Below, piece after piece: positions 1-64,000 of a stretch of DNA of 64,000 nt. The DNA lies in contig CP114119.1 in NCBI GenBank assembly GCA_029959195.1, positions 620,001-684,000 of the forward strand, in the 5' to 3' direction. Source of the DNA: Dictyophora rubrovolvata (lineage: Eukaryota; Basidiomycota; Agaricomycetes; Phallales; Phallaceae). The notes under the pieces were generated by a model, which saw nothing but the letters and a program-made list of their open reading frames with translations, made no database searches and had not been told where the DNA came from. Within the stretch, counting starts at the first letter, position 1; every line of letters begins with the position of its first letter. Both the position numbers and the translations under genes were made by a program.

Positions 1-423
1 AAAAGACCATCGCGATGGCCAAACGAATGCTATCTGAAGAAACGTGAACAAAATGAATAAACGAGAGAAGAGCGAAACGGACCTCACGATCCAAAGTGAT
101 AAAGTAGTCATACGCCTAAAGTGCGGTGATGAAACATGAGGCGAATGCTTATTGGCGGCGGCAAGCAAGAGCTCACATACCCAGAGCGTCGCGCAAGCCG
201 CTGTAGCGGTAAAGATTTATGAGACAATGTCGTTTCACGCTGAAAAGATAATGCATCGATAATGGTTCAAGCTCACCAAGCATATACTGTTTTCGAATAG
301 GAGCGATCGTTGGGTTGAGATTTTGACTCTAGAAAAGTAATGGCTAATACTTACCTCAGTTGCCCTTAGTCCGAAGATGACTGGTGTAATATCTCCAAAG
401 AGGAGGCCGATTACAGCAGACAT
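1..423 (-). CDS. DUF6533-type membrane protein, N-terminal part (runs off left edge)
   Basis: Seen: on the minus strand, spliced exons read LNPTIAPIRKQYML, then AACATLWAYDYFITLDRE, then IAFVWPSRWSF up to the window edge. The AYDYFITLDREIxFVW pattern is the hallmark of the DUF6533 domain that opens a large family of multi-pass membrane proteins in Agaricomycetes; their function is unknown. Introns with GT..AG ends separate the pieces, the last one at about 35-86. The start is uncertain. A possible first exon begins with an ATG at 423 (MSAVIGLLFGDITPV) but would need a 26-base intron, too short to trust, so the real first exon may lie elsewhere. The family call is fairly sure; the exon structure is not. 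Confidence 0.6.
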
Positions 424-1990
424 GACAGGAATGGGGGATGTAAAGAAAGAAAGAAAAAGAAAGGAAGGAAGCCTTTTTTTCCAATTCCAACAAGTGCCTT
501 GCCTTGAATGGATCCGTTCACAACACTGACCCTCCTCTCCTCTTTAGGAGGGCCCCGGTTTCACCGATGGAGGAAAAGTGAAAAGTAAAGAAAAAACAAT
601 GTAGTTCGTTATCAGTACCTTGAGACTTTTTTAGAAGCGTAGACAAGCTACATATTAATATTGATCTCCTTGTTGAAATGAACCTCCGCGCCAAGGAGGT
701 TTGATAACTGTTTGCTGATTGGAGCTCCCTCATAAACACCGGTAGCATTAAGTCGTATATCATGTTCTTTCCGAATGCGGTGTGATATATCATTGACAGC
801 ATTGGCAGACCGGATGACACGAGACGTGAAGATGGAGGACTGACGAATCCTCCCATCTTTAGACAAGCCCTTCCGCAACCAAGGCTAATTGCATTTTGCG
901 CCAAGCTCTCGAAACGCAATATTAAAAAAACGCCGTACAATAGCATTGGAAATGTTTGGCGACCTAGTTTGGAGATAATGCACGGCACACGTGTCAATTA
1001 ACCGATGTTTAAACCGCAACTTCTTTCTGGTTCCTCATTTGACAAGCCTGAGAGTTTTTCGAGCTGCAAAAAGAAAGAATGTGTGGGAAAAAAGAAGTCT
1101 TATGTGAAATTCTGTGATCCATTCACGTCCGAAGTCCAGACGGATGACACCAGATGACACGGTATTGGTTCGACATGGCTGAATACCTGCTGCGGTACCG
1201 CGCTTCAATTTCGTATTGAACTCGAGTTAGCAAAAATGGAAATATGGATTTGCAAGAAACTCACATACATACAACTAATTGGAGAGACTTAGGCCGTAGA
1301 AGTTGGAACCCCAGTTCCCCAGTTTTGTTGGCGTAGTTTGTCTGAAGGTAAGTTTAATCCCATCTAGTAGCACAGTACCAATAACTTTGAAGCCAGCTTC
1401 TTGTTTATGCAAGACAAAGAGTGTGCGGTGTACAAGAGAACTTTAAAAAAGAAGTGTACTTGGCGCACTCAGACTCGCCGGATTCACCGGTGCGAGCGGC
1501 AAATTGCGCTAGAGGCTTCCATTACGTCAGCTGTAGCAGGAACTGTTACCGGATTGCTACCGGACATTCCATACATCAACGCGAGAGTGATAGAACAGTG
1601 ATTATTAGTGCATTATGAATCCACATGTCTCCAGAATAGCTTGGTTGGAAGATATAACTATGCCGCAGCTTATTTGTCATGTCATTGTGATGTTGTTGTA
1701 TCAGTGACTAGTGACTCGTGAGTAGCTTGAAATTTCAGTCAAGTTAGGCTTACCCTCTTTGATCTCGTTGAGCTTCAGAAAATCTGCTGCTGTGTTGGTG
1801 GTCACGAGATTTAGACTTAATTTATTTCCCCCTAGCTCGAATTTGTGTCTTTCAGATGTTTCATCCAATTTGGCTTTACTCATCATCCGAGATAGTTATA
1901 TCACACAATTTCCGGGAGTTCAATGACGCGTCTCAAGCTGGTAATTTAGTGGAATCAACCTGGAAACAAAAAGAAACATGAAAAGATGGA
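424..1990. other. No recognisable gene
   Basis: Open frames here are short, mostly lack ATG starts and match no family I know. A minus-strand frame around 648-997 is open but has no domain pattern. Nothing else is supported. Confidence 0.4.
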
Positions 1991-3100
1991 TCGAGTTTAT
2001 AATTCGGAAAAAACAGATCATTAGTTCGGCTCAGGAAATATTGCACTGATTGTACGGGATAGACATGTAAAGCCATGATCCCTTGGAGAGTGAGAAGTCC
2101 GCCTTGGGTATCGCATAAGGAAAGATGGGTGAAATTCCGCCACTTAGCATTTAGGCGTATTATCGTTGATGTAAAATTTCATGTCTCGCCCCAAATGCAA
2201 ACAACGCATTAAAAAAGGCTTGGAGATCGAACGAACCCTCCATTTCCAATGTTTCTATTAAAGCCTTCCGAACAAGCAAATCAAAGATTTGATAAAAGCA
2301 GCGAGATTGGTCTAGAAAACTCTCGGGAGTAGATAGGAAATAAATCCCCGTGTGGTGAGATGGAATACAAAGATAGCGCTCCAGACAAATAAGTCAGAAA
2401 GGTGGACGAGCTGCCAAGGCTCCGAATGCGCAGAGAATCTAGACTTTTAAAGTTCGGGAGCTTGAATGGATGGATAAGGTATAATATCGTACAGTTCCAG
2501 AAAGCGAAGATTCTAAAAAGAAGCCAATTTATGAAGTATGCCTTCTGTAAGAATTAGACCAAATCTTCAAGCTGCCCTTCAGGAAAGTTGAACAACAGCT
2601 TGAAGTCGTGACTATTACTGCCATATTAGAATTACCTAAAGACTCGCCCCAAAGTTCTGGAGCTTGCAAGTGCAGTTTTGTGAGCATTGAAAAATGACCG
2701 TCTGACAGGATATCAAATGGCACTAAAAGCGAAGAAAAGGGATCAGAAAATGAAGGTTCGTCATCGTGACTTCCGATATGAAGTTCTGTCAAAGTCGGGG
2801 AGAAGCTTGCGACTAGAGGCAATTCTTCGAAGTCAGCAACAGACTTCCAAACGATGAAGCTTCGAGAAAATACATGGCGATTCTGATCCTCAATCGTAGA
2901 GATTAAGAGAGGTGAGAGTTTGTCGCATACCCTTAGTGGGAGAACGCCGGACGGTGGAGAGTTCTCACGCGACGAGCGTATGAATTGTAACATGTCGATG
3001 TTTTTGGAAGAAGTGTTATGATGTTCTGAAAAATCTACATCAGGAGATCATCTTGATATACTAGGTAGACAACACAAATACTAACTAATTGATATGCACT
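1990..3100 (-). pseudogene. F-box/LRR-like gene, probably degraded
   Basis: Seen: several minus-strand segments look like the leucine-rich half of a basidiomycete F-box protein: LTELHIGSHDDEP and LTKLHLQAPELWGESL (2529-2993), then FKSLDSLRIRSLGSSSTF near 2420, and KWRNFTHLSLCDTQGGLL near 2100. They run in the same direction and order as one protein but fall in different frames with stops between, and I could not join all of them with believable introns. Known: such F-box/LRR genes are abundant and often decayed in Agaricomycetes. I infer a relic or a poorly resolved multi-exon gene. No F-box motif itself was seen. Confidence 0.35.
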
Positions 3101-3670
3101 GTCGTCTGTCATCTGTAGTAATTGGCGAAATATTCGCCCCGGTCCTGAATTACGGCAACGACACCTGCAAGTTGTTTATTCCCTCTTCAATATACTTTCG
3201 ATACCGTCGGAAACTTTGATCTGGGAAACCCCGAAAAAGCAAAAGTGTTGAACATTTGAACGACAGGTTAGGTCATGTAAGCGGCGCCAAAAGTTTTGGC
3301 GTTTAGCGGTATTACGTACGTCTAGTGCCATAATTCGCCGTTGATTCGCCGAGTCCTCAGCTCTGTTCTGATTCGTCTACTCTCTCAAAAACTACGAACG
3401 CTCCTGTCAAAGAATTACTACTATGGCAGCTTTTTTCTTAACATCATATCCGTGACAATGGGGTTTGGTGAGACCTTCATGAAGGTAGAATTACTACGAA
3501 CACTGCAAAAAGGAGACTCCTTTCAGATACTAGTATCGATCGCGACATACGGTAACTGAACACTTTTGAAATTTTGCGATAGCAAGGCAAAAACAAACAC
3601 TTGATAAACTAGTATACACCTTCTAACCTTGTCTTTGCAAGGATCTCGAACACATCCATGATATTCGAAA
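3100..3670. other. Intergenic, nothing recognised
   Basis: A short gap downstream of the large helicase/AAA gene. It holds only unremarkable short frames; no repeat or RNA gene was seen. Confidence 0.4.
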
Positions 3671-6600
3671 TCATTGTAAAGCAAAGTCTGAAACGAAATG
3701 ACTACCACCTGCACAACGATATCCACCAGGGACTTTGATCCAACGGTAACCGACAGGGCAAACGCCCATGTACCGCAATTTCCTCTGCACCTGAGCTTCT
3801 TGCCGCTGCTGCTGCTCCGCTTTCTTTCTCTCATTTTCTAACTTAGCCTGCTTCACTTTCGCTTCCAACGCCTTTATCCTCGCCTCCTCCAAACGTCGCA
3901 ATCTTTCGTCTTCTTCGGATTTATTCTGAGCAGACTTCTTCTCCAACTCTTTCGAGATTTCCTCCGCCTTGTTTAAAGCTTCCTTTACCTGATGTTCCTC
4001 ACGCTTAACGGCCTCAATCTCGTCCCTTAATCTCTTCTCCTCACGATCCTGTTTTTCTTTCTCGGCTTGGAGCTGAAGCCAAACATCATCCGACACGCCC
4101 GGATCACGCTGGTCCTTCTCCTCATTCTTAGGGTGTTGTTCCGTCTCGGGAGGTGGCTTCGGTGACGAAGATTTCGCTGAGGACGTGTTAACCGCCGGTG
4201 GTGAAGACTGGGGAGGCTGTTGAACCTGTACCGGCGGGGGGGTTGGTGTAAACATCTTGTGCGAGGGTACGTTATTATCGCGCTCCAGCTTCATCTGATA
4301 AAACGACCGGAAGCAATCAAGGGCTGCGTCGTCTGACAATGTCAGATTCTGTCCTTGTCCACCGGGGAAAGGGACGGAGCTAAAAACGGCCGTGATAATG
4401 TTCTTGCTCAAGGTTTCCATATCTCTTGCGTTACCCCACGACGGCATCAAAATCATGTACTCAATGATCTTTACCATCTCATGGTATTCCGGCGAATTCG
4501 GATTCTCCAAAGCCGATACTTGTATCTTCTTTGGCTGCAATTTTTTACGCAAGATTTGGAGACAGTGCTCAGATGAAAAGGAAGGAAACACTATTTCTTC
4601 TGGAAACCGACCGGATAAGCCTGGATTCATGGCGAGCAAATCGTTGATTTCTTTGTCGTAACCAGCGAGGATGACGATGAGCTTTCCCCGAAAATTGTCT
4701 TGCGTCAGAAGCCCCACTAATTCATCAATTGCTTCCTGGGCAAAATGCCCCTGACGTAAGCGGTAAGCTTCGTCAATGAAAAGTACTCGACCGAGAGCCT
4801 TCTCCAGAAGTTTCTTTGTTTTAGGCCCAGTATGTCCAACGTATTGGCCGACTAGATCAGAAGCTGAACATTCGACGACTTCGGATGATGACAAGAACCC
4901 CATATCATAATAAACATGTCCAATCTTTCGCGCTGTAGTTGTTTTACCGGTGCCTTCAAGAAATAAGTATATAGGTAACGAAGTTGCAGGAGCTGTACGC
5001 ACCTGGTGGCCCCTTGAATACAAATGTGGTCGGAATTTCTTTCCGCATATCGAGACCATGCTTCTTGAGGTTAGCAGCCATCGTCTGCCATTTCTCGAGT
5101 TTTTGAATGATGGGATCGGCTCCGATAACATCCTCAAATAACTTTCTCAGATTGACAGTTGCATTTTCACCTCGTTTATAGTCCGGGTCGAAATCACTCG
5201 GCTCAAATGGCGCAATAGCAGCGGCGGACCCGATGGGATGCTTGATTCGGGCTTGGAATCGCAATTTTGCCTGACTCAACAAATTTTCTACCTCCCCGAT
5301 GTTCCCAAAATTAGGACGATTTTTCATGCGAGAAAGAACTTCCATCGCAACCGTCATCGCCGCGTCAGTAGCGGTAAGATCGTGCTTTTGGAGCTTGAAC
5401 TCCAAAGCAGAACGGAGTTCGGATTCGGAATAATCCTCGAAAATAAATGCATTTTCAATGGAAAATCGACGGGATAGACCGGGGTTTACGTTCTAACAGG
5501 TAATGTTAAATTATTACTTGAATAAAGCAGCGTCACGTACTTGAAACATTTCCTCCATTTGGTCTTTATACCCCAAGAGGAGAACGCATCGGTCTTCACC
5601 TGGAACATTCTGAACTTCGGCAACAAGCGTATCAATAACCGCCGTCCTGAAGACATCCCCGCCTTGTCCATGACCGCCGCTTACTTTCCCATAAAGCATA
5701 TACGCCTTCAAAACTTGTCAATCACGGCTTCCTTTCGTAAAAAGTGCACAAATAGTCCTACCTCATCAATCACGAGCACCTTTCCAACCGTAGTGGCCAG
5801 GATCCCTTTGGTTTTTTCTTCAGACTCACCTATGTGAGCACCAATGAAATCGGAGGGATTCTTCACGACCACTATAAATTGAAATCATCATTAATAAACC
5901 GTATCCCCGCGTCATGAACTGAATAAACTCGAACTTACATTCTCCATTACTCAACATACCGAGCTCAGCCAAGATTTGTCCATACAGCTTTGCGACCGTG
6001 GTTTTTCCCGTACCTGGAGATCCCAAAAAGGCGCGGTTCAAAGTAATATCATGAGGTTTTTTCTCGACGAGTTCTCGTTGATAATTTGTTTGTAGCATAC
6101 TGAACAAATTTCGAACCGTTTCCTTTATCGTTGGAAGTCCAATCATTTTCTGTAGTTCCTTCCAAGCGGGGCAATTAAGCATCACAGAAGCAGGTTCGGG
6201 TCCGATCAAATCTTCTTTACTCAAAAAGAAATCGTCAGGGAGATTTCCCGTTCGTCGCTGAGAGCTAATTCTCTCAGCCTGTCGTTCTGATATCCGCGAA
6301 AGAACGTTTGCTAAAGCACGGGCGTTTCCAAATCCGGGGATACCCCGACCTCGACCAAGGCGCCGCATAACAATTCGACCATAAAGTCCTCTAATACCGC
6401 CACCTTCGACCACCATATTTCCATTCCACTTCTTTTTGACCATGTTGTCGAGCATATCGAGAAGCTCGTCGTCCGTATAATCCTGGAATTGCAAACGATA
6501 AGGGACACGGCTAACGAGTCCGGGGTTATGCTCGAAGAACCTCTCCATCTCCTTGTTATAGCCCGCAAAAATAAACACGAGCTTTCCGACATGGTTCTCC

Positions 6601-9600
6601 ATCTCCGCGAGCAAATAGTCCATAACTAAACTACCGCTGGGATTCTTGGAATCAACTAATTGATACGCTTCATCTACAAAGAACGTTCCACCGCCCGCGC
6701 CGAGAGTCTTATCTATCTTGTCTTTAAGTTCGGCAACACCACCATGGGATAATCGTGAGCCTGTCGTCTCGATAAACGCCATGGTGGGTATAACTTTGAC
6801 TGACGCAAGAAATTCCGCATAAAATCGAGCCACCGTAGTCTTGCCTATATTCAAATTAGCAAAACAAAATCCGTAGTGCTAACCATGATAGCGACTTACC
6901 CGTTCCTGGATTTCCCAGCATTGCAACGTTAAATCGCTCGTTCTTCAAACTGGAGCCCTGACGAGTGACAGTATCGACTTTATCCATAATCCGTAGAACT
7001 TGCTTTTTAACCTCTTCCAGACCCGTCATAGCCATAATACCGTCAACTGCCGAGTTACTTATCCCCTCTACCCTTTTCCGCTGCTCCCAAATGTCTCGAG
7101 ATGGAGAAATTAAGACCGGGGATACCTGCTGGGACGACTTCGGATTAGATTGTCCGGGAGCAGCCTGAGATGTTGATGTTGCACCGGAATTATTAGTAAC
7201 TGGGACCGAAGGCGAAGGCAAGGGCGGCTGAGCAGGGGAAGGAAGCTTTCGCAGCAAGTTGTCCAAATCCGCCCTCTTTTGCCGAAGTACATCTTCCCGC
7301 TCTTTCGCGAGTTTCTGGTCCTGCTCCATTTTTCTGACTTTTGCAATTTCGTCATCAATGGCAGCAAGTCTTTGCGCATGTTTGAATTCGTCGTTCTTTC
7401 TTCGTTCTTCGTCCTTCGCCTCCTTTTCGCATTGGCGGCATGTTAGAGGGATTCCCTTGAAACAAACATATTGTTGACGATGCTTCTTAGGACAGACATG
7501 GTACATCTTGTGGTCGCAATTCATTTTAGAATGGTCGGAGATTTGATGACACTTGGAAGGGCATTTATGCTGCCCGCAGCTGAGAGTTACAGGACTGTAA
7601 ACGAAATCGTGCAGGTGTGACTATAAAATTTTTAAAAGAAAAAAAAAACTTTTCATCATACCAAGGTTCCGTGCACCCACCACTGGGACACTCCGTGTCA
7701 AACTCCTCAGGCTTTTTGATAAGCATGGTCCGGTTCGGGTGTTTCTCGCACTTGACAGGAAACCCATCAAACAAATATTTCTTCTCCAAAAACATCTCAA
7801 AAAGTTGTGACCAAATGGCTTTCCCGCTGCGGGAATTTCTGAACGTATTCATATTGCCTATCATAATCAATCCGTCCCGGGCACGAGATAAGAGAACTGT
7901 AAGCCGCTCCATTGAAGACATGAAACCGATGTCATGTTGGGCGTTACTTCTTGTCAACGATATAATAACAATGTCGCTCTCTTCTCCCTGGTAATTGTCT
8001 ATACGAAATACTATTAGAGACGTAGTTTACTACGATATTTAAGAGAAGGTCCAAACCGATAGTAGCCAATCGCAGCGGCTTCTTGGTAACACTCGCAGCA
8101 GCAACCGACAATAAGCCTGCCTGAACAAGCTCATACGTATCCAAATCATTAAGAATGGGATCGTTGTCTTTCTTCAGAATATCCCGCAAAGTCCTCAATT
8201 GACCGAGGTACGGCGTCAGCACGACAAGTTGTTCAGAGTTGTACCCTTGTTGTGCCAAATAACGAACAATTTTCAAAACCATATTGGCCTCAAAACTTCG
8301 GAGAGAAAACATCAATCAGCGAGAACGAACTTGGTTTGAGGAGTTTGAATGAGAAACGTACTTGTTGCGTTTGGACGATTTCAAGGTAGGATCTCTACGC
8401 TCCGACAGCGCCGAATCTTCGTCCTCAGGATGTTCATGGTTGATAAACACGATGTTACTTTGAACACCTCTTAGATCAGGCCTGGACTTGGTGCCCGGGG
8501 CATCACAAAGCTCTGGATACGTAAGTTCCCGCACGAATTGAGAAATTTCGGGGCGCATTCGATGTTGCATCTGGAGAGTACAATGTGGATATTCAGCTAA
8601 GACGAGTCGCTCGAACAGACTTCGATTCAAGTCGTAGCCTTCTCCTTTTTCGACGGTGAGAAGGTAGTTATTAACCTTCGGGCGGAGTTGTCTTTGAAAA
8701 AAAAAAAAACTCGTTAAAAAATGAAAAAAAAACTGAGGGGTAAAAATCGTACTTGTGATCGCCAATGAGGATGAGTTGAGTAATATCCTCTCCCAGAGCG
8801 GTCAGGACGTGACTTTCTAAAATCTCACCCGCTTCTTCGACGAGGAGAACATTTGGATGCGCATGTTCAATAGCTTTACGATATTTCGCAGCGCCCGTAG
8901 TCGTACAGCCTATAATCCGTTTGCTGGCAATAATAGCGCCATCCCGTTCGGCAAACTTGTCATCAACAAAACGAAGCGTCTCATTATATTTCCCGGAAAC
9001 ATGAACAAAATCTTCAACCATCTCGTCGAAAAGCTCTTTCTCCCATTTCTCAAAAAGCGCTTGTCGTTTTTGAATCGGCATATTCCAAATTTCAGCAGCT
9101 TCTATAACGGAAGGTTCTTTCGAAAACTTTCCAGCGTCTTTACCGTTTTTCCAACGCCTTAACAAATGATCGGCCTGGATCTCTTTCCCACCTTTTCCAA
9201 TACGTTTCATGTCGTCTTCGGCCTTCTCAGGGAGTGAAAATGCCTCATAAAAATCAGGATCCTGAAACAGGAGATAATCGAGCACCGTCTTCAGTTTCCG
9301 AGCCGGATCGAATTCCAGATATCGTTGCCAATTAGCCCTCAAATGGATCGAGTGTTCTTGTACTTCCGCTTTGAGCGTGTTAATCCTAGAATGATCCAGT
9401 CCTCCGAACTTGGTAATAGGGGTCTGCTTTTGAAGACTAAGCATCTCCGTACGTTTCGTTGATTTACCGCCTAGTCGAACAATAGCGTTGGAGGGAATTC
9501 CGATATCCATCAAATCCTCCAGAAACTGGTCCAGCGCGTGATTTGTGAAACAAACGACTAGGATCTTTTGAGTAGTATGATCATGTAAAATTTTCCCTAG

Positions 9601-11156
9601 TAGTGCGCCGATAAATGATTTTCCAGTTCCTGAATAATAAGCATGTCAAAATTCGCCTCTGACGTGAATGATAAGCAGACTATACCTGGGGGACCTTGGA
9701 TTAACGAAACTTGTTGTCTTAAACTAGAAACAAGCGATTTGTGCTGTGCTTCGTCCAAAATAATCGATTTCTTGGTCTTTAAAAGGCCTTGAAGGTCCTG
9801 TTTAGGGTTTAATAACAGGTCTCGGACGATTGTCTTTGGATAAGTGTCTGGAGACTTCAGATAACTTGTCCCTTCCTCCCAAAAAAGCAATTCATTATCT
9901 AAAGGAAAAACCTGCTTCTCCTGAAGTGACTGAAGGATTGGTTCATACGCAAAAACGGCAGTATTGATCTGCAATAGCTGAACACGATCATGCTTGGCGC
10001 CGTGGAGGGCCTTCAGGGTGTTCTTAATGCTATTGACGTCGGGGAGTTGAAGGATGATGATGGGGGGTGTTGCACATAAATGATCTTCATCGCGAAATAC
10101 GGAAGGAAACGCCACAATTTCATTGTTGACAGCCAAGCATGAAAATGATTGATGCTTCAAAATGTGGGAATTGTCTATAAAAAATTTCTTTCGAGCACCC
10201 ACGTCCTTTCCAGCTTGCGGCCACGGATCTTTCAAGCATTGAAACGCAATTCCCCATAAAAACGATTTCCCGTCTTTCCGAGCCGTAAAAATGTCATGAG
10301 CTTTAAGACCGTCAATTTTGAGACCTCGATGTTTTTTCTTCTTGTCTCCAAATACAATACTGATCTCCTCCCGCATTTCGTAAAGCAGGTCTTCTCTAAG
10401 AAGTCGGAATTGATTATCCATGTGTGAAGCCGTACGGTTTTCCTTTGTCTTGGGGTCATCGAGAAATGCACTAGGACGGAGGAAAGGCACTTTGTCCGAG
10501 CGAAGTTCATCCGCTGTTGGCAAAATTGAAATCTGGCGGAAATCGACGAAATCGTTATCGTGCCTGCCTCCTGGAGAGACCTCATCGGGGCTATATACTC
10601 TACCACCTGATCGCAAGGTGGTGATGTGCTTGATCTTGTAAGCAATACTCCGTATGTCTGAATTGGTATGATTGAGCAAAGGATCGATGATATCGGAATC
10701 TTTGGCGAGGTTGATATAAGAATCAGGATCGGAGGAGAGCAAACGTAGTAGTAATACAGCAAACGAAAGCTTCGCATTCTCCTGCAAAGTTTTGTTCCGA
10801 AATGCCTTTTGAAAGGCATTCCAAAACAAAGACGGCTCTACCAAGGAGTGTAAAATGGTTTTGAGCAGAATGCCACTTTCGACGTCGACTAATTTATCGT
10901 CCGTGATGTATTTTATCAGTTTGGATGCATGTCCGTTGAGAAAAGAGTCGGTCGTGTTAAGCATAAGGCATTCGCTGAGTCGAGAAAGCCCATGAGGGCT
11001 TTCGCGTAGTTTCTGGGCCGTTGCCACAGGGTCGGACTGGAGACAGACACCCTCGATGAAAAGGGTATGATTCGCGCGAACAAGTGATTTATTGATATTG
11101 ATTGCCTCTTTGAACAATCTATTCAGTCTAGTGGTATTGACAGAGTTGTCAGACAT
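3671..11156 (-). CDS. ZNFX1-type SF1 helicase fused to tandem CbxX/CfqX AAA+ ATPase modules
   Basis: A multi-exon gene for a protein of roughly 2,200 aa. The start is ATG at 11156 (MSDNSVN); the open frame upstream has no ATG. The N-terminal half resembles ZNFX1/NFX1-type UPF1-like helicases: Walker A split by an intron (LIQGPPG / GTGKSF, about 9600-9690), VLLVEEAGEI as the DExx box, LILIGDHK-QLRP, LQMQHRMRPEI, and DNYQGEESDIVIISLTRS. Next comes a Cys/His segment (CGQHKCPSKCHQ) and a charged coiled coil. Then follow AAA+ modules of CbxX/CfqX (SpoVK) type: LGNPGT-GKTTVARFY with FFVDEAYQL; LGSPGTGKTTVAKLYG with VLVIDEAYML; and FKGPPG-TGKTTTARKIG with VLFIDEAYRL. The C-terminus is a Pro-rich linker, a Glu/Lys coiled coil and a Cys-containing tail (GVCPVGYRW, GGSHFVSD). 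All catalytic motifs look intact. The role is unknown; RNA surveillance or silencing is inferred from ZNFX1 relatives. Confidence 0.85.
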
Positions 11157-12097
11157 GATCTTGGATGGGATGGGAAGGCTGGGCGAGCGAGCGAGCGACA
11201 CTCGCAAAGTGACTTTGGAAGGTTCAAGAACAGCCTGTCAAAGATGTCACTTATTGGGTAATCCGTAGTATACTAAACACACATGTCATGCCACTCACAA
11301 TGAGGCCTGACCTTACTGAAAACAAAAGGCGGAGATCAAAAAAAAGAAGGTTTGGAGGTGATGGCCAGCGGTATGAATAATGACTCGACAAATCAAACTC
11401 TAATTGTTGCATGATTCGGGTTTATATGCTATGTGTGTATATCACCGCGGGACTCACTTATAGTCTGATTTCACAGGAACAAAGGCAGCAATCGGATCGC
11501 AGTTTACCGACCTCCAAAGGGGACATGCTGGAGGCATAGGGATTTGTTGGGCAGTGGGCTACGTTGTTACATTGGACGCTGGAAGTTGCTTCTGCGCTGT
11601 CAGTACAGCATCGATATTCAAGCGCGCTCTGAACCTTAACATCGCAATGAGAATGTGATAGCTCAGAGAATGAAAGATTACCTGGGCCGCATTGTGATAT
11701 GGTGAAATCAAATAATTAGAAAAAATTTTGTTTCCACACAAATCAAAGTCTAGCGTCTAATACAACCGTACATGTGGTGTACATATATTCTCTCTAAAGG
11801 GCTAAAACAAAGGGTCGATGATAAGACATGCAACAGAACCGAAAACGAAATGAATAGAAAAAAAAACACAATAAAACGGTGAAATGAATGAGCAAGTCGG
11901 GTATAAAAAACGACCAACGCGGGAAAAGAAGAAGCCGTGATCAAGACACGAGAAGCAAAATGACACGAACAACAAGAAAGAAAAAGAACATAAGCTTACA
12001 AGATATTATTTCAATCTTAACGATAGCACGGGAAAAAGTTCTAAGTGATATCACAACATTGTGTTTCCTCCTGTTTCCTCCACTCCATCCTCCGGTT
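11157..12097. other. Intergenic between helicase and SNF4 genes
   Basis: This stretch holds the helicase gene's promoter side and the SNF4 3' side. It is AT-rich with A-runs. I see no gene. Confidence 0.4.
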
Positions 12098-13562
12098 CTA
12101 TCCATCCACATCTTCCTCAGTTACGGGCAACCCATCGCCGAGACCGAGCTCTCCAATAACATATCGCAAGACATCACTGAGGGTAATAATACCCATCAAA
12201 CGTCCCTTGCGTCCACCTTCCACTTCACCCTACGGAGAAAGAGATTAATGAGGGAGAAACCAGGAAAGGGGTTTTTTTTTTTACCTCGCCTTCGACAACG
12301 ACTAAGCGATGAACTCGTCGTTTCCCAATAAGTGCAAAAAGTGTGGCCAACGAATCATTCCCGCTACATACGACGACGCCTGGGAAATCAGGCGAGCGCT
12401 GTGACAGGGCGTTGGAGATATTGAAGTCCAGCGAATGGTAGGCGCCAACTCGGACAAGTGTCTAAATACATGAAACCAAATTTAAACGAGAAGCTCAATT
12501 GATACAATGAATATGAGATGGAACTTGGAGCTCACAATGACATCAACGGTTTCATAAAGGTTGATGACGACCCCGTTTTCATCTAGGATGGGAACTGCTG
12601 ATATACCGCGTTCGCTGAACATGTGAACGACATCGAACACGGTTGTATCCATCGTAGCCCAAGATATTGGATGATAAGGGTTATCAGCCGTCGGTGTCAC
12701 GTATGTGCCTATGTTGAGCCTCTTCAACGAAAGATGCAATCCTGCGATTTCTTTGCACTGACGAGCTTGAGTGGAACAAATCCGGTCATAAAAAACATGA
12801 GAAATAACCTACGTTTATGGCAATAAATTTGAGTAATCTGTACTGTGTCAAGACGGAGATGACTGCTTCATCTCCAGTTTGACTATCGCTGTCGAGCAAC
12901 GGCAGTCTGCGGGCGTGTGTTTTGATCAGCATCCTACACGCGTCGTACAGAGGTTGCATGGGATGTATCGAGAGCAGCGGTGGCGGTGGAACATTGAGTT
13001 TACGCTCAATTTCTAAAAATAACGACATTTAGTTTGAAAATGAAATAGCCAGAAGTGTTTGCGTAAGGCACGAAGCTGACCTCGTAACGACTCCAGGCGG
13101 ACTTCTTCTACTTGAGCCGCTGCGACGTCGTACGACGACACTGTCCAGTAGTAGTACTGAATTAGGTGGATGATGTCTGATACAGTGAGCATCCCAGCAA
13201 AGCTCCGCAGTTCGCTGTTCCATAGTGGCGCCGAGACAACCCCTAAAAGAACGGGAAAAAAAGATGATTTGAGGATTCTTTTGTCAAACCAATTCAAAAT
13301 CTGACAAACCATTATTCAACAAACAAGTCAATGCTTTCTTCACCTCCAATTTGGTATCGAGCACGATGACTCTTGAAGAAAGAGGAAACACGTCGTACGA
13401 ACTTCGTCCCTTGAGAAAGTTCCGGATTGCCTGGAGGGCAGCTTCGTGAATTTCATGTATTTGCGGTGGCAGCACAGAACTGGTACGGCCTCGATTTCGT
13501 ATTGACGTTTTACGTCGCACAGGCTTTGGCGATGTCGGGCTCATTGAAGTGGCTGTCGACAT
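12098..13562 (-). CDS. SNF4: AMPK/SNF1 complex gamma subunit (CBS-domain protein)
   Basis: Regulatory gamma subunit of the SNF1/AMPK kinase, which binds adenine nucleotides through CBS domains and signals energy stress. ATG at 13560-13562 gives MSTATSMSPTSPKPVRRK; stop TAG at 12098-12100. Exons read in order: FLKGRSSYDVFPLSSRVIVL, ALTCLLNNG / VVSAPLWNSEL, FAGMLTVSDIIHLIQYYY, then ARRLPLLDSD, TQYRLLKFIA, ISWATMDTTVFDVVHMF, GISAVPILDENG, and finally HRLVVVEGE / GRLMGIITLSDVLRYVIGEL. These are four CBS repeats in the usual order, so the protein (about 340-370 aa) is full length. At least five short introns interrupt it. The gene is divergent from the SSH4-like gene, with only about 137 bases between the start codons, so the promoter is shared. 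The call is secure from sequence. Confidence 0.95.
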
Positions 13563-13699
13563 TGGCTAGGCTGATAATGGCAATTTCAATGTCCGACTGC
13601 GTCACTGATTTCCTTTTTCTTTCCAAACCTCCCCTCGTTGCTTACTCACCAACACACACACACACACAACCCTCGCCGCCATCTCCTCCCTTTTAACTT

Positions 13700-15735
13700 A
13701 TGACGGCAGAGCTCACTGTACAAGACAGCGAGCAGTCTCGAACTGCCACCATCCTCAAGTGGTTGAAGCCTCTCATGGAGGATAACAATAACAACAATCG
13801 CAATGCTCTCTATAAACCTTCTTTCAAACCCGTATCCGACCTTCCAGACCAGTCTCCACCAGGGGGCCAAGATGCTTTACTCGTTCTTTTACCTCTTCTC
13901 ATTGTTCTCAGCACATTCTTATTCCTTCTCTTAATATTTCTCGTTTGTATTTTACTATTACGTCGTCGTCGCGGCATCTTGCTTCGTGACAACGACGGCC
14001 CGGTTGATCTCGCTCGAGAAGAACTGGTAGATGGTGACGGAGGTTTCGAAGGCGTCGAAAGTCGATGGCTTGAGAATGTCGATGAAGACATTAGGAGAGG
14101 TTATTTACGAGCCAAAGGTAAAAAATACCGGAGTATCTCTTTTTGTTTGGCGCTGATCTCACGATGATGATTTCCTCAGAATATCAAACTCAGTGTCCTC
14201 CCAATTCTCTACCTACGGACATAACACTATCCCAGTTCTTAGCTATCCAAGAAAAGGGTGTATCAGCCTGGTCCTTCGAACCGGACTATGAACTTTCGCC
14301 TTCGGTACTTGTTCATTCTCGCACTGAGCTTACATTTCTCCCCGATCCATCCTCTGCATCATCAGTTCAATCGAATCTCCCACTTCCCAAACTCAATGAA
14401 GTATACTATTGGGAGGTTAAGATGTTCGATTTGCCACAAACGACACATGCATCAATCGGTCTGGCAACTAAGCCATACCCCTCGTTTCGCTTGCCCGGTC
14501 ACAGCCGGTACTCAGTTGCATACCACTCTTCAGGCGACAAGTCCTACAATTACCCCTTTACCCAGACAACTTTCGGTGCCACGTTAAAGGAAGGTGATGT
14601 GCTAGGGGTGGGCTACAGACCTAGAACTGGTACGGTCTTTTTCACCCGGAACGGACGCAAATTAGAGGACGCATTTGTTGGGTTAACCAGATGGAACTTG
14701 TTCCCTACTATTGGAGCCAACGGTCCATGCAGTCTCCACATCAACTTGGGTCAGTCTGGTTTCGTGTTTATTGAGGCGAATGTGAAGAAGTGGGGTTTGG
14801 CGCCCAGCGTGGGCACCCTTGCACCACCACCTGCGTATGGAGCGGAAAGAGGTAGTATTCTCCTTGAAGCAGGTGGTGGACGTATTCCAACATCCCCACC
14901 GCCACCATTAGAATCACCGTCCACTTCGTCTCCTACTTCACCGACAAGAAGACTACACCGATCGCGAAGGCTTAGGCATGGAAACAATAATCTCAATCAA
15001 CCGGTTAACCCGTCACCATTGCGCGGTCCTCCTTTAACGCCCAATTTGGAAGAATCACCAAACGATAGCACGGTACTTTCACCCGCTTCCGATGGTGTAG
15101 AAGGTACAGGTCAGCAACCGACTTCTCCAGAGCGTGCATCCGCATCAGGTACGGACTCGTCCGGCTCGTCTCGGTCCCCCTCCCGCCGGGCTTCAACTTC
15201 GACTTCTGCTGCTGCTACTGCTCCTATTATTCGAGTTGTCCCAGAGTTACGGATTCCTCAAACAAGGTTTACTGAAGATGATCCGGATTCGCCAGAGTTA
15301 ACTCCTAACCCACCTACACCTGGCAATACGGATATCCATATGCGTCCAATCTCAGGTCGGAATACCCCTAATGCTAATGCGGGCGGTAGTTCTACTGGAG
15401 GAGGAGAAGATGAGCATGGGAATAGACGACATTCTACTGACTCGTCTCGGAATCGTCACCGTAGAAACAGTGATCGCGACCGTCGCCGTTCGTCCTCTAA
15501 CTCTAGACCTAATCTATCTCTGGCCATCGATGATCGTCCTCCTCCTGCCTATTCGCCGTTAGATGCGTATCATTATCCTGACGGTGTTCACGTCGACTTG
15601 CCCGCTGAAGTCATTTCGGCTGCGCTAGAAGGCGCCATTTCTCCGTCGAGTTCTAATTCTAACTCGGCTACATCACCTTCTGAGCAGCGACGAACAGGCA
15701 GCAGTAATGGTTCCAGAAGATTTGGTCGATCTTGA
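13700..15735 (+). CDS. SSH4: SSH4/EAR1-like SPRY-domain membrane adaptor for Rsp5-type ubiquitin ligase
   Basis: Predicted 657 aa. Exon 1 is 13700-14117 and exon 2 is 14180-15735, with the 62-base intron splitting a GAA codon. Near residues 50-90 there is one strong membrane helix (LLVLLPLLIVLSTFLFLLLIF) followed by RRRRG. A SPRY domain follows (YYWEVKMFDLPQTTHASIGL, KEGDVLGVGYRP, VFFTRNGRKLED, LFPTIGANG). The C-terminal third is Ser/Pro/Arg-rich and disordered. Two PPxY motifs (PPPAYGAE and PPPAYSPL) would bind the WW domains of a NEDD4/Rsp5 ligase. Known: yeast Ssh4 and Ear1 have this TM-SPRY-PPxY plan and act at endosome/vacuole membranes in sorting cargo for degradation. The family is clear; the exact orthologue (Ssh4 versus Ear1) is inferred. 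Confidence 0.88.
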
Positions 15736-16293
15736 GAACCTGGTTCTTTGTGTTCTACACATATAATACATATATATATATATAACATGTGGTGTGTTTT
15801 CTTAATTTATTGTTTGTTTGATAAGAAGAAGAAGAGAAAACACAAATGTGGAAGTTGGGGTTTACTGTTATACCTAGATGCATGTCTACATTTCCCATTT
15901 CCAATTCCTTACTCATCACATCACATCACGTTTCATTGTATAGCTTTAGTACGCGTCTTAGGAGTTAACCTGATTGTTTTGGCTGTGGGGTAATAATAAG
16001 AATAAACATTGAGCGGGGAGTCCACCATTGCAATGCGTGTGATTCCCAGATTATGATGACATGGCTTACGACTCCCGTTCGTCTCTTACTCTTTCATCCG
16101 CCAAAGTCCCGACATAACGAACGTTGTACCGTTGTCTGCCACATCAAACGCAAACGCCGACGCCGACTCTTCTCGGAACAAAAAAATGCCGACCAACGAA
16201 CAAATACGTCGCTTACTCCGCTGCTCAGCGCTGGCAACGTCAACGGCACCACCGCACTGAGTGTCTCGGGCAGCTTTGCCAGCGAGATCCGTC
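15736..16293. other. Intergenic; 3' region of SSH4-like and 5' region of IDI gene
   Basis: It holds a TA microsatellite near 15770-15783 and A/T-rich sequence that could serve as poly(A) signals. No gene was seen. Confidence 0.4.
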
Positions 16294-17606
16294 ATGCAAT
16301 TCAGGCGCGGAACGACTTTTTCGTTAAAAACTTTAGGCCAGCAAACAAAGCCGTACCACGCTGCAAGTTCATTTTATCAGTGGGCGTCAACGCATCCGAA
16401 TCATATAGGGTCTGCAAACTCGAGTCTGTCTCTTCATCACGTCCGCCATCTTCCAAGTCTCCAGGTTTCAAAGCACCGACATTTCGTATCTTCTTTCCGA
16501 TTATCTGCTTTAAAGTCTATTTCAAGACCGAGTTCAACGTCGTCCACATCGCTAATAACTTCAAGCATGTCAACAGCAGCTGTCGCAAGACCTTCTCATC
16601 TCGCCCATCTCGCTTCTGTCGATTTGTCCAATTATGATCCGGAACAATCTCGTTTGATGGATGAACGATGCATTCTTGTAAATGAAGATGATAGAGCATG
16701 GGGTGCTGCTGATAAAAAGACATGTCAGTATGCTCTTCGCAGATCTCAGATCTCAACTGAACTCATTCGTGGTCTTGATGAATGTCTACTAGGTCACTTG
16801 ATGGAAAACATCGACAAAGGTCTTTTGCACCGCGCCTTTTCAGCATTTGTATTCCGTCCGTCCGATGGCAAACTTTTGCTGCAGCAACGTGCATCGGAGA
16901 AGATCACATTCCCAGATATGTGGACTAACACCTGCTGTTCACACCCGCTAGACGATTTTGCGGAAGAAAAGATTGAACAGAATCAACAGGGTGCGTTTTT
17001 CCTTTTTCCCTTTTCCCTTTTGGGTTTCATCTAACGCTTAATTTGACTTTATTCTTTATTTCTGACAGGAATTAAACATGCCGCATCGAGAAAATTGGAA
17101 CATGAATTGGGTATACCAAAGTTGGAGACGCCGATAGACCAGTTTGAGTATCTTACGAGGATACACTATCTCGCGCCATCGACTGGACTCTGGGGTGAAC
17201 ATGAAAGTACGATCTCTTTCTCACCATCGTTTCCTTCATTTTCATGATTCCATGCATATATAGTCGACTACATTCTATTCATAACAGCGGACGTAACTGT
17301 TACTCCGAATTTGAACGAGATAAGAGACTACAAATATGTCTCAAAAGAGGAACTATCGGCCATGTTCAACGACCCTAGTATGGACCATTCTGATCTGCAA
17401 AAACGTTTTCTCGTCGACTGATTTTCCTTCTTTGATGTGATTCATTAGAGAATTCTTTTACGCCGTGGTTCAGACTCATCGCAAGAGATTTTTTGTTTGG
17501 ATGGTGGGATGAACTCCTTGCGCGCCGTTCTTCACCCTCGGAACCGGTACAAGCCAGTAAACTGAGAGGCATTGCAGACGGATCTAAGATATTTAGAATG
17601 GTTTGA
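16294..17606 (+). CDS. IDI1: Isopentenyl-diphosphate delta-isomerase, type I
   Basis: Converts IPP to DMAPP, the entry step to sterols, carotenoids and other isoprenoids. Four exons (16294-16990, 17069-17206, 17288-17377, 17449-17606) all join in frame and give 360 aa from ATG 16294, or 269 aa from ATG 16567 ([11 protein letters not shown]). Type I signatures are present: TNTCCSHP with the catalytic Cys, [13 protein letters not shown] (Nudix-like metal/diphosphate box), and LWGEHE with the second catalytic acid. The C-terminus has [16 protein letters not shown]. The stretch between the two ATGs is rich in Ser, Arg and His and poor in acidic residues, like a mitochondrial presequence. Whether it is translated is unknown, and a dual start is possible. 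The enzyme call is secure. Confidence 0.95.
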
Positions 17607-18566
17607 CAAACTCTTGGGGACAGGTACAGTGTCGGTATAATATTGATACCATGTTTTTGAATAGACTTTTTGAATTTTTATGAAAGACCATCAAATAATC
17701 TCGTACGAGTTGTTGTCGGATTATACTCTCAACAAGGCCAATACCAGGATGTTGAAACGTTGACCTTCCAACAATTTCGGAGCCTTCTCGTTTGAAGATG
17801 ACTGCATAGGTGCCCGAGTGCGTTTGAAGCGCGATTTGGTTTTGAGCGTCCACGCCGTTTGCTCCGTGCGAAATCGAAAGGCAAACTCCGAAAGACCGTT
17901 TAAACTCTATTTTATGAATTTGTCTCTCACGCAGTCGCCGCCGTCGCACTTAAAATCATACAAACCGTGCCAATTCCTTTGTTAATTCCTTTGTTAAGCG
18001 AATGTCAATTGTCGATGATCTATCTCGGGTGTCGATTATGATGGTAGTGGCGTAGGACGGTCCAGCTAAATCGAGGTTATCTTTTGAATTAACCGGTTGG
18101 AAGAAAGCCTTTACCATCCCACCTCCTTTGTGGCCATCTCAGTTGGCGCGGAATCTGTCTTATACCCTTCATCATTCCGAATCAACTTGAAGCATGATAT
18201 CGTTGACAAGTTCCGGGTTGCTAGTCGCGTAATCAAAATCCGCGCTCGTCTTTCAACACCGATTAATCACTGTGGCGTGAAGGTTTTTCAGAAAGCAATT
18301 TGAAAGGTTTATACAGATAAGACAACTTTCCAACAGTTGATCATAATACTGATCTCTATCTCGCCGCAGTTCCGATTTTGATATAACTGTTGAATGAAAA
18401 TTTGTGACACTCGATTGGGTCGTTTAAACCAATGGCCACCTAAATTATGAACGCAAAGACGCTGAATTATGTTCGTTGAACACTAGCATGCTCCGATATT
18501 TATGTATAATCGTATTCCCTTTCAATGATCGGTAACAATAACAATAGTTTGAGTAACATGATGGAG
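17607..18566. other. Intergenic between IDI and the first GNAT gene
   Basis: No convincing gene; a minus-strand frame at 17593-17949 matches nothing. Near 18048 the phrase 'gtggcgtaggacggtc' recurs at about 23440 on the far side of the peptide array, suggesting a small dispersed repeat. Confidence 0.4.
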
Positions 18567-19563
18567 CTATGGAAGGCTACCTTTCGTGAAGAAATGTACC
18601 CAAAAATCTCCGGTTGGAGAAGGCATGAGACCCCCATTGCCTCTAGTCTTGAATCCCATTGAAAGATACTTCTTAACATTCTCTTCAGTTGCGGTCGCCA
18701 GTCCAATGAATGTTCCTTCGGCCCTCGCCTGATAAAACACGATTCAGTAGCGAACCTTTAATTATGGTTAGGCACTGACCCTTTTGAACATCGTATTGAC
18801 AATTGCGGTTGCATATCCTTTCCCTTGATGCTCGGGATGCGTGGCCAGGTTATAACACCACCAGCGTTTTGCGATTTCCTGTTATGACCCCGTAAGTAAT
18901 GATATTCACTGGAGTGAGTTACACACACACACCTCTTTCGTGAAATGATTTTGATCTAATTTTGTGATCTCTTCCGGATACTACAGTGTTTGTTCTGAAT
19001 TAAATGAATAAATGCTTGAAGCGGGGACACAAACTGTTTTGCTCATCCATGTTTTGGTCTCATCACTGAGTTTTTCAAACCATGTGTCGTATCCGAGTGC
19101 ACGTTGTTGTTCGCTAACATATAGGAATTGATTAATTGAAGGTATTAACTATTCTCACAAAGCATACCTCCCGAACAGCGCTTTGCCATCGCCGAACCAA
19201 TAGCCGGCGCTTACGATTTTCTCGTCCGCTCCTTTCCCGACCGTAACGACATAAACAACCCCTTCAAGTAAGGATGCTCGTAACATGGCCATTTCCATCT
19301 CATAAAGAAGACTCCAATCGCCGCCAACGAAAGCTTTCATCGAAATGTCTGATTTTGGGTGTCAGACTATGGAGCATTCCCGGAGTGGGTGGCGTGGCAG
19401 CAGCTGGTCAGCCTTACCTCCGTAGAAAGCATCGGCGAAAAAATCTACAATTTCTTTTATCTGAGACTCTAAAGTATGATTCAGAATATGTACTATGTTC
19501 ATTAAAAAATCATATCGGAATACCTGTAGCATCTGTGAGTTGCTTGACCTGAAAGGAAACCAT
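18567..19563 (-). CDS. GNAT-family N-acetyltransferase, copy 1
   Basis: Start ATG at 19561-19563 (MVSFQVKQLTDAT). Then come exons reading KAFVGGDWSLL, LRASLLEGVVYVVTVG, SAGYWFGDGKALFG, ALGYDTWFEKLSDETK and RWWCYNLATHPEHQGKGYA. The last exon reads ARAEGTFIGLATATEENVKK ... DFWVHFFTKGSLP before stop TAG at 18567. HPEHQGKGYA is the acetyl-CoA-binding Q-x-x-G-x-G/A loop of GNAT enzymes. Five or so short introns are needed. The substrate cannot be told from sequence. The gene lies about 280 bases from the last peptide gene and on the same strand. Closely related copies occur at 30466-31445 and from 63109. Confidence 0.82.
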
Positions 19564-19840
19564 GATCTGGGGGCAAGTACGATGATGTGATCTTCAGGAG
19601 AGGTTATCCCCCCATATATGTATTTACTTCCCATGTTTTATTTTTGGAGTAGATTCTTCACCATTTACCAATGGTTGAGGTTTCCCGCGATGTTATCCGA
19701 TGCTATTCATCAATCAACAAATTCATATGGGTCTGAATCTTTCTGAACTGAAGATTGTGCTTAATTCTATTTTTAGATTTTGTCGCCGCGTGAATCTAGA
19801 CACTTCTACTAGCAAACTTATTCATGTGTAGTTGAACACA

Positions 19841-20164
19841 TCATTTATCCACGGGAGTCAGCTGGAGAGCTGGGACAAGAGGACCAAGCTCAATTTCTAA
19901 TCAGAAGCTAGCGGTGAGAAAATATAGTACTGATAGTCTAGAAGAATAATAACCTCCATTATCAGTGGTTGATTCAGAATCTGAAGAAACATCGTCTCGC
20001 AGGCTAAATGAAAGCGCTTCTAAAAAGTTCGAGGACATGTAAAAACCTTGCATAGATGTATGAAACTAAGCAAACTCACTATCATCGCGTTTCAATGGAG
20101 CAAGGGGACTGGCAAGTATTACAGCGAGTTGGAATGAGAGTAGGAATATGGAGAGATATTTCAT
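19841..20164 (-). CDS. Small secreted peptide precursor A (68 aa)
   Basis: Start ATG at 20162-20164, stop TGA at 19841-19843. Three exons with two phase-1 introns of 60 and 57 bases; lengths add up exactly (207 coding + 117 intron = 324). Exon 1 encodes a signal peptide MKYLSIFLLSFQLAVILAS then PLAPLKRDD, where KR is a candidate Kex2 site. Exon 2 is an acidic Ser-rich linker (KALSFSLRDDVSSDSESTTD). Exon 3 ends the protein with EIELGPLVPALQLTPVDK. There is no cysteine and no CaaX end. Gene structure is well supported by the paralogues; function is inferred. A ribosomal-peptide (RiPP) precursor is the favoured idea because of nearby UstYa-like genes, but a plain small secreted protein is possible. 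Confidence 0.72.
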
Positions 20165-20230
20165 TTTGCTGAGGTTTGAATTTCCAAAAAAACCTTGTTA
20201 TTGAACTGACTCGGAGAGACAGGAAGTTCA

Positions 20231-20240
20231 ATTTATATTC
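20231..20240 (-). promoter_or_regulatory. TATA-like element of peptide gene A
   Basis: Minus strand reads GAATATAAAT about 70 bases before the ATG. The same block stands before the other intact paralogues. Confidence 0.45.
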
Positions 20241-20404
20241 AGTCATTAAAGATGATTTTCACACAGCTTAACTGAATTATCCAATTGGCAACATCATAAC
20301 CAAATTTTCGAATGTTCTGAATCTTGCTTCTGAATTTACATCAACAAGATAAAACTTCCGCAAAACCATCGCTGCCATCGCAATAGGTAACTCCGAAGCG
20401 ACTG

Positions 20405-20675
20405 ATCTAGTTCAAAAATTAGTGAGTGAATATAATGGTAGCATAATAATGACCTTCACTGGCAGGATCAACGGTTGATTCAGGATCTGAAGCGACATCC
20501 GAGTCGTCTCTCAGACTCAGAAATGAAAGCGCTTCTGAAAATTGGGAGACATGTAAAAATCGGGCATAGATGTAGGAAACTAAAGTCGCCGCGTTTCAAT
20601 GGAGCAAGAGGACTAGCAAGTATTATAGCAATTTGGAATAAGAGGAGGAACACAGAGAGGCACTCTTGTTGAGGT
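20405..20675 (-). pseudogene. Peptide precursor B, broken copy
   Basis: The signal region is still readable (LSVFLLLFQIAIILASPLAP then LKRGD), as is the linker exon (ALSFLSLRDDSDVASDPEST). However, the position matching the start ATG of its sisters reads AAG. The first-intron donor is missing (CGCGGCGACTTTAG where sisters have a GTGAGT donor). The expected core exon is absent: downstream of the linker the sequence passes straight into the promoter side of unit A. Three independent defects make this a dead copy. Confidence 0.75.
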
Positions 20676-21098
20676 TTGAATTTATGAAAAGAAATAATTC
20701 GGCTGTTGAACTGGCCCGGAAAGACAGGAAGTTCGATTATATCGTCATTAACATGGCTTCCACGCAGCTTTATTGAATTGTCCAATCACCAGCCAAGTAT
20801 TCATATCCACGATTGAAGAGTCTCTGAATGGTCCATCGGTATCAACAGGTGGGATGAAAAACTGGCGCAAAACCATCGCCACCATCGCACTTGAAACAAT
20901 AAGCAACTCTAGGGCGACTAATATTTGGAGCAGGTGGTGTAGATTTATTAATGAGCCGGGTTTCCCTTCGGTTAACAGAGTCATAATTACGGATCTGAAT
21001 CTGTCTGAGTTGAAGACTGTGCTTGGTTTCATTTTTGGATTTTATGTCCACATGACACTGAACACCAAATTTATTCATGTGTAATTGAGAAGAATAAT

Positions 21099-21431
21099 TT
21101 AATCGCATTCCGTGGCGGTTAAAGTCAGAGCTGGGACAAGAGGACCAAGCTCAAGTTCTATTGGTCAGAAATTAGCGTTGAGAAAATATGATACCGATAG
21201 AATAATAACCGTCAGGATCATCGACAAAATCACTGCTCTTTTCCATCGTGGTTGATGTTCCAGGATCGATAATTGGGAGCATCTCTGAAAATTGGGAACA
21301 CATGTAAAAACTTGGTTGCATAGAACATGGAATCAAGGAAACTCACCGTTTCCGGATTCCGATGAAGGGAAAGGACTGGCAAGAATTACAATAAATTGGA
21401 ACGAGAATAGGAGCATAGAGAGGTATCTCAT
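21099..21431 (-). CDS. Small secreted peptide precursor C (72 aa)
   Basis: Start ATG at 21429-21431, stop TAA at 21099-21101. Two phase-1 introns of 62 and 52 bases; 219 coding + 114 intron equals the 333-base span. Signal peptide MRYLSMLLFSFQFIVILAS, then PFPSSESGN instead of the PLAPLKR pro-region, so the Kex2-like KR is lost here. Linker EMLPIIDPGTSTTMEKSSDF. Core exon ELELGPLVPALTLTATECD, nearly the same as in copy A through ELGPLVPAL. It is the only copy with a cysteine. Confidence 0.72.
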
Positions 21432-21507
21432 TTTGTTTGCTGAAACGGAACTCAGAAGAAACTGAAGTATTGAGCTTGACTCGGAAAAAAACAGGAAGTT
21501 AGAGGTT

Positions 21508-21520
21508 CATTTTATAATCA
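21508..21520 (-). promoter_or_regulatory. TATA-like element of peptide gene C
   Basis: Minus strand reads GATTATAAAATGA about 80 bases before the ATG, at the position matching the TATA-like block of copies A, D and E. Confidence 0.4.
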
Positions 21521-21939
21521 GTTATTAAATGATTTCCACACAACTTTGAGCTGTTCATCTGTTTAACTGTCCAATCTATCAACACAACAACAAGATTTCG
21601 TGCCCATTGACATGATTGAGAAGTCAAATTTAGATGTTCCGGGCAGATTATATCAACAGGTAATGTGAAAAAACTTCGCTGTCTCACTTGAAACAATAGA
21701 TGACTCTGTGACGACTGATGGCAGATTCGTATTTTATTTCTGGAGCAAATAATATAGATTCACTAAAGAGCGAGACTTTTCGCAATGTTTACCTCAATAA
21801 ATCGAATAAAAAATAATATGTATCTATCTGTTCCTTTAATACTTTGATTTCCCAGCTCCAATATCGCTTGGGTTTAGACAGATATATTTATTTACATATA
21901 CATATATAATTGGAAAGACAACTGTGTAATTTAGACATA

Positions 21940-22261
21940 TCAATCCGCCGCAGCGGTTAACGCCTCTGCGTCGGTAAGAGCACCAAGGTCAAGTTCTAAC
22001 CAGGAGGATTAGTGGTGAGAGGGTATAATAGCAATGGGATACTGGCCTTCGTGATTAATGATCGATTTAGGACTCAGGAGAGCATTATCCCTCAGGTTGA
22101 AAGAAATACCCTCTAAAGATTGGGTAGATGTAAAGATCTCGGGTAGATTCAGATATATGCAACTAAGGGAACTCACTATCGTCGCGTTCCAATGGAGCAA
22201 GGGGACTGGAAAGGATTACAGCAATTTGGAATGAAAGCAGGAACACAGAGAGGTATTTCAT
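21940..22261 (-). CDS. Small secreted peptide precursor D (68 aa), GC-donor second intron
   Basis: Start ATG at 22259-22261, stop TGA at 21940-21942. Introns of 64 and 51 bases; 207 + 115 equals the 322-base span. Signal peptide MKYLSVFLLSFQIAVILSS, then PLAPLERDD, where the KR of copy A has become ER. Linker KGISFNLRDNALLSPKSIIN. Core ELDLGALTDAEALTAAAD, clearly changed from ELGPLVPAL. The second intron must start with GC (GAAG|GCCAGT) where sisters have GT. GC-AG introns exist but are weaker, so this copy may be spliced poorly or be decaying. Confidence 0.6.
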
Positions 22262-22325
22262 TTTCTGAGATTTGAATTTACAAAAAAACTCGGCTGTTGA
22301 ACTGACTCGGAAAGACAGGACGTTC

Positions 22326-22335
22326 AATTTATATT
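22326..22335 (-). promoter_or_regulatory. TATA-like element of peptide gene D
   Basis: Minus strand reads ATATAAATTG about 70 bases before the ATG, as in copy A. Confidence 0.45.
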
Positions 22336-22815
22336 CACTCAGACTGTCGCAAAATTCCTAACGCCCTAATTTATTAGCGAAACTAATCAAGGCTCTAGCA
22401 AGCTTTATAAACGGTTTATCAATTTGGTTCCCATGAGAAGTCAAACTTTGAATGTTCTGGCTTCTGAGATCACATCATGAGCACAGGTATGTACTAAGGT
22501 GAAGAAACTTCCGACTTCGCTGTCGCACATGGAACAAATTAGATGAACGTGACGACTGAGAGCACTGGGTACACATGTTATCCTTGAGGCAGATAACACT
22601 TCATTATTTCACGAGCGAGGTGTCCCGCAATATTTGTTTCAATCAATAGAATTATAAATCTAAGTTGGAATCTGTCTAAGTCGAAAATTGTGCTCAAATT
22701 GTGCTCCTCAATTTTAATTTTAAGTTTTATGTGGATGTAAATAATTGTAACAGTTAAATTTATTCATAGATAATTTGAGAATACGATGATAATTCATATC
22801 ATTCATTCGCTTAGG

Positions 22816-23082
22816 TTAAGTTAGGGCTTCTGCGTCGGAAAGAACCTCGGGTTCTAGTCGGGGATTATCGATTAGGGGTGAGAGAGTATAATATTATTGT
22901 GATAACAACCTTCGTCTCTCAGGCTAAATGAAAGCGCCTCTGAAATTGGGTATACGTAAAAACATAAATGTATGAAACTAAAGAAACTTACTATCGTCCG
23001 AGTCATGCTTCAGTGGAGCAAGAGGACTGGCAAGGATTGCAGTGATTTGGAATGAAAGAAGTAATACAGAGAGGTATTTCAT
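22816..23082 (-). CDS. Small secreted peptide precursor E (52 aa, short linker)
   Basis: Start ATG at 23080-23082, stop TAA at 22816-22818. Phase-1 introns of 52 and 56 bases; 159 + 108 equals the 267-base span. Signal peptide MKYLSVLLLSFQITAILAS, then PLAPLKHDSDD. Linker shortened to KALSFSLRDE. Core EPEVLSDAEALT, which shares DAEALT with copy D but ends earlier. It is the first unit of the array, nearest the But2-like and UstYa-like genes. Confidence 0.68.
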
Positions 23083-23884
23083 TTTGCTGACTGAAGACTT
23101 GACTTAAAAAGACAGAGGTCGGTTTCAAAAGCTCAATTTATATTCAGTTATTCATATGGTTTTTACGCGGCTTTATTGAATTGTTTCTCTGTTCAGTGTA
23201 TAGCGATCGGGATAGCAATGAAGATCTCGTACCCGTTTTTGAAAAACCTTTGGAGGTTCCGGCTCCTAGTTAGGCATTAACCGGTAATTTTTTTTTAAAA
23301 AAAAAAAACTGCGCAAAACATTTTTTCCCTTGAGGCTTTACCTTTTTAAATTCATGTCTCACAGCACTGTGAGTCAGGCTATGACGGCTGATAACAGGCT
23401 TATATAGTACGATCTATCCTAGAAACTGATCATGATGCAAGTGGCGTAGGACGGTCTGGCTAAAACGGGTAGTTAACAAGCTCGCCCAATTGGAGGTTGA
23501 TACGCGATCTCAGTTCCTATCTTTAGCTACTTGACGTTATATTTATCTTCCTTCCCAGATAGGAAGAAAGCCAAAAAAATGCCAACAATGAAGGTTCGAT
23601 GCATAGTTCCGGGGTATTTCGAATGGCTTCAGCCATTTCGAAGATCATCAAAACGGGCGTGCAGCGCGCATTTTTAAATATAGAAAAACAAAGAATTCTG
23701 ACGGACAAAATCACAGTCAGTCGTAATACCATCATCTATTTCACCGCAACTTTTTCTGAAGCGATTTTATTGATTGGAAAGGTCGAACCATCTCAGCGAG
23801 ACCTCAAGCTGCAGGTAAGTTGTTTTCTTAAATGACAAATAAACTCGTTTTGATGACTCTTTACACCCTCGTGCATACTAGACA
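23083..23884. other. Divergent promoter region between peptide array and membrane-protein gene
   Basis: The array (minus) and the But2-like gene (plus) are transcribed away from each other here. The region has T and A runs near 23287-23308 and the short repeat 'gtggcgtaggacggtc' (also near 18048). No convincing gene was seen; open frames around 23523-23835 match nothing. Confidence 0.45.
23135..23145 (-). promoter_or_regulatory. TATA-like element of peptide gene E
   Basis: Minus strand reads GAATATAAATT about 55-60 bases before the ATG. Confidence 0.45.
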
Positions 23885-24910
23885 ATGTTACAACCAAATA
23901 GTGGTGCTCGGTATCAGAAACTTCCTGAAGACGAGGCCCTGCTTGAAGACGACGGTTAGCCTACATTGGTCTCAGTCAAGATTTACTGACATCCAGCACA
24001 ATTTAGGAGTGGCTGAACCACACGCAGAGTTGATTAAGCCCAACGTACTTGCGAAATTACTCAAATTTTCGATTACAATCATACTTATATGCGCCATTTT
24101 GGATGGGGCTCTTTTGGCCTACTTCCTCTTCCATTCCAAAAGCACATCTCTCCTGGCTGCATACGACATACGAAATTTAGAGTCACCTAGTTCTTATGGC
24201 AGATTAGAACGACTCTATCGCCATAAGCCTGCCTCTGTGACTTTTCCACCGATTCACAACCGCGCCCGGTATTTCATTCAAGTGTCCTCAAAAGAACGCA
24301 CGAAAAGTCATAGAATGTGGCCTGCGCTCACCCAAGGCAACGTTGGCCAAGGACTTGTGCCTAATGCAAACAACTATCTTCAAGTAACAGACGAGGTCAG
24401 CTTCTCCTTAAGTTTTCTACGAAAAGACAATCTGACGCCGCAAACGTCAGGTTTCGACGATTGTCCAATTTCGGACCATGGATTTTGGGATGGAAAATTG
24501 CAGTCTCTATTTTGATTTCCCATCTATGCCTACTACCCCGACGGGCGTAACGCAGATATCAAGTTCCGAAGGCGAGACTGCGACGCTTCATGTGTGGATC
24601 TTGGAAAGCGACAAAAAGCTGAATCCCCGTCAGATAACTTGGAACACCAAGCCTGCTCGTCGAAAGTATCTTGGTTCAGATCAAATCAAATTTGGGACAA
24701 AATCACTACTCTCTACGTTCAAATGCAAATCGGGCTCATATCAAACTTTCGAAATCGGTTGTTCCAGCAAAAATTGCAACGTAACAAGTACTGACTTTGA
24801 ATGGAAAAACGATGGTGCGTTTTACACTTTCCGGCATTCTAGACTCTAGTATTAATAACGATTCTCTCTTACTCCTAGCATTCTACATAGTTCAGAGTCA
24901 GACTATCTAA
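23885..24910 (+). CDS. Single-pass membrane protein with But2-like C-terminal domain
   Basis: Four exons (23885-23954, 24007-24395, 24451-24814, 24879-24910) join in frame to 284 aa. N-terminus MLQPNSGARYQKLPEDEALL is cytoplasmic in style. One membrane helix follows (LLKFSITIILICAILDGALL), then a luminal/extracellular part. The second half carries STIVQFRTMDFGMENCSLYF, a segment with paired cysteines (FKCKSGSYQTFEIGCSSKNC) and the end AFYIVQSQTI. This pattern fits a common Agaricomycete family sometimes annotated as But2 C-terminal-like; the biochemical role is unknown. It is the first plus-strand gene beside the peptide array and could share its regulation. The gene model is strong; the family name is from memory of the pattern. 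Confidence 0.75.
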
Positions 24911-25443
24911 TCTAAGCAAGCAACGAGCCGATTGTATTTACTTTATTATCAGAAAATCCATACTCCGTTCGTAGAAGTCGAATACTGTGACCGCTGTATA
25001 AATATAATTCATCTATTTTGATATTATTGTTGGCAACAAGTGTCGAATAAATCTCTTGCTTGAGTTTCCCTATCCATTTGGATCCGAGCCGAGATGACAG
25101 TGGCGTGTCATCAGCCTGACTAGAATGTGTGCCAAAATGGAAGCTACGGGAATTCTGCATCGAATGATGACCAGAAATAGCATAAAATTGATAAATGTCG
25201 CAGAAATCGGAAAAATCCGATTTGATCTGGCCAGGCTTATGAGACCTAGACGCAACCAACGATTTCTCTTCACCAAGTTGTCTGGAAGTCCGGCCGGCGG
25301 CTGGGTCGAAAATTCATGTCAGAAGTCAGGACATTCGAATTTTGGTGACACTGACAACGCCCTAAACTTCTTAACTCGAAGCTTCCTGTAAAGCTTGCAC
25401 TTTTTTTCATAACCCTTATTCCTACCTTGTAATTCCCTCCCAA
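24911..25443. other. Gap with only unassigned open frames
   Basis: Overlapping frames on both strands (for example minus 24912-25259) show no domain, signal or splice support. I treat this as intergenic. Confidence 0.4.
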
Positions 25444-26041
25444 ATGTATCTCACCCTCTCCCTCAAAATCGGAATCGTTATATCTGCGGTCGCAAAGGGA
25501 GTGCTCCTAATGGTTCTCTGGAACGTACGGAGTAACCATTCAGCTCACAGCCAGCCAATGTACAGTGGGTTCATGTTTTGAGGACATTAAGAAGTAGAAA
25601 CATTCATTGATTAGACTTACGTCTCACCTACCAGTTTCTATGAATAGGGACCTTCCTAGTTTTCAAAAGACTCCGAATCGCCTCGTGTATATGAGCATAG
25701 AAGACAGCGTTCATTATAGAATCTCAGAACCTGTAGCGGACGCGGAGTGGGCTGAACTCATTCCCAACGGTGGTCTGGTCCAGGTCAACAACGAAACATA
25801 CACCATAACACTGTTCCATCAATTACGCTGCCTTGACATTGTACGCAAAGGTCTTAGAGACAGGATGACAAGTCATCCTGGAGAGCTTGAAAGACATTGT
25901 GTTAATTATTTACGCCAGACGTTAACGTGCCGGGGTGACGTCCATATGGAGATATTGGGAGGTCCTTTGAGCCACACGCAAGCAATTCAAGATTCATTCG
26001 TATGTAATGATTGGGAAAGGGCATATAATAACTTTGATTAA
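25444..26041 (+). CDS. UstYa-like (DUF3328) protein 1
   Basis: Two exons (25444-25564 and 25635-26041) give 175 aa. The N-terminus MYLTLSLKIGIVISAVAKGV has a membrane-anchor stretch. The body has NRLVYMSIEDSVHYRI, EWAELIPNGGLVQV, LFHQLRCLDIVRKGL, HCVNYLRQTLTCRGDVHME and VCNDWERAY, in the order typical of UstYa proteins. Known: UstYa/UstYb-family proteins catalyse oxidative steps (cyclisation, hydroxylation, chlorination) on fungal peptides such as ustiloxins and cyclochlorotine, and use His/Cys motifs. Here the first motif is HQLRC rather than HQLHC, and the second His of the other HxxHC box is displaced, which is common in basidiomycete members. The substrate is inferred to be the neighbouring peptides. 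Confidence 0.82.
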
Positions 26042-26505
26042 TTACTTTGTAATTACATAAATCCCGAATTAGTCACCAATGAAAAGCCTAGCTTGCGATA
26101 TGCAGTTGGGCGTTAAAGTTGGTGGGACCTGGAGTTTGGCATATTAGTTCCATACCATGACGAGGGGGGATAAACATGACACGCGATCATTCAATCAGTG
26201 TCAAGTAAGATCAAGCCCCTGAAAATACCCGAACAACAGAAGGTGCCGTGGGTGTCAGGTTTTGCCTAAAAAGGACGGAGCAGTGGGAGAGGTCTCTCTT
26301 AATCAGAACAAACAATTACTGAAGACTTGGAAACCAGATGCGCTGAAGACCCCAGACTGACTTCACCAGAAAAAGAATATATCTCTAATCGTGTACCAAT
26401 GATACCCCAGTGCACTGGTCAAGCCATACCAAGGTCAGAAGTCCGTGCTTAACGCAAATCGGATAGTATATTCATATACTACGCTCGTCCGTTCCTAGTT
26501 TTTAC
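26042..26505. other. Spacer between the two UstYa-like genes
   Basis: Upstream region of the second UstYa-like gene. No gene or repeat was recognised. Confidence 0.4.
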
Positions 26506-27243
26506 ATGTCCATGGGCATAACGTCAAACCAGTGGCAAGCAGGAGCAATCCTCTCCATAGCCATTCTCTCCCTTCTCACCACAGTTCAACTAGTTCGAAT
26601 TATATTCGTTCCTTCAGAAAAGTACTGGGGGGAACTTCCACCAACAAGTACTTATAGTGAGTCATGTCGTTTGTGTTCTTTTCCTGTTCATCACAAACTA
26701 TCCGCTAGCATTCCAGGATGACGATTACGCTCCTTTTCTCACCGTCCCATTTGGTCCTCCAGTAGAGATGGATTTTGAAGAGACTGTTCATTACCCTCTC
26801 ACTCTACAGGACGGGTTTGACGAGGAGTGGCTGTATAACTTACCTTTCGGTACGGGAAGTTATAGGATCACAAACGAGGACGGCCTTATTGTTACGGAGA
26901 TCGCGGCATTCCATCAACTCCACTGCCTGAGACTATTCATAAGAGATATGAATGCGCGGAACGCGAACGCCAATTTAGACCACTCGCACCATTGTTTGAA
27001 TTACTTGCGTCAAAGTTTCTTATGCGAAGCAGACACCACACTGGAACCAAAGGAGTTCTTCACAAAGAATGCCACCCATTATTACGGCCATCCGACCAGA
27101 ATTTGCAGAGATTGGACAGTTCTCTACGACGCTCTGGAGGATAATTGGAGGGACTGGCGTCGTCATCACGCTTCGAATACTCGTGAGTTTTTCCCCTGTA
27201 TGCGTTTTGATTACGTGAGGATAATTTTTCTTCAGCAGCATAA
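26506..27243 (+). CDS. UstYa-like (DUF3328) protein 2
   Basis: Three exons (26506-26656, 26709-27182, 27236-27243) give 210 aa. The final exon adds only two codons and a stop; an alternative acceptor at 27238 would give a slightly longer end. A membrane anchor (AILSIAILSLLTTVQLVRII) is followed by TFQDDDYAPFLTVPFGP, EETVHYPLTLQDGFDEEWL, FHQLHCLRLFIRDM, HSHHCLNYLRQSFLCEADTT and RICRDWTVLYDALEDNW. Both HxxHC boxes (HQLHC, HSHHC) are intact, unlike in protein 1, so this looks like the catalytically complete partner. Two UstYa-type proteins acting together is a known arrangement in ustiloxin-type pathways (UstYa plus UstYb). Confidence 0.87.
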
Positions 27244-28241
27244 AATTAAATATTTTACAGTAGAAACCTAAGCTTAACACGCATTATGTTTTCGCTATAT
27301 GTTCGTTGTGAGTAAAGTGGATCGGTAGTATTATAGTATCCATGATTACATGGCAATGTCCTATTTTTCGTTATTATTATTCGGCTATTTTTGTCAATCT
27401 CGTAGTGAGTTAGCAACAAAACGAGGCGTATTGCCCATATCCAACTTGGGCTCTGTTCCGCTTCTCTGATTGGAGCCTGAGGTTTGCCATATCTCACCAG
27501 CACGGATCACTGCGGTTAGATAGGCCCCTCATTTATGACAATAATAAACCCCGAAATTTTGAAACTTGTTTTGGTACCTTAATATTTTGTTTGAATTGTC
27601 CGTGAAAGAATAATCCTTTTTTACTCTCCATGCATATGCCATGTGACATAACCTCTTTCAAAATGATGCGTCAGCCAGTCAGACGAAAATACAACTCCAA
27701 TTTCCATCCTCAACCTTCAAGATAGGCGTTTTTTTGAAATCGAATCGGTCGTATAAGTAATACGATAACAATGTGAGAAACTGTCGGCAAAAAATTCAAA
27801 TAGATTCATCAACCAAAAATGGAAAGGCCGCTCAATAAATTTCCGCTGTGCCATGAATGGCACGGACACGTGACTGTGATCATCGTGGGTGGGAACCACC
27901 GCGAGTGTTAAACGTTAATGGTACCGACTTCGACGCAAACCTTCAATCAAAACAGTAACAGTTGCCTCTGACAGTTGCGGTTCGGTGGGAAGAACCACAG
28001 CTGCTATCGTGACTTGTATACGATGGGCAGTACCTATATCAAGAAGCAATGTCCTTCTATAGACCATTGGCAAATGACACATCGGGAGCGCCAGACAGAA
28101 ATGATGCGATTCAAGGAAGTGAGGTGATATCTCTGGCTCATTCCGTAAATTACCCACGCACAATTTCCATTAAGAAAGCAGGGTTCTTCTCGAGTTGGTG
28201 TCTCGGGGAGATTCTGCATAGACGGTTTGAATATCGCTCTA
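27244..28241. other. Spacer, nothing recognised
   Basis: About 1 kb between the UstYa-like gene and the 7-TM gene. Minus-strand frames at 27915-28270 are antisense noise by my reading. Confidence 0.4.
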
Positions 28242-29505
28242 ATGTCCACGAACTTGACGGCCGATCCCATTGATCACCCGCTTGAAAGGTCATTTTACAT
28301 CGGAAATGCTCTCACATGCATCTTATACGGCAGGTCTTTTTTATACTCATACAACTATCAACTAAACTATGTACAGGGATCCTCTTGTATATGTGTTTCC
28401 ATTCGATACTACTTTTCAGAGATAATCCTTCCAGGACTAAAGGGATCGCCCGCTATATATATGTGTGGTATAGCTTAGCCATGGTCGTCCTTCTGGCATT
28501 TGCTTTGATGGCAAACCTCCTCTTAGGCCAATTCATGTGGATAGAGCATAGGAATTTCCCTGGAGGACCTGTCGCCTATTTCAATGATGAGAGCACAATC
28601 TGGTTTAACGTTTTGGGTTCAGCCGCGGATGTTGTGGCCGACTACCTTAGCAACGCCCTCCTTGTCAATATTTTTCTTAACATAGTAAGACATATACTGA
28701 TGCTGTTCATAGATTTATCGTTGTTACATCATTTGGAACAGGCAGTGGAAGATTATAGCTTTCCCATGCCTGGTATACCTCGGTGCATCTGGTAAGCCTC
28801 TGTCCGAGCTAAGCAACCAAGAGCTACAGCATAATGATTGAGGACATTTTCAGTAATGGCGATGTTTACCGTGATTGAAAGTGCGCTGCCTCTATCGAGT
28901 GTTTTCGCCAAGCAATCTGTTAGTTTTGCCATTCCGTGGATCTCACTAACGTGCGGGTTGAATGCTATGATAACGATACTAATTGCCGGGAGAATCATCT
29001 ATCTTTCCAGAGCAATTTCCGGTGTCCTCCCTCGAGAAAACTCCCGGATATATACGAACATTGTTGCTATTCTCATAGAGTCAGCGTTGCCTTTCACGCT
29101 CCTTGGCATTATCTTCGCTATCACTTTGGGGAAAAATATTCAAGAAAGCGTTGCTTTTTCTGACATATGGGGAACATTTGTGGTATGTGGACAGGAAAAT
29201 AATAGCTTGAAGTCTCCCTGATCAAGAACACATTATAGGCACTATCTCCACAATTTATCATTTACCGTCTCGCAATGGGAAAAGGATGGACTGATGCGAC
29301 AGTCTCCGAATTTACATGTTCGCTGAATTTTAGTAACGCAAACACGACGTCGACTCTCCCAGTTACGAATTTTTCGGACAAATCTGATAACGTATCTGAT
29401 ACGTCCAAATCTTTACGCAACCCAAATTTCGACTCCTCCATCAATTTCGGTGCTTCCGGCACAACAGTCTTTGCGAAGGACCTCGAAAAGGGCATGCGTA
29501 TCTAA
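28242..29505 (+). CDS. Seven-transmembrane protein of an Agaricomycete-expanded family
   Basis: Five exons (28242-28329, 28377-28663, 28713-28791, 28854-29182, 29239-29505) join in frame to 349 aa. Start MSTNLTADPIDHPLERSFYI. Family landmarks in order: NALTCILYG, RDNPSRTKGIARYIYVWY, LLLGQFMWIEHRNFPGGPVA, WFNVLGSAADVVADYLSNAL, IYRCYIIWNRQWKI, SFAIPWISLTCGLNAM, GRIIYLSRAISGVLPREN, IESALPFTLLGIIFAI and ALSPQFIIYRLAMGKGWT, then a Ser/Asn-rich cytoplasmic tail. Known: this receptor-like family is widespread in mushrooms with no assigned ligand. The first intron needs a GC donor (28330-28376, GC..AG). Whether it belongs to the peptide cluster or merely sits there is open. Confidence 0.85.
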
Positions 29506-30465
29506 CAATAAGAGCCTTTGAAACATTATTTCAGATTTTCGATTTGATGGAAGTGTAGATATGTATCTCGGTATATGTATACTATGCAGCTCAATAGTAA
29601 TCAAAAACATTAGCGGCCCACCATCTGTCCGCATAATTCCACAGATTATATGTCACTCAATATTTTTGGAAAAAAAAGGAGCTTGAACTGGTAGGAAAAC
29701 TTCCGAACATTAACATCTTTATGTAGGTCTCAGAAGGCCCATATGATGACCTCTGGGTGAAGTTGTTCGAGTCAACATCATGAATAAATACAAGCGTTAT
29801 TCACTGATTCAATATAGTCCATTCACACGTGAGCCAGTGCTGGATCATATCATCGCGGCTCTTCGAGAGGAGAGAGTGCAAAACGCTAATCCTAAACGTT
29901 AAACCCTAGGCGGCCCGGATCAGTGATCTGGGTTTGTGCTCTGGAGGAGGTTAGCCGATCTGGAAGGCTTCGGAGCGCTCTGAAGCCTTCCAGATCGGCT
30001 AACCTCCTCCAGAGCACAAACCCAGATCACTGATTAGTAGCGTCTAGGTAGGCACACGGCGCAAAAGCGTATTATGAACAGTTCAACTGCTTATTCTTCC
30101 TGAGCTGAGATGAGATTCCCGTATGTGGTGTGATTGAAAATTAGAAAAGCAGGGGAAAGAAATATGAGCCATCAATCCGAAACCAATATACTTTGAACGG
30201 CAAAGACGACACAGTGGTCTCGGCAGAAATCGGTATACCTATTCCAATTTGATCTTTCATTCGAGCAATATCAAACAATTGAACAGAAGAGTGTGAGCGA
30301 GCATGGTCGAGGGATCTATGTAAGATCATGGAGCGTCGACAGTATCGATCCCAAGGGAAGTAGTCTGATAAGCGTATATAATGGCTGAATTTCTTACGAA
30401 CCAATAACAGATAATCCCTTCAAGTAGCCACCTAATAGCATATGCGCCGAAGGATGAGATAGGAG
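29506..30465. other. Spacer with a large palindrome
   Basis: Contains no gene I can support. Its notable feature is the palindrome at 29919-30034, listed separately. Confidence 0.5.
29919..30034. repeat. 116-base near-perfect palindrome
   Basis: Two 58-base arms meet at 29976/29977 in GAGC|GCTC. Every base pairs except 29972 (G) with 30081-equivalent partner 29981 (T). Outer ends read ATCAGTGATCTGGG and CCCAGATCACTGAT. The transcript would fold into a single long hairpin with no loop beyond the turn. It is unrelated to the LTRs in this window by eye. It could be a foldback/MITE-like element, a hairpin RNA source or a recent inverted duplication. Confidence 0.9.
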
Positions 30466-31445
30466 TTATGCAAGGGAACCTTTCGTAAAGAAGTGTACCC
30501 AAAAATCTCCGGTAGGGGCAGGCATGAGACTTCCTTTGCCTCTACGCTCAAATCCCATGGCGAGGTACTTCTTAACATTCTCCTCAGGTGAAGTTGCCAG
30601 CCCAATGAATGTTCCTTCAGCTTTGGCCTGATAAAATAAGCTCATTCGGATTATGATCTGGACGGTATCAACAAACGGACCTTATTAAACATTGTTTGCA
30701 CAATAGCGGTTGCATATCCTTTCCCTTGATGCTGCGGGTGTGTGCCAAGATCAAAACACCACCAACGTTTTGCAATCTCCTATTATGACTTTGTAAAGAA
30801 GAGTGTCATTCACGAGGTAGATCCTCACGCACCTCTTTAGTAAAGAGACTTTGAGTGAGTTTCATTATCTCTTCTGCATACTGTGTATATTCAAGCTCTG
30901 AATTATATCAATAATACTTGAAGCAGAAACATTGACACGAACTGTTTTGCTCAGCCAATATTTGGTCTCATCGCTGAGTTTCTCAAACCATGTGCTATAT
31001 CCGAGTGCGCGTTGCTGTTCGCTAAAAAAGGAAAAGAAAACGAACGAAGTATTTAGCGATATTTTTACAAGCATACCTTCCAAACAGCCGCACGCCATTG
31101 CCAAACCAACAACCAACGCTCACGATTTTCTCATCTAATCCATTCCCAATTGTGACGATATAAACAATCCCTTCGAATAAGGATGCCCGTAAAGAGGCCA
31201 TTTTGCATTCGCGAAGAAGACTCCAATTGCCGCCAACAAAAGCTTTTGCTGTTATATCTGACTAGGAGTGTCAGATAACAGAACGTATGTCCCCCAGAAT
31301 GACTTACCTCCGTAGAAAGCATCGGCCTGAAAATCTGCAATTTCTTGTATTTGAGACTCTGTGCATGGTTCAGAATATGTTTCACCCAAGATAATACCGA
31401 AATACCTGTAGCATTTGTGAGTTGCTTGACCTGGAAAGGGACCAT
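30466..31445 (-). CDS. GNAT-family N-acetyltransferase, copy 2
   Basis: Start ATG at 31443-31445 (MVPFQVKQLTNAT), stop TAA at 30466-30468. Same exon plan as copy 1: KAFVGGNWSLL, ASLFEGIVYIVTIG, ALGYSTWFEKLSDETKYWL, RWWCFDLGTHPQHQGKGYAT with the acetyl-CoA loop, and DFWVHFFTKGSLA at the end. It seems intact. Together with copy 1 it brackets the peptide/UstYa block, both on the minus strand. Substrate unknown; N-acetylation of a peptide product is only a speculation. Confidence 0.8.
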
Positions 31446-32033
31446 CGCTGATGTGGGTACGCACGTAGATGTGGTTGTTTAGCCTGCTCTATATATTTAT
31501 TTTTGTAAGCGGGAAGGTTTGGATCCGTCAGAATCCAATAGGTTTTATCTCCGTATTCATGTGAACTCTGATTTAGATCGGCTTTTGGTGGCCGTGACCG
31601 CGAATACGATAGAATACGACATATTGTTCAAAATTGCACATAGTTTAATCAATCCCTTAATCAGCATCGACAATACAAGTTTATGATATACTTGAGAGTT
31701 AACACAGTCGGAGAGAGAGCATATGCAATAATGCAGAGCGCAGTGAGTTAGTTGGTCGCATTCGGCTAAACGGGGCTGGATGAGCCGGTGCAGGGAAGTC
31801 CACAAGCAGTAAATGAAAAAGGAGACCCTGTCACGTGGACAGCGCTTAGCGGCCTTACCTCAGCCAAAATGAATGAAAGTTCTGACATTTCCAGTGACTT
31901 CAGCTCGTGCTCGGTGAATTCCCTTGCATGTAATGCTAGGGCTCTACGGGTCATCTAATTTGCTTCCATGTGCTATTTATTTTTGTTTGTATATGTGGAT
32001 CTAGTCTTAAACTAATACTCTAATCTACTATCT
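31446..32033. other. Spacer before retroelement 1
   Basis: No recognisable gene. Its last five bases (TATCT, 32029-32033) are the left target-site duplication of the next element. Confidence 0.45.
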
Positions 32034-32138
32034 TGTAAAAGTCGGAAGACTTTTACACAAGAACTTCTATTAACAGCCAGGACGGGATCAAGTAAACTCT
32101 GGCGATGGGGTCCTACAGAACAACGAGCCTTTGAAACT

Positions 32139-34820
32139 GTGCAACATTTAGTTAAGGAGCATAGAGATAAACATCGTGTTGCTATTGATTATGCACCTGG
32201 TGCCGAACGTATCAATTTAGTTACGGACGCTTGTTTAACGGGTGCCAGTGGTGTTTTAACACAAGGAGATGATGTTTCTAAGGCGGCTGTTGTTGAATTT
32301 TGGTCAGGAAAATTCGATGTCGCACAACAGAATTATCCGGTACACGAACAGGAATTATTGGCCATTGTAGAGTCCTTGAAACGGTTCCGCTCGCAGTTAC
32401 TGGGGATCAAATTTCGCATCTGTACAGATCATAAAGGGCTCGAATATTTTATGGCACAGAAAAATCTCTCACCACGACAGCACCGTTGGCTTGACATCCT
32501 CAATCAGTTTGATTTTGAGATTTCTTACATCCCTGGCAAAACGAACAGTTTCGCGGATGCTTTATCTCGGATGTACAGTGATGAACCTGCGGGAACAATT
32601 CGTGCTGACAGTGAATATATTCAGGATGAAGATGAGGATGATTTAGTACACGAGAACGTCGAGTCATTTGCACTGTTCATGCGGGCAATATCAGCACCAG
32701 TCTATACGGGAAATACTACAGTGCTGCCTACTCGACGTTCCACTAGATTGCACCAAAAGGACCAGTCCAGATTCAAACGAGTTTTACAGTCAGTGAAGGA
32801 GACATTGAGACCTAAAAGTTCGCGTCAGAAGCCAGCCCCAGTAGAGACAGAAGCGATTGTACCTCCAGTTAGGGAGAACTTTCCAGTAATGGATAGTTTG
32901 CTGGTTGAAGACGATATGCCTCCTTTAGAGCTGCTAGAAGATGACGTTGAGGAGCATGTTGAGGAGCATACTACAGGAGAGGGGAACATACCAATATTAG
33001 TGAACGAGAAGGGCTTGGACGATGGTGTAGGTGTAACTGAGTTGATAAGAGACAGTGAACTTGGCGTGGATGTTAAGGAATTAGCTAAAGCGACATACTT
33101 TAACGATCCATTCTTTCGTCATATATGGGATAAGCCGAATCACTTCAAAGACTTCACTATGCATTTGGGGTTAATTTATTTAACATCGAATGGTTCCTAT
33201 TCCTTGTGTATACCGGATGCTAAGGCTGGCGATCGACGGTTGCGGGAAATACTGATAAATTATGCGCATACATTGTTGGCTCATTTAGGCTCTCACAAGA
33301 CGTACTCTTACCTGCGGGAACAAGTGTGGTGGCCTAAAATGTTGTCCGATATAAAAGCTTTCTGCTTTTCTTGTCAGCTATGTGCTATGTCCAAGTCGAG
33401 CCAACAATCACCATTGGGGCTACTTCGTTCTTTGGAGATCCCGACCAGACCTTGGCAGGCGATTGGAATTGACTTCGTGGGACCTCTGCCTGCATCTAGG
33501 AATCGGCATGGTGAATTTGATCAATTGTGTGTTATAATTGATCATCTCACCTGCATGGTGCACTTGGTTCCAACACGAGTTAATTATAAAGCTTCTGATA
33601 TGGCGGAGGTTATTTTCGACGTCATATACAAGCAACATGGCTTACCTGAACGCATTGTCAGTGACCGGGATTCCTTATTCACTAGTTTGTTTTGGAAAGA
33701 GTTACACAGACTCCTGCAAACGGAACTGCGCATGTCTTCGTCCTTTCATCCTCAGACGGATGGAATGACCGAGCGGGCTAACAAGACGATAGTCCAAATG
33801 CTTCGTCAATGTGTGTCGAGAGATCAGAAGGATTGGGTGACACGCTTACCTGGAATCGAATATGCTTTAAATTGTGCCCGTTCAGATACTACGGGATTTT
33901 CTCCATTTTACTTGAATTATGGTCGAATGCCAAGACCACTAATTTGGGATAATGACTCAGAGTACCCGGGCGTGGTGGTCTTTGCGGAACGAATGAAAGA
34001 AGCAATCATGTCTGCACATGACCACATAATAGAGGCAAGAGTCAGACAGACGCGTTATGCTAACAAGCATCGACGCGAGGCCCCGTTTAAGTTAGGCGAT
34101 CTGGTTTATCTGGCTACAAAGAACTTGAGATTACCAAAAAATCTTACGCGAAAACTGATACCTAAGTACATCGGCCCGTTTAAAATTATGCAGGTCATGG
34201 AGCCAGGTTCAAGTTATAAACTTGAGCTGTCGGCGGCATTAAAGCGTCGGGGAGTACATCCAGTGTTCCATGCAAGTTTGTTACGAATACATGTTCCTAA
34301 CGATGATCGACGGTTCCCGGGCCGTCAATTTGAGCAAATTCCTGTTTTTGGAGGAACGGCGAAGGAGTGGGCTGTGGACCGTATCTTGTCCCATTCAGGG
34401 AAAGGAGTGAATGCTATGTTTGAAACCAGGTGGAAATCTGGCGATGTCACCTGGTTAACATTTGAGGAAGTACGGCATTTAGAGGCACTGCAGGCTTACT
34501 GTGAAGTGATCGGGATTTCTAATCCTAGGAGCATCCCCGCACCAATACCACTTAACCCTGACCATTCATCGGCAATGGTGTCCGTTAATTTGTTAAGACC
34601 GACCGGGTTGGGGCTTGGAAATGCATATAAACAGCTTGATAACAGCGAAAAGTCTTTACCCCATACGCCTGTTATCCACTGTTCTGCCATCACACCTGTT
34701 ATGTCCGGCATGGGCGACTCGGATGTTGTCCTGCCACGAGACACTTTTAAATTTGTTATAAAAACGATGATGGCAGAGTCTCATACATGCTATCAAGCAG
34801 GATTGGAGGTCCGTGAATGA
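32139..34820 (+). CDS. Pol remnant: RNase H, integrase, chromodomain
   Basis: An 893-codon open frame without an ATG at its start; the frame extends a little further 5' into the last residues of reverse transcriptase (WRWGPTEQRAFETV). RNase H: LVTDACLTGASGVLTQGDD, YPVHEQELLAIV, RICTDHKGLEYF. Integrase: zinc-binding H..H..CQLC region (LLAHLGSHKTYSYLREQVWW, SCQLCAMSK), then IGIDFVGPL, RIVSDRDSLF and SFHPQTDGMTERANKT with the D, D, E residues. The C-terminus has a chromodomain-like stretch (EWAVDRILSHSGKGV, VTWLTFEEV), marking a chromovirus. The long intact frame suggests recent truncation. Confidence 0.85.
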   Translation: MQHLVKEHRDKHRVAIDYAPGAERINLVTDACLTGASGVLTQGDDVSKAAVVEFWSGKFDVAQQNYPVHEQELLAIVESLKRFRSQLLGIKFRICTDHKGLEYFMAQKNLSPRQHRWLDILNQFDFEISYIPGKTNSFADALSRMYSDEPAGTIRADSEYIQDEDEDDLVHENVESFALFMRAISAPVYTGNTTVLPTRRSTRLHQKDQSRFKRVLQSVKETLRPKSSRQKPAPVETEAIVPPVRENFPVMDSLLVEDDMPPLELLEDDVEEHVEEHTTGEGNIPILVNEKGLDDGVGVTELIRDSELGVDVKELAKATYFNDPFFRHIWDKPNHFKDFTMHLGLIYLTSNGSYSLCIPDAKAGDRRLREILINYAHTLLAHLGSHKTYSYLREQVWWPKMLSDIKAFCFSCQLCAMSKSSQQSPLGLLRSLEIPTRPWQAIGIDFVGPLPASRNRHGEFDQLCVIIDHLTCMVHLVPTRVNYKASDMAEVIFDVIYKQHGLPERIVSDRDSLFTSLFWKELHRLLQTELRMSSSFHPQTDGMTERANKTIVQMLRQCVSRDQKDWVTRLPGIEYALNCARSDTTGFSPFYLNYGRMPRPLIWDNDSEYPGVVVFAERMKEAIMSAHDHIIEARVRQTRYANKHRREAPFKLGDLVYLATKNLRLPKNLTRKLIPKYIGPFKIMQVMEPGSSYKLELSAALKRRGVHPVFHASLLRIHVPNDDRRFPGRQFEQIPVFGGTAKEWAVDRILSHSGKGVNAMFETRWKSGDVTWLTFEEVRHLEALQAYCEVIGISNPRSIPAPIPLNPDHSSAMVSVNLLRPTGLGLGNAYKQLDNSEKSLPHTPVIHCSAITPVMSGMGDSDVVLPRDTFKFVIKTMMAESHTCYQAGLEVRE

Positions 34821-34850
34821 GAGATAAACAACTCCGCTCGTCGTTGGACG

Positions 34851-35501
34851 ATGACAACGCCTTTGGCATTGCGACTTTCATCTCCAGGTTATTTAAACAC
34901 TCCGGTTCCTCTAAATGCGCCAGTAGCTCCTAAAGCGATGTGTGCACCTCGACGAGGGATCCCGACGCATCCAGGACACGGATTGCCGTTGGCAGACAGG
35001 GTCGGTCCTCATGCGATATCACCGGATTCTCGCCAGGGACGCTCCAGCGATGGTTCCAAGCGTAAGCTATTGCCAGGGCTGTCTAAAAACCAACGAAAGC
35101 GTCAGAGGCGTAGAGAGAGGGAGGCGCAAGAATCTTCCTCTGGACCCTCTAACCTCGAGGGGTTGGGGTTGGTGTCGTTTACCGTTGCTGCGCCGGTCTA
35201 TACAGACTCCGCTGAGTCACGTGACGGGGACGCGACAGTCTCTGTGGATCCGGAACTGCTTGCCTTACCTGTACCTACGGTAAATGAAGTGCCTGCTATT
35301 CCTACGTTGGTGAACAATGACGCTGTGATGTTTGACGAATTTCTCATTGACTATGGGGATGCGGACGCGGAAGGCGAGTTCGTTGCACAGGAAGACATTG
35401 TTGAATCAAATAGTCCAATTCCGAGTAGAGCCGTGACTCCTATTGATTTCGAAGAGTTGGACTTGTTGGGAATTAGTGATGGGGAAGGTGGATTCATTTG
35501 A
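34851..35501 (+). CDS. Accessory ORF downstream of pol, function unknown
   Basis: ATG at 34851, 216 aa, beginning 30 bases after the pol stop. It is Pro/Ala-rich at first (LNTPVPLNAPVAPKAM), then basic (KNQRKRQRRREREAQESSSG), then acidic at the end (DYGDADAEGEFVAQED). No known domain. Extra 3' ORFs in fungal Ty3 elements are uncommon. It could bind nucleic acid through the Arg-rich stretch. Confidence 0.5.
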   Translation: MTTPLALRLSSPGYLNTPVPLNAPVAPKAMCAPRRGIPTHPGHGLPLADRVGPHAISPDSRQGRSSDGSKRKLLPGLSKNQRKRQRRREREAQESSSGPSNLEGLGLVSFTVAAPVYTDSAESRDGDATVSVDPELLALPVPTVNEVPAIPTLVNNDAVMFDEFLIDYGDADAEGEFVAQEDIVESNSPIPSRAVTPIDFEELDLLGISDGEGGFI

Positions 35502-35583
35502 ATCGCTGGTAAACGCGCGATGGAGGGCGGGTGAAAAAAAAATCGTAGAAATTAACACTCGTAAACGAGTGTTGAAGGGCGGA

Positions 35584-35857
35584 TGTAAGAGTCTGGACTC
35601 TTATCCGAGTTCCCCGAGTCGGAGACTACAGACGTAGTCAGCTTGTCTTACTTTCATTTATTCTTTGTCTTTATTAATAGTTTCTTTCCATAAGTTTCCT
35701 TTTATTTCTTATTAGATAATCTTTCTTTTTCTTATAAATACTCGAGATGTAGATATTTTATTCTTTAGCTTCTAATTCTACGAAGGTTACTACACTCATT
35801 GTTGTCTGATCCTCGTTTTATCTGAAGTTCTTGTGTAAAAGTCTTCCGACTTTTACA
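35584..35857 (+). repeat. 3' LTR of retroelement 1
   Basis: Begins TGTAAGAGTC after a purine-rich tract (GAAGGGCGGA), ends GACTTTTACA; 274 bases. Followed by the right TATCT duplication. Confidence 0.65.
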
Positions 35858-36067
35858 TATCTATCATCTAGTGTGGTCATGTCATACCTCCAACAATATG
35901 CGGTAGTACCTTGGAAGTTGTTATTGCCGCCTATGATAGTTTTGAACATGAATGCATATGAGATGATATCTACTTTGTATGACACTCATCGCAATGACCA
36001 ACAGCTCGTTGATATTAGTCTCAAAGGCGGATCATGGTGGTGGGTATACTTTCACTGATGTTCCATC

Positions 36068-36473
36068 TGTCAGGGTACGCTAGCGTCGCCCCCTTATTTT
36101 TCTACATTTATCTTCGGTTCTGGTCTATTTTATTTATTTCCATATTTCTCGTATTCTATCCCATCTCTTGCATTTCCCTCTCCTTCCGTATTCCCATTTT
36201 TCCTCCAACGGGCGCTGAGCGCCCGTTCTCATCAGAGCCATGGCCTAGGCCCCGGCAAAAAGTCTGGGACCGGCGCGTATCCGTGCCCAGTCCATGAACT
36301 GAAGGCTGCGTGTGGCCTTTGCCGTTTTTCATAGTATATAGTTAGTAGCCCTAGAGGAGGGATCCCTAAGTTTGTTCTCTTAGGATCCCCTCCCTCTAGG
36401 TGAGTTAGTATTATTCCTAGAATATATTTTGCTTAGGATCCCCTCCCTCTAGTCTGAGAGAGTAGCCCTGACA
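36068..36473 (+). repeat. Solo LTR (TGTCAGGG...CCCTGACA family)
   Basis: 406 bases, begins TGTCAGGGTACGC and ends AGTAGCCCTGACA, with a 5-base duplication CCATC on both sides (36063-36067 and 36474-36478). This is a clean solo LTR. It contains the palindrome-like CGGGCGCTGAGCGCCCG and repeated CTAGAGGAGGGATCC-type blocks. Confidence 0.85.
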
Positions 36474-36528
36474 CCATCTGGTTCACTTACAAGCCATGAT
36501 AACAGCAGGTCCAGTAAAAGGACCGAGG

Positions 36529-37979
36529 TGTTAGAATATGCATTGAGACTTGGAAAAAGGCTTCGTTTCCGGCCTTCGCTAAGCCTAATAGAGTTAATGG
36601 TTGGGATTGGGGCTTAGAAAATGAGCTCCTTGTTAGGGCAACTCAGGGCACACACCTAGAGGAGGGAAAACCTAAGATCTATTCATGGGAAACGACTAGC
36701 TACTCACCTAGAGGAGGGAAAACCTAAGAGAAAAAGCTTAGGGATCCTCCTCTAGGGAAAACGAATATATATCTATGAGTACAGGCACTCGGTCGATCCC
36801 CATGGGATCCACGGTGATAACGAACGAAAACAAGTGAGAATGAGAATTCGGTCTTTGACTGAATTCAAGAGAACAAGTTGAAAACGAGAGACAGTCAGAA
36901 ATATGAGAAAGTGAGAAAGGACGGAATGAGCACAGAGAGAGCATGAATACAGGAAAATGGGAAAACGGGAAAATGGGAAAACAGAAAGTGACAGAAAGTG
37001 TCGCTAGCATACCATGACACTCCTACTTTGGATTCCACCAAAGAGGAGAATGGGTTTTTGGTCTCCGTGTACAGTGCATGTTCCATATTGAAATGTTATA
37101 AAACCCAACTTCAACACCTTCGTACATGGTATCAGGTGGACAAAGTGTAGAGAATGACATTAGTAATCAAGGTGGAAAGCAATGGATCTTGACTCGTTTC
37201 ATCGGATGGGCTTTTCAAAGCCACAACTTGAGATACCGTGCGAGATGCTTGCAAGTGGGAAAAGTCTCGAGTGAGTAGACTCTGCCAACTTTTTTTAGGT
37301 GAAGACTAGTGATTGGTCACTCAGGCTGGTTCAGGGTGCCGGGCTAACAAAAGTACTTCCGTCCGATTCTTTGACATCAACCATGCCAAATACTTTACAC
37401 TCTACAGAATACAACCAACAACTTGAAATTATTGGAATCACCAGACAACCCAACCATGTCGAAAGGAAAGGTCCTCATTGTACTGTCTGTGTAACATTTC
37501 TGTTACATTTTAGTTCTTATCTCAGAAGGCCACTGGCCTTTACTCAGACAGTTCAAGTGACTGTATTTCAAAGTAAAGAAAAGTGGTGGCGAAGTGAGAA
37601 GTGCCGTTGGCGCTTCTTGCTAGCCACCTTATATACAGTTCATTATTACGTAAGTAACTACAGCTAGTTAAGGTGCGACGACATTGCGCGTTATTGGCTA
37701 AGCGCTATCGCGCTTAGCACTTAGAATAATTACTGTACAAAGGCTACTGTCAGGGCTACTTGTAAGTTAATTAGTCTCTTCCCTAGTGGTCAGTAATGAC
37801 GACTAATATTACCTGTAAGTTAATTAGTCTACAGGTGTGTAAGTACACTATGTTATTGTATCGATGTGGTTTACTCACCTCTTCCCTAGTGGTCGGTAAC
37901 GACGACTAGGGGAGAGGTGATGCGCTTGTACTACACGTATAGGGCGTGATACTGGTGCTTAGTGTGCCGGATTCTAACA
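36529..37979. repeat. 1.45 kb non-coding segment with TGTTAGAAT...ATTCTAACA ends
   Basis: The inverted ends suggest a solo LTR or non-autonomous element. The inside lacks long frames and carries short internal repeats, for example 'cacctagaggagggaaaacctaag' twice around 36650-36730, 'tgtaagttaattagtct' twice around 37765-37830, and two forms of 'ctcttccctagtggtc'. I found no matching target duplication. On its right it abuts the broken copy of the neighbouring LTR family. Confidence 0.45.
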
Positions 37980-39909
37980 CTACTCACTCAGACTAGAGGG
38001 AGGGGATCCTAAGCAAAATATATTCTAGGAATAATACTAACTCACCTAGAGGGAGGGGATCCTAAGAGAACAAACTTAGGGATCCCTCCTCTAGGGCTAC
38101 TAACTATATACTATGAAAAACAGCGAAGGCCACATGCGGCCTTCGGTTCATGGACTGTGCGCGGATATGCGCCAGTCCCGGACTTTTAGCCGGGGCCTAG
38201 GCCATGGCTCTGATGAGAACGGGTGCTGTAACGATCCGAAGATAATAGCTAAATGTCGTAGCTATATATACAATCAGAAAAACTATGAAGATATTTTGTT
38301 TGAGGCCGTCTAGTCTCCGTGGAGCGGGTCCTGGTGCTGATTTCGTAAGAAGGAGGGTGGGGGAATAATATGATATTTAGCGAGTGTGTGTGTGTCGATA
38401 TAAAACCAACAACAACAAAAAAAATGATGATCCTAAGATCGTGTGTGTGTGAGGGGGACGATAAATGTGAGTTGCGATAAAATGGTGAGTCAATACGCCG
38501 TCGATAATACAGCAATGATAATCTGTTTAAAGTTAGTAAGGCGTCAACGACAATACGAATCGTTGAGTTTATACTCCGAGGCCTCACTCAGAGTAATCCA
38601 AAGAAATAGACGTGAGCGTAGAAATAGACTAGAGACGAAACTTGACTTGAACTTGACTTAAACTGAACTAAACTTGAGACAACCGTTCCGGTAGATTGCT
38701 GCTGTTACAATTATTTACAAGCAGTATATATACCATTTGGAAACATAAAGGAAAGCAGAATGATCACTCATCATTCGCCATGATAACAAAAGGAAACAAA
38801 AAGAGAACAAAGAAACAAAAGAAAAAGGAGAAAACGATGGAGGATACAATTACAGAAAAAAAAAGGGAATCGCATATGTGGTTAGGGGGAATAGGAGAAA
38901 TATGTTGAAACAAAAAGAGAAACAAAAGAGAAACAAAAAGAGATCAAAAGAAGACGATGAAACCAGATTCCCAGCATAGCTTTACCAAAATCACCATCTG
39001 GCACTTCTCGCGCTACCTCTTACCCAAAACTATAATCTTACCATCCCAAACTTCTTACTGATCTAGTTCTTGTTGACGAGATCTTCTTCTTCATGGCTGT
39101 GGCACAATAATAATGGCTATGGCAACGCTTAACAATATCAGATCTTGAACAAGATTGGATTGGAGATCAGAATAGGAAGGGAGGGTTTGATTTCCAACAG
39201 AGTAGTCGGGAGGGGATGGGATGGCAGATAGGGGTGCGTCTATGAATAAGAATTGAGTATAACTTCGAAATTGATGACGAAAGACCAGTCTCCAGATTGA
39301 TTCTTCTTGACGATTTTGTCAAGATCCGAAAACATTCGAGTTCGAGAATACGATAATTCGGAGAACGAGGAACCTGGCTTCAACTTATATGTTGTGCCCG
39401 TTCCAAAGGCCTGATAATTGTTCCTCAATTTAGATCGTGACGAACGTACACTCATGAATACGGAGTTCGAATGAAACGAGGCCTTTGATGACGAAGTCGT
39501 CAAAGACGAGTGAAACGAGAATTCGTGTAGAACGAAGGTTCGAGAATAAAGACGGTTTATAGACAAAAGAAGTCTTAATTGAAAAAGATATTTAATCGAA
39601 TCAAAGTTCGATTTCAAGACGACCATAACTACATATTTACAAGGCGTTTAAATACTAGTTAAGTCGTGCAGGGTCAAGAACAAAGAAAGGACAGAAATAG
39701 AATAGTACTTAACAGTTCTCAACTACAACGTGTTTTTGTTAGAAAGAGATAGAACGAGATAGAAACGTTCTATATATATCATGGGAACTTTACCAATCAA
39801 AGTAAATATAGAAAACGGTCGTCACGGTAAAGTTCGGTCGTAAATCGTATATCGGTAAATCGTTATGAAAACGTTAGTTCGGTAAAACGAGTGTCATGAG
39901 AAAATCGGC

Positions 39910-40239
39910 TCATGACAGATTTGTTGAAAGGAACTCGACAAACTCATACGATTCGTCCATGACATTGACGTTGGTTCGTTCGTACAGGGTTAAAGCTCGT
40001 GGATATCCTATCTCCAGATCGTCATAAGGAATAGTAATCTCCATTAGTGGCTGTGGAGTAATCGGAAGCATTGTGGAGGGGTCAACATCAATTTCAGAAA
40101 CAAGAGTATTGTAAACGCGAAGTCGTGAGAGGAAATTAGGGTTGGGTCCGAATCTGAGAGAAGAACGATATTCAAAAGGGAAGAAAGGGAGTTGAAAAAG
40201 GGGAATAGGGGAAGTAGGAGTATCGTTATTGTCCGACAT
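39910..40239 (-). CDS. Small ORF, family 'Z' (unknown)
   Basis: 109 aa from ATG at 40237-40239 (MSDNNDTPTSPIP). Central block RLRVYNTLVSEIDVDPST then MLPITPQPLMEITIPYDDLE resembles those of the ORFs at 40345 and 54048 (hydrophobic/aromatic stretch, 'DxxT-LP-PxP' and a following Asp/Leu). No known domain. It sits downstream of its longer relative and may be a duplicated fragment. Confidence 0.4.
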   Translation of the reverse strand: MSDNNDTPTSPIPLFQLPFFPFEYRSSLRFGPNPNFLSRLRVYNTLVSEIDVDPSTMLPITPQPLMEITIPYDDLEIGYPRALTLYERTNVNVMDESYEFVEFLSTNLS

Positions 40240-40344
40240 GATGATATGAGTTAACCAAAATTTTTAAGCGCTAATGAAATGTCCAGAAAGAAAGAAGGAG
40301 ATGAAATACAAATCTAATCACTTATCCTAATCAAGCCTTTTGTC

Positions 40345-40977
40345 CTAATTTTGTCCAAGAAGGTTTGAGCAAACGTGTCGGATCTTTCGGAAGGATTGTT
40401 TGGATGGAGAAGAGGGGAGAGATATTGGTTCTGGCGAATGGGATGAAAAACGAGACACTTGAGGGTCTACAGGAACAAGATTGGCCGGTCTATATGGGCT
40501 ATGTTTTTGTGTTTTCATGTTTTTCATGACAACCCAACAACTTGGCACATCTAGAACCAGGAATGTAAATTCAAACCCTTCTTGTGTCACTAACCAAATC
40601 CGATACGAGTCTTTAACGGCTGATTCAGGTGTAGAATAAACGTTGATAATTGTAAACCAGTCTAATCGTTCCTCGATATAAACCTTTTCTCCAAACATGA
40701 GACCGGGGTGAACCAAATCTGAACTTCTGCATTGATGAATAATAAGAGGTGGAGGGAACTTCGGGAGGTACGTTTCTTCGTCAATGTCGAGACTCACATA
40801 TTGGGAACTATAGATATAAAGAGTCGTATGCAGATCCAAATCGTATGTCCTTGGACTGGAAGGCGAAAAACAAAAAGGTGATATAGATTCATCGTCAGAG
40901 GGGGGTAATGACTTGGTGGGAGATGCTGGAACGGGCAAAGAGATTGATGATGTATAGTGAAATGAAAATGCGGCCAT
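40345..40977 (-). CDS. Small ORF, family 'Z' (unknown), longest member
   Basis: 210 aa from ATG at 40975-40977 (MAAFSFHYTSS). Core pattern: YDLDLHTTLYIYSSQYVSLD, ETYLPKFPPPLIIHQ, SSDLVHPGLMFGEKVYIEER, DWFTIINVY, then a Ser/Pro-rich tail. The relative at 54048-54391 has CDLDTQYYIYYTSYAHLNLN, LLPLYPNPIIIDQHKASDLI and EEWFVVVNMY in the same order. Function unknown; association with LTR-like ends suggests it is carried by the element. Confidence 0.5.
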   Translation of the reverse strand: MAAFSFHYTSSISLPVPASPTKSLPPSDDESISPFCFSPSSPRTYDLDLHTTLYIYSSQYVSLDIDEETYLPKFPPPLIIHQCRSSDLVHPGLMFGEKVYIEERLDWFTIINVYSTPESAVKDSYRIWLVTQEGFEFTFLVLDVPSCWVVMKNMKTQKHSPYRPANLVPVDPQVSRFSSHSPEPISLPSSPSKQSFRKIRHVCSNLLGQN

Positions 40978-41347
40978 TTTTCGCAAGGTTTTTGATTTCG
41001 AGAGGCTGTGGTGTATCGGTTAAGTTTTTGGTAGTTTGAAACTCCGCTTTGAACCAAAATCGGAACATTTCCTTATTAGGAAGATTTTGGTGCGCGACAG
41101 CGCTCAGTGCCCGTTGGAGGAAAAATGGGAATACAGAAGGAGAGGGAAATGCAAGAGATGGGATAGAATACGAGAAATATGGAAATAAATAAAATAGACC
41201 AGAACCGAAGATAAATGTAGAAAAATAAGGGGACGACGCTAGCGTACCCTGACAGCTACTGCCTTCGAGTGCTTATGCAATGAATCCGTTACATCTTCCC
41301 CCGCTGACTTGACCCGTCAAGTCAAGATGGGTAATCCCAGCGAGTTG

Positions 41348-43946
41348 CTACGCAGATGGGCCATAGTCCACCTCCATGTCGGCGTCACTTGGAGGGGGCT
41401 TGTTGGCATCATGAAAGAGGGGAACCTCCTCTGGAGGTTGTAATAATTCTTCGTCCGTCATTGGACGATTGAGGTTGTTCCCCGCATTGGACTCCTCAGT
41501 GGGGTTGGTTCTAGAGGTGCTTGCCTCTACTGAAGAGGGTCCCTCATTCCGAGGGACAGAGGGGCCAGCGGTGGCGACGTTGGTACGCACCCTTTTTCGA
41601 GGCCGCCCCTTGGATCGTTGCTCTTGCCATTCTTTGGCGATGTAGTTATTGAGCTCGCCACTGGTGAGTCGAGCCAACAAAGGCGCTATCATTGACCGAA
41701 CACGGTCAGTAGTGGCACCATTTCGGTGCATGGCTTTTATCACGTCCTCCTGAGTGACGGATGCAGCATCAGGGGCGCTGAAGGCCTGCCTGTACCCATC
41801 CATCAGGGTGGTAGACAGAGATAGGAGGCGATTGGCATTCTCACCGAGAATGCTATGCCACAGCGTGAGCTGTGGGTCGCTGCACACTTCTTGTGCAACG
41901 TCAAGGAACCGGAAACGGACATTGCAGTCCTTGGCTACACGTCATAGCCAGGCAATGACTTTCCACATCGTCACCGTTGAGTGACCTGTTTGTGCAAAGA
42001 CGAATGTAGGGAGGGATTTGGCCAGGGTCCCTGTGCCAATTCTCAAGCATTCGCTTGATCTCAGGGTGTATCATCTCCCCGTCAAAGGTGAACACTGTCG
42101 TATTGTTAGGGACGGTTCTGACGTGCTCTGCACGCCTTCGTGCTTTTATGCACTTGGACCACATACGCCACGCATATGAGATCCTCATATGAATCCCCTT
42201 GTCGTCAGGGGATTGATAGGTGGGGTGTTGCACCCACAATCTCATGCCTTCGGCGACGAACCTGGGATCATCCAGGCTACAGGTATTGTACCTGTTAAGT
42301 ACCGATTCTCAGGTGTCGGTGACGGATGTATAAACGTTAATAATCGTATTTAATGATAATACAAATGTCACCGTAATGTTGTAGAGTGCGGTCTCAACCT
42401 GAGTGGGTTGTACCACGACAGTCCTCTGGACGTTGGCTCTACTTGTCTTGACATCGTTCGGGATCTTCAAGTCATCAGAGAATATCATTGAGCCGAAGCT
42501 CTAAGAAGTCTAAAACAATCTGGAAAAATAGATCGTCGACTAGAAAGCAGAAGAACAAGAGATGGAAGAAGTAGCGGATCCAACGCCAGAACGGTGTTGT
42601 CGCTACAGATGGTTTGGATTTAAAGTGTTTGGAAATGACGAAAGCGCTATTGGAAAATAAAGACTATATTGAGATATCGAACTAGGTTCAATATTAAGTC
42701 TGAAGAGAAGTCTAGCTACGAAGTATAGAAGGCTTTATATACAAGTATGCTAGAGGTTTGAATCTCAGTTCGAAATAGATAACGAACTTGAAAACGTATA
42801 TATGTCATAACATTTCGTGAGTATCATGAGTGTATGCAGGGTCGGTTTGCCATGTGGCAAACATGAGGCAACAAGAACAAAGGGAAAACACATACAAGGA
42901 CCTACGACCATCATAGATGATCTCATGCGTGGTTTGGAACTAGAATATAGACCAAAGGTCTATCCGTGGCTTACTGTAAGTCCTAGGAAGGCGTCAGCAT
43001 CTAGGACTTCGTGAAACAGTGATGAAGTCTGACAAGACTTCCGGTCGTAGTGTCTGCAAAGCGATTGTGATAGGATAACATTTAAGTACAATAAGATAAG
43101 GGAATATGATAAGGAATCCATATCACTAGTGATGTCATGAATCGGATCATGACAGTACCATGCCACAGGGTCTGGCGTGTTGGGGACTAATGACACACTG
43201 TCTTCAACGGTGGGGTCATAGCCTGACTCATAGAAGGGCCAGGACTTGTTGTTTGGATGCTGGTTCTTCGTACGAAGGTCCATACAAACAGGTGGTCCCA
43301 TTGGGACCATGGCAGACCCTGCTGCAGATGAGGAGGCAATGGCCTCCCTGAATGCGAGTGAGAACGTGTCAGGCAGTGGCCTGGATGGTGAATAGGCATG
43401 GGTGATGCACGGCCCATCATCCGAATACAATTCAGAGTCATTGTCATCATCGTCTTCCTCATCATCAATGGGAATGGGGTGGCAGCAAGTGCCCATCGAG
43501 TTATCATGGGCACGTTTTCGAGGTGTCGTCGTCAATGACGTGTCTGGGCCAGTACGGCCCCTGTGTTCTAACCTGGCGACCTGAGCCCTCAGGTAATCTA
43601 TTGTCCACTGGGCAGACTCTAGGTCATCATCGACCACACGATAATCACCCTTCACATCGTGAAGGTCCTCTCTGAGGTGACAAAAGTCACGCTCGAGTAA
43701 TGGAAACGCCTCAAAGACAGCATTCTTGACCTTGTTATTGTCAAGGAGGATGGCAGTGGTGCCTGCTGCCCCAGAGATGTGCTCGATGAATTGACCACAA
43801 GGCTCACAACCTGGGTCTTGGTGGCAAACGGCTATGCAGCCGTTCATCGCGTCAATGGTCCATTCGGACCTTTTCTGTGCCAACTGGGTAGCAGCTTTGG
43901 CAAACCTGCTTTGAGGCGGTGGGGGTTCTGGCAACTGTGACCGCAT
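41348..43946 (-). pseudogene. Gag-like gene of an outer retroelement, interrupted twice
   Basis: The minus-strand reading starts at an ATG now stranded at 53122-53124 (M-P-D). It is broken after codon 3 by the 9.1 kb element, then resumes at 43970 and runs SKGKEKERMRSQLPEPPPPQ, a coiled region (YLRAQVARLE), SLVPNTPDPVAWY. A solo LTR (42293-43154) interrupts it there. It then resumes NTCSLDDPRFVAEGMRLWVQ, ISYAWRMWSKCIKARRRAEH, VFTFDGEMIHPEIKRML. A frame change follows near 41900, after which LTLWHSILGENANRLLSLS and a low-complexity end read out. No protease or reverse transcriptase of this element remains nearby. Confidence 0.6.
42293..43154 (+). repeat. Solo LTR (TGTTAAGTACC...ATCATGACA family)
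   Basis: 862 bases flanked by the duplication GTACC (42288-42292 and 43155-43159). It is inserted in the gag-like gene and in the opposite orientation to the copy at 53186-54047, which has the same length. Confidence 0.9.
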
Positions 43947-43975
43947 TCGCTCTTTCTCTTTTCCCTTGCTGTCAG

Positions 43976-44467
43976 TGTTAGGTATTAGAGTTCAACCGGC
44001 GGCCCCTCCAACAAAAAAAAAATAGAAAATTTAGATAAGCCTTATTTCTTTTCGTTTTATTCGCGCGTTGTACCTTTATTGTATTTCTAAGTCATTGTGG
44101 TCGCTTGTGGACCTTCGGTAGTATAGTTTATTAGAATGTAAACTCGTCGTCTATGTATGACACGAGACTCCTTTGTAAGTAGTATAGCTTTTAATATAAC
44201 ACTGTTGCCTCAAATCTTGTCCGAATCTCAAATCTTATTCTTTTCACTTGCGCTTTAGATTAAATCAATTCTCGATTTAATCTTACTATCTTATCTTATC
44301 AATTAAACACGTTCTCATTCGTCTCAGCTTCGATAACAAGGCTTCGACTTCGATACTTTTGGTTCAGCTTATTTTACGTTCACTTTCTTGAACGAGTTAT
44401 TATCCGACAATTCGATCATATTTATTTTCTACACGGATACATCTTGAATAACTAGCGTAACCTTACA
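43976..44467 (+). repeat. 5' LTR of the 9.1 kb element
   Basis: Begins TGTTAGGTATTAGAG, ends CGTAACCTTACA; 492 bases. The bases just after it (TTTGGTGGCCAAAG from about 44470) are where a primer-binding site would be. Confidence 0.93.
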
Positions 44468-44576
44468 ATTTGGTGGCCAAAGTGGGGGGAAAAAACCGAA
44501 CCTCTTTGTGGATATAGACTTCCCCACGAAGATTTATTGGAGTGGCTCCTAAGCCAGAGACGATTTCGACGACGCG

Positions 44577-47500
44577 ATGGATTCTCCACCTACGACACCG
44601 ATGAAGACAGCCGCCTCTATCCCCGAAGAAACAGGTTCTTCTTCAAGACCTCCGGAAAACACTGAAAATTCTACGACAATGCCTTTAACCTCTAAACCCC
44701 CTCCGATTAACTTAAACCCTACTTCAGACGACAGAGGCGACATCTCCACAGGCCCTGGGCGTCGACTGGATACAACTATATTGTTGTCTCCTACAGTGAA
44801 AATTAATTTTACTGGTGAACCACTTCTTACGCTGAATGCTGAGGATGTATTACTCTCACCGGATAAAACGTTTTTGGTCCCGGCTACGTCACACCTATGC
44901 AGGACCTACGAATTGAATAGATCGTTGGAACATCGTCGAAATGCGATAGTTCACTATGCTAGAGAAAATATAAAAAGTTCAGGAAGATTGCCATCCGCAA
45001 ACTTGCCTAGAGAAGCTGAAGAAATCTGTGAAGACTTACTTGGAGATTTGGACCATGTTCTAATTGGCATTCCATACGACAGTGATGTTCTAGAATACAT
45101 TGGGTATCACCTCGACCCAATCAAGTTTGAAAACTTTGTTCACAGACTTAAACGTTTCGCAAGAAGAGCTAAACGGAAGCTTACCGACTCACCTAGTATC
45201 CCAGTATGGGGTATTGATAATTGGCCATTGGATGTATGGTCTGCGGATCAATTTGAAGTATTCTCCGCGCTTTATAGAGATGAAGTAGAGTCATATCTAG
45301 CTCATCTGTTTCATAACGACGCTCTCATCCCTCCAGAGTCTATCGAAGGTGGAAAGGGAAAAGAGCCAGAGCCAACCGAGACTGAGGGGATCAGACCAAA
45401 GGTAGTACAAATAAAAGAGGAAGTTACCTTTGATTCTGAAAGAGCTGTTGTTATGCCCAAACGTCTCGCGGCTATACAAAAGGAAACCTCAATACGCGAA
45501 GGACACTCGGAATCAAAAGGCTTACAAGGTATCCAGCGATTCGAGCCACGTATTCCAACTCCCATTCCTCGCAGTCGCTTGCCTTCTACCCTTTCTGATA
45601 CTCGTCGTCTAAATGAGTTGTTCCACCCGTCTCGCTTTGAAGGTCAGAGTTCCGTTCCCAGGACTCGAGTTAGCGGTGGAGCTGGAGGACCACCAGACGG
45701 AGGGGATGACTCTTCCGATGATCAATCGTCAAAGCCACCTCATAGAGAGCCTGGTTCTCCTTATCCTTTTGGACCCTCACGAGGAGGTAGAGGCCCGGGT
45801 GGTAACGAATCATCAAACAATGGAAATAGCGGCGGACTTGGACTCCCACGCCGTAACGGGATTTCCACCCCTGCATCAGGCCCGATTGATCCTCGTGAAC
45901 CCTACTTTGATTTAAGACTTAAACCGGAGTCCATCGAGAAATGGGATGGTGATCCGGATACGCTAGCCTTGTGGATAGTTAAGAATAACCATCTGTCGAG
46001 TAGGAGCAATCAGGTTTATCAACAGATGGGAATACTTGTTGCGAATCGCCTGGAGAAAGGTGCAAGCCAATGGTTCTGGAACTTGTCAAGGACGCGACGC
46101 GAACGGGCTATGCAAAATTGGGGAACATTACGAGCCGCGATCGGAACTTATTATATGAATCGAACGTGGATGGATAAACAGAAGATTAGAGCTGACAAGA
46201 TTCGTTATCGGGAATCCGGGCATCCTGACGAGTCCCCAACCGAATACGTTATAAGAAAGAAGGCGCTCCTCGATCTTGTCTATAATTATACAGATTCGGA
46301 ATTGATTATGGTGATAATGGAGGGTGCGCCAAGATATTGGTCTATGATTATACACCCGCACGATTGTCAGACGATGGATCAATTCGAAGACATAGTCAAG
46401 TATCATGAGGAAGAACTCATGACACCGCCAGGAGGACATCGCGAGATCAATCTTGAACGCCGTATTCGGAATCTTGAATTGAACGTCAAGCCCTCAAGCT
46501 CTAGGAGTTCTTTTAATAATGACAGATTCCGAGCTAGAAGCAACCTCATTGGACAGACACCTTCGTTGGGAAAACCTCCTTATCCGAAAGACGATTTGAC
46601 AATTTCAAAGGGAAACACTCCTGAAATGAAAGGAGCTCGACCTTGTCGACACTGCGGAAGTCTGAAACATTGGGATAATGAATGTAAATACGCAAAGAAA
46701 GGAGCGAAGAGAGTTCGAGTTAACCTTGCAAATCCCAGCGAAGAATATCTTGGAGCATTAGAGGAGTATGAAGAAGCTTATTTAAATGCATTCTCTCTTG
46801 ACGAAGAAGATGAACCTCCGGATCTTGTGGACTTGCCCGAAGAAGACGTTGATGAAGGCCTTACGACTTCAGCAAATCAAGCTCATGTAGCTTCAGCTTC
46901 AATGGTTTCAGCAAGGGTCTTGAATACGAATGCTTTTGACAATGAAACCATTCAGGAAGGACATCCGGCTTCTCCTGATTCAAAACGCAGATTTTTACGA
47001 AACGTTTTCAAGGCAACCAATTTTATTTCAAACATCTGTAAATCCGTAGCGAAGGAGATTCTAACCTTGCCACGAGTTATGTCTCAGCCGGCTGGAAGTT
47101 CTTTTATGGGCGCAAGGGCCATCGCCGTAGAAGCCTGGATAGGAGTCTATGGAGAGAATAAGTCACGAGTGATTATCGATTCAGGAGCAGATATCACCTT
47201 AATCTCACATGCCTTCCTTTCTACTATGAGATTAGCCCCAAAGTTGAAGAAGGGTCATCGAGTGAATCTTATTCAAGTTACCGGAGCCTCGACCATTTCA
47301 GGATTCGTTTCCGTGGCCGTATATTTCGACACTGAACTAGGACCAGTGGAATTGTTTGTCGACGCCTACGTCGTTAAAGGCATGACGATGCCTTTCATAT
47401 TCGGGAATGATTTTGCCGACCAATATGCCATTTCTATATTGAGGAACGATGAAGGAGCTTCCATTATGTTTGGGAATTCTGGACGAGTGATGAAGGCCGG

Positions 47501-50500
47501 AAATTCTGTTGGTACCGGATTAAGCGACTCCGAGGATAGTGAAGCGTTGGCGATTAAGGCTTCTTTCTCTCTTAAGTCAAAATTAATCAAAAGGAGCGAC
47601 GTCAGATTGAAGAAAAATGACAACTCTGTTAGAGCAACTGAAGAAGTCATCATTCCTCCCCAAACGAGCAAGGCGATTTCAATTAAGTTCAATTTCCCGG
47701 AAAACTCTGATTCCGCCTATATCGAGAAGATGTTCATCTCGAATCGAAAGGAAGAGGATTTTTATGCTGCTCCCGATTCGTTGCTGGGAAAAGGCGACTC
47801 CCAGTTGCACGTATCGAACTTTTCCAGATTGCATCCAGTCCGGATACACAAGGGCCAAATTCTTGGATATGTCCACAACCCGAATGCCTGGCTCGAGAAA
47901 GACGACAAGCTCGAGAAAGAATCTTCTAAATTACGAGTCTACGCACAGACTGTCAAGACTCTCTTTGATTCGCTCATTTGCTCCCGAAGAGAAGAAACAA
48001 ACGATGGTCAAGATGAAGCTGTTGGTGGTCCTAAGACAGCGGAAACTCCTAATGATGAGGTTCCCAAGACAAGATTGTTTGATGAAGTCGATATATGCAA
48101 GGGATTGAGTGATGAACAGACGAAGAAGTTACAAGAGGTTATCCAGAAGAATGAGAAGGCATTCGGATTGGATGGACGATTGGGTCATCATCCTGTGAAG
48201 GTAGAAATACCACTCCGAGACGGTACTAAGGAAGTTTCTATGCCTCCATTTTTCGCTTCACCGAAATCTCGCCAAGTAATTGACGAGCAGATGGACAAGT
48301 GACTCGGTCTAAAGGTCATAGAGCCGTCCAAGAGCGCGTGGGGCGCACCAGCGTTTATCGTGTACCGTCAAGAAAAGCCAAGGATGGTTATAGATTTTAG
48401 AAGACTAAATGAGAAGGTTATCCCCGATGAGTTTCCTCTACCGAGGCAAGAGGATATCTTAAAGTCGCTTACCGGGTCACAATGGTTGTCAACGTTAGAC
48501 GCTTTAGCCGGCTTTACGCAATTGGAAATAGCAGAGAAGGATCGAGATAAGACAGCTTTTAGGACGCATCGTGGTCTATTTCAATTCTTGAGGATGCCCT
48601 TTGGTTATCGAAACGGACCAGCAGTCTTCCAGAGAGTCATGCAAAACGTCTTAGCGCCTTATTTGTGGATATTCGCCCTTGTTTACATCGACGATATTAT
48701 CATTTACTCCAAGACCTTCGAAGATCACCTGATGCATCTTGACTCAGTATTGAATGCTATAGCAAAGGCCGAAATAACACTCTCACCTCAGAAGTGCCAT
48801 TTTGGGTATCAGTCACTAAAGCTACTTGGACAAAAGGTTTCCAGACTTGGTTTGTCTACGCATAAGGAGAAGGTAGACGCGATTGTTGATTTGGATGAGC
48901 CGAAAAACATCCACGAACTTCAGACGTTTCTTGGAATGATGGTTTACTTTTCTTCATATATTCCTTATTATGCTTGGATCGTGAACCCGCTCTTCTCGTT
49001 GCTGAAGAAGAAAGCTTCATGGAATTGGGACGATTCTCATCGAAGAGCATTTGATTTAGCGAAGAAGGCTCTTATAAGTGCACCGGTTCGCGCATATCCT
49101 ATCGCTGGTTTAGGCTATAGGTTGTATACCGACGCATGCGACATTGGCATAGCCGCTATTCTTCAGCAAGTTCAACCAGTCGTAATCAGAGATCTAAAGG
49201 GAACTAGAGTATACGATAAGTTGAAGAAGGCTTATGAGTTAGGAGAAGAGATGCCTAACCTCATCATTCAAATCTCTAAAGACGAAGAACTTCCAAGAAC
49301 CGAGCGATGGAACGAAGACTTCGAGCAAACTACTGTATTCGTGGAAAGAGTTATAGGGTACTGGTCTAGGACTCTCAAGTCACCCGAAAGGAATTATTCT
49401 CCGACTGAGCGGGAAGCATTGGCGTTGAAGGACGGGTTGATCAAATTCCAACCATATATCGAGGGAGAGAAGATATACGCAGTCACGGATCATGCTGCGC
49501 TCATCTGGACTAAAACCTATCAGAACATAAATAGGCGACTCTTAACTTGGGGAACAATATTTGCAGCTTACCCCGAAATGAAGATCATACATCGAGCAGG
49601 AAGAGTCCATTCAAATGTCGACCCTATCTCTCGTCTTAGGCGTCGGACTCCAGAGGAACAAGGACCGTCGGCGGAGAACTTGAAAGAATGGGACCTTCCG
49701 ATAGATGTCGCTAAAGAAGACCCTCTGTCCAATCTATATGAGGAACTTGGAGAAGGGTTTGAAGCCGAGTTATTGAAGGTTAGCACGTTATTTGCAAAGC
49801 ATCAACAACGTGGTAGTGCTGAGCGGATCGTGTTCATGACGACGCTCGATAATAAACACCTAGATGAGGTCACCATCCCATACGGAACTGCGAGAAGTTA
49901 TTCCATTCTGGTGGGAGCAGACTCGAAGGAAATTCGGCGCATTGCGGACAAATACGAGGACGATCCATATTTCAAGAAGGTGTTGGAAGGATTAAGGTCT
50001 ACGAGAGATTGGAGTCGACCAGTTTATCCGCAGTTTTATCTCGGAGATCAAGGATTGCTATTTTTCGAAGACGAGACTGGAAGGACTAGGCTCTGCATTC
50101 CGAAAGAAATGCAACTGGATATCATGAAAACTGCGCACGATGAATTAGTTCAAGGAGCTCATGGAGGATATCATAAAACTTACAACCGAATCGCATCCGT
50201 ATTCTATTGGCGTAAGATGTCTCGCGATATTTTGAAGTACATCAATACTTGCGACGTATGCCAGAAGACGAAGCCCCGCAAACACGCCCCTTATGGACTT
50301 CTTCAGCCAATCCCTATTCCGTCTAAACCCTTCGAAGTTATTTCCATGGACTTCATTACCCAGCTACCGCTTAGTGGACAATATGACGCCGTCCTAGTTG
50401 TCGTCGACAAGCTCACCAAGTTCGCGATGTTCTTGCCCTGTACTTCGAACATAAATGAAGACGAAACGGCTACAATTCTATTCAAGAACGTATTCAAGAC

Positions 50501-51863
50501 TTACGGATTACCGCGGCAGATTATATCTGATCGAGATCCCCGTTGGACTGGATTGTTTTGGGAGAGTGTTTGTCACCAAATGGGAATTAAGCGAGGACTA
50601 GCCACTGCGTACCACCCTCAGACGGACGGACAGAGCGAGATAATGAACCAAAACTTGGAAGTAGGATTAAGGGCGTATGTTGGACCGGAAAGAGACGACT
50701 GGAGTGAATTCTTGGACGGATTTGCCCTAGCTTATAATACGTCGATGCATTCGTCGACGGGATTCACCCCTTCATTCCTGCTATTCGGATATGAACCTGT
50801 AGTCGTTCTCAATTTCTATGCGCCGACTCCAAGGGACGGTTCTAAGACTATTCGATATGATGAAGAAAGAGCCATTGCAGGACGAGTGCAAGTCGACACT
50901 AGCACGATGGTCATGACTAGACGAAGACCTAAAAGAAAGCATCAGAACGATGAAAAGGCGATTGAATCGTCCACGAATGACTCTAAACGAACCAAGCTCC
51001 GACCGTCAGCCTCGGATGGACTATATCATAAGTATTCTATGTCGAAAGATGCTAAAGATTTAGACGAGGAAGAAACCGCATATAATCAGGATCATTTGGA
51101 TTCTTCCGAGACGGATTCCTTGACAAAAGGAGAACGGATTAGACAGGAAAGGGAGAATTCAGAGCAAGAAGAGGACATTGGAAGAGAAAAGAAACTAAGC
51201 GATTCAGAAGCTCCGGAGTTTGAAGTAGGCTTCGATATACGCGGATGGAGCCAATTGGCTGACGAGCAAGTGGAACGCTTCACTGCGAGTCGCGCGCGCG
51301 CTAGGGACGCCTTAATCCTCAGTCAAGTTCTACAGCAGAAATATTATAACGAACAACGAGAGCTAGTCGAATTCAATGTTGGAGATCTTGTTCTAATTAA
51401 TCAGAGGAAAACGAAGCTGCTCAGAAACGTCAAAGGTCGTGGAAACAAACTACTGATTCTGTATGACGGACCTTTCGAGGTATTGGAGAAAATCAGCAAA
51501 GTCGCGTATCGTCTTCGTATGCCCGCATCTTACGGAATGCATCCGGTACTCAATATCGCGTATTTGGAACCCTATTACGAGTCTCCAAAGGAGTTTGGCG
51601 AACGACCCAAAAGACAGCTAACTAGGAAAGATTTCATTGATCTACCGGAATGGGAGGTCGAAAGAATCGTGGATGAAAAGTTCATTCGTCCCAAAGGAGG
51701 AAAACGTCAACGACTCTTTCGAACACGCTTTGTCGGATATGGTCCTGATTCAGACGAATGGTTGACCAAGAAGGACTTGAAGAATGCACCCGAAATCCTT
51801 CGTGACTGGGACACAGAACGACGCGGCCACAAAGCTCAGGTTCGCGTTATACTGTCCTGCTAA
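44577..51863 (+). pseudogene. Gag-Pol polyprotein with one in-frame TGA
   Basis: A continuous frame of 2,429 codons interrupted only by TGA at 48300-48302, just before the reverse-transcriptase core (the reading resumes LGLKVIEPSKSAWGAPAF). Gag: capsid-like helices (NWGTLRAAIGTYYMNRTWMD) and a CCHC knuckle CRHCGSLKHWDNEC. Protease: VIIDSGADITLIS. RT: MVIDFRRLN, FQFLRMPFGYRNGPAVFQ, YIDDIIIYS. RNase H: RLYTDACDIGIAAILQQ, with a long insert before IGYWSRTLKSPERNY. Integrase: AHGGYHKTYNR, CDVCQKTK, ISMDFITQLP, QIISDRDPRW, YHPQTDGQSE. The C-terminus has a chromodomain-like part (EWEVERIVDEKFIRP). Either the TGA is an inactivating mutation or Pol is made by read-through; a single mutation is more likely. 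Confidence 0.92.
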
Positions 51864-51959
51864 AGGGGGTACCCCCTATCATCATCTTACTCCTATTCAA
51901 ACTTCAAACCTCTTTCTTAACTCCCGACTCCATCCTTATTTCTATCCATCTCTATTCCA

Positions 51960-52499
51960 ATGTTAATTCTAGACCCTGATAAAGCTTTCGACGTCGCTAA
52001 CGCTCCTACAACAAATTCGCTCATATTTCGCGGATTACTTACGCCGCCACCCATGCCAACACCCGAAACTCGTTTTTGTCTCGACATCATTAAGCGTTAT
52101 AAAAACGAGTCTCCTGCTTCTGCGCCTTTTGATTTTTCTATTATCGACTCCATGTTTCAATTTCCTCACACGGTTAGGTTTCGAACGTTTCTTCGACGTC
52201 GCATCATAATTAAACTCTGGTTCTACAACATTTGCGGTCTTCGTTTATCACAAGCAATAGCTTTCTATGACAGTATTTGGTTCGAAGAGCTAAGCTCGGA
52301 AATCACACTCACTTCGGATTACATCGACTTCATGGACGGTATACGACCACCATTGATAATTCTATTTTACGTGGACTCCATCAGAAATGAGGCCGTCCTC
52401 TCCGACGACGAAATTGAACTCATTGGCCAAACGATTCGACCTTATTCAGAATACTACACTAATCAACCTCCTCCATCTCTCGCGAGCCGCATCCATTAA
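51960..52499 (+). CDS. Accessory ORF between pol and 3' LTR
   Basis: 179 aa, ATG at 51960 (MLILDPDKAFDVANAP), 96 bases after the pol stop. Contains FRGLLTPPPMPTPETRF, a basic/aromatic stretch RTFLRRRIIIKLWFYNICGL and DGIRPPLIILFYVDSI. No known domain. Codon-level openness in a young element suggests it is functional for the element. An env-like role has no support: no signal peptide or clear membrane anchor was seen. Confidence 0.6.
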   Translation: MLILDPDKAFDVANAPTTNSLIFRGLLTPPPMPTPETRFCLDIIKRYKNESPASAPFDFSIIDSMFQFPHTVRFRTFLRRRIIIKLWFYNICGLRLSQAIAFYDSIWFEELSSEITLTSDYIDFMDGIRPPLIILFYVDSIRNEAVLSDDEIELIGQTIRPYSEYYTNQPPPSLASRIH

Positions 52500-52607
52500 T
52501 CAAGATCGATGTTCATACACGAAGGCAACCGAAGAGAATCCATATTTCCTCGTATTTTCATTTCTTTTCATTTTCATTTTTCTCATTTAACTTCTCGAAT
52601 AAATCTC

Positions 52608-52622
52608 AAAGAGAGGGGATTC
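52608..52622 (+). promoter_or_regulatory. Polypurine tract of the 9.1 kb element
   Basis: AAAGAGAGGGGATTC directly before the 3' LTR; the purine run is the expected plus-strand primer. Confidence 0.65.
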
Positions 52623-53115
52623 TGTTAGGTATTAGAGTTCAACCGGCGGCCCCTCCAACAAAAAAAAAAATAGAAAATTTAGATAAGCCTTATTTCTTTT
52701 CGTTTTATTCGCGCGTTGTACCTTTATTGTATTTCTAAGTCATTGTGGTCGCTTGTGGACCTTCGGTAGTATAGTTTATTAGAATGTAAACTCGTCGTCT
52801 ATGTATGACGCGAGACTCCTTTGTAAGTAGTATAGCTTTTAATATAACACTGTTGCCTCAAATCTTGTCCGAATCTCAAATCTTATTCTTTTCACTTGCG
52901 CTTTAGATTAAATCAATTCTCGATTTAATCTTACTATCTTATCTTATCAATTAAACGCGTTCTCGTTCGTCTCAGCTTCGATAACAAGGCTTCGACTTCG
53001 ATACTTTTGGTTCAGCTTATTTTACGTTCACTTTCTTGAACGAGTTATTATCCGACAATTCGATCATATTTATTTTCTACACGGATACATCTTGAATAAC
53101 TAGCGTAACCTTACA
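52623..53115 (+). repeat. 3' LTR of the 9.1 kb element
   Basis: 493 bases, almost identical to 43976-44467; followed by the GTCAG duplication. Confidence 0.93.
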
Positions 53116-53185
53116 GTCAGGCATGGGGTGATGGGGGAGAGACCATGTCGTGGTCTTTTTCCAAGGTTAATATACCCTGGCAACT

Positions 53186-54047
53186 TGTCATGATCCAATT
53201 CATGACATCACTAGCGATATGGATTCCTTATCATATTCCCTTATCTTATCATACTTAAACATTATCCTATCACAATCACTTTGCAGACACTACGACCGGA
53301 AGTCTTGTCAGACTTCATCACTGTTTCACGAAGTCCTAGATGCTGATGCCTTCCTAGGACTTACAGTAAGCCACGGATAGACCTTTGGTCTATATTCTAG
53401 TTCCAAACCACGCATGAGATCATCTATGACGGTCGTAGGTCCTTGTATGTGTTTTCCCTTTGTTCTTGTTGCCTCATGTTTGCCACATGGCAAACCGACC
53501 CTGCATACACTCATGATACTCACGAAATGTTATGACATATATACGTTTTCAAGTTCGTTATCTATTTCGAACTGAGATTCAAACCTCTAGCATACTTGTA
53601 TATAAAGCCTTCTATACTTCGTAGCTAGACTTCTCTTCAGACTTAATATTGAACCTAGTTCGATATCTCAATATAGTCTTCATTTCCCAATAACGCTTCC
53701 GTCATTCCCAAACACTTTAATTCCAAACCGTTTGTAGTGACAACGCCGTTCCGGCATTGGATCCGCTACTTCTTCCATCTCTTGTTCTTCTGCTTTCTAG
53801 TCGACGATCTATTTTTCCAGATTGTTTTAGACTTCTTAGAGCTTCGGCTCAACGATATTCTCCGATGACTTGAAGATCCCGAACGATGTCAAGACAAGTA
53901 GAGCCAACGTCCAGAGGACTGTCGTGGTACAACCCACTCAGGTTGAGACCGTGCTCTACGACATTACGGTGACGTTTGTATTATCATTAAATACGATTAT
54001 TAACGTTTATACATTCATCGCTGATACCCGAGAATCGGTACTTAACA
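53186..54047 (-). repeat. LTR of the outer element (TGTTAAGTACC family)
   Basis: 862 bases, the inverted counterpart of 42293-43154. On the minus strand it ends ATCATGACA, followed by a leader (AGTTGCCAGGGTATATTAAC) and then the gag-like ATG at 53124, so it is the 5' LTR of that element. Confidence 0.85.
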
Positions 54048-54391
54048 TTGTGGATCATATACATATTCACCACAACAAACCACTCTTCATATCCTTCTAA
54101 CCATAAGCATGTTCCAAAGGAAACTTTCTTATCTCCAGCATCTGAATACGAGATCAGATCCGAAGCTTTATGTTGATCGATAATAATGGGGTTCGGGTAT
54201 AAGGGTAATAAGGTGGAGGGATTGAGGTTGAGGTGTGCATAGGATGTGTAGTAGATGTAGTATTGTGTGTCCAAATCACAGAAATTGATATCAGGAGTAG
54301 GAGGGACAAAACGAAAACAATGAGAGTCATCGATAGAAGGAGTGCGAAGAGAAGGCAGAGAACGAGAAGAGCGGATTTGGAATGAGGACAT
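54048..54391 (-). pseudogene. Family 'Z' ORF fragment cut by an LTR
   Basis: ATG at 54389-54391 (MSSFQIRSSRSLPS). The frame matches the 40345 ORF through EEWFVVVNMY and then runs into the LTR at 54047, so the 3' part is lost here. Its upstream DNA to 54553 (TGTTGCGCACCAAAATC) matches the start of the insertion at 41100. Confidence 0.6.
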
Positions 54392-54553
54392 ATCTTTTGT
54401 ATTGAGGTTTTTGGGATAACAAAAAAAAAATGTTTAGACGTGAGTTTTGGGTAGTTGCAAGGGTGAATTCAAGCTCCGATGGACATATCGTGGGATTAGG
54501 GAATCTTCGGAATGTTTCACCTTAATTCTTGCCAAATATAGATTTTGGTGCGC

Positions 54554-54943
54554 AACACTGCGGCTTACTGTAAGTCCTAGGAAGACAACGTCGTCTAGGA
54601 CTTCATGGAACGGCGATGAAGTCTGGCAAGACTTCTGGTCGTAGTGTCTGCGATGCGATTGTGATAAGATAATGCTTCAATACGATAAGATAAGGAAATA
54701 AGATAGAGAATCTGTATCGCTAGTGATGTCATGAATTCGGATCATGACATTCTTCGAAGACTCGAAGGTCCCGAGTGTCGTCAAGACAAGTAGAGCTAAC
54801 GTTTGGATGACTGTCGTGGTACAACCCACTCAGGTTGAGACTGCGCTCTATGACAACCCGGTGACATTTGTATTAATATTAGATACAAACTCTAATGTAT
54901 ATACATTCGTCATCAATACCCGAGTATCGGTACTTAACACTAC
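54554..54943. repeat. Rearranged fragments of the TGTTAAGTACC LTR family
   Basis: 54554-54748 matches the terminal part of the LTR in the orientation of 42293-43154 (ends ATCATGACA). It is followed at once by 54749-54943, which matches the opposite end in the other orientation (ends GGTACTTAACA). The two halves face away from each other, so this is a foldback or a recombined pair of LTRs. Confidence 0.65.
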
Positions 54944-56788
54944 TACAATGAGAAAAATGTCTAGAATTGATTGGCATTCTCTCATTCGTATCCGTGACAC
55001 TTGCGTACATACCAAAGTCTCTGCCATGATGGCCGAGCAGACAAAAATGTTCGTACGGTGATCCCTCATTTAAAAACTGTCCTGGATAATGTTCGGGATG
55101 TATGGAAGAGAATAGGCTCAGACTTTGGTTTTGAAAAAAGTGGGAGTCGTGGATGTTTTCCGCGTACATGTCGGAAATAGCCGAAATGGCCGTGGCGACG
55201 ACACGAGGTTGGAGCCCGTCTTTTTTGATGCCCAAAATCTATTTGCATTCAGTATCATCAGTTTTCTTGTTTTCTTTCAATGACTGAACGGCAAGACAAA
55301 ACAGCTATCTGGTGTTTTATTAGTGCTTGCTACCCCCAACTTTGACATCAGTGATGGGATTTTGCAAATTCTAAAAAAAGACACAGCACCTGGCCACCGC
55401 CGGAGCTAGGAGAACTATAAGGGTAAAATTCGTCTAAGTGTGGCTTTTTTTTGTCTGAGTGCTTTTCTTTCCTTTTTAGTTCAATTGAGTTGTGTCTCTG
55501 TAAAAAGACTCTCTCAATACACACCCGCTCAATTGTAATGTACTAATATTATTGTCGTCGGCCATCTCCTATGCTGGAGTATTAACACCAGAATTATTAC
55601 GGCATGAGGACGCAAAGAAATGAACGAAACGAGAACACTAAATTATATCTCCTCAACAAAAACAAAAATAAAAGTAACCAGCAACTTTTTTGTGGCACGC
55701 TTTGTTGTTCAAAAGTCGCCCGGGCTAGAGATGCCGGAGGGGTCATCCCAGTGAAGTGAACAATAATCTATTTTATTCCTGAAGCGTAAACTGACTACTT
55801 TATCAAGTTTACAATTGAAAGTTGCAGAAAAACATATAAAATCCAGTGGAATAGACGTTTTTCGGGCGGTTTAGTTTTGCATCATTCCTCTTCTTCTCTT
55901 CCCCGTCGGCTCACAACTTTCAACATTCCTCAGCTGTTCTGTGTGCAGCGTTCCTCCAAAGTGGTAGATTTGATAATGTAAGTTTTATGATACTTATAGA
56001 CTGTATACTTATGCTCTTGTAGATCACAGAACTAACTTACTCTGTGGCGTGTAAATAGCAAGGTGGCGAACTTATATATACAGTTTATTAATCGCACTTG
56101 TGAGCGCTGGGTGATAATCCCCGGTCGTACAGCCACTCCAGGGGCATACATCAAACTTTCTGATCGTACGTAAACTGACCACTCTTCTTGTAAGCCGTTC
56201 ATTTCCCAATCAGTCAGAACAAGAAAACATCCCTTTGGCCAAAGAAACAACATAAAGGCTACTTATTCTTATTAACAACAGTTTTAGTTTCACACGCGTT
56301 CAATGTCAATAAAGACCGCATAAAGTCAATATGAAAAGGAACGGGAACAGAGCTTTGGTCACGAACAAATGTGGACAGACAAGGACCACTCACTAACATG
56401 TGTTTTCTCTATTTTTTCTTCAGATAAACGCCACTCGATTTGTTCTGCTATATTAGGTATGGTCTTAGATTCTTACCCTGCAAACATGAGTGAGTCCTTG
56501 TTGATCGAAACATGATGGGCCTTCGACACGTCGACGTCAGAGATCCTCCCTTTGAGCGATCTCTCATTTGTGGTCAATGTTGAATTTTTAGGGTGGTTTG
56601 CATGCTGTCCCAGTGTCCTTAACGACGGCGGCAGCATTACGCGGTCCTTTATCTGAGTTCATGCATGCCGTTGCGTATCATATAAAACAGACACTATCCA
56701 TGTCCGGTTTACAACAAGAATTTCTTCTTTGCCACGTTCATCTACCAACAATTATTCCCCCTCCCTTCCCCCCCCTCTAACTTCTGCG
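54944..56788. other. Long intergenic stretch
   Basis: No gene I can support. A minus-strand frame at 56032-56253 (GVAVRPGIITQRSQVRLINC) looks protein-like but is isolated and unrecognised; it may be one exon of an unknown or decayed gene. Confidence 0.4.
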
Positions 56789-59078
56789 ATGTCATACCCT
56801 TCCAAATACAACGAGCAGTCTGACCGTTTCGACGTACCTTTGGAAGCCCCCCCTTTTGAGGACTTCCAAAGTTACTTCGAAGCTCGACTCTCTCAACTCC
56901 CTCAAACAACTGGTCCACCTTTCCCCTCAGGCTCTAAACGTCCTCAGCAGCAATTTCCATCTATCCAATCAGCCTTTGGCCCAAATTCATGGTACTCACT
57001 GGCAGACGCGTCGTCGTCTTCGAACTCCCGCCCCATTTCAGGAACTTATTCGTTTCCTTCGAGCTCGCGAACATTAGACGTGTCACCTTTGGGTCTCTTT
57101 TACGAGCCAAATACCTCTTCACAAAACACGCATCCGCCACCGTTTGTGCCTTCAACTGAGGATGATTATACCTTTCTTGCAAACTTAGATCCCTCGCTTC
57201 TTGACACGGATATTATCAATGGTAAGCCATATACCGAATTGTTCTTTCATTTATTAAACGCTTTTAGTTGTGAACAACTCCTCATTATCATACATTCCCG
57301 AGCCGGTCGGACACGGCTCTTCTCCCTCAAGAAAAAGACCCCGTGCAAATGAAGCACCCGAATCTAATAACGCGTCGATCGACGCGTTTTCGAATCTTAA
57401 ACGCCGTAGATTGTCTACTAATGGTCACCAAACCTTACCCAGTACGTCATAAAAAGCGTTTTGAGCGCGATCTCATTCATTGACGCGTTGTTGTCTCAGG
57501 TGTTCCTTCAACAAATGCTTATAACAACAGCAACAACAACTACGTTATGACAAATACCTTCAATGACTTTTGTAAGTGACAATTACTTTTATATTTTATA
57601 TTTTTGGATGTTGAGTACAATATTCTTCGACGTATTAGCCTTACCGGCTTCAACCTCTCATGCCAATACTACGACGCTTTCACCAACCCCTTATCCAAAT
57701 TCCCAAATATTTCACGGTATGTCTACGCCCTGTTTAAAATATATGTTCATCTTTTGACGCGTGTCCAACAGACGTACCTACTCATTCCGTCCCCCTTCTG
57801 CCTAATACTTCTTCAGTTCTTCTCCCGCCTCTTCATGTGGGTGCGACTCAAGCTAGTCCCACTGCCTCTTACAGAACGGCGATCGATAACAATGCATGGT
57901 GGAATCCAAATGTGGACTTATACGCCCCTCTCGTCAACCTTTCGCCTCCCCCTCCTGTTGCCATTCCATCCACCTATTTGCCTGGAACTCAATTTTATCC
58001 AAATGCTTATGCGGGAAATGGAGGCGTAGTCGAATACACATGGGGATTAAATGGCAATGGAAACGGAGATTTATATAATGGTCGGTCCTACTTCCATTTT
58101 ATTCTAAGCCTTTGATTGAACTATCATGTGTAGCCGCAGGGCCCTCTCAGGCTGATGCGCTCCCATTGTCATATTTCACGCTCTCCGATGCGGAAAATGG
58201 ACCTCTTGATTGGACCGCGGGTCTGCTAGGTCCAGAACACTTTTATAACACCACTTGTAAGTGTTTTTCATTTCATTAGTGATTTTGTTGAATTGACGAA
58301 TTGTTGTGTATAGCCGTTGCTCCGGCTGCATCGTCATCAGTTGTTGTTCCGCCGTTTTTGGAACAATATCACACGAACGCGGTTGCAAACAGTAAGTCTC
58401 AGCTTTATTTTATATATGAACAGTCAGAATGACAAGGCCATATAAGATGCAACCAACTCGAGTGTCGTCGACATTCGTCAACACTCGATACCGACCACAC
58501 AGATCTCGACGAGAGGACATGTCGCAAATGTGACTATGCCCAACGCTCAGGTGCCTTCGACATCGGGGGCACCAAGTGTTGATCCTCTTACGATCACATA
58601 TGAAATTATCGAACCCATCCCGCCTTCTTCCCCTTCCCCGATCTGCAGCCCCAAGCGTAAACGTAAACCCACGCTTTACCCAGATGAAAAGCTATGGCTT
58701 CGTAGAGGTGATGAATTTGTTTGCCGCTACAAGGGACCGGGCTGTCCCGAGGGCTGTGCACAAAAGTCAGATACGCCACGAAACTTAGGTCGACACATGC
58801 GTAAGCACGCTAAAACTGAGGCAGGCATGCAAGATCTTTCACCCAATGAAAGAGTGGCAATCAACGGCATGCCCGAGGGACTGCTGAGGGTGAAAGCGGC
58901 ATGTAAACTCCCCCGTGCCAAACTGCATCAGTGTGCATTCTATCGTGAACATGGCCGTCGCTGGGTCGTGATGACGATGGAGCGGGAGGATAATTTGGAG
59001 CGGAAACACAACGACTCAAACCACGGTCTTGATCAACGACAGTCCCGTCCGCAGAAGAAGCGAAAAAAGAAGGTTTGA
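56789..59078 (+). CDS. Putative zinc-finger regulator, Ser/Pro-rich (632 aa)
   Basis: Eight exons join in frame: 56789-57221, 57268-57441, 57500-57571, 57639-57716, 57772-58080, 58134-58256, 58314-58391, 58447-59078. Start MSYPSKYNEQSDRFDVPLEA. Most of the protein is low-complexity Ser, Pro, Asn and Thr, with a basic patch (SRKRPRANEAPE, LKRRRLSTN) that could be a nuclear signal. The C-terminal part reads SPKRKRKPTLYPDEKLW, then FVCRYKGPGCPEGCAQKSD, TPRNLGRHMRKHAKTE: a C2H2-like finger with an extended Cys loop and H-x3-H. It ends in a lysine-rich tail (RPQKKRKKKV). A DNA-binding transcription factor is inferred; targets are unknown. Confidence 0.75.
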
Positions 59079-59781
59079 TCACCGTGTCTTTGGATCGATG
59101 TCAAGAGCGTCTTTGTCAGATTTATCTATATTCATTAGTTGTTTCTCTTTTGATTTACTGTCAGTGTGTAGAATAATATCAGCAATCATGTACCAACACA
59201 TAGCATCATGTATTTTCATTTTAGCATACCGTCCTGTACCAACGATATACCATTTATTCCCATCCTCTGTATTCATATGTGCCTCTTCATCGCTGGCCGT
59301 GATAGAAACAACAAAAGAGAGACGCTCCAGTTTGAGCACAATAAGATCGCCTTATATATACGTTTGCATCGAAACAAAAAAAAAACAAGGGCTCAAAGGG
59401 CGTGTGTAGTCGTGTATCGATCGTTTACTGCCCTTTTGTAGCCTTTGTCATGCCGAGCCGGCGGTCACGTGCCTAGATTGAGTAATCAAACGCCAGCACA
59501 TTCCGACGCTCACTCTCTTGAGTCTCTTCGTGCTCTATCCTACTATCTACTGCTTTTTAAAGGTCATTGTAAGCCGTATGATCCCAGGATCGCGGATTAT
59601 GAAGAAATACGAGTCGTTTCTCTCGATGGTCTGTCTAAAATATTTCCTACTGAATTTCTGGAACGACGATGTCAAAGCACAGAACGGGAAGCAACTTGAT
59701 GACCTGACCCTAGAAAACTTTCTCAAGTAATTCTGGACGTCGTACGTCACGAAGGTGTCGCTCAAGGACGACAACTGGTTC
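59079..59781. other. Intergenic / unassigned
   Basis: Short frames near 59445-59735 are open but match nothing recognisable. Confidence 0.35.
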
Positions 59782-59939
59782 ACTGGTTCTTAAACTTGGC
59801 AGTGATTGTTTTGGATGTAGCAGTAGGTCCCGGGGCAGACTTGCTCGACTAACTGGTTCTTTAACTTGGTAGTGCTTGTTTGAAAGGTGTTCGGGCTGTC
59901 TGGATGTGGCAGTGGGTCCCGGGGCAGACTTGCTCGACT
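59782..59939. repeat. Two-copy tandem repeat
   Basis: 'ctggttcttaaacttggcag' to 'ggggcagacttgctcgact' occurs twice, about 70 and 86 bases long. The second copy has about 18 extra bases (gaaaggtgttcgggctgt) in the middle. Confidence 0.75.
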
Positions 59940-59995
59940 GGAATTGGAGCTCAGCATGTATCATACGAATTGACAGCGAGAACTTTGTGGCCGCG

Positions 59996-60436
59996 ATGGT
60001 TAATCACACCAAGCCGAAACCTCTAACCCTACCTGTGTACACAGGAACAACCTTGAACCGGTCCTTGGCCTCCGCGGCATTTTCCTCCGTTGTTATCAAT
60101 CAATCGCACCGGTGGTTCCATTCCTTTGTTAGGATTGTTAGGTCCGAACCATACCATCTCGAGGCACTTGACTGGACAGTGTACGGACAACAAGTGACAC
60201 AATCGCTAGCACCTTTTGTAGCTCTGCATGTTGAGGAAACAGAACCCGACGAATTGATTTTTGGTCCCAGAGCTCCCAATCTGTTCATCATCTCGTCCGA
60301 CAAGCCAAACTCGCCACATAGCACATATTTTACATTGAATAACTCTAACGACAACGAATCATTAACAATCGTACCACTCCTTCCGTTTCAACACCCGTTG
60401 TACCTGTCCCTGCATATGGTGCAAATTTCCAAATAG
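59996..60436 (+). CDS. Orphan ORF, 146 aa, possibly one exon
   Basis: First in-frame ATG at 59996 (MVNHTKPKPLTLPVYTG). Reads SLASAAFSSVVINQSHRWFH, WTVYGQQVTQSLAPFVALHV and SDKPNSPHSTYFTLNNSNDN. No family recognised. The frame is open further upstream through the tandem repeat. It abuts a kinase-tail fragment starting at 60439, so both may belong to one decayed gene. Confidence 0.3.
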   Translation: MVNHTKPKPLTLPVYTGTTLNRSLASAAFSSVVINQSHRWFHSFVRIVRSEPYHLEALDWTVYGQQVTQSLAPFVALHVEETEPDELIFGPRAPNLFIISSDKPNSPHSTYFTLNNSNDNESLTIVPLLPFQHPLYLSLHMVQISK

Positions 60437-60438
60437 TC

Positions 60439-60692
60439 ATGACGGACTTGCTAGCTCGATTCTCTTCTTTCTTCACGCAATTCTTTGACCATTGTCGATC
60501 CCTTGCATTCGAAAACAAACCGGACTATACACACTTCAAAGAACTTCTTCGACAGGCAATGGGGGGAAATGGTTGGATGATTGGTGGGTTCCTGGAGAAC
60601 GGGGCACGCTTTTACCGGATGAGTATAAGCTCCAGGAGAGGTTCGTTGAACCCGTGCCGCGTGCGTCGCCGTCAAAAGACTTTACGAGTGTA
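60439..60692 (+). pseudogene. Casein-kinase-1-like C-terminal tail, fragment 1
   Basis: TDLLARFSSFFTQFFDHCRS then LAFENKPDYTHFKELLRQA matches the end of CK1 kinase domains (the 'CRSLxFxxKPDYxxLxxLxR' region). The continuation DDWWVPGERGTLLPDEYKL is in another frame, so the piece is shifted or needs an intron. The N-terminal kinase lobes are absent. Confidence 0.6.
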
Positions 60693-61171
60693 GTCGTTGC
60701 TTTGTTTTTGTCTCTTTGTGAATTGCTTTTAAATGTTTTCATTAGCTATGTTATTTAATGCTGTGGTTTTATTGTCACATTGCGGTGTTCACGTACATAA
60801 TGTACTAGGTCTGCTAATAGTGAGCCACTAACGACTCGGGTTACTTCGGTCTAATCGATCGGCAAGAAAGTTCCGCTCGGCAGCGCCACGCAATAGAATG
60901 GGCGGTTGGGCTTGCGAAGATACAGAGAACTTTTTATTTTCATTTCTCTGTTTCCTCTCCCTGGTGTTTCGGTGTTTTTTTGATCAAGAACATATCCCAA
61001 AAAAACATATTATATTTCACTTTTCCTTGGACTTCAAATAAACGAAGACTTAAAACGCTTCGTCTGCTCACTCTTTAAATCAAAAATCATTCGCAACACC
61101 TAGTACACAAGGTCGTCGCTACTTATCAACTCACATTCAACGACGCTCCGACTCGGTGCGCCAGCGACATT
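60693..61171. other. Intergenic between kinase fragment 1 and the orphan ORF
   Basis: Nothing recognised; T/A-rich, possible promoter of the 61172-62488 frame. Confidence 0.35.
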
Positions 61172-62488
61172 GTGACTTGCGCTCTGCCCATTGCTAACAT
61201 AAGTCAACACGACCACCCTGCGAAAGAGACCCCCCTCAAAGAGTCTTCTGACGACGAACCAAGTTGTTACCTGTTTAGAAGTCCCGTTCCACCATCCATA
61301 TATCCTTTCATCACAAATCCTGACGAGACCCTCTCTCTGTTGCTTGAAATCAACGCGTCTCTACCTCCTTTGAAACGACTTCCGATGGAAATACTGCTCC
61401 ATGTGAACAAGGAATTGCATCGGGAGAATGCATTGTGGAAAAAGATTAGAGCCATCTGGACACCCCTCATCGAAAACGATGACTCTTTCAGAGATGTTGT
61501 TCGTATACCTTGGGCCACCTTTCCTCAAAGCGGAGCTGGACCTGGACACGATGCAAAGAAGCAGCTGCTCTCCCCCCACAAGAAATCTCTCATTCTTTGC
61601 CGATTTGCCGTCATACTATTAAAATGCTTTTTCCCTGAAATCCGTATCGGGACCCATTGTCAACAATCACCACTTTGGGCGGCAGTGCTTCGACACAATC
61701 AAACCGGTCTGTTTCTCTCGTTTACGGAACTCGAATGGAACGTTAGTGCGAATCATCAAGTTTTTTGCGACAGAGCTGGTCCAGGCTCGTCTTTCAAGGT
61801 TAAAGATATTGCTGCACAGCTTGACTTACAAGGAGTCTTCTCTATGGATGCCGTCCGACTACTAAATGCATTCACTGAGACGGTTGACCGAGGTCGACGC
61901 ATGGCTTATTACCATCCCGTTGCAGATGCAGATCTTCCGACGAGCGATGAACGCTATATTGCAGCCCCCACCGATATTCCAATACGCTTCACTGGGGAAG
62001 GTGGTGATGAGGACGGAGATGGTGCTGAGGACAGAGATGGTGCTGAGGACAGAGATGGTGATCAGGGCGATAGTGATGGAGACTTTCATAAGGCACGTCG
62101 TATATGGAAGGCGGACGATAATTGGGATTATCCTATAACAGCTTTGGATCCAGATGGGAACTGCACTCTTCTTCAAGACCTGAAATACGACATCCAATCT
62201 AGAAAAATCGACTGCCTAAACGGGACGATAGATCCAACCGCCGTTATTTCTTCAGGGTTACTTCTTTATTGTCTTTTACGTGCCTTCTGTCTCCAACGAT
62301 GCGGGAAAGGTGATGTTAACAAGTTATATCCGACAAATAGTGTTTGGCAGGTCCGACTTGTTCATCGCCGGACCGAAAGTTATCTCGTTTTCGTGGATGA
62401 TCGTGGTCTGTTTGATATTCGAGCTGGTACAGACGTAAAGATTATTATGAGCGACATAAAAGTCTTAGTCGAGTCACTTTTGCGGTGA
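61172..62488 (+). CDS. Orphan ORF, up to 438 aa, unknown
   Basis: One long open frame ending at TGA 62486-62488. The frame starts at a GTG; the first ATG is at 61385 (MEILLHVNKELHRENAL, giving 367 aa), so an upstream exon is possible. Landmarks: PSIYPFITNPDETLSLLLEI, LFLSFTELEWNVSANHQVF, an acidic tandem (EDGDGAEDRDGAEDRDGDQG) around residues 280-300, and CLLRAFCLQRCGKGDVNKL. No known domain. The acidic repeat comes from a short DNA repeat. It is flanked on both sides by CK1-like tail fragments, hinting that a kinase-linked gene was duplicated around it. Confidence 0.5.
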   Translation: MTCALPIANISQHDHPAKETPLKESSDDEPSCYLFRSPVPPSIYPFITNPDETLSLLLEINASLPPLKRLPMEILLHVNKELHRENALWKKIRAIWTPLIENDDSFRDVVRIPWATFPQSGAGPGHDAKKQLLSPHKKSLILCRFAVILLKCFFPEIRIGTHCQQSPLWAAVLRHNQTGLFLSFTELEWNVSANHQVFCDRAGPGSSFKVKDIAAQLDLQGVFSMDAVRLLNAFTETVDRGRRMAYYHPVADADLPTSDERYIAAPTDIPIRFTGEGGDEDGDGAEDRDGAEDRDGDQGDSDGDFHKARRIWKADDNWDYPITALDPDGNCTLLQDLKYDIQSRKIDCLNGTIDPTAVISSGLLLYCLLRAFCLQRCGKGDVNKLYPTNSVWQVRLVHRRTESYLVFVDDRGLFDIRAGTDVKIIMSDIKVLVESLLR

Positions 62489-62628
62489 GGTCCATGCATT
62501 TAAAAGTTCATATGTAATGCATGTGATGTCGTAGTTGGCTGCTCCAGTTAGCGTGAACTCGGTTCTCGCTTTTCCGAAGACGAGTTTTCTTTGGCGGAAC
62601 TGCGAGACCTCAGGCGACATATCCTCCT

Positions 62629-62955
62629 GTGCTGCTGAATCCCGATATACCGTCGAAGCTGAAAGAGATTGGAACCATGAAGCAAGGCAAGCCCATAACG
62701 GACTTGTTAGCCCGATCTCCCCCTTTCTTCGCCCAATTCATTGGGCATTGTCGATCCCTTGCATTTGGGGAGAAACCAGACTATGGATATCTCAAAGAGC
62801 TTCTACGACGGGCGAAGAGGGAACATAGTTGAGAGCACGACTGGAATTATGATTGGTGGGTCCCTGGAGAACGGGGTACGCTTCTGCCGGATGAGTATAG
62901 GTTCGAAAAGGAGTTCATTGAGCCGGTGCGCCACCGTCAAAATACTTTATGAGAG
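62629..62955 (+). pseudogene. Casein-kinase-1-like C-terminal tail, fragment 2
   Basis: LNPDIPSKLKEIGTMKQGKP, ITDLLARSPPFFAQFIGHCR, SLAFGEKPDYGYLKELLRRA, then after a frame change YDWWVPGERGTLLPDEYRF. It is the same segment as fragment 1 but slightly longer at the 5' side. A stop follows KREHS in the first frame. No catalytic lobe is present. Confidence 0.6.
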
Positions 62956-63108
62956 GTGTTGGTATCGGAGTGTCTGACGGACACGGAAATTAACTCTTGC
63001 ACCGCCGCCAGTCAGGGCGGACACAAAGTTCTTCAAATTTAGTGCACACGTATGTATAAATAGACATATATCTTTGGTTGATAACCACCTCATAGGACAA
63101 GGTTGGAG

Positions 63109-64000
63109 TTATGCGAGGGAACCCATCGTAAAGAAGTGTGCCCATAAATCTCCAGTAGGGGAATGGACGGGACCCCCTTTGCCCCTACGCTTAAACCCCA
63201 TAGAAAGGTACTTCTTAACATTCTCCTCGGGTGCAGTTACCAGCCCAATGAATGTTCCTTCAGCTTTGGCCTGGTAAAATATGGCTCATTCGGATTATAA
63301 TTCAGACGGTATCAAGAAACGGACCTTGTTAAACATTGCCTTCACAATCGCGGTTGCATATCCTTTCCCTTGATGCTTGGGGTGTGTGCCCAACTCATGA
63401 CACCACCAACGCCTTGCAATCTCCTAATATGACTTTGTAAAGAAGAAAATTATTCACTAGATAAATCGTATGCACCTCTTTCGTAAAGTGGCTTTCATCG
63501 AGTTTCGTCACCTCTTCTATATACTGTGTATATTTAAGTTCTGAATTATATCGATGATGAGCAAAAAAATGACACAAACCGTTTTGCTCCGCCAATATTT
63601 GGTTTCATCACTGAGTTTCTCAAAATATGTGTTATATCCGAGTGCACGTTGCTCTTCGCTGTTAAAAGGAAAGAAAACGAACGAGGTATTTAGCGGTATT
63701 CTTACAAGCATACCTTCCAAATAGCTGATTGCCATTGCCAAACCAACAACCAACGCTTACGATCTTCTCGTCTGACCCTTTCCCAATTGTGACGATATAA
63801 ACAACCCCTTCGAATAGGGATGCCCGTACGACGGCCATTTCGAGGTCAGGAAGAAGACTCCAATTGCCGCCAACAAAAGCTTTTGCTGTTATGTCTGATT
63901 CGGGGTGTCGGATAACGGAACATATGTCCCCAGAATGACACGGAGCGACGATTAACACTTACCTCCATAGTAAGCATCCGTGAGAAAATCCACTATTTCT
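63109..64000 (-). CDS. GNAT-family N-acetyltransferase, copy 3 (runs off right edge)
   Basis: Stop TAA at 63109-63111; the start lies beyond the window. Reads KAFVGGNWSLLPDLEMAVVR, SVGCWFGNGNQLFG, ALGYNTYFEKLSDETKYW, RRWWCHELGTHPKHQGKGYA and DLWAHFFTMGSLA. It is closer to copy 2 than to copy 1 by eye. The CoA loop is intact, although W/L and A changes near the end distinguish it. More of the family may lie to the right. Confidence 0.75.

Follow-up and report, generated by a model that had tools for sequence, protein, structure and literature searches.

The closest described systems are the dikaritins (ustiloxin, phomopsin and asperipin-2a), in which, as in both clusters reported here, a signal-peptide precursor is encoded near DUF3328/UstYa genes. 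The cores of UstA are flanked by ED and KR motifs (PMC6514808). The passages of another account name dikaritins only from ascomycete classes, and consider a single-core precursor possible in lichen DUF3328 clusters (PMC12048977). The DUF3328 copper enzyme CctR is described as a hydroxylase of cyclochlorotine. It has a single N-terminal helix as anchor and a domain modelled in the lumen, and forms a homodimer with two coppers per monomer at HxxHC..HxxHC. Alanine substitution of its conserved His and Cys residues abolishes activity, and its authors hypothesise an accessory protein that delivers electrons or Cu(I) (PMC12435403). Among basidiomycetes, Pleurotus has 16 UstYa-like genes, six of them developmentally expressed, which are called “probably involved in dikaritin production” in passages that name neither a precursor nor a product (PMC8893723).

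A basidiomycete UstYa precursor cluster was not found among the matches listed in open-licence literature (titles, abstract starts and passages), nor was any description of DUF3328 together with But2 within the same scope; both are weak evidence of absence. A query for UstYa with HXXHC and copper had no open-licence match, and one for a UstYa heterodimer gave nothing relevant by title among the matches listed.

We describe two related clusters of precursor, But2 and UstYa genes. The first lies in the window, the whole 64,000-nucleotide stretch analysed (C3:620001-684000), and the genome searched comprises 28.2 Mb in 11 contigs. All gene models, in the window and in the sister cluster, were spliced by hand. 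A sequence-only reading had proposed four intact three-exon genes for signal-peptide proteins of 52-72 aa, and our models of P1, P3, P4 and P5 (window 19841-23082, minus strand) bear this out, each with a leader exon, a linker exon and a short last exon (Table 1). Their secretion is predicted from hydropathy. The intact precursors, including P6 of the sister cluster, have a TATAAA-type upstream block in common; the decayed copy P2 differs there and has no ATG at the position where the other copies start. With P1 as the DNA query, the genome yielded five matches, all within the window array, and the four non-self matches have E values of 7e-21 to 4e-37. The array is therefore not a product of chance. 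The same reading had placed two UstYa-like genes 2.4-3.4 kb away and GNAT genes on both sides. Both UstYa genes pass the PF11807 cut-off, their starts lie 2.4 and 3.4 kb away from that of P5, and the GNAT assignments also held. The But2 gene, the decayed copy P2 and the paralogous cluster outside the window had gone unmentioned.

Table 1. Genes of the two clusters and the flanking GNAT genes. Positions are those of the window unless prefixed with C3; bit scores are given against the Pfam cut-off.
Feature	Position	Strand	Product	Remarks
GNAT acetyltransferase gene 1	18567-19563	-		passes Pfam cut-offs
P1 precursor gene	19841-20164	-	68 aa	exons 20080-20164, 19954-20019, 19841-19896; hydrophobic leader, then KR site, then modelled core EIELGPLVPALQLTPVDK
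P2 decayed precursor copy	about 20439-20671 (extent approximate)	-		without start ATG
P3 precursor gene	21099-21431	-	72 aa	no dibasic site; modelled core ELELGPLVPALTLTATECD
P4 precursor gene	21940-22261	-	68 aa	no dibasic site; modelled core ELDLGALTDAEALTAAAD
P5 precursor gene	22816-23082	-	52 aa	no dibasic site; short modelled core EPEVLSDAEALT
But2-domain protein	23885-24910	+	284 aa	4 exons (hand model); PF09792, 51.4 bits against 24.2
UstYa-A (DUF3328)	25444-26041	+	175 aa	PF11807, 52.3 bits against 25
UstYa-B (DUF3328)	26506-27243	+	210 aa	last exon (8 nt) uncertain; PF11807, 55.6 bits against 25
GNAT gene 2	30466-31445	-		DNA relative of GNAT 1, aligned blocks 75-90% identical
P6 sister precursor	C3:703213-703711	-	99 aa	hand model
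Sister But2	C3:704456-705482	+		
Sister UstYa-A	C3:706232-706837	+		
Sister UstYa-B	C3:707727-708480	+		

PF09792 exceeds its cut-off at two genome loci, which are the two cluster But2 genes (51.4 and 44.0 bits against 24.2). The window But2 protein has a single strongly hydrophobic segment, which begins near residue 46. All four cluster UstYa proteins pass the PF11807 cut-off (41.8-55.6 bits against 25), and the six exon hits in the genome read as five genes found, four of them in these clusters. The fifth lies on C4, at about 2608665-2609607. No precursor match with E < 1 was obtained in C4:2590001-2630000, and no long-period tandem array was found in C4:2600001-2620000. By eye, this lone gene stands upstream of a cytochrome P450-like fragment.

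UstYa-A is degenerate at its metal motifs, and UstYa-B is canonical. In the window, UstYa-A has HQLRC and (L/E)ERHC, and UstYa-B has HQLHC and HSHHC. Two of the four copper-binding His residues are missing from UstYa-A in both copies, namely the second His of motif 1, replaced by R in the window and by G in the sister, and the first His of motif 2; UstYa-B keeps all four in both copies. The four are also kept in 16 of 17 database hits to UstYa-B, its own and the sister copy counted. Eight of the 17 are named, from Sphaerobolus, Cubamyces, Termitomyces, Heliocybe and Trametes, all Agaricomycetes, and the best named hit is Sphaerobolus stellatus (41% identity over 97%); we therefore take the host to be a mushroom-type fungus. 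Sequons common to the paralogues (NET in UstYa-A, NAT in UstYa-B, NCS and NVT in But2) fit the lumenal side. Searches of PDB sequences gave a single chance-level hit for the UstYa alignment (E 0.36) and none for But2, and an NCBIfam scan of UstYa-B and But2 gave no match.

The peptide and DUF3328 genes recur as a unit, and the second occurrence is in the same genome. When the ORFs of the window were compared with adjoining parts of the contig, a paralogous cluster emerged 60 kb away (C3:703.2-708.5 kb), its genes in identical order and orientation: a precursor on the minus strand, then But2, UstYa-A and UstYa-B on the plus strand. In the hand model of its precursor, P6, the leader ends in LLKR and is followed by four repeat exons (54, 57, 57 and 56 nt), all phase 1-1, with cores EPLGPLSDAVALTPTTDE, ETSLGPMTDALSLTPTTDD, ESSLGPMTDALSLTPRSDE and ETSLGPMTDAASLTPTME. 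Tandem Repeats Finder detects the exon-plus-intron unit as 106 bp in 3.2 copies. The window exon-3 peptides resemble the P6 repeats when compared with shuffled peptides, at P 0.0002 for P1, P3 and P4, which is the floor of 5000 shuffles, and at 0.006 for P5. So one genome appears to hold one precursor family in two layouts, a gene per core in the window and an exon per core in the sister. The earlier suggestion of many genes with one core each fits the window genes; it fails for the sister cluster, where one gene has four core exons. As a side observation, a public protein seems by eye identical to sister UstYa-B over its coding part, so that this species, or one very close to it, has apparently yielded sequence reads.

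A DNA search with P1 failed to recover P6, and our whole-genome searches score best candidates only, so that diverged precursors elsewhere would escape. Among 5.8 billion proteins, neither P6 nor an alignment of the five precursors had a homologue with E ≤ 10 (381 and 1927 candidates scored, respectively), though genes this small and this fragmented may escape gene prediction. We set aside a Pfam match of P6 that fell below threshold (E 0.015, 15.5 bits against 27).

But2, UstYa-A and UstYa-B are under purifying selection between the two clusters, with dN/dS values of 0.158, 0.194 and 0.193, respectively, at dS 0.73-0.93. The enzymes are still constrained where the spacers have lost nearly all similarity. 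None is detectable in the But2/UstYa-A spacer or downstream of UstYa-B. The UstYa-A/B spacer keeps one 30-base match, the 3' side of the precursor one 44-base match, and the precursor/But2 spacer short matches only (best 20/21 bases). A third copy of the cluster, at C3:691700-692620 on the minus strand, has decayed to a But2 fragment interrupted by stops, together with pieces that match the two flanks of UstYa-A, which suggests that an unselected copy falls apart.

Selection on the precursors differs between their parts. All six pairs of P6 repeat exons have pN below pS, and identity among these exons is 0.67-0.84, compared with 0.59-0.70 among their introns; their third-position excess is not significant (P 0.13). 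In the window, pN is below pS in every one of the six pairs for the leader exon. For exon 3, pN is about equal to pS in four of six pairs and lower in P4/P5 and P3/P5, so that purifying selection is not clearly evident in the window core exons. This pattern suits a conserved leader with free cores, and also relaxed constraint. Promoters, exons, introns and 3' ends of the window genes are alike in DNA identity (means 0.72-0.83; shuffled control 0.70), and thus DNA identity alone does not mark the window exons.

If intron 2 is spliced as modelled, all eight exon-3 or repeat-exon peptides are free of F, W and Y, and only one core contains Cys. P1 has one dibasic KR, P6 has one, before its repeats, and P3, P4 and P5 have none. 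The P6 repeats have acidic DE/EE borders with no dibasic separators between them, and so lack the Kex2 separators of a classic dikaritin or KEP (KEX2-processed repeat protein) architecture, which we rejected. Mating pheromone precursors were also rejected. In basidiomycetes these carry a C-terminal CaaX box; the C-termini here are VDK, ECD, AAD, ALT and TME, with no CaaX and no Cys at position -4.

We consider it probable, at roughly 0.6, that both clusters are a basidiomycete DUF3328 peptide-modification system, that is, a small ribosomal-peptide biosynthetic cluster. The conserved leader would bring the precursors into the secretory pathway. There UstYa-B, as a membrane-anchored lumenal copper oxidase, would modify the variable, acidic, Leu/Pro/Thr-rich core, probably acting as a dimer with the catalytically degenerate UstYa-A. 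The But2-domain protein, presumably lumenal as well, may help by binding substrate or by delivering copper or electrons. With Tyr, Trp and Phe all absent from the cores, Tyr ether formation would be less likely than aliphatic C-H hydroxylation, halogenation or cross-linking. Since KR occurs only just after the leader, in P1 and P6, and dibasic separators are absent, release would need another protease, or P6 would be modified as a single multi-repeat protein. No protease or transporter is present in the conserved four-gene block. Cores would multiply by whole-gene duplication in the window and by symmetric phase 1-1 exon duplication in the sister. More tentatively, the clusters could define a basidiomycete class of DUF3328-modified peptides whose cores grow by gene or symmetric-exon copying without Kex2 separators, served by an active and degenerate DUF3328 pair and a But2 partner that is possibly the postulated accessory protein; this broader proposal is possible, with the odds against it.

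The identity of the window cores depends on the splicing of intron 2. Were it retained, the true C-termini would be the Tyr/Ile-rich tails GYYSIGIIFSQR, GQYPIAIIPSHH and GCYHNNIILSHP, which are nearer to the Tyr/Ile cores of ustiloxin and phomopsin. The intron-2 donors are indeed weak (GTTATT in P1 and P3, GTTGTT in P5), the second intron of P4 requires GC-AG, and P3, P4 and P5 have open readings of equal length. Against this, the P1 tail does not, by eye, share the register of the other tails, and a branch-like CTAAT or CTGAT, also by eye, stands ahead of all four acceptors. Furthermore, the exon-3 peptides are similar to the P6 repeats at P ≤ 0.006, but the four tails show no match to the P6 equivalent (P 0.10-0.71). 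This comparison favours splicing, and we regard retention as very unlikely.

A segmental duplication keeps gene order whatever the function, so the conserved block does not prove any action of the enzymes on the peptides. Neighbours with no relation to one another, namely a secreted-peptide family, a But2 gene and the UstYa pair, might have been copied in one segment, with each gene kept for a reason of its own. The decayed third copy (C3:691.7-692.6 kb) and the multiplication of GNAT genes on the contig indicate that the region duplicates readily. However, only the peptide, But2 and UstYa genes persist, while the GNAT gene and the gene at ~28.1-29.5 kb are unmatched in the sister block, and both But2 loci above the cut-off and four of the five UstYa genes found adjoin these peptides. 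Linkage by descent only is unlikely. More doubtful still is that the peptides are secreted unmodified, as signal, structural or defence molecules, with the enzymes acting on something else. Several KEP-derived peptides of agaricomycetes are linear and minimally modified (PMC9769878), and a lack of aromatic residues in any core, with Cys in one only, would agree with this. The DUF3328 genes nevertheless adjoin the peptide genes in both blocks. We infer that the peptides are substrates of the cluster enzymes.

A DUF3328-modified peptide system at these loci would share features with several known systems and match none. Like the dikaritins, it has repeated cores in P6; these have acidic DE/EE borders, and the UstA cores are bordered by ED and KR (PMC6514808). 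Unlike them, it has no KR between repeats, no aromatic core residue, and no tyrosinase, methyltransferase or peptidase within the conserved block; it has instead one core per gene or exon, a But2 partner and probably a basidiomycete host. On this comparison it probably works like a dikaritin pathway: DUF3328 occurs with a secreted precursor, and two usual descriptors, Kex2-spaced repeats and an aromatic core, fail. The UstYa proteins resemble CctR in their N-terminal membrane helix, their putatively lumenal domain, with both HxxHC motifs intact in UstYa-B, and their likely aliphatic C-H chemistry. CctR differs in acting on a non-ribosomal cyclic peptide and as a homodimer (PMC12435403), whereas here canonical and degenerate proteins are encoded side by side. 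Like the KEPs of Agaricomycetes under their published definition (PMC9769878), P6 is a repeat precursor, predicted to be secreted, but its repeats have no dibasic sites between them and it adjoins DUF3328 genes.

If experiments confirm this reading, one core per gene and one per exon in a single genome would be a new twist on a known fungal peptide factory. With UstYa enzymes and candidate substrates in two layouts, the question of mushroom dikaritins becomes testable by mass spectrometry. A search for Kex2-spaced repeats would overlook precursors that hold a single core per gene or exon and lack such spacing. The accessory protein that has been postulated to serve DUF3328 enzymes (PMC12435403) has a specific candidate in the But2 gene.

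The GNAT genes are probably bystanders. The five copies found of this subfamily all lie in the 537-684 kb stretch of C3, and three are 81-83% identical to GNAT 2 at the DNA level. Around the copies at C3:537 and 586 kb, no cluster gene was found in C3:520-600 kb, and the copy closest to the sister cluster is ~19 kb away, with none adjoining the sister block. The earlier inclusion of GNAT 1 and GNAT 2 in the cluster is not supported by these positions, and we judge their membership unlikely. A gene-like stretch at ~28.1-29.5 kb had no Pfam match (two ORFs tested) and no counterpart in the sister region. A near-perfect palindrome at window 29905-30048 (72-nt arms, 90% complementary, no spacer) is possibly a small inverted-repeat element. 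Between the two clusters, window 32016-35501 and 44553-51863 contain long ORFs that by eye resemble LTR retrotransposon polyproteins.
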